This document shows positions 1 through 64,000 of a stretch of DNA of 64,000 nt, piece by piece. Below the pieces are notes generated by a model. It had not been told where the DNA came from and did no database searches. It saw only the letters and a program-made list of their open reading frames with translations. This stretch comes from Quercus robur (lineage: Eukaryota; Streptophyta; Magnoliopsida; Fagales; Fagaceae), in assembly GCF_932294415.1 (NCBI RefSeq), contig NC_065535.1, positions 29,094,782 through 29,158,781 of the forward strand. Direction: 5' to 3'. Every line of letters starts with the position of its first letter. Position 1 is the first letter of the stretch. The position numbers and the translations under genes are program-made.

Positions 1-58
1 TAAGACAACTCTCATTCAAAAAAAAAAAAAAAGAGTACAATAATTAAAAACCTAAAAT

Positions 59-2472
59 CTAAGCCTCAGCAGAAGGATTCTCTTTCTGCTCTGGCTGAGG
101 TGGAACCTCGGAGATGGACTCCTTGGCAGGATCCTTGGCTTTATCAAGCACAGGGATGGCATCAGAAATAGCCGCGGCCTGCTCAGAAGCTTCAGGAGCG
201 CCATCAGGATTCTCTCGGATCTCCAACGGAAAAAAGACCTTCTCGGGCAACCTCAGCGCCGAGTCTGCAGGAATCCCTGCAACATCAAGGGCATAAGCCC
301 ATGAGATGCTGCAATACTCCATGCATACCTCTGGAATCTCCTCAGAGAGCCTGGCTTCAGTCTCCTCTGCCCCAAGCTTATAAGAGGCCTTCTTCTCAGC
401 CTCGGCTGCTTCCCGAGCTAGCTGAACCTCTTCTTTGGCCCGCCGGACCTCCTCCTCAGCTTTTTGTAACGTGGCCCTTAGATCCAGCACTGTTTGTTTT
501 TCAGTGGCCAGGCTGGTCTCGGTCACGTACAATTGTTGGCGCTGGTCCTTCGCTTGGGTTTCAGCGTTCTTCAAGCCGGCCTCAGCACTCCGGCGCTTTT
601 TCTCCTCCTCTTTGAACTTCTCCGCAAGTTCAAAGTTCTCTTGCTTGAGGGACCCCACGATTTTCTCCACCTCTGTCCGAGATTGAGCCTCAGCTTCAGC
701 TAAGCTGCGGTTGCTGCGACAGAACACCTCAGCCATAAACACCTGCTGAGTGATCTGCCAACAAAACAAAAATTATCTAGAATGCAACAATGTTTAATGA
801 TTTAACAATTGGGTAGAAGAGTGACTCACCATTGCAAGGTCCCTCTTAAGGGATAGAAAGAGCTCGGGCTAAGAGAACCTCCTGTAGGCCTCCATATCTC
901 GAAGGAGGAGTACTGGCTGCTCCAAAACCTCAGCTATGTACCCTGCTCGGCCCCTATTGTATTCTCGGACCGATGCAGTATAAGGGATAGCAACCCCATC
1001 CAGCTCCAGCTTTGGGCCCCAAATGCGCGGTTGAGCACACACTTCGGCTCGGTTCTCCTCCTCTCGGCTCTCCACGGAGGAAGCCCTTTTATTCTTTTGC
1101 CCCCGGGTGGTTTTTTGCTGCTTGCCCTGGCGGGGCACCACCTCGCCTTTCTCAGGGATTTTAGCCGGCCTTTTCTTTTTTAGGTCCGGGTTGACCTTAA
1201 GGCCCAGGTCAGAAGGAACCTGAGGAGCAACGGGAGGGAGGTCCTGGGTTTGCGACTGAGCAGGCACCTTTGAAGATTGACCTTTCCCTCGGGAGGACAT
1301 CAACTCTCGTAAGGTTTTTCCTTTGCCAGCCATATTGTCTACCTCCTCGTCTGAAGAGTCGTCCGAGCAGGCTATAATAATCGGAGCGCCGACCGCGGAG
1401 TTTCGATCCTGCTCTCCTTCAGGGTCCGAGAGCTCAATCAAGGGGGCTTTATGAACCTCCTCTTCAAAGTAGAACTCGTCTATCTCCTCCTCAAGAGAAA
1501 GACGAGATGATTCAGTCTCTCCTTCAACTGGCATAGCAACTTCAAGGTTGTCTGGCGGGGGCAATTGCTCAGCTGGTGGAGGATCCCGAACACCAGATAA
1601 CACGACTGGTTTGAGATCTTCTCGACCAAGAAACTTGGGCTTGGATACGTCAATCCTAGCCAACCTTGGACTACCAGCTCTTATAGCATGACCAATGGCT
1701 TGGAAGGAACGGGTTAGTGGTTGGTAGCCCAAAACCAAATGACACGCGCGTAGCTACCCGTCCTCGGCAACGTAGATTTCTGACCTTAGAAGATAGTTCA
1801 AGGCCTGAACATTCACGTGGCTCAGCCTGGGAGCAACCAGAGCTCTATCTGCAATACAGCCAAGAAGGAGATTAGAGTTAAACTACAAAATTTATGACTA
1901 AAGCAAAAAAGGGAGTGAATCCGAAGAGCTAAACCCCCTCCCTAAAGGATTGGCCCTAAAGGCGCCGCACGTGGAATTCCTGTCCGAGTTGGACAATGAA
2001 AACCATCGCTTCATTCTCCTAAGGCAATGAGAAAGTCATCCTTCATAGTTTTATTGGATATGGGGAGGCGGGAGATTAGCCTAACCACCTCGGATCGAGA
2101 TTTAAGGTAATACCCTCCCTTCTCGAGGTAGTGGCACTCGTACATGTGAACCACATCATGCCAGGTCAGGCCTAGACCCATTCGCTCGTTCAAGACATCT
2201 ATGCAGCCTAATACCCTGAACATGTTTGGAGCGCACTGGTGTGGTGTCAACCTATGGTGGAACAAGTAGTCCCGGGTAATCCTACGCATGGGAAGTGTCA
2301 TTCCTCCTTGTATAAAGGCAATCATAGGAATGACCACTTCACCCACGTCTCTATCTAGCAATACTCCTTCTGGGGGACAGTACCGCAGAACCACCCCCTG
2401 CGGGATGTGGTATTTTGCCCTAAAGGCCTCCATGGTAGCCGAAGTGTCTACTAGGTCTTTGAATCTACCCAT
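59..2472 (-). pseudogene. Retrotransposon antisense gene (aORF), copy 1, spliced, decayed
   Basis: The gene has three coding blocks. Exon 1 (2472 to about 2010) encodes a domain resembling the 'putative gypsy type transposon' family (Transposase_28, PF04195), with motifs such as MGRFKDLVD, GEVVIPMIAFIQGG and PHQCAPNMFR. Exon 2 (1848-830) encodes an acidic then basic linker, and exon 3 (754-59) a long Glu/Lys/Ala coiled coil of about 130 residues with a proline/glutamate-rich tail. Intron 2 is canonical (CAATG|GTGAGT, TTGGCAG|ATC) and exon 2 follows a TTGCAG acceptor. Exon order and introns match the copy at 40751-43152. In-frame TAG stops lie in exon 2 near 1753 (where copy 2 has a Gln) and near 871, just before the conserved LKRDLAM end. 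The first-intron donor appears mutated. The function of this protein family is unknown. Confidence 0.75.
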
Positions 2473-2746
2473 CTAAGCTGAACGGGAGGGACGAAAATAA
2501 AAACCGAGGAGAAAAGTGAAATCCGAGGAGAAATTCGAAGCAACGAAACGAGCGGAACTTACGGGTATCTTCACAAACGACCAGTGAGATGCTCGAAAAT
2601 CTCTTTTAGGAAGGACGCTTCGCGGAAACGATTATGAAAATTTGAAGAACGGAAGTGCTCGTAGATTTCTGAGCGTTGGAGTTCTCTGGAGTTCTCTGGA
2701 CTTCTGATATGCAGGTAAAAAAAAAGAAAAGATGAGCCTCTCTGGT

Positions 2747-2757
2747 GCTTTATATAG
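2747..2757 (-). promoter_or_regulatory. TATA box of antisense gene copy 1
   Basis: CTATATAAAGC on the minus strand lies about 275-285 bp upstream of the ATG at 2472, between the antisense gene and the LTR. The homologous copy has TATAAATA at 40480-40487, 271 bp before its ATG. In copy 1 the ATG directly follows a CTTAG acceptor-like site, and CCGTAAGT occurs in the leader, so a 5'-UTR intron is likely. The promoter role is inferred from position and conservation. Confidence 0.5.
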
Positions 2758-3000
2758 CAAGAGAGAGAGAGAGAGAACCACTCCCGCTTAAGAATTTGAG
2801 GAAAAATGCTGGCCGTCAGATCCACGCCTCGCCGTTGGATGAAGGGGACATAAAGCTACTTGGAGTAAATGGCCGCGCCTCGTAAATTGTAGTGCGTTAA
2901 AAGCAACTAACCGCACGCGCGAACCAAGATCTCATTAGTTCCATCCTTTGTAAATGTCAAAACCCCGCTTTTCTCCTCAGAAGGAGATCAAAAACTGGAG

Positions 3001-3014
3001 TTTTGAGGGGCTAT
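3001..3014 (+). other. Polypurine tract (PPT)
   Basis: TTTTGAGGGGCTAT lies immediately before the LTR start TGTGGGGACC. It matches the PPT of the complete element (RC of 40202-40225, ending GAGGGGTTAT), which identifies the following LTR as a 3' LTR. Confidence 0.65.
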
Positions 3015-3765
3015 TGTGGGGACCGGCCCAGAATAATAGGCTAGCTGGGTCCTGGGCCCGTCCGAGGATCCATCTGTCCGAGGAGACGTCGTGGCCCAGA
3101 ATCCCTATCCAGGCCCGCAGGGGTAAAGAGAACACGTCCGAGGAGTCATTCCTCCTCGGACGTTCCAAAAATCCAGATCAAAAGTGCATCCCAGCTACTG
3201 TAGTCTCCCTTCCAAGCATGTAAAAAGAAAGGAAACCCCAAATATCTCAGCAAAGGCTGCCACCATCACATTAAATGCACCATAGCTACTCTCTTGGCCG
3301 CATTAATGAGGAGAAGACCCCTGAACAGTGCCACCTTGGTCACTGCAACTCACAAAGAACTGATAAGGGTGTCTGATGTGACAGGTGCTCAAGTGAGGGT
3401 TTGGATGATCAATAAGTGTAAAGCCCAGATGATAGAAGAGGGTCTATATAATATGTAAAAGTCCCCCAAGAGAAGGGGACGAGAAAAAACAGAAGGAGAG
3501 AGAGGAGAGAACATTGTAGAGGTTTTATTTGCATGAATCTGTGCCCGTTAATCAAGTTGGAGACTGTATCATCTGAGAAGGATCTCTTTTCATTGTTACC
3601 TTCTTTTATTCTTGTTTCTGTGTCTCCTAAGTCCATGCAACAAACCGAATAAGCCAATTGGAACCAAGTTCTTTAGCCCATTCTCTACAGAAATTCATTG
3701 TGTGGGACTTTTTGGGCCAAGACTTGACCAACAAGGATCAGGTCAACTAAAATCGTGTCCCTACA
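3015..3765 (+). repeat. 3' LTR of the truncated element
   Basis: The 751-bp LTR begins TGTGGGGACC and ends GTGTCCCTACA, giving TG...CA termini with matching inverted ends. It contains repeated CCGAGGA motifs like the LTRs at 36529, 39184 and 49923, so it belongs to a related family. The partner LTR lies outside the window, so a target duplication cannot be checked; the downstream 5 bp are AAAAT. Confidence 0.75.
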
Positions 3766-4394
3766 AAAATCTTTCTTTTTTTTTTGGTTGAGAAAACAAT
3801 ATAAAATCATATTTTATTAAACTTTGTGCGCAATGCATGAGTTGTTGAGTGATTTTATGATAATATGTAGTGTTATTATCAGAGTTTGTTTGTCACAATC
3901 TTTTTTTGTTTAATTTTTTAGCTTATTTTATTTACAGTAATACTATAGTCACAAACTATTTTACAATATTTTTACAAAATGTTAATGTGACAAATCTCTT
4001 ATTAGTTTTCATCTAAACCTACTATTAATATCACTTTTTCATTTATTAATAATTATTCACTACATCAGTAATTTGTAAAAAAAAATTGTAAAATAGATTG
4101 TATCTCTAACATTATTCTTTTATTTTTGTAGATTTTTATAAAACCTCACTCTTTCCATTTTCAAATATAAATATACTTTAATTCACTTTGAACAAAAATA
4201 AATTAATTAGTGAAAAATCAAATGAATTGATTCCAAATAATAACTAAGTATTTTTTTTTTAATAGTAAATAGCATCAAGTCCAATGATACCCTCCTATAT
4301 CGTTCTCTAGTTACAGATCATTCCCGTGTGATTAATCTTTTTTTTTTTTTTTTTCATTTACCTCTTTCTATATTAAAAATAACAATAAAAATTT
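3766..4394. other. AT-rich intergenic sequence
   Basis: Very AT-rich, with several homopolymer A/T runs. I see no coding potential, RNA gene or transposon ends here. Confidence 0.5.
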
Positions 4395-4510
4395 CATGAC
4401 CACCGCACACCCTTGGCGCGTTGGTCACTCTATAAGTATAAGTGCTTGTGGGATGTAGGAGGGTAAGGGCTAGAGTTCAAGTCTCCAAAAAGGAAACTCA
4501 CACAAATATA
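4395..4510 (+). repeat. tRNA-derived SINE (candidate)
   Basis: A pol III box A-like segment (TTGGCGCGTTGG, 4413-4424) is followed about 50 bp later by a box B-like segment (AGTTCAAGTC, 4473-4483), the spacing expected of a tRNA-derived SINE head. It is flanked by A-rich sequence. Box A departs from consensus, so this is the weakest of the three SINE calls. Confidence 0.45.
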
Positions 4511-4516
4511 CAATTA

Positions 4517-5290
4517 CACTGTGTTTGGTTGGGGTGAATTTAGGAGGGATGGAAAACATAGGAAGGAAAATGCGAAAATGCTAAGAAAAACAGTGTTTTC
4601 CACTATTTGGAGAATGAGAGCGCTGGACGGCTGGAGTCAAATAAAAAAATAAAAATAAAAATAAAAAAACAAACAGAAAGAGAGCGCTGGAGAAAAAAGA
4701 GAGAATGAGAGCTGTGCTGAATGAGGAAGAAGATAAAAAAGAAGGGGGATAGGGATAAGGAAGGACAACGTGTGGAGGAAAAAAAAAAAAAAAAACCGTA
4801 TGGATGAAATGAAGGTTGGGAAAATGGGAAATAATATAATGAATAAAAAATCCTAATTGAGAAATGTTACCATAATATTTTCACAATAAATTTTAGTAAC
4901 AAATTATTATTAGTTAATATTGGTGAGTAAAAAAATAATTTCAATGGTGGGTTCAAATTAAAACTAGTAACTTTCCACATAAATTTTGTTGTGAAAATAT
5001 TGCGAAAAATGTTGTGGATGTAACACTTCTCATTGAAAAATATAATTGTTGGTAAATTTTATATTATTTAATAACTACAAATAAACCTATTTCTTACCTA
5101 TTATGTAACAAAGGTATAATAGTTAATTTATATAAACTATATTTTCTATCCTCTCATTTTTCTTTTCAACCAAACAAAAGAGTTTTCCACCCTTCCGCTT
5201 TTCCACCCCTCCAACCAAACGCACATGAGGGAAAACTAAATATTTTCTATCCTCCCACTTTTCCACTCCTCCAATCAAACAAACTCTTAG
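4517..5290. repeat. MITE-like inverted-repeat element
   Basis: The left end has GTGTTTGGTTGGGGTG followed by GGAGGGATGGAAAA. The right end carries two inverted versions (CCACCCCTCCAACCAAAC at about 5200-5220, CCACTCCTCCAATCAAAC at about 5264-5281). The interior is AT-rich without coding capacity. This is the look of a non-autonomous DNA transposon; superfamily and target duplication are not determined. Confidence 0.4.
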
Positions 5291-5732
5291 ATTAGAGTAG
5301 AGTAGAAATTCTATCTTGCATAAAAAATAAAAAAATTGTGTCTATATATATATATAATTTTTTTTTTTAACTTTTTGAAATTTTTACTATAGCTTCCAAA
5401 AGCTTGGACCAAATTAAAATCTCGATTTTTTTTTTTTTTTTTGCTAACTTAAATCTTAATGCATATGTTCAATTTAAGGTGTCAAAATAGGCGGGCGGTA
5501 ATCTCCCCACTAAAGAGGCAAAATTTTCTTATTCTTTGCTCTTTTACATATGATTACAACAGGTTTCTCAAAAAAAAACATATGATTACAACAGATGATA
5601 GCTGCGTATATATATATATAAACGAAGTGTTACAATGGCTTATGCACTTAGCAATAAATTAAGCTTCATCCCCAAAACCTCTCCTATGGTATAAAGGAGT
5701 AGCCGCCAATCTAAGAAAAAACTCTAAAATCT
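5291..5732. other. AT-rich spacer downstream of the RUS4-like gene
   Basis: It contains a short TA microsatellite (about 5343-5357) and poly(T) runs. It lies downstream of the RUS4-like stop codon and probably includes its 3' UTR. No gene is seen. Confidence 0.4.
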
Positions 5733-8700
5733 TCAGTCATCTACGAAACTGTATCTAGCCTGCTCCTCTGTGCTTAACAAAACGTTTTTAGCAGCCCAAC
5801 CAAGTCCCAACATTTGTTCATTCAACAGAGACAAATCCCTTTGGGCACATCACTCGCTATCCTCGATCACTTTGAACCATTCATTGAGAACAAAATCAAG
5901 CGAGTCACCAACTCCAAGAATGTTTTCCCAACTGCTCACAAGGAGGGCCTTACGGACGTAGCATGCCTAAACAACATATATATTATTACAAATTACACCA
6001 AGTGTAAGATTATTTAAAGTACATAAAGGGAAATTAGCCATAGACTAGGTTTCCATTCAACCAGCAATGGTAAATAAATTAATGAAATGGTAATGGTGTG
6101 CGTTTTACACAATCAAATATCAAAGCTCTTAAAAAAAAATCCAGTTACCTGCAACAAACCCATGATAATATCTACAGTGCAAGCCCCTTCCCGTAGACAA
6201 AGAAGTATACCATGCTACAAGTTCATAAATAAGGGGACAAAAGAAAATGAATTTGTGAGAACATCTCTATAGGTATGGTGCTCCATGATTAACTATGTGA
6301 CAGCCTAGGTCATAAGTTCCCTGATATACTCACCTGCTTAGTTCTTTTTGCTCCTTTGCAGAAGATCTCCATGCATATAAAGTAATAATCCTCACCACTT
6401 GAATATTGCATTGCCATCATCGACAACTTGGGTATCTGATCCTTCGGATTTAAGCACCCTATTCTGATGGGCCATATTGTTTTGTCTGACTCAAACCGCA
6501 ATAATTGGGTATAAGCTTCACTATTGATGTGCACTAAATTCTATAGCAGTATATATCATAGCATTATACACAGCCAGAGAAACACAGTAGTGAGACCTCA
6601 CCTTTGCTCCACAAAAAATCAATTCCTTCCTCTTTACTCACTTCTGCAGGTGAAGGCACATATCCTGACTCAATCCAAATATTTAGTATGATCTCAAGTC
6701 TATCCTGAACATAAAAGTGAGGTTACAGTCAGATCATGAGCTTCGTAATTTTACGAAGAAAAAAAGTATTAACACATATGTTGTAAATTTTCTGAAAGCA
6801 AAATTGTCCACGGAAGGATCATAGCCTTTCCCCCTGTTCTTTTTACCCACTACTTGAGCCCACGTGTCTGGGTGCATATTATGATTTGTAACATGAAGGA
6901 GGCTATTTAGTGTGAGCCTTAGGAAGCAAAATCAAATTGAACCTAGGAGCAGTGACTGAAGAAACCTTTCATCCTAAAACCAGGGATGTAGCAAATGCAG
7001 TCGAACACTTATCTTATGTGTAAGCAAAATGAAAAGCCAACGAGTAAAGCAAAGGCATTTGAATATGACAGGATAATTAGCTATTAAATGTCTTTAATCT
7101 AACGTGGACAGAAAATTCTACTAATAAGTTCCAGCTGTCTAAAACTGGCCCACTGAGCAAAAAATCTGGATAAATAATGGGTGTGGGTCATGTATATAGC
7201 ACAGATGGAGGACAGAATCCTGTGTACCTACGAAGTTTCCCAAAAGCAAAAACACATTAATGTAACCAGTCAATTCAATCACTTAAACACTCCCCGGTCT
7301 TATAAAACTTACTAACACTAACCCACCTTTGTTAGTGTCTGCAGATGGACATGCTTAAGCCCCTGATATATTCCGAAAAGGTCAACTGCTGAGAAAATGA
7401 GGTATATAACAAAAGGTAAACCTGCTTGCAAGCTTCAACATTATGAAAACATTGAAAAGTCAGGAAACCATGGAAGCAAAATTTTCTATAACAAATATGG
7501 TACACATGCCAAGCACAGGTAAAAATAACATGTAACATTGTTTCTCCTATAAATAAAAATAGGTACCATTCACGTTTTATAATTTTATTAATTAATCTTA
7601 CTCAAATTTAAGACAGCAATTTTCAATTTCAAGATTTTACTTCCATAGTATGAATGAGAACCTTTAGTGACAAGCCAATGGAAGTCAATATAATCATTAT
7701 CAGTACCTAACTGATAACATACCAATGAGGCAGGATGTTATAATATAGTTTAGCAAAAGTATAAGCAGACAGTCACACCCATGTGAAGGTTTTAATATTA
7801 CTTGGTTTCTAACTCATAATAAGATTTAATTTAACAATATAGTGAGTTCAAAAATACAAATGGGAAGAAAACCTTTGATTGTTCTTCAGTAATATATTCA
7901 GAATAGCAGCAACCAAAAGGCCAAGGTTATCAAAGCAGACTGTTTGAATCTGAAACCCATACCAAAAATTAGGATATAATTCCATGTTATCAAAGAAAAA
8001 CAAAACATGCTAGGGAAAATTATAACAGACCTGTGCCTTTGCAGAAACTTCACCAAGGTTATCTGATATTGCAAAGCTTCGGCGAATAGCTGTCTGCTTA
8101 AACAAAGTAACAACATTAAAACTACATATAAAAAGCTGGAATATTCTGTTACAAGCAAAAATGCTTTCCAAAGCACAGTAGTCTCTTGATTAATTATGAA
8201 GCAGGTAAGTCAGTAAAGATTTATCCAAGTATGTCTTAAATCAAGCTGTAAACCCGCCATACTGTTGTTAGAAATTTAAGTTTGAAGAAAAGTTGTTTCT
8301 GTTTGAAGAAAATAGCAAAGCATTAACAAGTATTTTTCAACTTCTGAGGTTGAAAACAAATGATCAATACAAGAATACCTTTGATAGAACAACAGGCTGC
8401 CTTATACATATTTAATGTTTTAAGTAATAATATCTCTAAACATGGCCTGAAACTGCTGAAAATTTTGAGTTATCTTTAAAATAGACTTTGGTCCACTTCT
8501 TTAATAATATTGATGTTCTTTTCAAGACAACAATATTCTTTATGCTTTTTTTATTATTGGTACTTCAATTTTTTCCCTTTTCCCGATCTTGACACTCATT
8601 TGATTCATTTTATTGCAAGAGATAGGGTATCTAATGGTGCAATGTTTTCCTTGAATGTAGCATGGACTCTCAAAAAGTAGCCATAATTTTTTTATGGCCA

Positions 8701-10469
8701 CATCTGTCGTCAAGCTTATAGCATTTAGACTATTCTTTGACTCCAAATTAGTACCAAAAAAGGAAATAAAGCAACAGCAAATACAGAGGAATATTATTGG
8801 AAATATAACAAAGCATTAACCTGAGAAAATTTTAGCAAAGAAAAGGGTTTTTTTTTTTTTTTTTTTTTAAGTTATGTGACACTGTAACATCTACTGTTCC
8901 CGGCTCCAGCAAGTAATATGATAGCAATCAACAGAATTTTTTTTTGAAGATATGACAATTCTAGTTACAAGAAAAGGGCTTGAGCCTTGAGGTCTAAATA
9001 CTTACATTAGTTGCTAGGTAGGATGCAAGGCTTATTTGTTTGGCAATGTTGGCAACAGATGCAAGAAGCAAAAAGTACTGAGGAAAGACAGGAGTCAGCA
9101 GCTCCACTCCAATGCTTAAACTGAACATGACAGATGCTGAGAACCTAACTCTCTTCAGACAGGATAACAAAAAATAAATGATCTGCCAAAGCTATAGATT
9201 TCAAATTCTAGAGAATACAAACAAGTTTTCCCATCTTGCAGTTCAACAATAACTGCCAATAAAGAGGCTTATATATATAAAACCAATTATATAGAACATT
9301 TTAACTGAATTCTAATGGAATAGAAGTCATACCTTCAAATTGGTATCAAAAGCAGATGCTAGGCCAGCAGTCTAGATGCACCTACTTAGCCGTCCAAGTC
9401 CATCCTTCAAGACCCAGTTAAGGGCAGCAGCAGAGGGAAGTGAACGAGAGTACCCAATTCCTATAGCTCGTAACATTGCCTGATATCAGTACATTCTAAA
9501 AATACTTAGAAACCACACATAGCAAGTCTTCATCTCAACAGTAAAAGGGTTTGGGAGAGAGCACTGAGCAGAGTTTCAATAAAACACTTATAACTTTCTA
9601 TATGACTTGGTGAATATTCTCAAACTCACCAAACCTGATAAACACAATATCTGAATTGTTTCTATAATTCAAAAGACTTATTACTCAATGTATATCAACA
9701 AGCATCCATCAAAGCTTTTAAGTTCAGTTCAAACGCATAACTAAAGAGGTTTAAACTATTTCTCTAAATATAAACATATTCCAACAACACCTTTACACCA
9801 TAATCATAAAAATTCTATACAAACAATCACATTTGAGCTCAAGGCACCATATATGCACAATTAGCCCAAAAGATAACACTTAATCCACACCATTACCTTT
9901 AAATTTCAATACAATTATTCAACCCCAATATATATATATATATATATATTTAATATTGTAATGCAAAATTTTATTACCTGAGTGGCAAGCACCTGGAGTG
10001 CAGAACTGAAAACCTGGTGTAAAAGCTTCCACTTCACATAGTCCTTGTAATTTCCACTAACTTGCTTTGGAATAAAGAAATCCTGAACAGCTGAACTACA
10101 AAGTCTGAACATTTTCCGAAACCCATCATCAAAATCAAACGAAAATGATGACACACCCCCATCCACACAAACCAATTGCAAATGATTCCCATCCCAGAAG
10201 TACCTAGAAACACTACCAGACCTCCGAATCACCACCGGGAGTCGACTTGGAGGGGCAGGTTTGGGTTTGGATCTTGTTAATAGTTCAATGTCTTCCTCGG
10301 GTTCATAGCCGAGCAGGATTCTCAATGAATTGGTTAGGGTTAGGGTTTTGAATCGGTTTTGGGGTTTATAATAAGGAATTGATTTCCTGGTTATGCAATT
10401 GGGTTCCAGAGATTTCCATGGAGGTGGAAAATGGTGGGAATTGTAGGCTGTGTAGAAAGTGGATTGCAT
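5733..10469 (-). pseudogene. RUS4: RUS4-like (DUF647) gene with two in-frame stops
   Basis: Ten exons with canonical GT-AG introns and fully compatible phases: 10469-9978, 9479-9333, 9152-9006, 8093-8031, 7949-7873, 7432-7327, 6704-6602, 6533-6334, 6214-6149, 5966-5733 (1635 nt, 545 codons). The product is a ROOT UVB SENSITIVE (DUF647) protein. Hallmarks include VSGNYKDYVKWKLLHQVFSS, SLPSAAALNWVLKDGLGRLS, GVELLTPVFPQYFLLLA, DNLGEVSAKAQIQTVCFDNL and GWAAKNVLLS. The family acts in plastid-linked and vitamin B6-related processes; the RUS4 assignment among paralogues is from memory of family sequences. Two stops interrupt it: TAG at 9374-9372 (codon 200, where the family has Tyr in RCIYTA) and TGA at 5852-5850 (codon 506). 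All splice sites are preserved, so inactivation is recent, or the stops are haplotype-specific or sequencing errors. Start: the first ATG, giving MQSTFYTAYNSHHFPPPW. Confidence 0.85.
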
Positions 10470-11474
10470 GAGAGAATTGAGGGCGTGAACTTAGTTTTAC
10501 AATTTGGGGCAATACTTTCCTGCCAAAACTCAGTGTTTTTCTTCTAATGGTTGTGGTTTATGAGGTTATCTTACCATGTATTACAGTATACTCATTGCCT
10601 ACTATGTACTGCACATAGCTGGAGGGAAAAATAAAAAATAAAAAGGTATCATCAGAGAAGTTAATTGAGTGGCTGCTTATATAAATTACTAGAATAAATC
10701 AATTTTCAAGCATTGAACAATAGAAACCTAAGTACGAGGTCAATTTAATATGTGTGTGTGTATTATTTTCAAAATTTTAGTAGGTTGTGCTATATCAAGA
10801 ACTTGTTTGTTTTAGTTTTCTGATTTTATCTTTAAACAAAGTGAAATATTAACTATTGAAATCAACACACCTTTTTTTTTCCCAGTACTACCCATTCCAA
10901 AAGGTGGCTTCTTGTCCATCTATTCTTTTGGCTCACTTCCATCCTCTATGCAAATGACTCAGACAATTGCCAAATGCATCAGTGCTGACCATGTAGCACA
11001 ATAGTTTGATTTCACTAATTATATAAGACAAAATACAAAAAAGTATTGCCATAGAGAAGCTCAACCCTATGATATATCAAAAGTCCAATTTTCAAGAACA
11101 ATCAAAGGAATTCACTAAAAAAAAACAATGCAAACAAAAAAGGAACAAGGTGAGCCTTAGGTGGATGATTAAAAAGTCAAGACCAAGGAAGAAAACACGT
11201 TAGTGCTATAGGTCAATTTAACAAGCATTTGAAGTTATAAACCTTCCAAACCATTTACTTCTATCATTCCAAACAACTTTAATGATATACGGGAATAAAT
11301 TCTTTATTCTTAATTCCAAAGATGATTGAAGAGTCAAAAACACTAACCACTACATTAAAAATAGTTTAACATAGAAATTAAAATTAAAGAAAATGTTTGT
11401 AATCCACAAATGAAAAGGCCTTATAATAATACATTAAAATGTTCACAGCCAACAATATCCACAAATGATTATTG

Positions 11475-11580
11475 TTTTTTATTTTTTGCTAGGTAATTGT
11501 GGGGGATAGAACCACAATACAAGAACACAATAGGGGCCTGGCCCCAGTTGCCAACTGGCCTAAAGGCCATTGGCGATTCC
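11475..11580 (-). repeat. tRNA-derived SINE (minus)
   Basis: On the minus strand, box A (TAGGCCAGTTGG, 11562-11551) is followed 37 bp later by box B (GGTTCTATCCC, 11513-11503) and an end ATTACCTAGCAAAAAAT. The tail resembles that of the SINE at 31383-31514 (TTTACCAATCAAAAAAC), which suggests one SINE family in this genome. Confidence 0.55.
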
Positions 11581-12239
11581 TACTCATTATGAGTGTAAAC
11601 CAGCTCAAATAAAGGGTTGTTTTTCATAGGGCAGTAAATTCAACTGGTATGAACAGGTATATGCATGCTCCACAGCCCCACCAATATATCACATTAACAT
11701 GAAATCATTTAAATGGGATTGTAATTTGCTTTGATTTGATTTGATATGCCTTGAAATCTAGTTGCATCATGGACGGCCAACCCCAAAAAGGAGACAAATA
11801 GACATTTAAAAAATTTTATATTTTCAATCTAATGAGATTATAGACTCATCCAAACATAAAACATCATCCTTCTTAACCTAGACCACCTAATTCCAGATTA
11901 TCTACAATAACAAAACATAACAGGAAAACAACCAAAGTGATCAATTTCACATGATACCAGTGGCATCAATCATGTTCATATAGTATGTGAGGTGTATCAC
12001 ATCAAAAAAAATATAGCAATAGCCCAATAAGCCTAATTAGATTTCGCAGGAGAAAAGGGAGACAGCCTAGTTTTACCGAATGGAAACCTCTTAGCAAACA
12101 ACCCAAACAAGAGAAGACAAGGAACTTCATCTCAATTTAAATTCTATGGAAACAAATTTGTTACCCACAACACTCTGATCAACCAGTGCCCTGCTCCCTT
12201 GCCAATATGATATATTATTGCTCAAGGAAATCAAGGTAT

Positions 12240-12580
12240 CAATTACTTTTCGTGAGATAACACTAAATCCACAAATAAAGTTAGCCGTTCATGAAACATA
12301 TTACTCAAATTTTATCAGCAAAAGCTGAAACTTGTATTTCCTTCTTAACCAATGAAGAATCAAGATAGAAGACAAAAGATAGATAAAGCATGTTAAATGA
12401 AACCACATCATGCACTAAAGATTTTATACCAATTACTTTTCGTGAGATAACACTGAATCCACAAATAAAGTTAGCTGTTCATGAAACATATTACTCAAAT
12501 TTTATCAGCAAAAGCTGAAACATGTATTTCCTTCTTAACCAATGAAGAACCAAGATAGTAGACAAAAGATAGATAAAGCA
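12240..12580. repeat. Direct duplication, offset about 189 bp
   Basis: About 150 bp beginning CAATTACTTTTCGTGAGATA occurs twice (about 12240-12390 and 12429-12580) with few differences, separated by about 40 bp. No coding content. Confidence 0.75.
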
Positions 12581-12880
12581 CATCATGTACAAAATATTTA
12601 ATACCACCTTATCTTCCCCACTGCCTGTTTCATGTAACCTATAGCCTCCAACAACTATCAATCTCAATACAGCATAACATAAAAAATGACCAAATATTAT
12701 TTGTTTGGAATTTTCAAAAGAACTGAACTGATACATCAGACCAGTTAAGGAACTCACACAAGTAATGAAGATAATAATTGGTTACGGAATGAAAACTCCA
12801 AAGTCCAAATCCACTTTTTGTTGTAAAATCAGAAGCTCAAATGCCAAGATTGATTGTGAAATATTATAGGCTTTAGAAAG

Positions 12881-12947
12881 ATCTCCAAGCAAATAAAAGG
12901 AACAAAGAAAATATGAAAGAAAAGTAGACACAATCACACAAGAGAAT
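12881..12947 (-). repeat. Copia 3' LTR, distal fragment
   Basis: ATCTCCAAGCAAATAAAAGG and TAGACACAATCACACAA here match the inner part of the Copia 5' LTR (about 28066-28120). The fragment ends in AGAAT, the target duplication of the gypsy element that follows. Confidence 0.65.
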
Positions 12948-13318
12948 TGGTGCGGACACGAGGTACAAGCCCCCAATTACACACACCCCCCAATTACACA
13001 CACGTATAGGAGGAAAAGCAAAAAGAAGACGGCCCAAGTTGCGGCCTTATGGATGGAGCCTATTAGTTATTGGGCTTGAGACTAAGCAAGCCCAAGCATT
13101 TAATAATTAGGGTTTTTTTATGCATTTTTATTGTTAACTATTTTAAACACTTTTTCTGATTATTGTAAGACAGTTTTTGAGAATTATTAAAAAAAAAAAA
13201 AAAACATGTGTTTCAGTTTTTGCTTGGTGCTGACTCCAAGCAACCCTTAGGTGCTAACTCCTAGGGTTTATTTTGTGGTTTCCTTGTTCCATTGAAATAG
13301 TGTTGTTGTCCTACGTCA
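12948..13318 (+). repeat. Gypsy 5' LTR
   Basis: 371 bp from TGGTGCGGACACG to GTCCTACGTCA. It matches the 334-bp LTR at 25408-25741 apart from substitutions and indels: a duplicated CCCCAATTACACACAC stretch and an extra about 16 bp before GGTGCTAACTCC in this copy. The PBS follows four bases downstream. Confidence 0.85.
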
Positions 13319-13322
13319 GTTT

Positions 13323-13334
13323 TGGTATCAGAGC
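13323..13334 (+). other. Primer binding site (initiator Met tRNA type)
   Basis: TGGTATCAGAGC lies four bases after the 5' LTR. This is the standard plant retrotransposon PBS complementary to the 3' end of initiator tRNA-Met, and it fixes the element's orientation as plus. Confidence 0.9.
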
Positions 13335-14553
13335 AAACTTCCGGTCCATACAACACAACCGTAGACAACCACTTGAAAGCAAAACCATCAAAAGAGCAAA
13401 CTAGCCAAAGATGACAGTACCTTTCAAGTTTTTGCCCCATGAGATCTTGAACAAGCCCAAACCAGCCCCTGTAATCCGTATATTCCCGCAAGCCCCACAT
13501 GAGTTTCCCATCCCCAAGCCAACAAAGAAGCCAATAGCGCCTCCTAAGCCTGTGACCACCTCAGATCACAGAACCCACAACCCACAAACCACCAAAAAAA
13601 AAAAAAAAGGAAAGGTGACCCATGCAAGCCCACCATCTACCGAAACCCACAGATCAACACTTAGCTGCCGCCGACGCCATCACCACCGCTGAGGACGTTG
13701 ACCACCTCCATGTCTCGCCACTGCTGTCTTCCTCGTCAATGCTGGCGCCCCCATCGTCACACCGCCACAGTTGTCGGTCCCTAGCACCGCAAGCCCATCA
13801 CCGGTCTCTTTTAGTTTCTGTGGTCTTTCTTTTTAGTCCATGGTTTGAGTTCCTTTTAGAGTCTGTACTTTGAGTTTCTTTTTAAGTCCGTTTGAATTTC
13901 TTTTAAGTCTATGTCTATAGTGTCTTAAAGAAGCAATATATTTTATTATTTTTGCAAAAAAAAAAAAAAATTCAAAGGGAAAGAAAGTATTGTTACTGTG
14001 ACAGCCCATTGCGTGTATTGGGCCTTTAAATTGTTCATCCACAGGTACACTTTTCCTCCATTCACTTGAGGACCAAAGCCCGTGACTATCTAGTGCAACA
14101 AGTTGGCCACTGACCAGGGTACAACTCTTACTCTCTTTTTGGTGGGTTCAATTTTGTCTCATTGAAAAATATTATCTTTATATTTTTTATGTGCATATCC
14201 CACCATACCCCACTGGCCTACCCATTTTGTGCTTAAGTTAGCTATTTCATTATTTGTGCTTTCTTTTAGTACCCATTATAAAAAAATAAATAAAAAACCA
14301 ATTTCTTTGAAATATTTGATTCTCATTATTAATTGTGGAGCTTATTGGAAATTGACTTTTATTTGGGCTATCTCTTAATATTGTGAACACTATCACTATT
14401 TGACTGCAATTTATTCCTTTAATTCATTGATATAATCTCTACATGCACTCTTGTTTGACCTTAATTTTACATTAAGAATTGGTTACTTGAACTTTTGTGA
14501 ATCTCAATTGCATTCATAAATATAGTGTGCCTGCATCTGCATAGTGGTCGCAT
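13335..14553 (+). other. Gypsy leader between PBS and gag
   Basis: This long leader recurs inverted at 19424-20728 and 23939-25262. It contains an ATG-initiated Pro/Lys-rich frame from 13411 (MTVPFKFLPHEILNKPKPAP), then a GC-rich stretch (about 13650-13800), then degenerate repeats of about 25 bp around TTTCTTTTAAGTCCGT (about 13800-13925), then AT-rich sequence up to gag. Whether the leader frame is translated is unknown; it is closed by a frameshift in the 25.2-kb copy. Confidence 0.6.
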
Positions 14554-15018
14554 CATGTCAAACTCTGAACATCAATCCACTTCCGAGCCTAGGCCCTCCT
14601 TAGAGCAAATCATAGAAGACCTAGCAAAAAGTGTCCATAATTTATTGGATATGGTTGAGCGAATTGAAGCATCTCAAAGAGAGACCATTAACCATGAAGG
14701 AGATAACATGCTTAGGCAAAATAATCACGATTACTTTAATAGGGCTCCAAACTTTGAACTTGATCACTATAATCACAATGGCCCTAGGGATTATGATGAT
14801 AGGATGTTCAAGGAAAAGATAGAAGCACCCACCTTTGATGGCTGCCTAGACCCATGGGTTTTCACTGATTGGTTACATCAGATAGAGAAATTCTTTGACT
14901 ACTACCATTGGATTGAGAATAAGAAAGTGAGGTATGCCAGGATGAAGTTAATTGGAAGAGCCGACCTTTTTTGGGAAGACCTTGAGGATACCCTTAGGCG
15001 ACGGCATAAGCCCCCCAT
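14554..15018 (+). pseudogene. Gag N-terminus, plus-strand copy, truncated
   Basis: The frame begins MSNSEHQSTSEPRPSLEQ and runs through the gag region APTFDGCLDPWVFTDWLHQIEKFFDYY to DLEDTLRRRHKPP, then stops abruptly at about 15018. There the sequence switches to the antisense of the integrase C-terminus. The homologous minus copies continue for a further several hundred residues. GCCCCCCATAGGGC spans the joint. Confidence 0.8.
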
Positions 15019-18000
15019 AGGGCATCAATAGGATTAGGCAAAGACTCATCAAAAGGGGTATCAGGAATAGCTTTGAGGCTTTTATAAGCAACTAGATCCT
15101 CAATATTAAAGGAGGAGCTAATACCATAATCGTAAGGAAGGTCAATGGCATATGCATTTGGGCCCATTCGTTTCAATACCTTGAATGGTCCAGCACTACG
15201 AGCCTGCAATTTCTTAACGGTCCTAGAGGGAAACCGTGAATCCGAATCATGACATAATCTCCTACCTGAAACTCTGCATGACGCCGATGAATGTCAACAT
15301 GAATTTTATATTGAGAATTACTTGCCTGAATTTTTTTGCGAATCTCATTATGCAAATCATGAATATGTCGTGCATATGTCTTAGCAGATTCAAAAATCCT
15401 AACATGTGGGGACATGGGCAAAAGATCTAAGGGCTTCCTAGGTGTATATCCATGCACAACCTCAAAAGGACTAGCGGCTATAGACCTATTGACAGAGCTA
15501 TTATATGCAAGGTGGGCTACACGAAGAATTAAATCCCAATTCCGATTGGCTTCACCCACTAGACACCGAAGGAGGTTGCCTAGACTATGGTTAACCACCT
15601 CAGTTTGACCATGAATTTGAGAATGAAATGCTGTGGAAAATTTCAATTTGGTGCCCACTAAATGCCACAAGGTCTTCCGAAAATAACTCATGAAGCGAAC
15701 ATCCCCATCAGACACTATGGTTTTAGGAAGACCATAAAGTTTGACAATCTCATCAAAGTAGAGCTTTGCAATCTTAGAAACATCAGAGGTCTTAGAACAT
15801 GGTAGGAAATGAGTCATCTTAGAGAAGCGATCAACAATTACAAAAATGGAATCATGCTTCCTAAAAGTGCGAGGCAAACCTAACACAAAGTTCATACTCA
15901 CATCCTGCCACGGGCGACCTGGCACAAGTATAGGCGTGTACAGGCCAGTGTTTTGCTTGCAATGTTTGGCTAGTTGACATGTACGACATTAACCAACTAT
16001 CTTGGCAACGCCCCTCTTAAGACCAGGCCAATAGAATTGACGTTCCACTTCCTCAATTGTTTTGTCTCGGCCAAAACGACCTACAAGGCCTCCCGCATGT
16101 ATCTCCCAAACTAGGAAATCTCTCACTGAAGACCGAGGGATACATAACTTGTTGGCTTTGAACAAGTAACCATCTTAAAAGGTTTAATCATCTAGGATTG
16201 GCCGTGAGGCATTACTTAGGCTAGTGTAGAGCTCCCCAAAATCTGGGCATGACTCATATTCATCCTTAAGTCGTTTAAACCCAATAACCTTAACACTCAT
16301 GACAGATAGCAAAGACACCCTTCGACTTAGTGCATCAGCAACCTTATTCTCAACTCCTGCCCTATGTTTCACCACAAAGTAGTAGCGTTGCAGAAATTCA
16401 ACCCAACTACTGTGCCTAAAATTCAGTTTCTTTTAGGAATGGAGATGGCGCAAAGCTTCATGATCAGAGTAGATAACAAATTCTCGAGACAACAAGTAAT
16501 GGCACCAATGCCAAAGAGCTCGAATAATGGCATAAAACTCTTTGTCATATGTGGAGTACTTTTGCTTAGCATCATTCAACTTCTCACTGAAATAAGCAAT
16601 CGGGTGGCGCTCTTGACAAAGTACTCCGCCTATACCAATACCTGAGGCATCACACTCCACCTCAAAAGGCTTGGTAAAATCAGGGAGACGCATGACAGGT
16701 GTCTCAATCATTTTTTGCTTTACCTCATTAAAAGCCTTAGAAGCAGCTTTAGTCCAAACAAACTCCCTTTGTTTCATGCAATCAGTGATAGGGGACATAA
16801 TGGTACTAAACTCCTTGATAAATCGACAATAAAAGGAAGTGAGCCCATGAAAGCTTTGAATTTCATGAATATTTTTGGGCTCGAACCAATCCACATTCGC
16901 TTGAACCTTTTGGGGGTCGGCAAAAACTCCATCAAAGAATACTATGAAACCTAGGAAGAAGACTCTATCCATGAAGAAAGAGCACTTCTTGAGGTTGCCA
17001 TATAAACTCTCCTTCCTAAGGGTAGTACAAACTTTAGTTAGGTGGTCTAAGTGTTGCTCCCTAGACTTACTATAGATAAGGATGTCATCAAAGTACATAA
17101 CCAAGAATTTTCCCATAAAAGGCTTGAGCACTTGAGTCATCACTCTCATAAAGGTACTAGGGGCATTGGACAATCCGAAAGGTATGACCATCCACTCATA
17201 TAAACCATCCTTCTTCTTGAAGGCAATTTTCCACTCATCACCAGAACGAACCCTAATTTGATGATAGCCGCTTTTCAAGTCTATCTTGGAGAAGATCATT
17301 GCTTCAACCATCATATCCAACATGTCATCCAACCGAGGGATAAGAAAACGATATTTCACAGTGATCTTGTTGATAGCACGACTATCAGCACACATCCTCC
17401 AAATTTCATCTTTCTTTGGAGTTAAGAGTGCAGGGACTGCACAAGAACTCATGCTTTCACAAACAAAATCCGTCCTAAGTAGTTCTTCTACTTGCCTTTG
17501 CAACTCGACATGCTTTGCAAGACTCATCCTATAGTGAAGCAGGTTAGGTAAGGTCGCTCCGGGCACAAAATCTATGGCGTGTTATATGTCACGCATGGGC
17601 GGTAGATGATCGGGGAGTTCCCCAGGGAAAACATTCTTAAATTCCTAGAGAACTAACTTCACTTCTTCAGGTTACTCCTCACGGGTCTCTCCATGAAGTT
17701 CCTTGGCAACTAAGACAAACACAATAGATTCTTGAATTGCTACCTTTTCAAATGCCGTTGGGCTTATGATGTTCAGGCCTTTCGCCTTTGGTGCCTCTAT
17801 CTTCTTGCTCATGTTGATTGGCTTGGGTCTCAAAGGATTGAGCACAATCTTCTTACCTTCAAATATAAATGAGCAAGAATTGAATCGCCCATGAAGGGTG
17901 ACATCCAAATCATAAAGCCAAAGCCTACCTAAGATAATATGCCCTACATCCATGGGAATTACGTCACACCATATTTCAGCCTTGTAGGTGAGGAATTGAA

Positions 18001-18237
18001 GTGGGACAACACATCTTTCTTTAATGGCTATGGAGGAGTATCCACCCAAGAAACTTTATATGGGTTAGGGTGTGGGGTCAGTTTCAAGCCTAGGCAGGAG
18101 ACAACATTAAAGGACACCGCATTAATGCAACTTCCACTATCTATAATAACCTTGCAAGTTGTCCCCACACTTAGTGTAAGTTTGGAAGATGGCACTCTTT
18201 CGCCAATCATCAGTGTCCCTTTGCTCTGCCAAAGCAC
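15019..18237 (-). pseudogene. Inverted copy A: protease, RT, RNase H, integrase
   Basis: Read on the minus strand from 18237. The protease region has IIDSGSC intact, then a 1-nt deletion shifts the frame near 18035-18049. RT (17566-16433) has [11 protein letters not shown] and the LKSGYHQIR motif. RNase H follows ([22 protein letters not shown]), then integrase: a zinc-finger remnant with CxxC near 15980, and the core at 15925-15173 with IVSDGD and HGQTEVVN. The first catalytic Asp of integrase appears as Asn (VSMNFVLG). It ends within the integrase C-terminal region (LPNPIDALW) at about 15019, so the chromodomain is missing. That piece is found in plus orientation at 25263-25407. Several in-frame stops. 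Confidence 0.8.
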
Positions 18238-19423
18238 ACGTCACCACATTCACTCTAAGGACACCAAAGTCCTTAAAGTCATCAACCTAGGGAGAGATGG
18301 CTCTAATGCATGCGAGATAGCTAGGATCATCTTCCCATTCTGCCTCAACATCTTGGGTTTCTTCAACAATTGGATCATACAATAGCTCCTCAACATTTTC
18401 AACATTTTCATTATCCTCTTGAATGACAAGGGCCCTAGAGGAACACCTAGCTGCGATGTGTCCAACCCCATTGCATTTGAAGCATTGGAGGCGAAAGCCT
18501 AATTTTGAAGGCTCATTGACCACACCTTTTCCCTTGTCCTCTTTTTCTATTAGGGTGCTATTAGGGTTGACCTTAGGGGGTAAGGCAAGTCTAGATCTGC
18601 TATCAAAAAGTTGAGGGTTGGTGGGAATACTCCAGAGCTCAGAACGTTGCCAAAAGATAAATTTGGATGCTAATTCACAATTCCTAACGAAGTCATATAC
18701 TTCTCTTAAGGTAGTGACTCCTCAGGTGATAATCTCGCCTAGTAGGTTAGCATTTTAAACCTTTCTTGAACCTATTGAGCGTGACAACCTCTTCCTCGAC
18801 TATTTGAATTCGCCTCTTGAACTCCTTAAACTTCTCTATATATTCAGCCACAGAAGCAATGCCTTGCTTTAGGCGATCCCATTCCTCAAGGAAGGAGCTC
18901 CTATAAGTTCGAGGAAGATAATTCCTCGAGAGTGCATCCTTTATCTCAAGGCAATCAATAATGGGGGGCTCACGTTGTCGCCTAAGGGTTTCCTCAAGGT
19001 CTTCCGAGAAAAGGTCGGCTCTTCCAATTAACTTCATCCTGGCATACCTCACTTTCTTATTCTCAACCCAATGGTAATAGTCAAAGAATTTTTCCATTTA
19101 ACGCAACCAATCAGTGAAAACTCATGGGTCGAGGCAACCATCAAAGGTGGGTGCTTCTATCTTTTCCTTGGACATTCTATCATCATAATCCCTAGAGCCA
19201 TTGTGATTATAGTGATCATGTTCAAAGTTTGGAGCCCTATTAAGGTAATCGTGGTTATTCTGCCTCAGCATGTTATCTCCTTCATGGTTAATGGTCTCTC
19301 TTTGAGATGCTTCAATTCGCTCAACCCTATCTAGTAAATTATGGATACTTTTGCTAGGTCTTCTATGGTTTGCTCTAAGGAGGGCCTAGGCTCAGAAGTG
19401 GATTGATGTTCAGGGTTTGACAT
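18238..19423 (-). pseudogene. Inverted copy A: gag
   Basis: Gag starts at ATG 19423-19421 (MSNSEHQST...) and runs to the zinc knuckle CFKCNGVGHIAARC (CX2CX4HX4C, about 18470). A TAA stop just upstream of MEKFFDYYHW sits where copy B has Gln, consistent with C-to-T decay; a frameshift lies near 18750. The frame leads into the protease of copy A. Confidence 0.75.
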
Positions 19424-20728
19424 GATGCGACCACTATGTAGATGCATGCAACACTATATTTATGAATGTAGTTGAGATTCACAGAAGTTCAAGTAATCAA
19501 TTCTCAATGTAAAATTAAGGTCAAGCAAGAGTGCATGTAGAGACTAGATCAATGAATCAAAGGAATAAATTGCAGTCAAGTAGCAACAGTGTTCACAATA
19601 TTGAGAGATAGTCCAAATAAAAGTCAAATTCCAATAAGCTCCACAATTAATAATGAGAATCGGATATTTCAAAGAAATTGGTTTTTTTTTTTTTTTTTTT
19701 TTGGAGAATTTTAGAATGGGTACAGAAAGAAAGCACAAATAATAAAATAGCTAACTTGAGCACAAAATGGGTAGGCCAATGGGGTATGGTGGGGATATGC
19801 ACATAAAAAATATAAAGATAATATTTTTCAATGAGACAAAATTGAACCCATCAAAAAAGAGTAAGAGTTGTACCCTAGTCAATGGCCAACTTATCGCACT
19901 AGATAATCACGGGCTTGGCTCCTCAAGTGAATGGATCTAACTTGAACAAATGGACCTGTGGAGAACAATTTAAGGCCCAATACATACAATAGGCTGTCAC
20001 AGTAACAATAATTTCTCTCTTTTCCCTTTTTTTTTTTTTTTTTTGCAAAAAAATAAAATACACTGCTGCTTTAAGAAACTACAGGCACAGACTTAAAAGA
20101 AATTCAAACGGACTTAAAAGAAACTACAGACACGGACTTAAAGAAACTCAAAGTACAGACTCTAAAAGGAACTCAAACCACAGACTAAAAAGAAAGACCA
20201 CAGAAACTAAAAGAGAATAGAATCTCTAAAAAAAAAATTGCTCAGCAATGGGCTTGCGGTGCTAGGGACCGGCGACTGTGGCAGCACAACGATGGGGCGT
20301 GGGCATTGACGAGGAAGACAGCGACAGCAAGACATGGAGGTGGTTGACGTCCTCAGCGGCGGTGATGGTGTCAGCGGCAGGTGGTTGATGGGTCGGTGGC
20401 AGCTAAGTGCTGATCTATGGGTATTGGCAGCTGGTCGGCTTGCGTGGGTCACCTTTCCTCGTTTTTTTTTGTGGTTTGTGGATTGTGGGTTCTATGATCA
20501 GAGGCGGACACAAATGGTGGTCACCGACTTGGGAGGCACTATTGGCTTCTCTATTGGCTTGGGGATGAAAAACTCATATGGGGCTTGGGGGAATATACGG
20601 ATTGCAGGGGCTGGTTTGGGCTTGTTCAAGATCTCATGGGGCAAAAACTTGAAAGGTACTATCATCTTTGGCTAACTTGCTCTTTTTGATGGTTTTGTTT
20701 TCAAGTAGTTGTTTATGGTTGTGTTGTA
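19424..20728 (-). other. Inverted leader, copy A
   Basis: Reverse-oriented counterpart of 13335-14553. It ends at CCATACAACACAACC (RC, about 20728), the same point just past the PBS where the other inverted leader ends. It is joined directly to RNase H/integrase-linker sequence of copy B, with no LTR between. Confidence 0.8.
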
Positions 20729-23700
20729 TGGGCATTACTTAGGCTAGTGTAGAGCTCCCCAAAATCTGGGCATGACTCATAATCATCCTTGAGTCATTCA
20801 AACCTAATAACCTTAACACTCATGACAAATAGCAAAGACACCCTTCGACTTAGTGCATCAGTAGCCTTATTCTCAACTCCTGCCTTATGTTTCACCACAA
20901 AGTAGTAGCGTTGCAAAAATTCAACCCAACTACTGTGCCTAAAATTCAGCTTCTTTTAGGAATGGAGATGGCGCAAAGCTTCATGATCAAAGCAGATAAC
21001 AAATTCTCGAGACAACAGGTAATGGCGCCAATGCCAAAAAGCTCGAATAATGGCATAAAACTCTGTCATATGTGGAGTACTTTTGCTTAGCGTCATTCAA
21101 CTTCTCACTGAAATAAGCAATTGGGTGGCACTCTTGACTAAGTACTCCCCCTATATCAATACTTGAGGCATCACATTCCACTTCAAAAGGCTTGGTAAAA
21201 TCAGAGAGACGCATGATAGGTGCCTCAGTCAGCTTTTGTTTTACCTCATTGAAAGCCTTAGAAGCAGCTTTAGTCCAAACAAACTCCCCTTGTTTCATGC
21301 AGTCAGTGATGGGGGACATAATGGTACTAAATCCCTTGATGAATCGGCGATAAAAGGAAGTGAGCCCATGAAAGCTTCAAATTTCATGGATATTTTTGGG
21401 CTTGGGCCACTCCACAATCGCTTGAACCTTTTGGAGGTCGGCAGAAACTCCCTCAAACGATACTATGAAACCTAGGAAGACGACTCTATCCGTGAAGAAA
21501 GAGCACTTCTTGAGGTTGCCATATAAACTCTCCTTCCTAAGGGTAGTACAAACTTGAGTTAGGTGGTCTAAGTGTTGCTCCCTAGACTTACTATAGATAA
21601 GGATGTCATCAAAGTACACAACCAAGAATTTCCCCATAAAAGGCTTGAGCACTTGAGTCATCACTCTCATAAAGGTACTAAGAGCATTGGACAATCCAAA
21701 AGGCATGACCATCCACTCATATAAACCATCCTTCATCTTCAAGGCAGTTTTCCACTCATCACCAGAACAAACCCTAATTTGATGATAGTCACTTTTCAAG
21801 TCTATCTTGGAGAAGATTGTTGCTCCAACCATCATATCCAACATGTCATCCAACCGTGGGATAGGAAAACGATATTTCACAATGATCTTGTTGATGGCAC
21901 GACTATCAATACACATCCTCCAAGTTCCATCTTTCTTTGGAGTTAAGAGTACAGGGACTACACAAGAACTCATGCTTTCACAAACAAAACCCTTCCTAAG
22001 TAGTTCTTCTACTTGCCTTTGCAACTCGGCATGCTCTGCAAGGCTCATCTTATAGTGAGGCAAGTTAGGTAGGGTCACTCCGGGCACAAAATCTATGGCA
22101 TGTTGTATGTCACGCATGGGCGGTAAATGATCGAGGAGTTCCTCAAGGAAAACATCCTTAAATTCCTGAAGCACTGACTTCACTTCTTCAAGTTGCTCCT
22201 CACGAGTCTCCCCATGAAGTTTCCTAGCAATTAAGACAAACACAATGGATTCTTGAATTGCTACCCTTTCAAAGGCCTTTGGGCTTATGATGTTCAGGTC
22301 TTTTGCCTTTGGTGCTTCTGTCTTCTTGCTCATGTCGATTGGCTTGGGTTTCAAAAGATTGAGCACAATCTTCTTACCTTCAAACATAAATGAGCAAGAA
22401 TTGGATCGCCCATGAAAGGTGACATCCAAATCATAAAGCCAAGGCCTACCTAAGATAATATGCCCTACATCCTTGGGAATTACGTCACACCATATTTTGG
22501 CCTTGTAGGTGAGGAATTGAAGTGGGACAACACATCTTTCTTTTATGGCTATGGAGGAAGTATCCACCCAAGGAACTTTATATGGGTTGGGGTGAAGGGT
22601 CAATTTCAAGCCTAGGCGGGAAACAACGTTAGAGGACACCACATTAATGCAACTCCCACTATTTATAATAACTTTGCAAGTTTTGTCTCCACACTTAATG
22701 TAAGTTTGGAAAATGGCACTCCTTCGCCAATCATCAGTGTCTCTCTGCTCTGTCAAAGCACACCTTACCACATTCACTCTAGGGACACCAAAGTCCTTGA
22801 AGTCATCAACCTGGGAAGAAATGGCTCTAATGCATGCGAGGTAGCTAGGATTATCTTCCCATTTTGCCTCAACATCTTGGGTTTCTTCAACATTTGGATC
22901 ATACACCAACTCTTCAACATCTTCTACCTTTTCATCATCCTCTTGAATGACAAGGGTCCTAGAGGGACATCTAGTAGCAATGTGTCCAACCCCATTGCAT
23001 TTGAAGCATTGAAGGCGAGAGCCTAATCTTGAAGGCTCATTGACCACACCTTTTCCCTTGTCCTCTTTTTCTATTGGGGTGCTATTGGGGTTGACCTTAG
23101 GGAGTAAGGCAAGTCTAGATTTGCTACCAAAAGGTTGAGGGTTGGTGGGAACACTCCGGAGCTCAGAACGTCGCCAAAAGATAGATTTGGATGCTAATTC
23201 ACAATTCCTAGCAAGGCCATATGCTTCTCTTAAGGTAGTGACTCCTTGGGTGATAATCTCGCCTAGTAAGTTAGCATTTAAACCTTTCTTGAACCTATTG
23301 AGTGTGACAACCTCTTTCTCGACAATTCGAATTCGCCTCTTGAACTTCTTTATATATTCAGCCACAAGAGCAGTGCCTTGCTTTAGGCAATCTCATTCCT
23401 CAAGGAGAGAGCTCTTATAAGTTGGAGGAAGATAATTCCTTGAGAGTGCATCCTTTATCTCAAGCCAATCAGTAATGGGGGGCTCATGCCGTCGCCTAAG
23501 GGTATCTTCAATGTCTTCCTAGAAAAAGTCAGCTCTTCCAATTAACTTCATCCTAGCATACCTCACTTTCTTATTCTCAGCCCGATGGTAGTAGTCAAAG
23601 AATTTCTCCATCTGACGCAACCAATCAGTGAAAACCCATGGGTCTAGGTAGCCATCAAAGGTGGGTACTTCTATCTTTTCCTTGAAAATCCTATCATCAT

Positions 23701-23938
23701 AATCCCTAGGGCCATTATGATTATAGTGATCATGTTCAAAGTTTGGAGCCCTATTAAAGTAACTATGGTTATTTTGCCTAAGCATATTATCTCCTTCATG
23801 GTTAATATTCTCTCTTTGAGATGCTTCAATTCGCTCAACCCTATCCAGTAAATTATGGACACTTTTTGCTAGGTCTTCTATGGTTTGCTCTAAGGAGGGC
23901 CTAGGCTCGGAAGTGAATTGATGTTCAGAGTTTGACAT
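20729..23938 (-). pseudogene. Inverted copy B: gag, protease, RT, RNase H
   Basis: Gag starts at ATG 23938. Most of gag-protease-RT is one open frame of 662 residues (23365-21377), the best preserved coding stretch in the element. It holds the zinc knuckle CFKCNGVGHIATRC, protease with INSGSC (catalytic Asp changed to Asn), and RT with [11 protein letters not shown]. Stop codon TGA at 21379-21377 interrupts what copy A reads as IQSFHGL-like sequence. RNase H (from 21319) has a 2-nt deletion near 21064 relative to copy A. Integrase is absent: the copy ends in the linker after RNase H. Confidence 0.8.
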
Positions 23939-25262
23939 GATGCGACCACTACATGCATGCACACTATATTTATGAATGCAATTGAAATTCACAAAAGTTC
24001 AAGTAACCAATTCTTAATGTAAAATTAAGGTCAAGCAAGAGTACATGTAGAGATTATAAATGAATCAAAGGAATAAATTGTAGTCAAGTAGTGACAGTGT
24101 TCACAATATTGAGAGATAGCCCAAATAAAAGTCAATTTCCAATAAGCTCCACAATTAATAATGAGAATCAGATATTTCAAAGAAATTGGTTTTTTTTTTT
24201 TTTTGGAATTTTAGAATGTGTACTAAAAGAAAGCACAAATAATAAAATAACTAACTTGAGCACAAAATGGGTAGGCCAGTGGGGTATAGTGGGATATGCA
24301 CATAAAAAATATAAAGATAATATCTTTCAATGAGACAAAATTGAACCCACCAAAAAGAGAGTAAGAGTTGTACCCTAGTCAGTGGCCAACTTATTGCACT
24401 AGATAGTCACGGGCTTGGGTCCTCAAGTGAATGGATCTTACTTGGACAAGTGTACCTGTGGATGAACAATTTAAAGGCCAAATACATGCAATGGGCTGTC
24501 ACAGTAACAATACTTTCTTTCTTTTCTTTCCCTTTGATTTTTTTTTTTTAATTTTTAATTTTTTTTGCAAAAATAATAAAATACACTGCTGCTTTAAGAC
24601 ACTACAGACACGAACTTAAAAGAAATTCAAACGGACTTAAAAGAAACTACAAACATGGACTTAAAAGAAACTCAAAGTACAGACTCTAAAAGGAACTCAA
24701 ACCACGGACTAAAAAGAAAGACCACAGAAACTAAAAGAGACTGGCGATGGACTTGCGATGCTAGGGACCGGCGACTATGGCGGTGCGACGATAGGGGTGC
24801 CAACATTGACAAGGAAGATAGCGGCGGCGAGACATGGAGGTGGTCGATGTCCTCAGCGGTAGTCGATGTCCTCAGCGGCGGTGATGGCGTCGGCGGCAAG
24901 TGGCTGATGGGCCAGTAGCAGCTAAGTGTTGATCTATGGGTTTCGGCGGCTGGTGGGCTTGCGTGGGTCACCTTTCCTTCTTTTTTTTTTCTTTTTTTTT
25001 TTTGTGGTTTGTGGGTTGTGGGTTCTGTGATCAAAGGCGGGCAAGGAAGGTGGTCACCGGCTTGGGAGGCACTACTGGCTTCTCTATTGGCTTGGGGGTG
25101 AAAAACTCATGTGGGGCTTGCAGGAATATACGGATTGCAGGGGCTGGTTTGGGCTTGTTCAAGATCTCTGGGGCAAAAACTTGAAAGGTACTATCATCTT
25201 TAGCTAGCTTGCTCTTTTGGTGGTTTTGCTTTCAAGTGGTTGTCCACGATTGTGTTGTATGG
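23939..25262 (-). other. Inverted leader, copy B
   Basis: Second reverse-oriented leader, with the same GC-rich block (about 24760-24920) and the about 25-bp repeats (about 24600-24730). A 1-nt deletion breaks the leader frame near 25163. It ends at the RC of CCGGTCCATACAAC, then the sequence jumps to plus-strand pol. Confidence 0.75.
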
Positions 25263-25407
25263 ACCGGTGGCAAGGGCGACCAGATTCTGATTGCACATGG
25301 ATTACTCGAGATGAGCTACAGCGACTGGATCCTGACTTGTTGGAGTATTATCAAAGCTCTTTAGATTTCCACTCGACGGGGTCGAGTTCTTCTCACCCGG
25401 AGGGAGT
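25263..25407 (+). pseudogene. C-terminal end of gypsy pol (chromodomain-like), plus strand
   Basis: The plus frame reads WQGRPDSDCTWITRDELQ followed by DPDLLEYYQSS. This is the end of a chromovirus polyprotein, where a chromodomain typically has a VKWxGxP...WxxxxEL pattern. It continues exactly what copy A lacks at its integrase C-terminus, and leads into a short purine-rich CCGGAGGGAG before the 3' LTR. Confidence 0.7.
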
Positions 25408-25741
25408 TGGTGCGGACACGAGGTACAAGCCACCAATTACACACACGTATAGGAGGAAGAGCAAAAAGAAGACGGCCCAACCTGTGGCCTTATGGATGGA
25501 GCCTATTAGTTATTGGGCTTGAGACTAAGCAAGCCTGAGCATTTAATAATTAGGGTTTTTTTATGCATTTTTATTGTTAGCTATTTAATCACTTTTTCTA
25601 ATTATTGTAAGACAATTTTTGAGAATTAAAAAAAAAAAACAAACGTGTGTTTCAGTTTTTGCTTGGTGCTGAGGTGCTAACTCCTAGAGTTTATTTTGTG
25701 GTTTACTTGTTCCATTGAAATAGTGTGGTTGTCCTACGTCA
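25408..25741 (+). repeat. Gypsy 3' LTR
   Basis: 334 bp, same orientation and same termini as 12948-13318. It is followed by AGAAC, the right-hand target duplication, after which Copia LTR sequence resumes. Confidence 0.85.
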
Positions 25742-26202
25742 AGAACAACAACAATTTATGCAGTTCAGCAATAGCCTATGTCCATGGGTGACAACAAAGG
25801 AAATTTTCACTAACAAATTTGGAGAATACAAAGATGATGTAAAGGCACTCTCACATAACCCAAAACCCCAATACACCCAAATAACTCTCTCACAATTAAA
25901 AAGATTAGGGGCTGCACCTAATACAAAGAGTAATTTTTCTCTACATTAAATTTTCTGCATAGCACCCTTATAGAGTTTTCCCTCTAACTAAATCAACAAA
26001 CCAAGACAAATACAAACTGCCACAAAGCACAAACCAAATAGAGAGCTACCTCACAAGCTAATTTACGACACACCAAACTAAAGAGCACAAACCAAAAACC
26101 AAAGGTGTGACACAGCTTTCTCTTCAAAAAGAGCAAAACACAACAATGCTATAGTCATGCACAGGAAGACAAACAATCATTCAAGCCACATGTTAACAAA
26201 TC
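25742..26202 (-). repeat. Copia 3' LTR, proximal part, and PPT
   Basis: It aligns with the Copia 5' LTR (for example AGCAATAGCCTA, CCAAATAACTCTCTC and AATAGAGAGCTACCTCACAA). On the minus strand the LTR starts TGTTAACATGTGGC, directly preceded by AAGGTGGAGATT (26203-26215), the classic plant Copia polypurine tract. Confidence 0.75.
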
Positions 26203-26515
26203 TCCACCTTGGCTTTAATTCGATCAAGCATCACAAACAAAATTTGCAGGCCACCAAATTTAATCAAATTTCTCTCCACCTAGGCAAAACTTCTAACAAG
26301 ACACAAATGTCTCAATTGCCGAGACCAAATTAGAGCTCAACCAAAAGCAAAGTTAAAATCACCCAAAGCTACCTCCAAATGTTCTAATAGGCACCAAATG
26401 CCTGTGAAGATGGTGCCGAATCACCCCAAGATATCTCCGACACGAAACTCCTCCATCACCTCCTACAAAACCCCTAAAGGCTAATTCAAATCATAAACAC
26501 CAATCAAGTCCAAGC

Positions 26516-28054
26516 AATGCTTCAACTTGTGCAATGGAACTGGATTAGTCATCATGCCAATTGGATTATTTGCAATCCCAACGAAACTAACAACATGATG
26601 CTTTTCTAGCAAGCCCCCACCCATTTGTGTGCACATAGTCAAGCATTCCTATTGTTTGACGAACTCCTATGCCAACCTTGACTTTAGTTTGCTCTCCAAA
26701 ATACAATGCTCATGAAATTCTAATTTGTAGGTGTTGATACCCTTTAACAAGTCTTGCTTCCCAAGCCCATGCAAATCATTCTCACCAGCATGTCCCAAAA
26801 GTCAAGAAGTATACGAATCAACCTCCCCAATTATATCAAAAACTGTGGTTACTCCACCTATGACTTTACTCCCTTTGACGAAAGTCATGTTCCTTTGACA
26901 TGTGCCCATCATCACTACCAAAGAACCATATAATACCTTCAAAGTTCCATTCCCAATAATAATATTGAAACCCTTGGATTCTAAAAACCAACTGAGATGA
27001 GATTCTTCTTCAAGTCTGGTACATATCAAACTTCATTCAAAAAACAAACTATTCCATCATGCAACTTCAACTTGATTTTACCCATCCCCAAAATCTCACA
27101 AGTTTGATCATTACCCATGAAAACTGAACCACATTCTAACTCGTCAAGGTTGTAAAACAATTCCCTATTGGGAGACATGAAAGGTACAAGCAGAATCCAT
27201 AGTCCACTCATTTGAATGGAAAACAAATGATGAACCAATCGATGCAAAATCAGAATCCTCATCACTACTACGTACTACAATAATACATTTGCATTGGAAT
27301 CCTTCTTGTCCTTATTCCTCAAAAGAGGACAATCTTTCTTCCAATGCCCCTTATTGTGACAATAGGCACACTCATCTTTCCCAACTTTCTTATTATTAGA
27401 CATGCCTCTAAATGCATCCCTATGGCCCTGCTTAGCTTTCTTATTATACTCATTATTAGCCAAAGCATTGGTCACATCATCAAATTTAATCTCATCCTTT
27501 CCATACAGCAATGTAGTAATCAGATTATCATAAGTATCCGGCAGTGAGTTCAAGAGAAAGAAAGCTTTATCCTCATCACTAATATCAACATCTAAGTTTT
27601 GCAAATCAGTAAGTATTTTGTTATAATTATTCAAGTGCTCAGACATAGAAATATCTCTGCGGTACTGGAAACGGAAGAGCTTCATCTTCAAATACTGCCG
27701 CTTCCTCACACTCTTGGTCTTGTACTGGTCCTCCAATTTCTTCCACAACTCTTTAGCCTTCATCTCCCTCATAACAAAATACTTCTAATCCTCAGCCAAA
27801 TACAAGCGGATGTTGCTGCAAGCTTGTCGATTGATCTTTTCCCAATATTTATCTGACATCCCTTCAGGCTTGTCTTTCAAAGCAATATCCAACTCTTGTT
27901 GAACCAATACATCCATAACTTTGCATAGCCACATGCCGAAATTTTTTGTTCCATCAAATTTCTCTAATTCAAATTTGGCATTAGAAACCACGGTCCTAAC
28001 TGCGAAAGGTTTTGTAGAGGAGTCACAGAACTCACTCGTCATAATTCTTCCCAA
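26516..28054 (-). pseudogene. Copia gag and deleted pol
   Basis: Minus strand. Gag (28054-27275) is a UBN2-type protein with motif KFELEKFDGTKNFGMW and zinc knuckle CAYCHNKGHWKKDC. It is broken by a TAG at 27787-27785. The protease segment (27265-26802) lacks the Asp-Ser-Gly active-site segment: WIL runs straight to PFMSPNRE. A GAG-pre-integrase remnant (about 26820-26750) and the integrase N-terminal part up to DYVHTNGWG (about 26620) follow. The sequence then jumps directly to the RNase H C-terminal tail MMTNPVPLHKLKHCLDLIGV (about 26560-26500). The integrase core and essentially all of RT are missing. Non-autonomous deletion derivative. Confidence 0.75.
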
Positions 28055-28065
28055 TAATCAAATCT

Positions 28066-28409
28066 CCAAACAAATAAAAGAAGAAAACCCAAAAGAAAAA
28101 TAGACACAATCACACAAATGAGATTACCAAGAATTTACGTGGCTCGGCAATAGCCTACATCCAAAGGCCGCGAGGACGAAGAAATTTTTCACTCGCACTC
28201 CCACATAAACCAATTCACTCCAATACAGCCAAATAACTCTCTCCCACAAATACAATGATTATGAACGGTAACTTAAATCAACAAAATCAAACCAAATAAA
28301 AATTTCCACAGAGCACAGAACAAATAGAGAGCTACCTCACAAACTAATTAACGGCACACACACGACACTAGAGAGCACGAACGAACAATTATTGAAGCCA
28401 CGTGTATCA
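28066..28409 (-). repeat. Copia 5' LTR
   Basis: On the minus strand it begins TGATACACGTGGCTTCAATA at 28409, aligning with the 3' LTR start. It runs to about 28066, shortly before the gag ATG at 28054. The inner boundary is approximate. Confidence 0.6.
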
Positions 28410-28459
28410 CGTAAATAAACTAAGCATCAAACCCAATTTACAAGAAAAGAAAGAAATGG

Positions 28460-28701
28460 TTACCTGAGATTATATGAAGGCAAGGATTCATTCACGATAG
28501 CGGCGCCAAAATAAGAAGAGACTACTGGTGTTGAGTCTTTGAGAGAGTATAGAGTATAGACATGGGGTGGGTTTGTTTCATAATTTAGTAAAGCAAATAC
28601 TTAATTAGAGGGTAGTTTAGGCATTGTGAACTTATAAGAAACACTTTTGCCGCCTTTAACGCAAAAATAAAAATATAAAATTTATTCAATTTCGCGCCAA
28701 A
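28460..28701 (-). promoter_or_regulatory. Promoter and leader-exon-like segment with two E2F-type sites
   Basis: TTTCGCGCCAAA (28690-28701, minus RC TTTGGCGCGAAA) fits the E2F consensus TTTSGCGC on both strands. A second site, TTTTGGCGCC on the minus strand, lies at 28511-28502. About 140 bp of non-coding sequence ends in a strong donor, CTCAG|GTAACC, at about 28465-28460 on the minus strand. This looks like the promoter and first non-coding exon of an S-phase-type gene whose downstream exons would lie beyond the Copia insertion. No such exons were recognised in 10470-12880, so it may be an orphan or chance. Confidence 0.3.
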
Positions 28702-29375
28702 TTTTTGGATAATTTGGGTTTATGGTGTTTTTTGTTTAATAAACAATTTGAGTTTAGTTAAACAATATTTACTTATAAGAAATATCATATAAGTTTAACT
28801 CCAAAAAAAAAAAAAAAAAATTAAACCAAAATTGGTAAATTCTTGTTATTTTATTAATAATTCTTTAAATTTTATATAGATTTTTTTATTGTGATTTTTT
28901 AACTTGTTTTTCAAGATTTAAATTAGGAAAATACCAATGGCACTATAATTTTTAATAAATAAATTACCAACGGATATGACAAAGAGTGTGATTCATATCG
29001 TACCACTTGTGCAACATAATAAATGAATATTTTATTACTTTTTTTTTCTTAAAGATATTATCACTTGCACCTACAAATATTTTGTATTAATTAGGTGAAT
29101 AGGAAGAAACGTGCAGTTGCTTTTGCTTATATGTATCCGGGATCCTAAATGGATATGTTTATATGGGATCCTACGAATATAGGTTTACACTGATGTTCAT
29201 GATGTAATGGTTGTTGTCAAAATGCCATCGATATTGGTGCCAAACATGTCCCAAATGATTTAATACTTCTTTCCAAGCATACTAAGGAGAGTTGTCTTAT
29301 CCTTGGTAACTTGGATTAGCTTATAGCTAGTATGCTGCTTGCAATAATGCTACTTTTGTTTCTTTGTATTTTTGG
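28702..29375. other. AT-rich intergenic sequence
   Basis: Poly(A/T) tracts, no coding frame, no transposon ends that I can define. Confidence 0.4.
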
Positions 29376-29570
29376 CTGTGTTTGGTTGCTGTAAAACGTT
29401 TTTTGGAAAATACATATTTTCCGGAAATTAGCAGTTGCTGTAAAACGTTTTCCGGAAAATACATATTTTTCGGAAATGCTAATTTCCGGAAAAGGAAAAT
29501 ATTTCTATGTGTTTGGTTGCATTTCAAAAAATTTTCCGGAAAATATTTTCTGGTGTTTGGAAAAGAAGAA
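29376..29570. repeat. TTTTCCGGAAAA-rich MITE-like repeat
   Basis: GTGTTTGGTTGCTGTAAAACG occurs at the left and TGTGTTTGGTTGCATTTC further in. TTTTCCGGAAAATA palindromes repeat, and GCTGTAAAACGTTTTYYGGA occurs twice within 60 bp. This has the look of a non-autonomous DNA transposon; ends and target duplication are not resolved. Confidence 0.4.
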
Positions 29571-29621
29571 GGAAAACACAAATCCAGAAAAACACAAACC
29601 ACAACCCAGAAAAAAAATCAT

Positions 29622-29645
29622 GCGATCTCGCGAAGGCGAGATCGC
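29622..29645. repeat. Perfect 10-bp-stem hairpin, CG-rich
   Basis: GCGATCTCGC, loop GAAG, GCGAGATCGC: a perfect inverted repeat in otherwise AT-rich sequence. The block AATGATGTTTGGGTATGCTA follows at about 29650 and recurs at about 29737. Confidence 0.7.
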
Positions 29646-29894
29646 GATCAATGATGTTTGGGTATGCTAGATCGCAATCAATGATCTCTATACTTTATTT
29701 GTTTCATTTTATTCAACATTTTCAAAATATGATCCAATGATGTTTGGGTATGCTAGGCTCCAGTTACAGTACACAACTGGAAAGAATTTTATGACATTAG
29801 CTTATTCATTAAACTTGTTGTAAACAACTATGAAAGGATGATCTCTAAATGAATATATTTTATAAATATGCAAAGAATGCTAAGCATCTGCCAT

Positions 29895-32800
29895 CTAAAC
29901 TTTTAGGCTGTACGAGCCCTCTGTACATTGCTCCACTTCTACAGTATTACTACAAGATGTAATGCCTTTTAATGCTCCTCTCTCTAGATGCTCAAGGTAG
30001 TCCATAACAACAGGATCAGTCCAGGGAGCCCCACGTGGAGCATCAACGCCAGCAACCCACCCTAGATGGCCACCTTTGGGTGTCACTATCAACAAACAGT
30101 TCGGATTTTCCTACAACAACAGCAATGGAGATAATAAATAAGGTAAAAATAGGAAACATAAACAGGAGAAAAAAATCCCAAAAAAAAATCGAATTATTTT
30201 AAGCGGCAGTAACAGGAAACTCAAACCTGGTTAGGTTCATGTGATCAAGTGAAATATCTTTTATGTAGAACTTTCCAAAAGAATTAATCCGGAAAGAATC
30301 ATTGTATATAGCAATTAACAAGGTGACAGTCCTTAATTTTACAGGTGACAATTCGAACCCAGCATAAGTCTATTTTTTCTGTTTTTCTTTTCTATTTTCC
30401 CATTTTTAAATAACTTAACCATGTGGCAAGGGGAACTTCAAATGCAGCAAACTTTAAATAGTTACACTAAATCAAAAACAGCCCACAAAACACCAGCCTT
30501 GTTTCTTCCTTTTCCTCCTCTAAATCTTAACCACACGGGGCAGGCTAAATATCATATAGGAGCCTTATCAAGTTCTCCATGGCCATTTTTATCACTTCTT
30601 GTAAGTCAATAAGCCCTTCAAGGTTATTCTCCACAAACAAAAGTTGTTTTCTCAGATTTTTAAATATTGTGTTCCCGGAGTAACGAATCAAGCAGACTGA
30701 CATTTACAAGGGATGGAAGATTACTGTGGGATAACAAATTGAATACTTGGTATGCAATACAAGCTTTGAGTGCTTTTGAATGTTTATTCCTAGGAAACGG
30801 AGCTTGTCCATGTCAAATTGTTTAAAAGTTCTTTTCGAAGTTTCAGGAATAGGGAGAGGAGGTTCCCAAATATTACCGAGTCAGGAAATCACCAAAATAT
30901 TCACAAGTTATTTACAAAACAAACAAATCCCAGCAAGTATAAACAATAATTTGGCAATATCTTATTAAGTTTTTTGGATCTTATAATCTAGTTTTGAGAT
31001 GGTAGGAAGTAGGAAGTACATGGAAGAACAAAACAAATTGGCTTATATTAAATTTTGTAATCCAGATGAGATGTATAATGGTCAAGTTGATCTGGACAAA
31101 GACTTGCGGCAAATTATCTAAACTACAAGCTTTAAAGTGATTAAAATCTCAAAACCTGGAGATTTTGATTGAATTCCCAGCTGATCAACAAAAAGATGAT
31201 TAAACTACTTCTACGATTATGAAATATTGTGGCTGGAAACAGGACCTAGGGGCTACTTAGTATTAAGAATAAAAGTAACTTTTCTAACAGATATTTGAAT
31301 AAAATAAGTCCTTACATGAACGCACAAAGCTAGGAAAACAAGATTTTGTAGGAGAACTTAAGTCATAAGGTAAAGGCTTTGTGGCCAATGAGCTATGGCT
31401 CAAATGGCATGTCCTCCACTTGTAAGAGAAATGTGTGAGGGTGAGATCTTGGGTTCAAGGCCCACTAGGAGCATATGTAATTTACCAATCAAAAAACAAA
31501 AAGGAAAAAAAGGAAAAGCCTTTGTATAGTTAAGTTGATAAATTTGACAATAGCAGTTCGCCATCTTAGGAAGAAGGAACAATTGTGGCTTGAGAGAAAA
31601 ACATAATTTGGTATATAAGGGAATCAAATTAGTATATGGCTTAAGAGACTAAGGAGCAAGCCACAAACCTTGATATCTTCACGAGGGATTCCTCTGGATG
31701 GAGCAATTGGATCATTTGCTGCCTGCACACCACTGAACATGTAAATCTATAGCACATGCAGAATTTCACTCAACACGATTCTTAAATTTCTCTATAACTC
31801 ATGCCTCAGAAATCCATTATTATAGGTAAGCACAAACAGTTCAAAACATAGAGGGTGAGGCCATTGGTGGAATATCATGTGGGTGCACGATTTATGTATT
31901 TACCATTTTACCTATGTATGTGTGTGTGTGTGTCTGTACACCAAAGATGACCAAAGTCTGAACTGAAAAAATGTGTGCTCATACAGTTCGACATTGTTAG
32001 ACATGGGGTTCAGGAAACATATTTTTAGAAGTGTATAAGTCGTAAAGAAATTACCTGAATGCAAAGCAAAGGTATGCGAACATGCATTATTGTGTCTGAA
32101 CTACTAGAATTGGAGTAGTAGTCATCCACTGACTTGAAACCAAATGAAACTGTGAAGTTTTAAAAGGTGTTGTAAGACCATGACATACCATTATATCCAT
32201 AAACAAAATTCCACTCTCAAGTTCAAGAAACACATACCACGGGTCAGTCCTTGATCAAAATCCCTAACAGACTTTGCATTGGCAGCCAATGGGATATTGT
32301 ATTCACCACCTATGTCTTCAAAGAGAAGAGCATGACTGCAAAAACAAAAGATTTCAGGTGACACTTTCTACAAAGATAGAAACAACTCCAAACATAAATA
32401 AGTAGCAAGAACAGAAAATCAATATAACAATGCATTACTTCTTGAAAATATTGCAGAGAGATTTAGCAAGAGCTTTGTCATAGACATTGTTAAAGCCCTT
32501 ATGGAAGTCCTCATCTGCAATGACCAAATTGAAAGGATTACACAGTGACACAGCTCCAGAAAGAGGGGAACTATGAGATTCCTGCAAGTAACACATAACA
32601 AATAAAAAAAAAAACTATATAAATGAAACTGAAGCAGATATACAGTAAAGTGGAAAGAAGCAAGCAAAGAACAATCCATTCCAGGAGTGACTCCTTACAA
32701 CCAGACCAACCAGAAATATGACATCAGATTTCTTATCTAGTTTACAATATTCTTTGTGAAATGGTTTTCTACTACCCGAAACTCCTAATTGGCTTTTCCC

Positions 32801-34808
32801 TTGTCCTTTTGAGCCTCCAAATTGAACAGCATTTGACTAAGAACAGATAAGTGGCATTTGTTAAACATACAATGGAGTAATATCAATGAAGGGGATAGGT
32901 TTCAAATAGTGGACAGAGAACAAGTCAAATGCAGTACAAGGAAAAGAGGAAAAAATCAGTGCAGAGAGGAAAAGACAGGTTGGCCTATGATTTAATGGAG
33001 AATACAGCCTTAGTTAGAGCATAATGGAGAAAAATGATTTTTGTATTTCACATAGTTGTTTGGATTTTAAGGCAATGATGATGAGTTGAGTGGAGCAGAA
33101 AACAAATGGTAATCAAACCAATCAGAATTTATCACCATATTCAATCTTTGACTCACAACTCACAAGGTAGCATTATGCAAAATTAAGACCAAATCTACAT
33201 ATCTCTTCAAGTCAAAAATCACAGAATAAAATAGAGAGAGAGAGTCAAAGAAAGCACGAAACTTTATACAAGAATATAAAATCTTTTTTTTTTTTTGATA
33301 GGTAAAAAAAAAAACTCAAATAACAAACAAGAATGATTTTACAAGAATATAAAATAATTAAAAAAAAGTCAGCTATACACAATGTATATGGATTATGAGG
33401 TTATCCTACCTGACCCAAATAACGAACAAGAATGTTGGCCCCAAGAGACCAACCAACAGCATATAAATTAGCTTTTGGGTACCTAGAAGAAACATGCTCC
33501 ACCACCTCATGCATGTCTCCTATAAACGAAGCTGAATAGAACTGCACCATCAGAGGTGATAATAAGTTAACTAACCACATTATACTTTGTTAGAACTTAA
33601 AGCCTCTCAGAATTCAAAATGTATAATCAATCAAGCTGAGAGTCAAGTGCTAAGGAGTACTACCTGAGGAGTGGTGACAGGGCTATCCCCACAACCTCGG
33701 CTATTGAACACCACCACACGCCAACCTTTGCTTCTCGCTCTAACCAACATGTGCCTCACGTACGAGTCCCCGCTCCCTCCCGTTAAACCTGGCTGTAACC
33801 ACCATCCATCCATTCAAACCACTAAAATATATACAGAAATTGTTATCGCACACCATGAAGTGCACACACGGTACACACAACACTTGGAAATGGCGTGTTC
33901 AAAATATGATTTCAGTTATAAATTTTAATTTGGTGAAATCTTGCACAATTTTACAATTTAACTGAAATAGTTCGTGTTTTGAACCCATGATTTCAGCTGA
34001 TGCGCGCACACACACTGGCGTGTGATTAACCATGCTCAAATATATATTCACATTTTTTGAATTGGTCACAGGAATTATATAGTAACTCTTTTTTTTTTTT
34101 TTTAAGTTAGAAAAATTATACAATAAATAATTCTTATAACCAAGAGCAAAATTAGCACTTAAAATCTCTCCTCCCCAACAACCGAATTATAAATAATAAT
34201 AACAACATAATTAAATGCCAAACTACTGTTTCAGTCCATGAATTATGCAAAAAGCATATAGATTGAATTGAATGAGTGACTTGTACGCTACGTAATTAAT
34301 CTATACGTGAAGTCGTAAGTGTTACAATTACTAGAGGTAAGAGACGACGAACCAGCAAAATGAGTAGCGGAGAATCGGGTGGCAGCTGACGGTCGTCACC
34401 GGAGACCCAATCGAGGGCGACGGAGCCGTTATCTTTGGTACGGAGGCACTCACGGCGGAGTCTGACGTCAGGGCGGGTCCGGAAGAAGGAGGCGTAGATG
34501 GTCTCCACGTGGCGATTCCACCCGAAGAAAGGAAACGGGTTGTACCGATTTCGGGTCAGGGTCGCGTTGAGAACTGGGAGGATTGACTCGCTTGCTCCGC
34601 CGATGATTTCCAGCGACGGATGAGCCTGAGCTTCGGGAAGGTCACTACTGGGCATTGTGGTGGTGGTGGTGGTGGTGGTGCTGACGTGGACGGCTGAGAT
34701 TTTGCTGGTTTTGATTATTGGGGAGAGAGAGAGAAATGGGTTTGGTGTGGATATAATTGGACTGCGATGGCGGAATGTAGAGAGAGGTGAGACTGAAGTA
34801 GTCGCCAT
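29895..34808 (-). CDS. EMB8: EMB8-like alpha/beta hydrolase (intact, 8 exons, 440 aa)
   Basis: Join of 34808-34353, 33792-33664, 33541-33410, 32581-32439, 32335-32238, 32149-32055, 31722-31669, 30110-29895. All introns are GT-AG and all phases agree, giving 440 residues. It is an 'embryogenesis-associated protein EMB8'-type hydrolase (YheT-like alpha/beta fold). Predicted catalytic residues are Ser227 in the elbow GWSLGAN, Asp355 in NDPIAP and His384 in KGGHLGW. The oxyanion-side motif PGLTGGSGDSYVRH opens exon 2. Residues 1 to about 55 are Ser/Thr-rich with a Thr run (a GGT/ACC microsatellite) and resemble a plastid transit peptide. The natural substrate is not known for most members. The start is the first ATG of the frame. 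Intron 7 contains a SINE. No lesions seen, so I infer a functional gene. Confidence 0.93.
31383..31514 (+). repeat. SINE in intron 7 of the EMB8-like gene
   Basis: Box A (TATGGCTCAAATGG, 31394-31407) and box B (GGGTTCAAGGCCC, 31451-31463, perfect core) are followed by a tail TTTACCAATCAAAAAAC and A-rich sequence. It is flanked by similar direct repeats AAAGGCTTTGT (31372-31382) and AAAGCCTTTGT (31515-31525). Inserted antisense to the host gene. Confidence 0.8.
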
Positions 34809-35808
34809 TTGTGGGCGCGGTTTTTAAAATGTTTTTGGCTGATACCGAAAATTTACGCGAGTAGAGAATATCTACAGTGTACGATACAGCCGCGGTTTTA
34901 AATAAAGAATTCCCGTTGTGGTCTCAAAAACTCTTTAAAATGCGCAACAATTTTTGAAACCGACGTCTGTGGCTGTGTAGAATTAGTGGTTTCAAAGCGA
35001 AATGTGGAACATGTAGCATGTAGTATGTAGTTCACATGTATGTGGTGATACACGTGCAATTAGCACCACTTTTGGGACAGTATTTAGTTTGGCAAATGGA
35101 TTCAATTTTTTGGCAAGGAGAAGAAAATGTATGACTGAATTGGACAATGTGCTGGCTATGCAGCTATCTTTGTTAACTTTGTTCTTTAAAAATCGCATTA
35201 GTGAATTACCATTTTTTTTTTCTTGGATAAATTCACCTACAAATATCATCTAAAAAATTCACCTACCAATACATGTGACACAAATAAATTCACAATTTTA
35301 TTTCAAAATGTTGAATCAATGATTCGTGATAGGCCTATTTGAAAATGATGTTACTTCAATTACAACTTATCACTTTAATAAATTGTGAAAAAATAAAATT
35401 TATGAAAAATTTTGTGTCCTTAGCATTACTCATTCACCTATCCAACTAGATAAGAATGATAAGTCAATTACCTACCAACCACCCATAATTCAAAAATCTT
35501 TGAAGAATCACCCCTTTTATACAATAGATGGATTTTCTCAATATTTATGTTGTGTTTGGATAAAGATATTTGAGTTGAATTTTTACTTCCTAAGTTATAA
35601 TTTGTAAATCTCAAATTTTGATTTTAGTTGTTTGACTTAACAAGAAAGGCATTCAAATTTTTAAAGGGCTTTTGAATTTGGGGTTTTTAAGTATTCAAAT
35701 TCCATGAGAGAATATGTCGTTTGCAAATTCTTCCAAGATTACTACTCTTCATAGTATCACCAATGCTACTACCACTGCACCGTTAATGTTGTTATCGTCA
35801 TCATTGTT
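34809..35808. other. Upstream flank of the EMB8-like gene
   Basis: Probably holds the EMB8-like promoter, though I see no unambiguous TATA box. The rest is AT-rich with no supported gene. Confidence 0.4.
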
Positions 35809-37611
35809 AGGGTAGAATACACTAACCTACCTTGAGGTTTAGGGTAATGTCAAGCACATCCAAAACTTCTTAAAAATAACCAATTTGGTCCTTGAAGACA
35901 AACGGCATGTTACATCGTTTGTGCACTCTTTAGACCCAAACTTTTTCTTTTATATCTTTTCTCCTTTCTTTCTTCTTATCCTCAATAGTCAACACCACAC
36001 CTCCACACACCTGGCCCTCTCTCTATCCCTTGTTTCTTTTCTTCTTCCTTTATTTCTCACTTGATTCTCTCTTTCTCTTTCTATTTTCTTTTCCTTTGCC
36101 TAGCCAAATCTTACCCTTATGGATCTTCTTTCTCCCATCTCTCTATTTTGTTGATGGAAATCCATCAATATTGGCCAGTGGGTTAGTAGTTTTCGATAGG
36201 ATGACTAGATTTGGCTTTAACAGCAATATTGGGGTGGAATTTTGGATCTTGGTTGATGTGATTGGGTTAAGGTCATTCGGGTTTTCATTGGTTTCTTTGT
36301 GAAGGAGATGAAGTTTTTCCTTTTGGTTTTCTCAGCAGCCAAACATTGAGTAAAGGCATCTAAAGACTTTATATGGCTCTTCCTTTTGATTTTTTTGGCT
36401 ACTAAATTAGGAATGAAGAAGATTTATGGGTTTTACTTTAAATTTTCTTGGCTGCCAAACACAGGATGGGGAAGATCTATGTGACTTTTTCTTTGGATTT
36501 TCTTGGCTACCAAACACAAAATTATTAATGTAAGGACCAGATTTGGTTCACTAGCCCAAAAGGTGGATGGACTTAGGCTCAAAAAGCCCAATACAATAAA
36601 TTTGTAGAGAGTGGGTTGGAAAATTGGGCTTTAATGAGTTAGACAACCAATAGATTGGATCCAGATGACAAGAAAATGTAGATAGACCAGTTTAATCTAA
36701 AGAAAACTATCCTCGACACAGTCCAAGGAGATCAATTCTTATATATTGCTTCTCAAGTTTAATTACAAATTCAGTTCTTGATTGCTACAGTGTTTCTCTC
36801 TCCCCTTTTTGATCCCTTCTCCATGGAGGGTCTCTTACATTATATATTTCCCTTTAGATGATCTTGGTCCTCCACTTGTTGATCATCTAAGTTACTACTT
36901 GAGTGCTTATCCCATCGAACACCCTCTCAGGCTCTCTATGAATTGGGGTAGCCAATGCAGCACTGTTCAGGGGTCTTCTCCACATTAATGCAGCTAGAAA
37001 GTTAGTTGTAGAGCATTTAATGCAGTGGTAGCAGCTTTCTCTTGAGATATTTTATGGCCTCCCTCTGTTCTATTCCTTTTGGATACTTATCCTCATTAGT
37101 GGAATCGTCCGAAACGTTGCTCCTAGTGTCAGACCACACCTTCTGACCTCGACTTTGCTCAGCTGAGGAAGTATTCCTCCTCGGACAACCTTCTCGGATG
37201 GTCACGATTAGACCTCACCTCTTTACTTACCAACACAGATTCTTAGGGAAGTGTTCACCCATCCTTGGACTACTTAATGTCCTCGGATTAGACCCCTGGC
37301 CCAATATATATATGGATATGCATTCCTGCGCCTATCACCCCTACAATTAATAATTTCATTTTAAGAAAAAATCTAAGAAAATCGTTGGTATGGTGTTGAT
37401 GAAACATGAAATGGTGTAGTGTTAATGTGCCACTTGTTTGCTATCTTTGTAGTCTTCCTTTAAAAATCCCAAAGAGCTTTGCACTGGGAGAGAATGCACA
37501 CATGGCCTTACACATCGTTAATGTTTAAAGGACCAATTGGACATTTTAAAGAAGTTTTGGATGTTTTTGGAATTATCCCAAACCTTAGGGTAGGTTATTG
37601 TATTTTACCCT
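35809..37611. mobile_element. DNA transposon with about 85-bp terminal inverted repeats (Mutator-like?)
   Basis: The left end (35809-35893, AGGGTAGAATACACTAACCT...) and the right end (37611-37528, RC AGGGTAAAATACAATAACCT...) are inverted repeats of about 85 bp that share AACATCCAAAACTTCTT and end near GGTCCTT. Such long TIRs suggest a Mutator-like non-autonomous element, but a 9-bp target duplication is not clear; ATTGTT flanks both ends, off by one base. Without the nested solo LTR the element is about 1 kb. The interior (about 35940-36300) has pyrimidine-rich then gene-like sequence, and three degenerate TTTTCTTGGCTNCCAAACA repeats (36330-36520). Confidence 0.6.
36529..37345. repeat. Solo LTR of the Tat/Retand family
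   Basis: 817 bp, TGTAAGGACCAG...CCCCTACA, flanked by a perfect 5-bp target duplication ATTAA (36524-36528 and 37346-37350). It shares its start, GGATGGACTTAGGC-type motifs and CCTCGGA motifs with the LTRs of the element at 39184-50738. No internal sequence remains, as expected after LTR-LTR recombination. Confidence 0.88.
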
Positions 37612-38648
37612 TATTGTTATCATTGCCATTTTTGTTGCCACCACTACAATATCATTGTTAGGGATGTGTAGCCAATCCACCAATTTGTTAAAATCAATCT
37701 GATCCAACATGGTCGGTTTTTAGGGGTTGGTGGATTAGGTTGGGTTATGAAACTTTTTTTTTTTTTTCCCAATGGATCAGGTTGGGTTTGGATCATAAGA
37801 TTCACAAATCCGTCTAATCAAACCTAACCCACCTATATTTAATATACATTTAATTTTAAAAATATATTTAATAATATATTATACAATCTTGTTATTTACT
37901 TTTTTGCCTCTCTTTCTAAATAAAATCCAACCCTAAGTTCTTCTCATATAGTTTGTATTGTTTTGGTGTTATGCTTAGGATTATTTGGTTATAAATTTGC
38001 TCTTATTTTTGATAGTGTTGTTCTAATGCTCAATTTAATAATAGCAATAGTAATTTTTTTTAAAAAAAATTGACTAATCCATTGGTCTTACCCGATCCAG
38101 CCCAATCTATGTGGATTATGTTAGATTTTTTTTAACCCACCATGGTGGGTTGGGTTGAAAAAACCCATCAACCTGATCCATGCACACCCATACACCACCT
38201 TCAACGTCACGATACACCATGGTGCCATTAACGTAATTTTTTTTTAACTACTATAATAATTTCTTTAACGCATATTTATCCCAATAATGAAAATTTAAAT
38301 TTAAATTTAAATCACATCAGTTCGAAAATTCTAAGATTTTTTTTTTTCAAACTCTTTATGTAAAGTCCAAAAGGCAGTATAAAAGTAATCCTAATACAAT
38401 ATGTTTGGGATCATATCTTATAAAATGGGAATTACATGATTGGAATCCTCGGATTTCCCTTGGGGAGATAAAGTAAAAAAAATAATACTTGCACTTAAAA
38501 GTTTTAATCATCAAAATAAAAAATAAAAAAATTGCCTACAATAGAAGAATTAATACATTATTTCTGATAGTGTCCCAAGGAGTAATATTTAGGTACTTCC
38601 AGAGTACAGAGAATGATGCTAACTCCTTCTTCTCACATTCATTGTGGG
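37612..38648. other. Intergenic, with a low-complexity repeat
   Basis: Around 37670-38210, GGTTGGGTT and related motifs appear in both orientations (for example AGGTTGGGTTATG near 37728 and GGTGGGTTGGGTTG near 38142), suggesting an undefined repeat. No coding potential is supported. Ends with ATTGTGGG (38641-38648), the hAT target duplication. Confidence 0.35.
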
Positions 38649-39183
38649 TAGGGGCGGAGCTAAAGGGGGGCCAAGGGGGGGCACCTGACTCCTTCGAAAA
38701 AGTCTACTATATATATATATATATATATGCTCATGTAAAGTGAGTTAGCTCTTGGCATAGAATAGAAAAACAAAGAAACAGTTTCCCTAAACAATTAACA
38801 AACTATGCATGACATGAAATAAATAATAAAATAGCATATCTTCCAATTGAGAAAGTCTAGAGACACAATAAAATCTCACAATATTTTCACAATACTCTTG
38901 TTTTTAGTTGAGATGAATCTCAAAATAATTTATTTTATTTTATTCTGACCAATGATGTACAAACACCTCAATTTATTGTAAAAATATTGTGAGATTTTGT
39001 GGTGTTACAAAAACAACTCCTCACACTTTAAACAAATAAATGCCGCCAAACTAAACTTGTTAAAGCTGTTTACATTTTTGACCAATATTACTCTTTTTAT
39101 CTTTTTCTTTTTTCACTTACCTAATTTTCTTTCTTTTCTCATTTGAAGTTTCCTGTGTAGCTCTAATTACAAATAATAATAAT

Positions 39184-40201
39184 TGTAAGGACCCGATTTG
39201 AGTTCCTAGCCCAACACGTGGGTGGACTTAGGCCTAAGAAGCCCAAAACAATGAATTTGTAGAGGAATGGGTTGGGAAACTGGGGTTTAGTTGGTCAAAC
39301 AACGAGCTAGATAGGTTTGATGACAAAAAGATAAAAATGGACAACTGTAAAATGAAGAAAGAACGTCCTCGGCGAAATCTGAGGACAATGGTTCTTATAT
39401 AATGCTCTTAGATAACGTTACAAGTTTGATTGTGGATTGCTACAGTATTTCTTTTCTCAATTTTTTGATCCTCTAATCTTGTTTCCTCCTTCTTCTTTTA
39501 TACCCTCTCTCCTTTTCATCTCCACCTTCCACCTGTATGCTAGATGGTTAGGCCTGATACTTGTCCCATCAGCACTTCCCATAAGTTCTCATGTAGTAGC
39601 TGTAAGGCTGAAATACACTGTTCAGGTATCACTTCTACATTAATGCGGTCAGGGGATTAGCTGCAATGCATTCAATGCGGAGATAGCAACTTTCTCCCTA
39701 GATATTTTGGGGCTCATCCTTATCTTATATTTCTGCAATGCTTGTCCGCCCCAACTAAATTTCAGGGGTTGTCATCCTTGCTGTCACACCATCTTCCAAG
39801 ACCTCGGCCAAGTCCGGCCGAGGAAGTTTTCATCCTCGGCACACTTTCCGGAGCTATTATGACCAAACCTTATTTATCAGCGCAATCTCCTTTGACGAAG
39901 ACTTCTCCTCCTTGGGCAGATCCCCGTTCTCGGCTTGAGCCACATGCCCAATATATGGATAAATAATGAACTTCTAGGCCCAAGGGCCTTACAATAACCC
40001 CTTCCAGGACCTCGGCCAAGTCCGGCCAAGGAAGTTTTCATCCTTGACACACTTTCCGAAACTATTATGACCAAATCTTATTTATCAGCACAATCTCCTT
40101 TGACGAAGACTTCTCCTCCTCAGGCAGATCCCCGTTCTCGGCTTGAGCCACATGCCCAATATATGGATAAATAATGAACTTCTAGGCCCAAGGGCTCTAC
40201 A
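39184..40201 (-). repeat. 3' LTR with a duplicated U3 segment
   Basis: 1018 bp, against 816 bp for the partner. The excess is a tandem duplication, period about 208 bp, of the segment from the CTCGGCCAAGTCCGGCC region to AATAATGAACTTCTAGGCCC (for example at 39957 and 40165). In the element's orientation this is the start of the LTR, that is U3. Confidence 0.88.
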
Positions 40202-40225
40202 ATAACCCCTCGAGATTCCCCTTTC
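40202..40225 (-). other. Polypurine tract (minus strand)
   Basis: The RC reads GAAAGGGGAATCTCGAGGGG then TTAT, directly before the 3' LTR start TGTAGAGC. Its GAGGGGTTAT end matches the PPT at 3001-3014. Confidence 0.65.
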
Positions 40226-40479
40226 TAGCTCCTCAGGAAGAAATGAGGATTTTGATGTCTCTAAATTAGCTCCGTGCCTATTTCGTCCTTTCTCTGCTTA
40301 TGAAGACGCCCTTTTGTCTGCCCAAGACACGCTCCTGGCGCTGCAGCATTCGAGGCACGTCCTTATTAAATTCTGGCTGCTCTTTCTCCCCCACGTTCTA
40401 TGGCATGATGCGAATCGTAAGGTTGAGGGCTTCGTTGGGAATTGAGCGGGAACTTTCCCGCTCTCTACTCTCTCCTTGG

Positions 40480-40487
40480 TATAAATA
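40480..40487 (+). promoter_or_regulatory. TATA box of antisense gene copy 2
   Basis: TATAAATA is preceded by a CT-rich stretch and lies 271 bp before the ATG at 40751. CCGTAAGT (40623-40630) is a donor-like site and CTTTTCTAG (40741-40749) an acceptor-like site just before the ATG, so the leader probably contains an intron. The same elements occur at matching places in copy 1. Confidence 0.5.
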
Positions 40488-40750
40488 TCTATTAAATCAA
40501 CTTTTTTCCTCACTTTAGCATTCATTTCGTTCTAGCGCTCATACCTTGAACCTGCACACTTTTTCAAATTTCTTGAGCCCTTACAAATACTAAAGACCCA
40601 TCTGAGGACACCTTTATTCTTTCCGTAAGTCTTCTTGAACTTTTACTCTTTAATTTTCTACACCTTCCTCTTTTCTACACATTCTTTCTTTTTCTCCTCG
40701 ATTCTAATTTCCTTTCTCAATCTCTTTAGTTTTCCCAGCCTTTTCTAGAA

Positions 40751-43152
40751 ATGGGTAGATTTAAGAGTTTAATAGATTCCGAGGAGGGGATAGAAAGCTT
40801 TAGGGCTCGTTATAGCATCCCTCCAAGAGTAGGAATTAGGTACTGTGATGAGAGTCAATGGCACGAGGATAAGCAAGTCGGGGAGGTAGTAATCCTGATG
40901 ATTGCCTTCATAGAAAGAGGGATGAAAATCCCCATGGGTGGAGTCACTAAGGACTACCTTAGAGCTCATAGGTTGGCTCCTACTCAGTGTGCCCCTAATA
41001 TGTTTAGGATTTTAGGCTCCATGGATGCCCTTAATGAAAAAATGGGTTTCGGTCTAACCCACCACGATGTCAATTGGGTCTATAACCTTCACCGTCTAAA
41101 AGGGCAAGGATACTACTTGAAATCAAGGTATCCCGAGGTTAGGCTCATTTAATGCCTCCCCAAATCCAACAAGGGGTTGAACAAAGACTTCCTGATCTTG
41201 TCGGGGGAGTGAAGTGATGGTCTCCCTTGCCTGACGAGAGAGGGAGAACCATGTGGGGTACTAGGTCTAGGGTACTCATTTATAAGTCCTTTCTCTGATT
41301 TGTTGTATTTTTATATCTGATAAAACTTTATTTCACTGATGGATTTGCAGACAAGCGCGTTGCTGAACCGAATTTCAACCTGGTCAACAAGGATAGCCTA
41401 GAAAAAATCCTTAAGGCCGAGGTGTTTGTGAATTTGGATGGTCAATTACGAGCGGCTCACTTGATCCTAGGATACACGTTGATCTCGTCAAGCTTCCAAG
41501 CTCCTAAGTGTGTCATAAGGGCCAGAGACCCCCGCCTACACCGGATAAGCTAACTACGCCAGGTTTCCTTCTTCCTGGTCCAAAAGTAGAGAGCGTAGAA
41601 ATCACAACCCCCATTCCTGAAGGTATACCAAAAGTAAGGGCCTCGTCACTACAACAAACAACCAGTGCGGCCATTTTGTCTCACCCCCCCAACATACAAG
41701 AAGAAAAAGTGGTAGAAGTAGCTGATTCCGAGGACGAGTTTGAAATTTTCAACCATGTCTTGTCCCTGGAAATTTCAAATCCTGATCTCGGTCCTCCATT
41801 CTCACCAATAATCGACGAGATAGGGATACAGCGCAGACCAAAGTCCAGTTTGCTTGATTTAATAGAGTCTCAACTTGGGAGGGATGCACTTGGGAAGGCT
41901 GCCCAGACTAAGCTTCCCACTCCTCCATCTGCCTTGCCCTCTCAAGCGACAGAACTAAAGAGGAAGAGAGAGTCAAAAGGGAAGGAGGTGATGGGAGCTG
42001 GACAAATCCTTCCCCCCCGCGAGGACGAGGTTCAAAGGGCATCCAAACAAGCCAAAACGGGGTAGAGGGGCACCGAGAGGGGTGCCGAGAAGAGGAACGA
42101 TCCCCAGGTTGGGCCTCTAGCCTAGCTCCTTGCCCCAATGCTGAATGAGGAACCTCTCTTTGCTAATGCCTCAATTTGCGATTTTCAAGGAGGAGTAGCC
42201 AATTACGTGGCCGACGCAGTGAAGCAAGCCTTGCTACTCCCCGAGGACATGGCCAAGCTACGTGATATAAGGAGACATGAGGTTTTCCTCAATCTCAAAA
42301 GATATTTGGCTATGGTTCGTCCCCATCCTTTCTTTCTAACTTATTCTCTTCACTTTCCTCTTATAATTCTTCTTTCTTTCCTTGGCAGGCTATTCAAGCA
42401 TATTTCCGAGCCGAGGAGATGGCTAACTCCTGCCATCAACAGATGAAGGAGGAGGAAGGGAGGCGCAACGCTGCTGTGGATGCCTTTCACGTGGCCGAGA
42501 AGAGCATCTAGGAGCTTAAGAAGAAGCTGCAGGAGGAGAAGAAAGAAGGGAAGTATGCGGTGGCAGCCCTAGAGAGTGTTGAAAAGCAAGCTGAAAGCCA
42601 ATGGCTGTTGCTACGTACTGCTGAGGACAACTTGGCCCCTCCAAAACTCAAATTGCTGCACTAAAAAAGAAATTGGAAGAGGTCGAGAAGGCCAGAGTTC
42701 TCACCGAGAAGGCTCAAGAGGAGGTAAAGAAAGCCAAAAAAGAAGCAAAGCAGCATGGCTATGACGTAGGCGTGGCCGAGACTGAGGACGCCCTTAATAC
42801 CGAGGTCCTTGCTGTTTGCAGAACTTACTGCACCCTGACATGGGACGAAGCCCTCAACCAGGCTGGGGTTGAGGCCTCTTCCATGCTCAAGAGGGAAAAA
42901 AGTGTCTACTACCCGCCAGCCATATGCCTTGCGAGCTCTTCGGATTCTAAGGCCGACCCAGCACCCTCGAAAGCAACTGAAGCCCAAGGAAGTCCACCCA
43001 GAGCCCCTCCTGTAGCTAATACTTCTTCTGAGGGTGGGGAGCAGGCCGAGGACACTACAAGAGCTGGGGATGCCAACAAAAGCACAGTCCAAGGCACTGA
43101 CTTAGCTCTAACTTTTCCAGGGGATCTCCTTAAAGAAAAAGAAACTTCCTAG
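40751..43152 (+). pseudogene. Retrotransposon antisense gene (aORF), copy 2, spliced, decayed
   Basis: Transcribed opposite to gag-pol. Exon 1 (40751 to about 41210) encodes the PF04195-like domain (MGRFKSLID, GEVVILMIAFIERG, TQCAPNMFRILG) but has a TAA at 41150-41152. Exon 2 begins after TTTGCAG at about 41352 (DKRVAEPNFNLVNKDSL...DGQLRAAHLILGY); a frameshift follows near 41510-41550 and a TAG near 42063. It ends at LKRYLAMG before a GT donor at about 42317. Exon 3 starts after TTGGCAG at about 42390 and encodes a Glu/Lys-rich coiled coil (a TAG near 42510, a frameshift near 42660), then VAETEDALNTEVLAVCRTYC...EKETS, ending at 43152. Architecture matches 59-2472 throughout. Function unknown; other members occur in Tat-lineage elements of other plants. 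Confidence 0.78.
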
Positions 43153-43729
43153 AGCATAGAGCTGGTGTTGGCAACTCTTCCCATACCCCCAAAAATGGAC
43201 CCAAAGGATAAGGCTCAAGTACCCCCACAGCAGCGGATACCCAACCTGCCAAATATGCAAAGGAAAAACTTATAATAAAGATGAAAAAATAGTTGTATCT
43301 TTTTCTTGTTATCTAGCTGCCTTTGTTAGAGGCCTAAACTTAATGGAAGTTGCAAATTTTCTTCTAATGATTTTGGTTTTTATGTTGCCCCTACTTTAAA
43401 CTTTGCTTGTTGTGATGGGATATATCTTTAGTGACCAATCCATCTAAGTAACAACACGTACCTTACGCAAAAATATGATCAGTATTAAAACAAATTGAAT
43501 CTGCTATGTTAATCACCTCGGCCATGCCTAATTCTTTTTTGAAAAACTTACACAACATTGTGACGTGAGCATAGGTTTTAAAGTTACAATTTGCCTTACT
43601 TAAAAACAACTTTATAAGACCTGAGTGGCAAACCACTTTCATACAGACATGGGCATGCCTGCAAATGCTTTAAGTGATGCTCATGAACATCTAATTGAAA
43701 CCATTTTTGCAATGACACTTACCGTCACC

Positions 43730-44515
43730 CATTGTAACTGTACCCAGAGTATGTCATGCTTAGACACTTAGGTAATGGCCAAGACGTGTTAACTTTCCTA
43801 AGGCAGATGGTCTGAGGAACCAGACTTAGCTAAGGTCATGTTTGATGCTCAGAAAAATATTTCTAAGTATTAATTTATCCAAAGCAAATGGTCCGAGGAA
43901 CCAGACTTAGCAAAGGTTCTGTTTAATACTTAGAATAATTAATAAAGTTATTAATTTTCCCAAGGCATGTGGTCTGAAAAGCTAGGCATGGCCAATGTTT
44001 AGTTTGATACTTAGATAGATGCTAAGGAGAATTTTCCCAAAGCAGATGGTCCGAGGAACTAGGCATAGCTAAGGTTTTGTTTAATACTTAGAATAACGAA
44101 TAAAGTTATCAATTTTCCCAAGGCATGTGGTCCGAGGAGCCATGCATGGCCAAGGTTCAGTTTGATACTTAGATAGATGCCAAGGAGTATTAATTTTCCT
44201 AAAACATATGGTCCAAGAAACCAGGCATAGCTAAGATTCTGTTTAATACTTAGAATGATGAATAAAGTTATCAATTTTCTCAAGGCATGTGGTCCGAAGA
44301 GCCAAGCATGGCCAAGGTTTAGTTTGATACTTAGATAGATACCAAGGAGTATTAATTTTCCCAAAGCAGATGGTCCGAGGAACCAGGCATAGCTAAGGTT
44401 CTGTTTAATACTTAGAATAACGAATAAAGTTATCAATTTTCCCAAGGCATGTGGACCAAGGAGCCAGGCATGGCCAATGTTCAGTTTGATACTTAGATAG
44501 ATGTCCAGAACACAT
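43730..44515. repeat. 81-bp / 162-bp tandem array in the element's 3' region
   Basis: About nine monomers of about 81 bp alternate as two types, giving a 162-bp higher-order unit. GGTCCGAGG-type anchors lie at 43809, 43890, 43971, 44048, 44129, 44210, 44291, 44372, spaced 81 bp except for one 77-bp step. Type A carries GGAACCAGGCATAGCTAAGG, type B GGAGCCAGGCATGGCCAAGG. Confidence 0.9.
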
Positions 44516-44560
44516 GACAAGCAATATAACAAACCCAAAATAAGGTGAAGAGAATCTCCA

Positions 44561-45663
44561 TTAATAATAATATCTCCTTAGATTATATACATTCCAAGGG
44601 CGTGGTACGGCCCTTTCCTCTAGATCTAAGAGATAATATGCACCAATCCAGGCCACTGATGTAATACGATAGGGCCCCTCCCAGTTAGGTCCCAACTTCC
44701 CCCACGTTGGGTTCTTGGCAGTCCCTATAACTTTTCTTAGAACCAAATCTCCAGGTGCCAGTGGCCCTAGCTTCAAGTTAGCATCGTATTTTTTTTTTTT
44801 GAGCTTGTGTTGATAATAAGCTAATTGGACCCTAGCATTTTCTCTTTGTTCTTCAATTAAATCTAGGCTCTTTTCCAATAGCCCATCGTTACCGTCCGGA
44901 GTGAAAGAACTTGTTCTAAGTGTGGGGAACCCAGTTTCCAAAGGAATGACAGTTTCGGCACCATAGGTCATTGAGAAAGGCGTCTTTCTAGTAAATCTAT
45001 GAGGTGTAGTTCGGTAGGTCCAAAGGACGTGTGGTAATTCTTATACCAATTTTCCTTTTGTGTCGTTTAGTCTTTTTTTGAGTCCATTCACTATAACCTT
45101 GTTGACAGCCTCGGCTTGCCCATTTCCTTGTGGATAGGCCAGAGTGGAATTCCTATTCTTTATTCCCAGATCGCAGCAGTACCTCCTAAAGGTTTTACTA
45201 TCAATCTGAATCCCATTTTTCGAGATGAGGGTATGAGGAATTCCAAACCAAGTGACAATATTCTTCCAAACAAATTTTTTGGCGTCCACGTCCCTGATGT
45301 TTAACAAGGGTTCAGCTTCGACCCATTTAGTGAAGTAATCCGTGCCGACCAACAAATACCTCTTATTCCCTGCTGCCTTAGGGAAGGGCCCCACAATATC
45401 CAAACCCCACTAAGCGAAAGGCCAAGGACTGGTTAAGGGATTAAGGACTCCTCCAGGTTGGTGGATGTTTAGTGCAAATCTTTGGCATTGGTCACACTTC
45501 TTTACATAGTCTTGTGCTTCCCTTTGCATGTTTGGCCACCAGTAGCCTTGTGTGAGGGCCTTGTGAGACAGAGACCTGCCTCTCGTGTGGCTTCCACAAA
45601 TTCCTTCGTGCAATTCTTCTAGGAGTAGTTCCACTGCTTCAGGGTGCATGCACAATAGATACA
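44561..45663 (-). pseudogene. Tat/Retand integrase
   Basis: Zinc-binding region HEGICGSH...CDQCQ (45655-45410), then the core (from about 45403) with LDIVGPFP, then ISKNGIQ where the family has Asp before Asn-Gly, so the second catalytic Asp is replaced by Lys. The catalytic Glu is in YPQGNGQAEAVN. The C-terminal domain runs to PRPWNVYNLRRYYY (44564). Stops: TAG in PFA*WG near 45411 and TAA in KLV*ELPH near 45041. Inactive. Confidence 0.85.
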
Positions 45664-45679
45664 GGCCAGAAAAAGATCT

Positions 45680-46300
45680 CTAATACAGTTTCTGATCCTC
45701 GAACACCCAAAACCGAGGTGTTTTTCTTTGCACCATGTCAGCCTCAGATTTATTCTTGGGCAAAATATCTTCTTTAAGGAATAGCGCAATAGAGTCCATC
45801 CAACTAGGCCCCACCCTTACTTGGTGAACATGAACCACATTCCTTCCCACCTCAGAAGGTTTACATAAGTTTTCCACAAGGATTACCCGGGGTAAGCCCT
45901 GTGTCGAGGAAGTTTCTAGTGTGGTGAGAGAGTTTGCATGTGCATTCCTACTTCTAAGAACTTGTGATAAAACAAAAGACTCAAATCCAGATTGCAAATG
46001 TCTAACCTGACTCAAATACTCCTACATTCTAGGATCTCTTGCCTCCAACTCCTCTTGGACTTGGTCTACCACCAGCCTTGAATCAGAGAATATCTCCATT
46101 ACTTTTCCACCAATTTTCTGAACCATGGTCATCCTTACCAAGAGAGCTTCGTATTTGGCCTTATTGTTTGTAGCCGAGAATCCCATTCTTAAGGATTTCT
46201 CGATTGTGATCCTTTCTGGGGATACTAGGACTAGCCCCACTCCAAATCCTCTTTAATTAGCTGCACCATCAACGTAAACCTTCCAGGACAAAGGTTCTTG
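45680..46300 (-). pseudogene. Second (archaeal-type) RNase H domain and tether
   Basis: After the LTR-retrotransposon RNase H comes WKVYVDGAAN*RGFGVGLVL, then NNKAKYEALL and SDSRLVVDQVQEELEARD (46240-46022). This is the pattern of the additional RVT_3-type RNase H known only in the Tat branch among plant gypsy elements. TAA interrupts DGAAN*RG, TAG follows ARDPRM, and TAG ends the tether at 45680. Confidence 0.8.
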
Positions 46301-46399
46301 CAAGGGGATTGTGCCAACTGATTTTTCATTCATGTTTTGCTCCTCTAATTTATCTTCTGATGGGGTCTCAGCGAACTCAGCTACCAAATCAGCGAGGAC

Positions 46400-47644
46400 C
46401 TAACCTTTGACTGAGCTGCAAGGCATATATTTGATATCAAATGCCCCTAGGATCGTGCCCCACTTTGCAATTCTCCCTGTGTAGTCGATGCTTCGAAGTA
46501 GGGATCTGAGTAAGAGTTGAGTTAAGACAACAATTGTGTGTAATTGGAAATAATGGGGGAGCTTACGTGTGCCATGCACCACCGCCAAAATGGCCTTTTC
46601 AAGTGGTAAGTACTGGACCTCAGCTTCATGTAATGACTTGCTTATATAATAGACTGGTCTCTACACGCCACAGTCGACACGAATCAAAACTAGACTTACT
46701 GCGTGGGGGGCCATGACAAGGTAAGCAAACAGAACCTTGTCCACCTCAGGCCTTGACATAATTGGTGGCCGAGAAAGGTATTCTTTCAACTGCTGGAAAG
46801 CCTGGGCACATTCATTGGTCCATTCAAACCCCTTCCACTTGTTTAACAATTTAAAGAAAGGTCTACACCTGTCAGCTGATCGAGAGATGAACCGGTTCAG
46901 GGCAAAGGTCATTCCTGTAAGCTTCTGGACCTCTTTTGGATTCCGAGGTGGTTGCAGGTTGTTGATCGCCTTAATCTGGTCGGGATTGACTTCAATTCCA
47001 CGATGTGTGACTATGTAGCCCAAAAACTTGTCTGACCCGACACCAAAAGAACACTTGGAAGCGTTAAGTCGTAGTTTGTGCTTCCTTAAGATATCAAAAA
47101 TATTCCCGAGATCATTAACATGCTCGGACTCTTCCTTACTTTTTACTACCATATCATCGATATAAATCTCAATGTTTTTCCCTAACTGTGGTTCAAACAT
47201 CCTAGTCATCATCCTTTGGTAGATAGCCTCAGTATTCTTCAAACTAAAGGGCATCACTTTGTAATGATAGTTTCCTATAGGAGTGACAAAAGATGTCCTT
47301 TCCTGGTCGTCCAAGGCTATAGGTATTTGATGATACCCTTGAAAGGCATCCAAAAAGCTCATTCGATGGTGGCCTACAGTTGCGTCCACCAACTAATCAA
47401 TCCGAGGCATAGGGAAAAGGTCCTTTGGGCAGACTTTGTTCAAGTCTATAAAATCTACGCAAACACACCACTTCCCCGTCTTCTTCTTAACCACTACGGT
47501 GTTAGCCAGCCATTCAGGGTAAAAAACCTCTTTAATAGCCCCAGCTCGCTTAAGTTTCATCACCTCGTCCTTTACAGCATCCGAATGCTCTTTGGATGAA
47601 CGTCGAGGTGGTTGTTTCCTGGGGGGTGACAAATGGATTGACAA
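46400..47644 (-). pseudogene. Tat/Retand reverse transcriptase and RNase H
   Basis: RT fingers and palm: AGAIKEVFYPEWLANTVVV, RIDxLVDATVGHHRMSFLDA, VMPFSLKN, and the catalytic YIDDMVVKS. Then the connection (FLGYIVTHRGIEVNPDQ) and RNase H with PVYYISKSLHEAE. Stops: TAG after MPRID (47393-47395), TAG in CGV*RPVYY (about 46661), TAG after SSVKG (46400-46402). Each sits where related elements have Gln. Confidence 0.88.
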
Positions 47645-47879
47645 TCAAATGATGGCAGATGAAGCTCAGATCTACTCCCGGAGCCTCGTAAGCATTCCAA
47701 GCAAATATATCAATGTTGTTCTTAAGAAAGACTACTAACTCCTCCTTCTCCCAAGGTGGAAGCTGAGCCCCAACCTAAAAAAACTTTTCTTGATCGTCAT
47801 CAATGGGGAGTTTCTCCAAATCCTCACATTTGGCCTTCTCGGCAGGCCCGCTCGTTGGTAATTCCAGAGACATTGACTG

Positions 47880-48300
47880 CTATAAACTTTCTTTGACTAT
47901 GACCGAGGACTCAGTTGCTGGTTGATGCAAAATTGCAGACACGAGGCACTGCCTAGCCATAGATTGGTTCCCTACTAGTTCCTCAACCCAGTCTTCGGAT
48001 ATATACTTAACCTTCTGATGTACAGTTGAAGAAATGGCACCCAAGGTCTGAAGCCAAGGTCTAGCGACAATGGCCGTGTAGGGGGAGTATGCATCCACTA
48101 CTATGAAGTCCACTTCCACTACTTCTGAATTGGCCTGCACAGGCAGCCTAATTTGACCCTTTGTGGCAACAAGCTTTCCGTCAAAACCTACCAGAGGTGA
48201 ATCGTAAGCTGTCAGGACTTCAGGTTTCAAGTTCAGTCCTTTGTACAGGTCATGATACATGACTTCTACACAACTGCCTTAATCCACCATTACCCTTTTC
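47880..48300 (-). pseudogene. Tat/Retand protease
   Basis: The active-site motif reads VD*GSCVEVMYHDLYKGL: a TAA replaces the residue after the catalytic Asp (usually Gln or Gly context) near 48282. Downstream GFDGKLVATKGQIRLPV and YTAIVARPWLQTLGAISST are typical of the retropepsin fold in this lineage. Confidence 0.75.
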
Positions 48301-48577
48301 ACATCATACCCCCTATTCGAAAGGTGACCACTAAAGCGTCACTATGTGGTTGGATAGTTCCAATCTTGTCTTCATCCGAGAAACTCAATGAAGGTTGGAT
48401 TTCTAATCTAGCTCTCTTTGGCTTGAAATTTGGGTCCTTGGCTAGTGACCCGGTCACAGACATCACCTTGGCAGGTTCAGAGCCAGTTCTTCCAGGCGTA
48501 GCAAATATGACATTGATTGTGCCCAACGGGGGCCTTGAAGAAGCATTCCCCTGACCCCTTGACCCTGACTAGTCTCC

Positions 48578-49865
48578 CTATCCGTTGGGTCGGTACAGAA
48601 ATTGTTGCAACTTCCCCTCCTTAACCAGTTGTTCCAGATGGTTCCACAATGTTCGACAATCCTCAGTGGTATGTCCTCGGTCTTGATGATACTGACAATG
48701 GAGGCTTTGGTTGCACCTTGAAGGATCTTCACTCATCTTGTTCGGCCATTTAAAATACGGCTCGTTTTTTATCTTCCCTAAAACTTGATGCGCCGATTCT
48801 CGGAACACGATGTTTACAACTTGTGGGGTTGCAAGTCTAGATTATCTGGCAAAATCTCACCGGGTTTTGTTATTATTGTAACGTTCCAACCTGAAATCCC
48901 TCATCTCCTAAGGGATAACCTTGCCCTTCCCCTTATCTTACAACTGGTCTTCCTCAACCCTCTTATACTTGTCAATCCAATCCATGAGTTGACATATACT
49001 GGTGACAGGTTTCCCCGTCAAAGATTTCCTTAAGTCGTGCTCTGCAGGCAAGCCGAGCTTGAAAGTACTAATGGCCATGTCCTTAAAATCACCTTATATC
49101 TCGTTGAACATCTCCCAATATCGGTCCGAGTATGTTTTTAGAGTTTCTCCCTCTCTCATGGACAGAGATAGCAAAGAAGCCAAAGGATGAGGAGCTCTGC
49201 TGCACGTAATAAAATTGGACCCAAACGTTTGGGTGAGTTCCTTAAAGGAACGGATGGATCTTGCCCTTAGACTATCAAACCACCTCATTGCACATCAAGG
49301 CTTCATTCTTGGAATGTACAGTCATCTTTAGATTAAAGTGGCTAACATGTTCAACAGGGTCCGTTTTGCCGTTATACAAGGTGAAAGTGGGTTGAATGAA
49401 CCGCCGAGGAAGTCTTCCTTCCTCAATCCAATGGGTGAAGGGTGATTTAGAAATTTGGTTGAGTGCTTTACTCACAGCGTCATTTACTAGGCCTCTCGAA
49501 GATGAATTATTGTTTCTGCGTCTATGGCGGTAATCTTTGTCATACGAGAAAGATTTGCTGGGGGGAGTTCTTGATTTTTGCCTATAGTCTTGATCCTTCT
49601 CATCATCGGAAGAGTAGTCAGAATTGGAGGGGGCTCGCCTTCTGCGCTCGTGGCATAAGCTTATCTTTAGGTGATCAATTTCCTTTTGCATGTTTTTGGC
49701 ATTTTCTTCATGAGAGATATGGTTTTTACCTTGAGACCGACTCTTACTGGTGTGGGTAGTGTATACACTTCCCTCCCAGTCTCTCCTTCGCTTAAGTTCA
49801 CGGAAATGATCTTTATGTTGAGAGCCCATAGATTCTGCTGGATTTGGACCTGATTCTACCATCAT
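48578..49865 (-). pseudogene. Tat/Retand gag
   Basis: Starts MMVESGPNPAESMGSQ just after the PBS. Basic, Arg/Ser-rich N-terminus, then the retrotrans_gag domain (WIEEGRLPRRFIQP, YNGKTDPVEHVSHF, WFDSLRARSIRSFKEL, YSDRYWEMFNEI). The knuckle-like CQYHQDRGHTTEDCRTLWNHLEQLV follows (48700 region). Broken by a frameshift near 49280 and further lesions near 49090 and 48810. Confidence 0.8.
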
Positions 49866-49902
49866 TCATCGTTCAACGTCTAACTCACTATCGCACCGGT
49901 CT

Positions 49903-49920
49903 TTCCCATAGACAGCGCCA
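49903..49920 (-). other. Primer binding site of the Tat/Retand element
   Basis: The RC reads TGGCGCTGTCTATGGGAA, two bases inside the 5' LTR end. TGGCGC-type sites are common in the Tat branch, where an Arg tRNA has been proposed as primer; that assignment is from general knowledge. Confidence 0.65.
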
Positions 49921-49922
49921 AT

Positions 49923-50738
49923 TGTAAGGACCCGATTTGAGTTCCTAACCCAACACGTGGATGGACTTAGGCCCAAGAAGCCCAAAACAATGAATTTGTA
50001 GAGGAATGGGTTGGAAAACTAGGCTTTAGTTGGTCAAACAATGAGCTAGATAGGCTTGATGACAAAAAGATAAAAATGGATAACTGTAAAATGAAGAAAA
50101 AACGTCCTCAGCGAAATCCGAGGACAATGGTTCTTATATAATGCTCTTAGATAACATTACAAGTTTGATTGTGGATTGCTACAGTATTTCTTTTCTCAAT
50201 TTTTCGATCCTCTAATCTTGTTTCCTCCTTCTTCTTTTATACTCTCTCTCTTTTTCATCTCCACCTTCCACCTGTATGCTAGATGGTTAGGGCTGATACT
50301 TGTCCCATCAGCACTTCCCAAAGTCCTCATGTAGTAGCTGTAAGGCTGAAATACACTGTTGAGGTATCACTTCTACATTAATGCGACCAAGGGATTAGCT
50401 GCAGTGCATTTAATGCGAATGTAGCAACTTTCTCCCCAGATATTTTGGGACTCATCCTTATCTTATATATTTGCAATGCTTGTCCGCCCTAATTGAATTT
50501 CAGGGGTTGTCATCCTTGTTGTCAAACCATCTTCTAGGACCTCAGCCAAGTTCGGCCGAGGCAGTTTTCATCCTCGACACACTCTCCGGAGCTATTATGA
50601 CCAAACCCCACCTTTTATTTATCAGTGCAATCTCCTTTGACGAAAACTTCTCCTCCTCAGGCAAATCCTCATTCTCGACTTGGGCCACAGGCCCAATATA
50701 TGGATAAATAATGAACTTCTGGGCTTAAAGGCCCTACA
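49923..50738 (-). repeat. 5' LTR of the Tat/Retand element
   Basis: 816 bp, TG...CA, the same sequence as 39184-40201 except for the single-copy U3 segment and scattered substitutions. Flanked on the right by the target duplication ATAAT. Confidence 0.9.
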
Positions 50739-51353
50739 ATAATAATAATGTCTTGTATGGTACTAAAGCATTAAAATGTCCATTACTTTTTTCTTCTCCA
50801 TCTCTTGCATTTTCATAGTTTCAAAATTTGAGCTTCTACCATAAATCCAAAATTTAAAAAAAATTAAAAGAATAGAGAAAAGTTGAAATTTATTTTCTCA
50901 ATTTATTTTGAGGAATCAAATTACATCTCTAAACTTTATGTATATAGATTAATCTCTTACTTTGATGATTGATCATCAATAACTATGAATTACATGTTTT
51001 ACAATTGTTTATCTATTTTACAATTGTTTAATTTTAATAGGCTTTGTATGACAATTATTGTTTGTTTATAATTTTATATTAATAATTTTAGGTTATTTTT
51101 TTATTATTGTCTTTTGATCTTGCCCCCTCTAAATTGAAATTCTGACTCCGCCACTGATTGTGGAGTTCACTTATTAAATTCATGGTAAGGTTTACCATAA
51201 ATGTGAAAGGAATGAGTACTATTTATCTATACTCCGGAAATACTTAAAAATTTTCCGTCCTAAAGATGCCAAATTGCCAATATTAATATTCCTTTTTTTT
51301 TTTTCTTCGCTGGAAGCCAATATTTGTATTCCAAAGACTAAAAATGAAGTTAA

Positions 51354-51652
51354 GGTTATGTTTGGATTTGGATGAAAAAGCCAGCGCGTCTGCGTCTAGC
51401 GTTTTTTTTTTGGCATGTGTTTAAGAGAGAAATTTCACTGTTACGGCTACTGTTTATGTACTGTAGCCATAATATTTGACTTTTCAACCCCTTTTTAGCA
51501 CATCAGTGGGTCCCGTGCACTGTTCACGGGACCCACAAATCTTACTTTTCAGCAACTTTTTCATTAAAAATGAGTCCCATGATACTATTCACACATTTAA
51601 AAATTATTTTACTATAGTGTTTTTTAGTTTTCAGCTGTATCCAAATAGACCC
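51354..51652 (+). mobile_element. MITE 1 (TAA target duplication)
   Basis: Ends resembling GGGTCTRTTTGGAT (here GGTTATGTTTGGAT...ATCCAAATAGACCC), flanked by TAA at 51351-51353 and 51653-51655. A 3-bp TWA duplication and such TIRs point to the PIF/Harbinger (Tourist-like) group. It contains CACTGTTCACGGGACCCACA. Confidence 0.75.
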
Positions 51653-51808
51653 TAAATGCATATTGTTGTGAGTAAGCTCATGCATAGAAGATGTGGGCTA
51701 TTGACTAAAATTAATTGCAAATAAATTACTGGGCCATATTTGGAAATATTCCTTTTTTTTTTTTTTCTTTTTTTTGCTGGGAGCCAATATTAGTATTCCA
51801 AAGACTAA

Positions 51809-52111
51809 GTGTGTGTTTGGATTCCAAGTCTGCGTTTCCAAGCTGCGTTTTGTTCCTTTTTTTTTTTTTTTTTTTTTTCACGCGTTTTTGGAGTATTGCG
51901 GTTACTGTTCAATGAACAGTAACTGCAAATGTTGATTTTTTGCAGTGAACAGTGCACATATGCACTGTTCACGGACCCACAAATTTCATTTTTTTATCAA
52001 TTTTTTCATTAAAAATGGGTCCCACAGTACTATTCACACATTTAAAAATTATTTTGCTACAGTGTTTTCAGTTTTCAGTTTCAGCAAAATAAGTTCTATC
52101 CAAACACACCC
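51809..52111 (+). mobile_element. MITE 2 (TAA target duplication)
   Basis: GTGTGTGTTTGGATTCC...ATCCAAACACACCC, flanked by TAA at 51806-51808 and 52112-52114. Same family and orientation as MITE 1. Confidence 0.78.
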
Positions 52112-52114
52112 TAA

Positions 52115-52393
52115 GGGTCTGTTTGGATAGAACTTATTTTGCTGAAACTGAAAACTGAAAACTGAAAACATTGTAGTAAAATAATTTTTAAATGTGTGAA
52201 TAGTACTGTGGGATCCATTTTTAATGAAAAAGTTGATAAAAAGTGGAGTTTGTGGGACCTGTGAATAGTGCTCAAGTGCAGTATTCACAGAAAACCGGGT
52301 CAACAGTTGCAGCTGAAAAGAAAAAAAAAAAAAAAAAAAAAAGAGAGAGAGAAAACGCAGACGCAGCACTTTAAGTGCTATCCAAACGAACAC
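52115..52393 (-). mobile_element. MITE 3, inverted next to MITE 2
   Basis: GGGTCTGTTTGGATAG...ATCCAAACGAACAC, flanked by TAA at 52112-52114 (shared with MITE 2) and 52394-52396. It is inverted relative to MITE 2, so the joint is a long palindrome: about 40 bp around 52113 match almost perfectly, and the arms extend for about 280 bp. Confidence 0.78.
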
Positions 52394-52396
52394 TAA

Positions 52397-52692
52397 AGAT
52401 GAAGTTAAATGCATATTATTGTTAGTAAGCTCATGCCTAGAACTAGAAGACGTGGGCTATTGACTAAAATTAACTGCAAATAAATTACTGGGCATTATTT
52501 TATGTTTCCAATGTTCTTATTATAAATTTGTTAATATACACTCAATGTATATAATTTTACACATAATTTTTGCATTTTTTAAGTATGTACATATTTAATA
52601 CGTGAAATGAGTGATCTGTAAGGATGAGGTATATTAACAGATGTATAATAATCATACCCATAATTTAATAATCCATATTTGTTGAATTCTCA

Positions 52693-52733
<41 letters not shown>

Positions 52734-53102
52734 CCGAACCTAATATTCTCAAAAATTAAAGGTTGAACTCTTGTTATTAGTTTGTTACCAGGGATATTCC
52801 TGGAGGACCAGGACAATAAAATAGAGACAAACTTAGTGAACACGCTAGATAGCAAGATGACAATAACTATTGATTATTCTTAATTAATTATTGAATTTAT
52901 TGCATGGTCCACTAAAAGGATGAACTCTTTGATGCGCAGTTGGTGAAAACTGATCAAAAGAGAGTCATACATGAAATACTAGCTAGTAATCAAAACAATA
53001 GCAACAGAAAATCTGTAGGGTTCTAACTCAGATCAACACGAAACCAGCAATGAAAACAAGATCGATGTGTCCCATATATGATCATGAACAAACAAGTTTA
53101 AT
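52397..53102. other. Spacer between the MITEs and the DUF538 gene
   Basis: AT-rich, with a poly(A)-(TA) microsatellite at 52692-52732. It probably includes the 3' UTR of the DUF538 gene. No other gene seen. Confidence 0.4.
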
Positions 53103-53585
53103 TCATTCAGTACTATTGGCCTTCTTCTCCAAATACTTCTGCTTCTCTTCCTCAGTCATGAAAGCTGTAACTGGGAAAGACTTTCCAATCCCCATAGGTG
53201 TCTTGAAATATATTTTCTTGCTTGCAGGGTCATCTATGCTCATCTCAGTTATAGGCACCCACAAAAACACTTGCTTGCTCTTAATACCAGTCATCTTCTT
53301 CATCTTGAATTTCTCCACGTATGCTGTCACCTCTATGGAATAACTCACCCGGGTGTTGCTCCCAACAAAGAAATGCTCATATGGGGCCTTTTGTTTCATC
53401 CAAACAAACCCAGTTTCTCTAACTCTTCCACACTCTTCAAGGTCCTGCAATGGAAGAACACCCTTGGGGAAACCTAGCTCTTCCAAAAGATCTATGGAGT
53501 GGCGGTAACATTCTTCAGGACCATGCACAATCTCTGCCCCAGCACGCTCGTCCTGATCCCTTGATGTAATGCTATTGCTAGCCAT
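53103..53585 (-). CDS. DUF538 family protein (intact, single exon, 160 aa)
   Basis: An uninterrupted 160-residue frame starting MASNSITSRDQDERAGAEIV. The DUF538 domain (PF04398) runs from about residue 20 to 140, with ECYRHSIDLLEELGFPKGVLPL, GFVWMKQK and VSYSIEVTAYVEKFKMKKMTGIKSKQVFLWVP. No signal peptide is seen at the N-terminus, unlike many DUF538 members; the C-terminus is Lys/Glu-rich (TEEEKQKYLEKKANSTE). The molecular role of DUF538 is not settled; a fold related to bactericidal/permeability-increasing proteins and stress responsiveness have been proposed. The start fits because the frame opens with this ATG and a TATA-like element lies about 86 bp upstream. No lesions. Confidence 0.92.
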   Translation of the reverse strand: MASNSITSRDQDERAGAEIVHGPEECYRHSIDLLEELGFPKGVLPLQDLEECGRVRETGFVWMKQKAPYEHFFVGSNTRVSYSIEVTAYVEKFKMKKMTGIKSKQVFLWVPITEMSIDDPASKKIYFKTPMGIGKSFPVTAFMTEEEKQKYLEKKANSTE

Positions 53586-53664
53586 TTTGAGTTAGTCACA
53601 GAACAATTTTTTATGGGTTTGTGACTTTGTGTGTTGAGGAATGGAAAACTCGTATGATCGGATT

Positions 53665-53674
53665 TGTATATATG
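53665..53674 (-). promoter_or_regulatory. TATA-like element of the DUF538 gene
   Basis: CATATATACA on the minus strand, 80-89 bp upstream of the ATG at 53585, a normal plant TATA position if transcription starts about 30 bp downstream. Confidence 0.45.
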
Positions 53675-54630
53675 ATGTATGACATAGAGTCATAGACTAT
53701 AGGGTTCGAGAGGTGGTTGGCTGGAGGTTGAGCTAAATAGGGTTATTGAAGAGAGTGGTTAACCAAATCAACGCGCACTTGCTGACTTTGTCGGCGTATT
53801 CAAATCACCTGCACTGTATTTTTTTTGGTAACCTTCATTCTTTGAAAAGAAGAATTCTCATTACTCGCTTTATTATGGGTAGGCTTAAATTCTCTTCCTT
53901 AACTTTTAAGTAAATATAAGAGTTACCAATACATGAGTTAGCTAGCCAAACACGCAAGTTCGGAGTCTTTGATTGCGTGACTATGTGTTTAATTTGAAAA
54001 TGAGACGAAGTTTGAAATGGGTTTTGGGGCCTTTTGGCAATGGTGGAAATAGTGCCTAGAAAAAGTTCCATGTTTTTTGGGGAACAAATGAAGTCTAGTG
54101 TTAGGAAGTACTTAATTATCAAATTTCTAACTACTCTGTTGCCATTAGTGTTTTATTAATTTAAAAATGACACAAGTTTGAAGTCTAGTGTTAGGAAGCA
54201 TTATTTATCAAATTTCTACCTACCCTATCGTGTTTTGGCAATGAAAGCTAGACCGATTCGTGAACGATTAGGATGCTGTGGGTTCCAGTTTCTTCATTTT
54301 AAGAAAGAATGTCACATTATCAAGACACCAAAAGGAAAAAAGAAATGATTTTATTCATTTTAATATTCTATTTTTGGTGTGTGTTAATCAAAATTGTCAC
54401 AATCTCTTCATCCCAACTTAGATGGGATTCGACATGAGAAAGTCTTTGGACACAATAAAACCCCATAAAATTTTCACATCAAGTTTGTTTTGAGTTGTGA
54501 TGGATATACTTATGGTGGTCTGACATATTTCAACTTGTTGTAAAAATTTTGTAAGATTTTGTTGACTGTACAAGAACCCACAATGTTTTTGTGTGAGATT
54601 GAGAAAACAAATATGTGCGTATCTGTGTTT

Positions 54631-54776
54631 TGGGTTATCTTACAATGAGGAATTATTCAAGCAAGATTTTCAAGATGCCTGCTACTAAACCCTGTTTAGA
54701 CTATTTTTATTTATTTTATGTAACATGTATAGTTCTAGTATGGTACAAGTTTTGTAGCAATAAACAAAGATAATGA

Positions 54777-54824
<48 letters not shown>

Positions 54825-54987
54825 TGGGTTATCTTACAGTGAGGAATTATTCAAGCAAGATTTTTAAGATGCCTGCTACTAAACTCTATTTAGAATATTT
54901 TTATTTAATTTATGTAACATGTCTAGTTCTAGATGGTACAATTTTTGTAACAATAAACAAAGATAATGAATATATATATATATATAT
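54631..54987. repeat. Two-copy tandem repeat, period 194 bp, ending in microsatellites
   Basis: TGGGTTATCTTACARTGAGG...AATAAACAAAGATAATGAATATATATA occurs at 54631 and 54825. The first copy ends in (TA)n(GT)n and the second in (TA)n. Confidence 0.85.
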
Positions 54988-55641
54988 ATGAAGAAATGGT
55001 GTCGCAATATTTGGTTAGACTATTCTACTTCCTTTTGATAAGATACTTTGCAAAACGCATGGTGAGACTGTAAATTTTTAAGTGTAAAAGTCAGTTTCTT
55101 TGTAATAAAATACATAATGTTGGTATGGGTTTCAGTTAACTTTAATCGGTAAAGTTTCTTATAATTAAATAAAAGATTTGAGGTTCGATCATTCACCTAT
55201 ATCAAAAACAAATTGATATTTTGGTTTGATGATAAAAGAGCAACTATCAAGAGACACGTTAGTTGAAACCCCAAAAAAAAAAAAATAATGACCATCGGCC
55301 CAAAAAGAAGAAAAGCAACATGGACGTTCTGGACAACTCATTACTTCCAAGGAAGTAACGAACAATCTAATGATTCACGATGGGCCCAACCTATAATCAC
55401 ACCGGGCCAGTTTTAGTCATGATGTTTTTTGGTTCTTTTGGACCCTAATTTGAGGACATTCATCTTACACATGATCAAGAATTGAAGATCATACTCTATC
55501 TTTTAATCAAAAGAAGGAAAAAGAAAAAGAAAAAAACTAAAAGGGATCACAGTAATGATCAATCCAAGTGGTACTAACAATGTCATTGATTATGCAAACA
55601 CTATTGATGCTCCCTCTGTATTCAACTTTCCAAACCCTTCA

Positions 55642-55678
<37 letters not shown>

Positions 55679-55681
55679 AGT

Positions 55682-56085
55682 AAGTATTTTTAACACACAT
55701 ACGGAAAGAGGGGAGAATGTCTTAAAGAAACTTACAGTGGTATATATTCAAAAGGGCCTAACTCTTAAATACACAACACATACTTTAAACCCCTTTAACT
55801 CATATTCATTTTCCAATGTGGGGTTAACCCACTGTTTTTTCTTTTGAAAATACTAAGTATTTTTAACATACACATGGGGGAGAGGGGAGAAAGTCTTAAA
55901 GAAACTTACAGTGGTGTATATCCAAAAGGGCATAACTCTTGAATATACAGCACAGACTTTAAACCTCTTTAACTCATATTCATTTTTCAATGTGAGATTA
56001 ACCCACTGTTTTTTCTTTTAAGAATACTAAGTATTTTTAACACACATACGGGTGAAAGGGGAGAAGATCTTAAAGAAACCCTTCA
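55682..56085. repeat. 2.3-copy tandem repeat, period 173-174 bp
   Basis: AAGTATTTTTAACAYACA recurs at 55682, 55855 and 56029, followed each time by GGGGAGAA and CTTAAAGAAAC. The third copy is partial. Non-coding. Confidence 0.85.
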
Positions 56086-58362
56086 AGTGATTTTGCTAAT
56101 TGCTTCATTTTATATTACATTTCCCATGTTAAAAAAAATAAAATTAAATAAATAAATAAAACAAAAAAAAAAAAACTAGGAAATGATAAGAATTAAGAAG
56201 ATACGATGAGACCCAGTTAATAGACATAAAAAATAAAAAGATGTGTCCTCATAGTTCATGTGTCTTCTTTTAGATTGGAGTGTAGGGCAAAGCAAAAGCA
56301 TGTGGTCCAGCATGATTGAATGTTTTGTTTTTGTTCCCCCCATCTCATACTCAATACTATATACTCTTTCATTTACGTATTAGCTAGTGTCCCATGTGAT
56401 GAATTCTATCCTCATTATCTCCCACCATTTTACAAACCTCATTTTTTTGTCTTTTGACTTTTGTTTCAGCTTTATTTTATGTTTTGTGCTTTTCCTAATC
56501 TTTCTCATCTTGAGGTAGGTAAAGTTAAAGGTTACTTATGTGATGAACCACATCCAAGGAAAAAGTTGTGGGTAGTATTGTTTTGCGAGGGAAGTAAAAT
56601 AAGAGTATGGTCAAAAGATTAGATGGATGTCCAATCTTTTTCTATTGGTCATCGATTGGACCGCTGATATTTGTCACATTTTAAAAACTAAGAATCAAAA
56701 CAATATAATAGTGTAAAATTTAATTTATGGGAAGATGGACTCCCTTTGATTTTCAACAAGTACTTTTAGATACGACTATTATAAAATTTTAGTTCTATAT
56801 TTCGTGGTATAGTTAAGTGTCTATTTGTTTCTATAATAAAAAAGTATCTATATTTCTATGTAGCAACTCAGCAAATAATTAGACTTTCTTATACAAAGTG
56901 ACAACTTGACAACTTGTTGTAAAACCACTTTGAGCAAATTACAAAATTCTCCTATAGTTTGGGGATGGTTCTAAATTAAATCCTATGTTTTTAAACTATT
57001 ACCATGAATATTTAAAATCATTTTATTATACACACTCAATGAGTATCTTTTTTTGAGAAAATTTCAATTTATTGTGTTTGCTACAGATGATAACTATTTA
57101 TTATCATATCAAGACATCAAAATACACATTTAATGAGTATTTATTAACTAAAACTAACATAAATTCACTAAAGTTATGACTAAAGTTATCTAAACACAAC
57201 AAATATTTTCATGTGAAATTATGCGGTTTTTATTATTACTATATAAAAACTGTGAAATTATATAAAAATCAATCATTTAATTATTGTTAACAAGATATTC
57301 ATAATAAAATTACATATTATACATGCTCATGTCTAAATTATATTATATCATATATTATATAGCATAGAATAAAATTGTTTCATAAACGTTATAGTTGCAT
57401 AAATTGGATGCACTCTCCTATTTTTGGTAATTTTTTTTCTTATGTCATATGACACACTATAAGTATATTAAAATGATTAACAATATTTACTTTGAATAAA
57501 ATTTAATTGCAAAAATTTTAAAAACACTATTTCTATTAAATTTGTACTACTAAGAGTTATTAATTTAAATGAATTTCATTAATTATTTTATACTATTTAA
57601 TAAATATCCTAATTGTTTTGTTTTAATAATAATGATTGGATGTATACATTGTACACGTATTGTGTAACTCAAGTTTTTTTTTTTTTTTTTTTTAGGGAAA
57701 ACTAAAGTTGTATACTTTAACTTGAACACTATTACCCAAATTTTAAAAAATTAAAATACTATTCAAATTAAAAATTAATTATCAAAATTTCTACCAAGGG
57801 TTTTCATTCTTTATTTTAAAATACCTATGAATTTTTTTTTGATAAAAATATACCTACGATTTTCATTAAACGGTGCATATAACTAGCATAACATTAATCA
57901 ATTTTTTTTTTTTTTTATAAAATATTTCCATCTTTGTCACATTTGACTTTTATTATTTGCTCAAATGTTTGACATGTAGTTCAATAATTATAAATAAATA
58001 AAAGAAATTAATAACACCCACATTCGGATCCTTTTTTATTTATTTAATTTGTGTGGATTAAGATAAATGGGCAGAACCGGACCTTCCAAGTTCCAATTCT
58101 TCGATTCGATCTACCTTTCTTTCTTTTCTTTCTCTCTCTTTCTCATAAGTCTTTTAAAAAAAACAATAAAAAAATCAGAGAGATTCGCAAACCGAAAGAG
58201 AGAGAGCAAAAAAAAAAAAAAAAAAAATCGAATCCACAAAATATTATAGCTGTGCTTTTGCAGCAATAATTATTGCATTTCATGGAAAGAGAGCTCTGCT
58301 CTCTAAAAAAAGCTAGTCGAAGAAGAACGCACAAATAGAGATTATATCATAGGTAGTGTGTA

Positions 58363-58689
58363 ATGGTGGTGTTGCCCATATCGACAAAAACGACGACGTG
58401 GTGGAAGAAGAAGAAGAAACAACAAAATACTACTAGTTTTGGTGGTTGTGGCGAGGGCTTAACGGTAATTTCACGGTGCTTCTTCCTGTTGATGCTATTC
58501 TTGTCAACCGGCGGTGATGGTAACAAATCGATCTTGCTCGTCGAAGCTAACAGTCACGGCGGCGGCGGAGGTGGTGGCGTCGGCGGAGGCTGGGCTTCCT
58601 CGGCGTCTTCCAATGTCGGGATAGCCATCATCGTGACGGCCATGGCCGGAATTGCCTTGGCCGCCACCGTCGTCTACTCTCGTAGGTAA
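58363..58689 (+). CDS. Small Gly-rich two-segment membrane protein (hypothetical, 108 aa)
   Basis: A 108-residue frame. The N-terminus is basic (WWKKKKKQQN), followed by a hydrophobic segment CFFLLMLFLS (residues 39-48 region), a Gly run (SHGGGGGGGVGGGW, about 64-77) and a strongly hydrophobic segment VGIAIIVTAMAGIALAATVVYS (about 84-105) ending in RR. The sequence is clearly more GC-rich than its flanks. I do not recognise a family. Its stop is 193 bp before the ATG of the TBC gene on the same strand. It is either a separate small gene or a long upstream ORF in the leader of the TBC mRNA. Confidence 0.5.
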   Translation: MVVLPISTKTTTWWKKKKKQQNTTSFGGCGEGLTVISRCFFLLMLFLSTGGDGNKSILLVEANSHGGGGGGGVGGGWASSASSNVGIAIIVTAMAGIALAATVVYSRR

Positions 58690-58882
58690 CACCGAAAACC
58701 AAAAAACCAAAGCAAGAAATTGAAAATTGCAATCGATCTGAGCCGATTTCCAATTCATGAAAGCCTAGAACACTGAGAAAAGTACTTCTTTTTCTTTTAC
58801 CTTTGGATTTTACTTTTTCTACTTTTTCCGTTTTGTTTCTTAGGGTTTAGAATTAGGTAGATACATAGATAGATTGAAATAG

Positions 58883-61800
58883 ATGATTACGGAAGAGAAT
58901 CCTGTAATGAGAGCCCTACGGCGAAGTCAAACTTCTTCACCGTCGTCAAATTCATCTTCATCTTCACCGTCATCGTCGTCATCGTCATCATCGTCGTGGA
59001 TTCATTTGAGATCGGTTTTGTTAGTCGTTGCTTCATCATCATCATCGTCATCGTCACCATCGTCATCACAGTCACAGTCACAGTCATCATCATCATCCTC
59101 ACCAATTCCCACTGATCGGTGAGTTCCTGAATTTTCCACCAAAAAGTACCATTTGTTTTTTCAATTCAGTTTCGCTTTTCGCTACTTTTTCTCTCTTCAG
59201 ATCCCGATCTGTACAGTACTCAATTTGTTTTTTCTGATTCCAAACTACTATTAGTTAGTTGAAACACTCTCTCTTTCTTAGATTCAGATTCTCTCTCTCT
59301 CTCTCGCTCGCTCGCATAAGACTTAGCTTATACGGCTAGTTATACAGTGATTGTGATAGTAAATTTTGTTTTTATTTACTGTTTTTCCCTCAATTTTTAT
59401 AATTTGTTTGTAATAAAAAATGTGATTGTGATATATATATATATATATATATTTTTTTTTTTTAATTTTTTTTTTCAATGTTATAAATTTTGAATTTTGA
59501 GTATGAAAATGTTAGAAATGAACTCCAGGCTATTTGTTTTGATTACGATATCATTTTCAAAAGCACTCATTATTACTGTCTCTATGTAAGCATTGATGGG
59601 AGGATGTCTCTGTTGCATAGTGTGATGATAGATTTAGCTGTTGGGCATTGGTTTTCCTGTTCTTAAATTATTGGAAATGTGTTGCTTTCGATTCAATGGG
59701 TTTTTCATGCACATCAAACATAGTCTCGAATTAATTAATGTTTGCACAATGGGATAGAGGCTGATTTTATTTGCGCTTTTGATGCATGCATATAGGGATA
59801 GTTTTTAATGATTGATGAGTTAAACTGATGCTTTCGCTCTTCATATAAGAGTGTTGCTTTAATGCGCACATAAACATTTTTACTTGTTTCCCCCCATCTG
59901 GGAAAAGTATTTAATTTGTTTCTTCTTATATTCAGGGGAACTCTTAAATCACCTTGGTCACGTAAGAGAAGAAAACATGCCCTTCTTCCCAAACAATGGA
60001 ATAGGTTCTTTACACCAGATGGAAGGCTCAGCGATGGTGGAGCCAAGTTTCTGAAGAAAGTTCGCAGTGGAGTATGTCATTGATTTTTCTCAGACTTAAT
60101 TATTTGCTCTTTTGTCAAATTTTTATTTTAGATTTTTTTTTTTTTTTTTTTTTTGTCTTTTTGGTTGCTTATGTTTTTCCCTGTATATTTGTTACTGCTG
60201 TGAAGATTTGATTCCTTATATCTCTGATTCAGGGTATTGATCCAAGCATTAGAAAAGAGGTTTGGCCGTTCCTTCTTGGAGTGTAAGCATTTCCATCACT
60301 GTATCTTTCTGTATGGATGTCTTTGTGTGCATTTGCATATACTCATATTTTTCTTTCCTCTCTTTAATTTTAGAACTTTTAGATAGATTTAGTTATCTTC
60401 AATAATTTTTTGTTACATTTTTAGTCATTACGCTCAGGTTAGCCTGGTCTTATGAATTGCTTGATCCATGGCTGACTGTAAGGCTTGGGTGATTTGCAAT
60501 ATTCATGTCTGACCCTTGTCCTGGATCCTTATTCATTCTTGTCTTAAACTCAAAATCTGGTTAAATACTTATACTTCTCATAATTCTACAAGTGTCTAGT
60601 GCCTGTCATATGGGATGAATGAGAGGGCTGGGGTACTGATTGCTGGCTTGCAAATAACTGTCCTTGTCCTTGGGTGATTTGCAATATTCATGTCTGACCC
60701 TTGTCCTGGATCCTTATTCATTCTTGGCTTAGACTCAAAATCTGGTTAAATACCAATACTTCTCATAATTCTCCAAGTGTCTAGTGCTTATCATATGGGA
60801 TGAATGAGAGGGCTGGGGTATCGATTGCTGGCTTGCAAATAACTGTTCCTTGTCTGGCAACCTAAATTTAGGTTTAGGTGCTTTTTTAACAAAACTTTTT
60901 TATGTAACTACTTGATTGAAAAATTCATTGTGTTGACTCTAGTTTGCTTGAAAGAAGCTTTTAGAAGTAGGCTTTCAGCACTACCATTATGGCTGCTAGG
61001 TATATTGACTTATGTTGAGAAATTCTTCTTGTCACATAGAGAAAACAGACATAAAGATTGCTATTTAATAGTGCTTTCATCTATGTTATTGGTTTTTTTT
61101 TGTTCACTGGATGCTGGTTGTTAATTTAATGGCCAAATTGCTCTAGATCTCCTTGCATGTATTGACTTATATTTGCATGTGCAACAGCTATGACATGAAC
61201 AGTACTCAGGAAGAAAGGGATTTGATCAAAGAACAGAAAAGGTATGTATTGTCATTACATTCATTGGGGCTCTCCTATGCAATTATTCAACAGTTATCAC
61301 TTAATATTTGGTAGAGCATATTCATTCCTATGTTTTCCACCTCCCTCCCCTTCTTCCCTCCTCCTCTTTTTCCCCTAGTTATTGTTCTTTTTTTCTGATG
61401 CAGAAGAGAATATGGTAGCCTGCGGAAGCAGTGCAAGCAAATTTTAAAACGCAGTGAAAAGAGCTTAAAGTCCAAGGAAACTTCTGGGATCAGCAGCAAT
61501 GAGGGCAGTGGGGATTTTAGTCAGGTTTTAGATTCTTCTTGCTCAGAAGACATGGCCAGTGCCAGTAGGTCCCCTTTGATCTTTGGAAGAACATTGACTG
61601 AGGATCCAGATCCCCCTATCTGGGATCAAGCCCTTCAATCCCCTTCATTATTGGAAGAAGATGGTGATAAGAGTGGACTAACTTGTGAAGATGCCTCTGC
61701 TGGTGATACAGAGTCGTCTGATTCTGACTCCTCAGAAGAACCTGAAGACATGCAACCTTTACTTGCCACCAAGGGAAGTGAAGAAAATTATCTTGATGAG

Positions 61801-62679
61801 CCTGCCAAGCAGAATTCATCTTCCACTGATATAGAAAACAAGTCTCCCTCCAACACTGAAAACAAGCCCAAACCATTCAATGCTGAAGACTTTGCCAAAT
61901 GGCAAAGAATCATCCGTCTTGATGCTTTGCGGGCAAATGATGAATGGATTGCCTACTCGCCATCACAGTCTGCAGTGTCAGAGATCAAAGCTCACCAGTT
62001 AGCAGATAGTGTCGGGTTGAAGGAATATGATCACTTGGAGCCGTGCAGAGTTTTTCATGCTGCACGCATGGTTGCTATCCTGGAAGCCTATGCACTACAT
62101 GATCCTGAGATTGGTTACTGCCAGGGTATGAGTGATCTACTTGATCCAATAATCACAGTGTTTGAGGAGGACCATGAAGCCTTCTGGTGTTTCGTGGGTT
62201 TCATGAAAAAAGCTCGGCATAATTTCCGACTTGATGAGGTGGGAATTCAGAGGCAGCTGAAAATTGTTTCCAAGATTATCCAACGCAAGGATATTCATCT
62301 CTACAGGCACCTGGAGAAGCTTAAAGCAGAGGATTGCTTTTTTGTGTACAGAATGGTGATTGTTCTCTTCAGAAGGGAATTAAGCTTTGAGCAGACACTA
62401 TGCCTCTGGGAGGTAATATGGGCTGATCAGGCTGCGATTAGAGCAGGGACTGCAAAGTCTACTTGGGGGAGAATAAGGCTGAGAGCCCCTCCTAATGAGG
62501 ATTTGTTGCTTTATGCCATATCAGCCTGTGTGCTGCAAAAGAGGAAGCTGATAATAGAGAAGTACAGCTCCATGGACGAAATTATGAGGGAGTGCAATAG
62601 CATGGCTGGCCGTCTCGATGTTTGGAAGCTTCTAGATGATGCTCATGATTTGGTGGTCACCCTCCATGACAAGATTTAG
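58883..62679 (+). CDS. TBC-domain RabGAP (Gyp7/TBC15-like; intact, 5 exons, 583 aa)
   Basis: Join of 58883-59118, 59936-60071, 60233-60282, 61188-61241, 61404-62679. All introns are GT-AG with consistent phases, giving 583 residues. The product is a GTPase-activating protein for Rab GTPases acting in vesicle traffic. The TBC domain begins at RSGGIDPSIRKEVWPFLLGVYD (about 121-145) and resumes at about 325. Its arginine finger is in IIRLDALR (Arg335, IxxDxxR motif) and its glutamine finger in YCQGMSDLL (Gln399). Between these parts lies an acidic Ser/Asp/Glu-rich insertion (about 175-320). The N-terminal about 75 residues are a poly-Ser region from TCN repeats. The start is the first ATG of exon 1, before the Ser run; initiation further in cannot be excluded. 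Partner Rab unknown. Confidence 0.92.
60483..60855. repeat. Tandem duplication within TBC intron 3
   Basis: TTGGGTGATTTGCAATATTC...GGCTTGCAAATAACTGT occurs twice, at about 60485 and 60670, period 185 bp, with few differences. Confined to the intron, so it does not alter the coding frame. Confidence 0.85.
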
Positions 62680-64000
62680 GAAAACCCATCTCCAATGCTT
62701 AGGCCTTTTTTTCTTCAATCTTCCTCGGATTCCCTTTTCTTTTTTGACTTTTAATTTGTTTGCTGCAACTATGAACTATCCCTTCAAAACAAAAGGGATC
62801 TTTCAGGTTGCTTCACACTGCTTGATACTAAAGTCTAATGGGCAATATCTATGATCAGTAAATTATGGGATTATAATGCATGCCCGCACTCGGGGCTCAT
62901 TTGAGTGATGGTGGCGACACTTCTAATTTAGTTTGTTAGAATTAGGGTACTTGTATTTTATTTATATCCTCATAAACTAAGGTGATTTTCATTTTGCAAT
63001 GTCTTCTCTGGACTTTAATTTGAACAATCGACCTCTAACATGTGTAATTAGTTTACTTAGTGTGATTGTGTGATAATGTGCTCAGAATGGACCGGGATCC
63101 TCTTTGAATCGTTTGAAATTGAGAGTATTCATAATCTAAATTGTCGACTTTTAAATTAAAAAAAAAAAGGCTTAAGTATTAATGATCTGAATTAAATTTT
63201 ACATGTGCAAATTTGCTATGTCATACTCAATTAGATTCCAAAAAAGAAAAAAGAAAAAAAGCAAAGTATTAATCATAAAATTAACTCTCCGGTTTAATTG
63301 AAGTAGAGAAGGATCATATTCTTCCATGTGTATGAATTTCATGATTAGATTGTCATGGAGATTTGAGTATTCTTCACAACAGTTAGGGGATCTACCCGGT
63401 AATTGTAATCTTGTAATTGAGGTTAATTTTGAATCCATCCAGTCTCTTTTCTAGTTAGGGCTTTAGATCTTGATTTGGTGGAATTATTCTACAACCTAGC
63501 TGATGATGTAAAGTTAAAGTCAACTACAAAATATCATCAAAGATGAAGAACAAACCAAGAATAAAGAGGTGGTCATAAAATTCCTAGGGGCAACGCTTTT
63601 GCATTAGAGTTGCAGTCTCGACAAGCAACTTGGAGAGATCACAATGACAGAAAAGAAGGCTGATGACCAGACCACGTTTGGAGTTTTTCAAACCGGTTTT
63701 GACTTGGGAAAGAGAGATCCATTAGACTTGCGAGGAACTTGAGCGAGAGATCCATCAGACTTGATTGAACTGGGTGGGTAATACAAATGGGTTGCTTCGA
63801 ATCTAACATGTAATTTTTTATTAATAAAATAATTGTCATGTGAATAAAAAAAATGGCTTGTCATTGCTCCGTTAAACACATAAAAAAGAAAAAAATTAAT
63901 AAAAATTAACAGAGAGACTTATAGTACTTATTTTTTTAACTTCTTTTTTTTATATAATATATTTTTTATAAACTTTAGCGGCCTATAATGTTCATTTAAA
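62680..64000. other. 3' UTR of the TBC gene and AT-rich flank
   Basis: The first few hundred bases should hold the TBC 3' UTR. Beyond that AT-rich sequence follows. A short direct repeat GAGAGATCCAT(T/C)AGACTTG occurs twice (about 63713 and 63747). No gene supported. Confidence 0.45.

Follow-up and report, generated by a model that had tools for sequence, protein, structure and literature searches.

Two predicted genes in a 64,000-nucleotide stretch of the Quercus robur genome (the whole stretch analysed, hereafter the window) read against the sense of the LTR retrotransposons that carry them. This arrangement raises the question of whether a retrotransposon lineage maintains a spliced, separately expressed gene on the strand opposite its genomic RNA and, if so, what kind of gene it is. 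A preliminary description of the locus had proposed that promoter and splice sites conserved between the two copies imply selection on an autonomous antisense transcription unit. We analysed the two elements, their antisense genes (copies A and B) and eight further copies from the same genome, and compared them with published relatives.

Anatomy of the two elements and their antisense genes

The anatomy of the locus can be observed directly (Table 1). Element A has its sense strand on the minus strand, where gag-pol persists as decayed pieces in separate frames. Its pol domains follow the order reverse transcriptase, RNase H, second RNase H, integrase, an order that was seen in element A only and that Neumann 2019 gives for Ogre and Retand (PMC6317226). 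The second RNase H piece, placed between RNase H and integrase as is common to Ogre and Retand, matches solved ribonuclease H chains (E 8e-5). The long region between pol and the 3′ LTR that marks the Retand lineage was also found: at most ~4.8 kb lie between the end of the integrase core (45044) and the LTR edge (40201), beside a published range of 2,933-6,566 bp (PMC11963269), and both the antisense gene and the tandem array fall within this stretch. A minus-strand open frame overlapping the array (44062-44577) gives a weak DMP12 match (19.9 bits against a cut-off of 27) that is probably spurious.

A 208-bp stretch is tandemly duplicated within the 3′ LTR of element A (TRF coordinates 39793-40210). 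Excluding this duplicated part, the LTR pair differs by a K2P distance of 0.076 (50 transitions and 8 transversions over 813 sites, with no rate applied), and from this distance element A is read as an old insertion. The motif ATAAT occurs at both outer flanks of the LTRs; because it sits within an AAT repeat, the target-site duplication is uncertain. A separate LTR-like stretch at 36529-37354, ~66% identical to the element A LTR, is possibly the solo LTR of a third related element.

Table 1. Features of elements A and B and of their antisense genes in the window (a slash marks a splice junction)
Feature	Position	Strand	Remarks
Element A, 5′ LTR	49923..50738	-	
Element A, gag piece	49097..49294	-	PF03732
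Element A, pol pieces together	45044..47392	-	
Element A, RT	46664-47392	-	
Element A, RNase H	46403-46660	-	
Element A, second RNase H	46025-46252	-	RVT_3; 19.9 bits, just below cut-off 21.6
Element A, integrase zinc finger	45413-45679	-	
Element A, integrase core	45044-45409	-	
Element A, tandem array	43789..44503	.	81/162-bp units, between antisense gene and pol; 81-bp repeat at 43789-44497
Element A, 3′ LTR	39184..40201	-	inner edge read from sequence
Copy A, TATA box	40480..40487	+	TATAAA, -271 from ATG
Copy A, predicted leader intron	40625..40748	+	CC/GTAAGT ... CTAG/AA, putative acceptor
Copy A, exon 1	40751..41252	+	PF04195-like, putative 3′ end
Copy A, first coding intron	41253..41350	+	donor weak and putative; acceptor TTTGCAG aligns with that of copy B
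Copy A, exon 2 region	41351..42314	+	frame broken
Copy A, last intron	42315..42388	+	GT..AG, 74 bp, phase 0
Copy A, last exon	42389..43152	+	frame broken, charged, coiled-coil-like
Element B, 3′ LTR	3015..3765	+	edges read from sequence
Copy B, TATA box	2749..2756	-	TATATAAA, -284 from ATG
Copy B, predicted leader intron	2473..2562	-	CC/GTAAGT ... TTAG/ATG
Copy B, exon 1	1971..2472	-	PF04195-like, putative 3′ end
Copy B, exon 2 region	830..1848	-	
Copy B, last intron	755..829	-	GT..AG, 75 bp, phase 0
Copy B, last exon	59..754	-	coiled-coil-like

Copy A (40751-43152, +) starts beside the 3′ LTR and reads away from it, antisense to element A; it lies between pol and the 3′ LTR, is separated from pol by the tandem array, and is followed 3′ of its last exon by an AATAAA at about 43274. 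Copy B (2472-59, -) likewise starts beside the 3′ LTR of element B and reads away from it. Within the window, element B comprises only this LTR and the antisense gene, its gag-pol falling outside. The LTRs of the two elements are ~61% identical over 577 aligned columns. The homology of exon 1 is a direct observation: the two ATGs, at 40751 (+) and 2472 (-), open reading frames that both begin with MGRFK and share 58.6% identity across 133 residues (E 4e-48 when the window was searched). Two homologous antisense genes at matching places beside the 3′ LTRs of clearly diverged elements, as the preliminary description had it, are thus what the locus contains.

The further claim that the gene lies opposite gag-pol fared differently. 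Its antisense orientation is shown directly in A and follows from the LTR orientation in B, but the gag and pol pieces found in element A occupy coordinates that rule out copy A lying opposite them, and no overlap with these pieces was found.

Family membership and the probable protein

Against PF04195 (Transposase_28, TRP28), copies A and B score 20.4 and 21.8 bits, under the Pfam gathering cut-off of 26.2, so their homology to this family rests on a bridge to better-scoring copies. Exon 1 of the window pair aligned, at an hhalign probability of 93.7 (E 1.8e-7, 133 columns), with a profile built from eight other PF04195 copies that this genome carries. These eight copies (L001-L008) ranked highest for PF04195 when 150 of 4149 candidates were scored, and all pass the cut-off; some are closely related to each other, and their antisense placement in Retand elements is assumed. 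The PF04195-like domain assigned in the preliminary description is upheld through this bridge, but not by direct Pfam score. A search of viral contigs with the window antisense protein returned one pattern match and no relative, and the fold predicted for it together with a second window protein was unusable (mean pLDDT 38).

Antisense ORFs had been described as already known from Retand-type elements, and two papers agree (PMC11963269, PMC7264820). The former (Vicient 2025) reports antisense TRP28 (PF04195) ORFs for 97% of recently active Retand clusters and, for about half, tandem arrays in that region; in PMC6317226, just 23% of the Retand elements surveyed have the PF04195 domain. The window genes resemble the TRP28 ORF of Vicient 2025 in place, antisense orientation, domain and a tandem array near pol. 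They differ in that both window copies are broken and score under the Pfam cut-off, and in that PMC11963269, in whose text the word "intron" is absent, counts uninterrupted ORFs, whereas we model a spliced gene.

Other relatives are likened by description (PMC7264820, PMC11963269). Maize Grande gene23 (Gomez-Orte 2013, as given in PMC7264820) is likewise an antisense gene of the 3′ internal region; it is reported to be transcribed from its own promoter, which in the window is only predicted, and to encode a nuclear protein. In RIRE2, Silene Retand and PvRetro13, too, the interval from pol to the 3′ LTR contains an antisense ORF (PMC7264820). HTLV-1 HBZ and related retroviral antisense genes, of which the HTLV product is a nuclear regulator, offer an analogy drawn in PMC11963269, with no homology claimed; the HTLV antisense promoter lies inside the 3′ LTR (PMC7264820), whereas the predicted window promoter lies outside it, the TATA boxes standing 279 bp (A) and 259 bp (B) from the LTR edge.

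The kind of gene is already known: A and B are members of its family, and the recurrent introns are a modest addition. We favour, with a probability of about 0.72, the interpretation that the two copies are decayed members of the known Retand antisense accessory gene (TRP28/PF04195, gene23-like), which probably encodes a nuclear DNA-associated protein. In working copies, Pol II would transcribe an antisense mRNA from a promoter situated between 3′ LTR and leader. Splicing would remove introns from this mRNA in the leader, behind the PF04195 exon and ahead of the last, coiled-coil-like exon. The resulting protein would most likely oligomerise, enter the nucleus and bind DNA or chromatin, and could there regulate the element or help the integration complex. 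DNA binding by the TRP28 protein is itself a prediction in PMC11963269.

A structural role offers a different account of the same protein, which would be a partner within the particle or the pre-integration complex and would not regulate transcription. Its charged, coiled-coil-like last exon and its presence in that 97% of recently active Retand clusters (PMC11963269) are compatible with such a role. The coiled coil proposed in the preliminary description, however, was significant in copy B, where none of 500 shuffles was as good in the heptad test, but not in copy A (132/500), and Pfam coiled-coil matches in the window gene pieces were all below their cut-offs. Ten scanned pieces yielded no gag-like domain, and the reported nuclear location of Grande GENE23 (PMC7264820) is compatible with either role. 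We consider a structural partner unlikely.

Neither window copy still encodes the full protein. Copy A has in-frame stops at codon 134 (41150-41152), codon 154 (41210-41212, +) and 42509-42511, together with a frame change within exon 2; copy B has stops at codon 154 (2011-2013, -), 1754-1756 and 869-871. The stop at codon 154 common to both copies may have arisen twice independently or in a shared ancestor, or it may mark where a shorter protein truly ends. Under the last of these, the protein whose start reads MGRF would be short and consist of PF04195 only, with the later exons read separately or decaying. The identical stop codon position speaks for such a protein, but A and B still share some of exon 2, the acceptor before it and the last intron, and the next two long frames of B remain open for 294 and 237 codons. 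A genuine end at codon 154 appears quite unlikely to us, and we retain the longer, multi-exon accessory protein as the preferred model.

Selection on the coding frame

Constraint on the protein is observed directly in codon comparisons. Between A and B, positions 1, 2 and 3 of exon 1 differ in 49, 36 and 78 of 133 codons, and maximum likelihood gives dN 0.379 and dS 2.416, the NG86 dS being saturated. The exon 2 block is looser, with 34, 24 and 49 differences at the three positions of 67 codons. Among the eight other copies, 15 of the 28 pairs have a finite dS, and dN/dS is 0.05-0.18 in 14 of these 15, values to be read knowing that many dS estimates are near saturation and that picking copies by PF04195 score biases dN downwards. 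The remaining measurable pair, which is also the closest (dS 0.10), has a dN/dS of 0.46. For the six pairs whose dS does not exceed 1.3, the ratios are 0.08, 0.11, 0.46, 0.11, 0.09 and 0.18. The copies compared do not show the ratio near 1 that would have counted against the selection first proposed.

Low dN/dS together with the third-position excess indicates constraint on the protein and makes a role of the RNA alone less likely. At the level of sequence, the comparisons support selection for an antisense coding unit. The possibility that the antisense frame merely echoes a sense gene was rejected: codon positions follow the antisense frame, and none of the eight open frames scanned on the sense strand opposite the gene carries a Pfam domain.

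An active antisense RNA has been raised as an option in PMC7264820. Such an RNA would base-pair with the genomic RNA in its 3′ portion and act through small-RNA silencing or copy-number control, leaving the reading frame secondary; the genomic RNA spans the interval, making pairing possible. Against this stand the exon 1 differences, which are most numerous at third positions, and the low ratios in 14 of the 15 measurable pairs. Moreover, the AATAAA of copy A precedes pol, so that overlap of the antisense RNA with gag-pol is not expected. We judge an RNA product to be very unlikely, and the protein-coding accessory gene remains the interpretation that we carry forward.

Promoter-like sites and introns across subfamilies

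All leader sites reported in the preliminary description were recovered in both window copies: a TATA box about 270-285 bp before the ATG, a leader donor CCGTAAGT (GTAAGT) at -126 in A and -90 in B, and a TAG acceptor at -5 in A and -3 in B. In 2000 shuffles per leader, over position ranges chosen after the sites had been seen, TATA[AT]A arose within -300..-255 in 1.5% (A) and 0.65% (B), GTAAGT arose within -200..-50 in 0.55% (A) and 1.8% (B), and all four sites together arose in 0/2000.

The equivalence of introns claimed for A and B holds for the last intron, of nearly equal length and the same phase, and for the acceptor of the first coding intron, which aligns between the copies; the donor of the latter is weak in both. 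The recurrence of the last intron is directly observed. It was found in 6 of the 8 other copies, with GT..AG ends in five of those six (the acceptor of L007 reads AA), and the search pattern gave no location in L002 and L003. The first coding intron was found in 4 of the 8. Between part of A/B exon 2 and the second exon of five of the eight copies, homology was not detectable (hhalign probability 0.1), so that the equivalence of the last intron between the two types rests on gene order and phase.

Leaders were compared in the five copies with an MVxxEVR start (L002, L003, L006, L007 and L008); L001, L004 and L005, which lack this start, were excluded. All five leaders of this other subfamily have a GGTA donor-like site at -128 to -164, a pattern that was picked after reading the leaders, matches elsewhere in each of them and was given no shuffle control; it finds nothing in A or B, where the donors read CC/GTAAGT. 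Strict TATA[AT]A matches were found in none of the eight copies within up to 600 bp before the first ATG, and in none of the five 540-bp leaders. Looser TATA[AT] matches occur in L003 at -496 and L008 at -439, and TTTAAA or TTTTTAA lies at -284 to -313 in three of the five. Of the leader layout extended by the preliminary description to other family members, the donor-like site before the ATG was therefore present in 5/5 leaders, but the strict TATA box in 0/5. The leader intron layout may be general across subfamilies, and the TATA box appears, in the copies compared, in the MGRF type only.

A CACGTG motif occurs at -319 to -389 from the ATG in all five MVxxEVR leaders (L002, L003, L006, L007 and L008), but neither A nor B has it in its 540-bp leader.

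The argument from conserved promoter and splicing to selection is borne out in part, through low dN/dS and the recurring last intron, but the TATA box is limited to the two window copies. That the gene is a chance arrangement or relic of degenerate sites never under selection is highly improbable. In its favour are the broken state of the window copies, the shortness of the TATA and donor motifs, the post hoc choice of shuffle ranges and the weaker constraint on A/B exon 2; against it, dN/dS is far under 1 across copies and the last intron recurs.

Some introns of the accessory gene look ancestral. Introns that lie opposite the genomic RNA strand would survive reverse transcription of the sense RNA, as the anatomy of the elements suggests, and this fits a unit that serves expression only. 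We tentatively extend this, at somewhat less than even odds, to the proposal that the antisense gene of Retand is an ancient unit of several exons, in which the leader, post-PF04195 and pre-last-exon introns predate the subfamily split and have been kept because their strand never serves as template RNA for reverse transcription. If so, a retroelement would keep a spliced gene by writing that gene backwards. Nearly every recently active Retand cluster is reported to carry an antisense accessory gene; were the introns ancestral, surveys of uninterrupted ORFs would have truncated these proteins, and the junctions would provide a sharp strand-specific test of expression. A search for antisense and spliced transcripts is called for by Vicient and Casacuberta 2020 (PMC7264820). 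Among the literature titles and abstract openings listed, largely of open-access papers, none described conserved introns in the antisense gene.

Elsewhere in the window, positions 16208-25262 form a 4.5-kb direct tandem duplication (89.7%), within which an open frame at 21377-23392 has reverse transcriptase and zinc-knuckle matches; 13341-15018 matches parts of this duplication in inverted orientation. On the plus strand, an open frame of 426 codons (61399-62679) carries a RabGAP-TBC domain and is likely part of a host gene.
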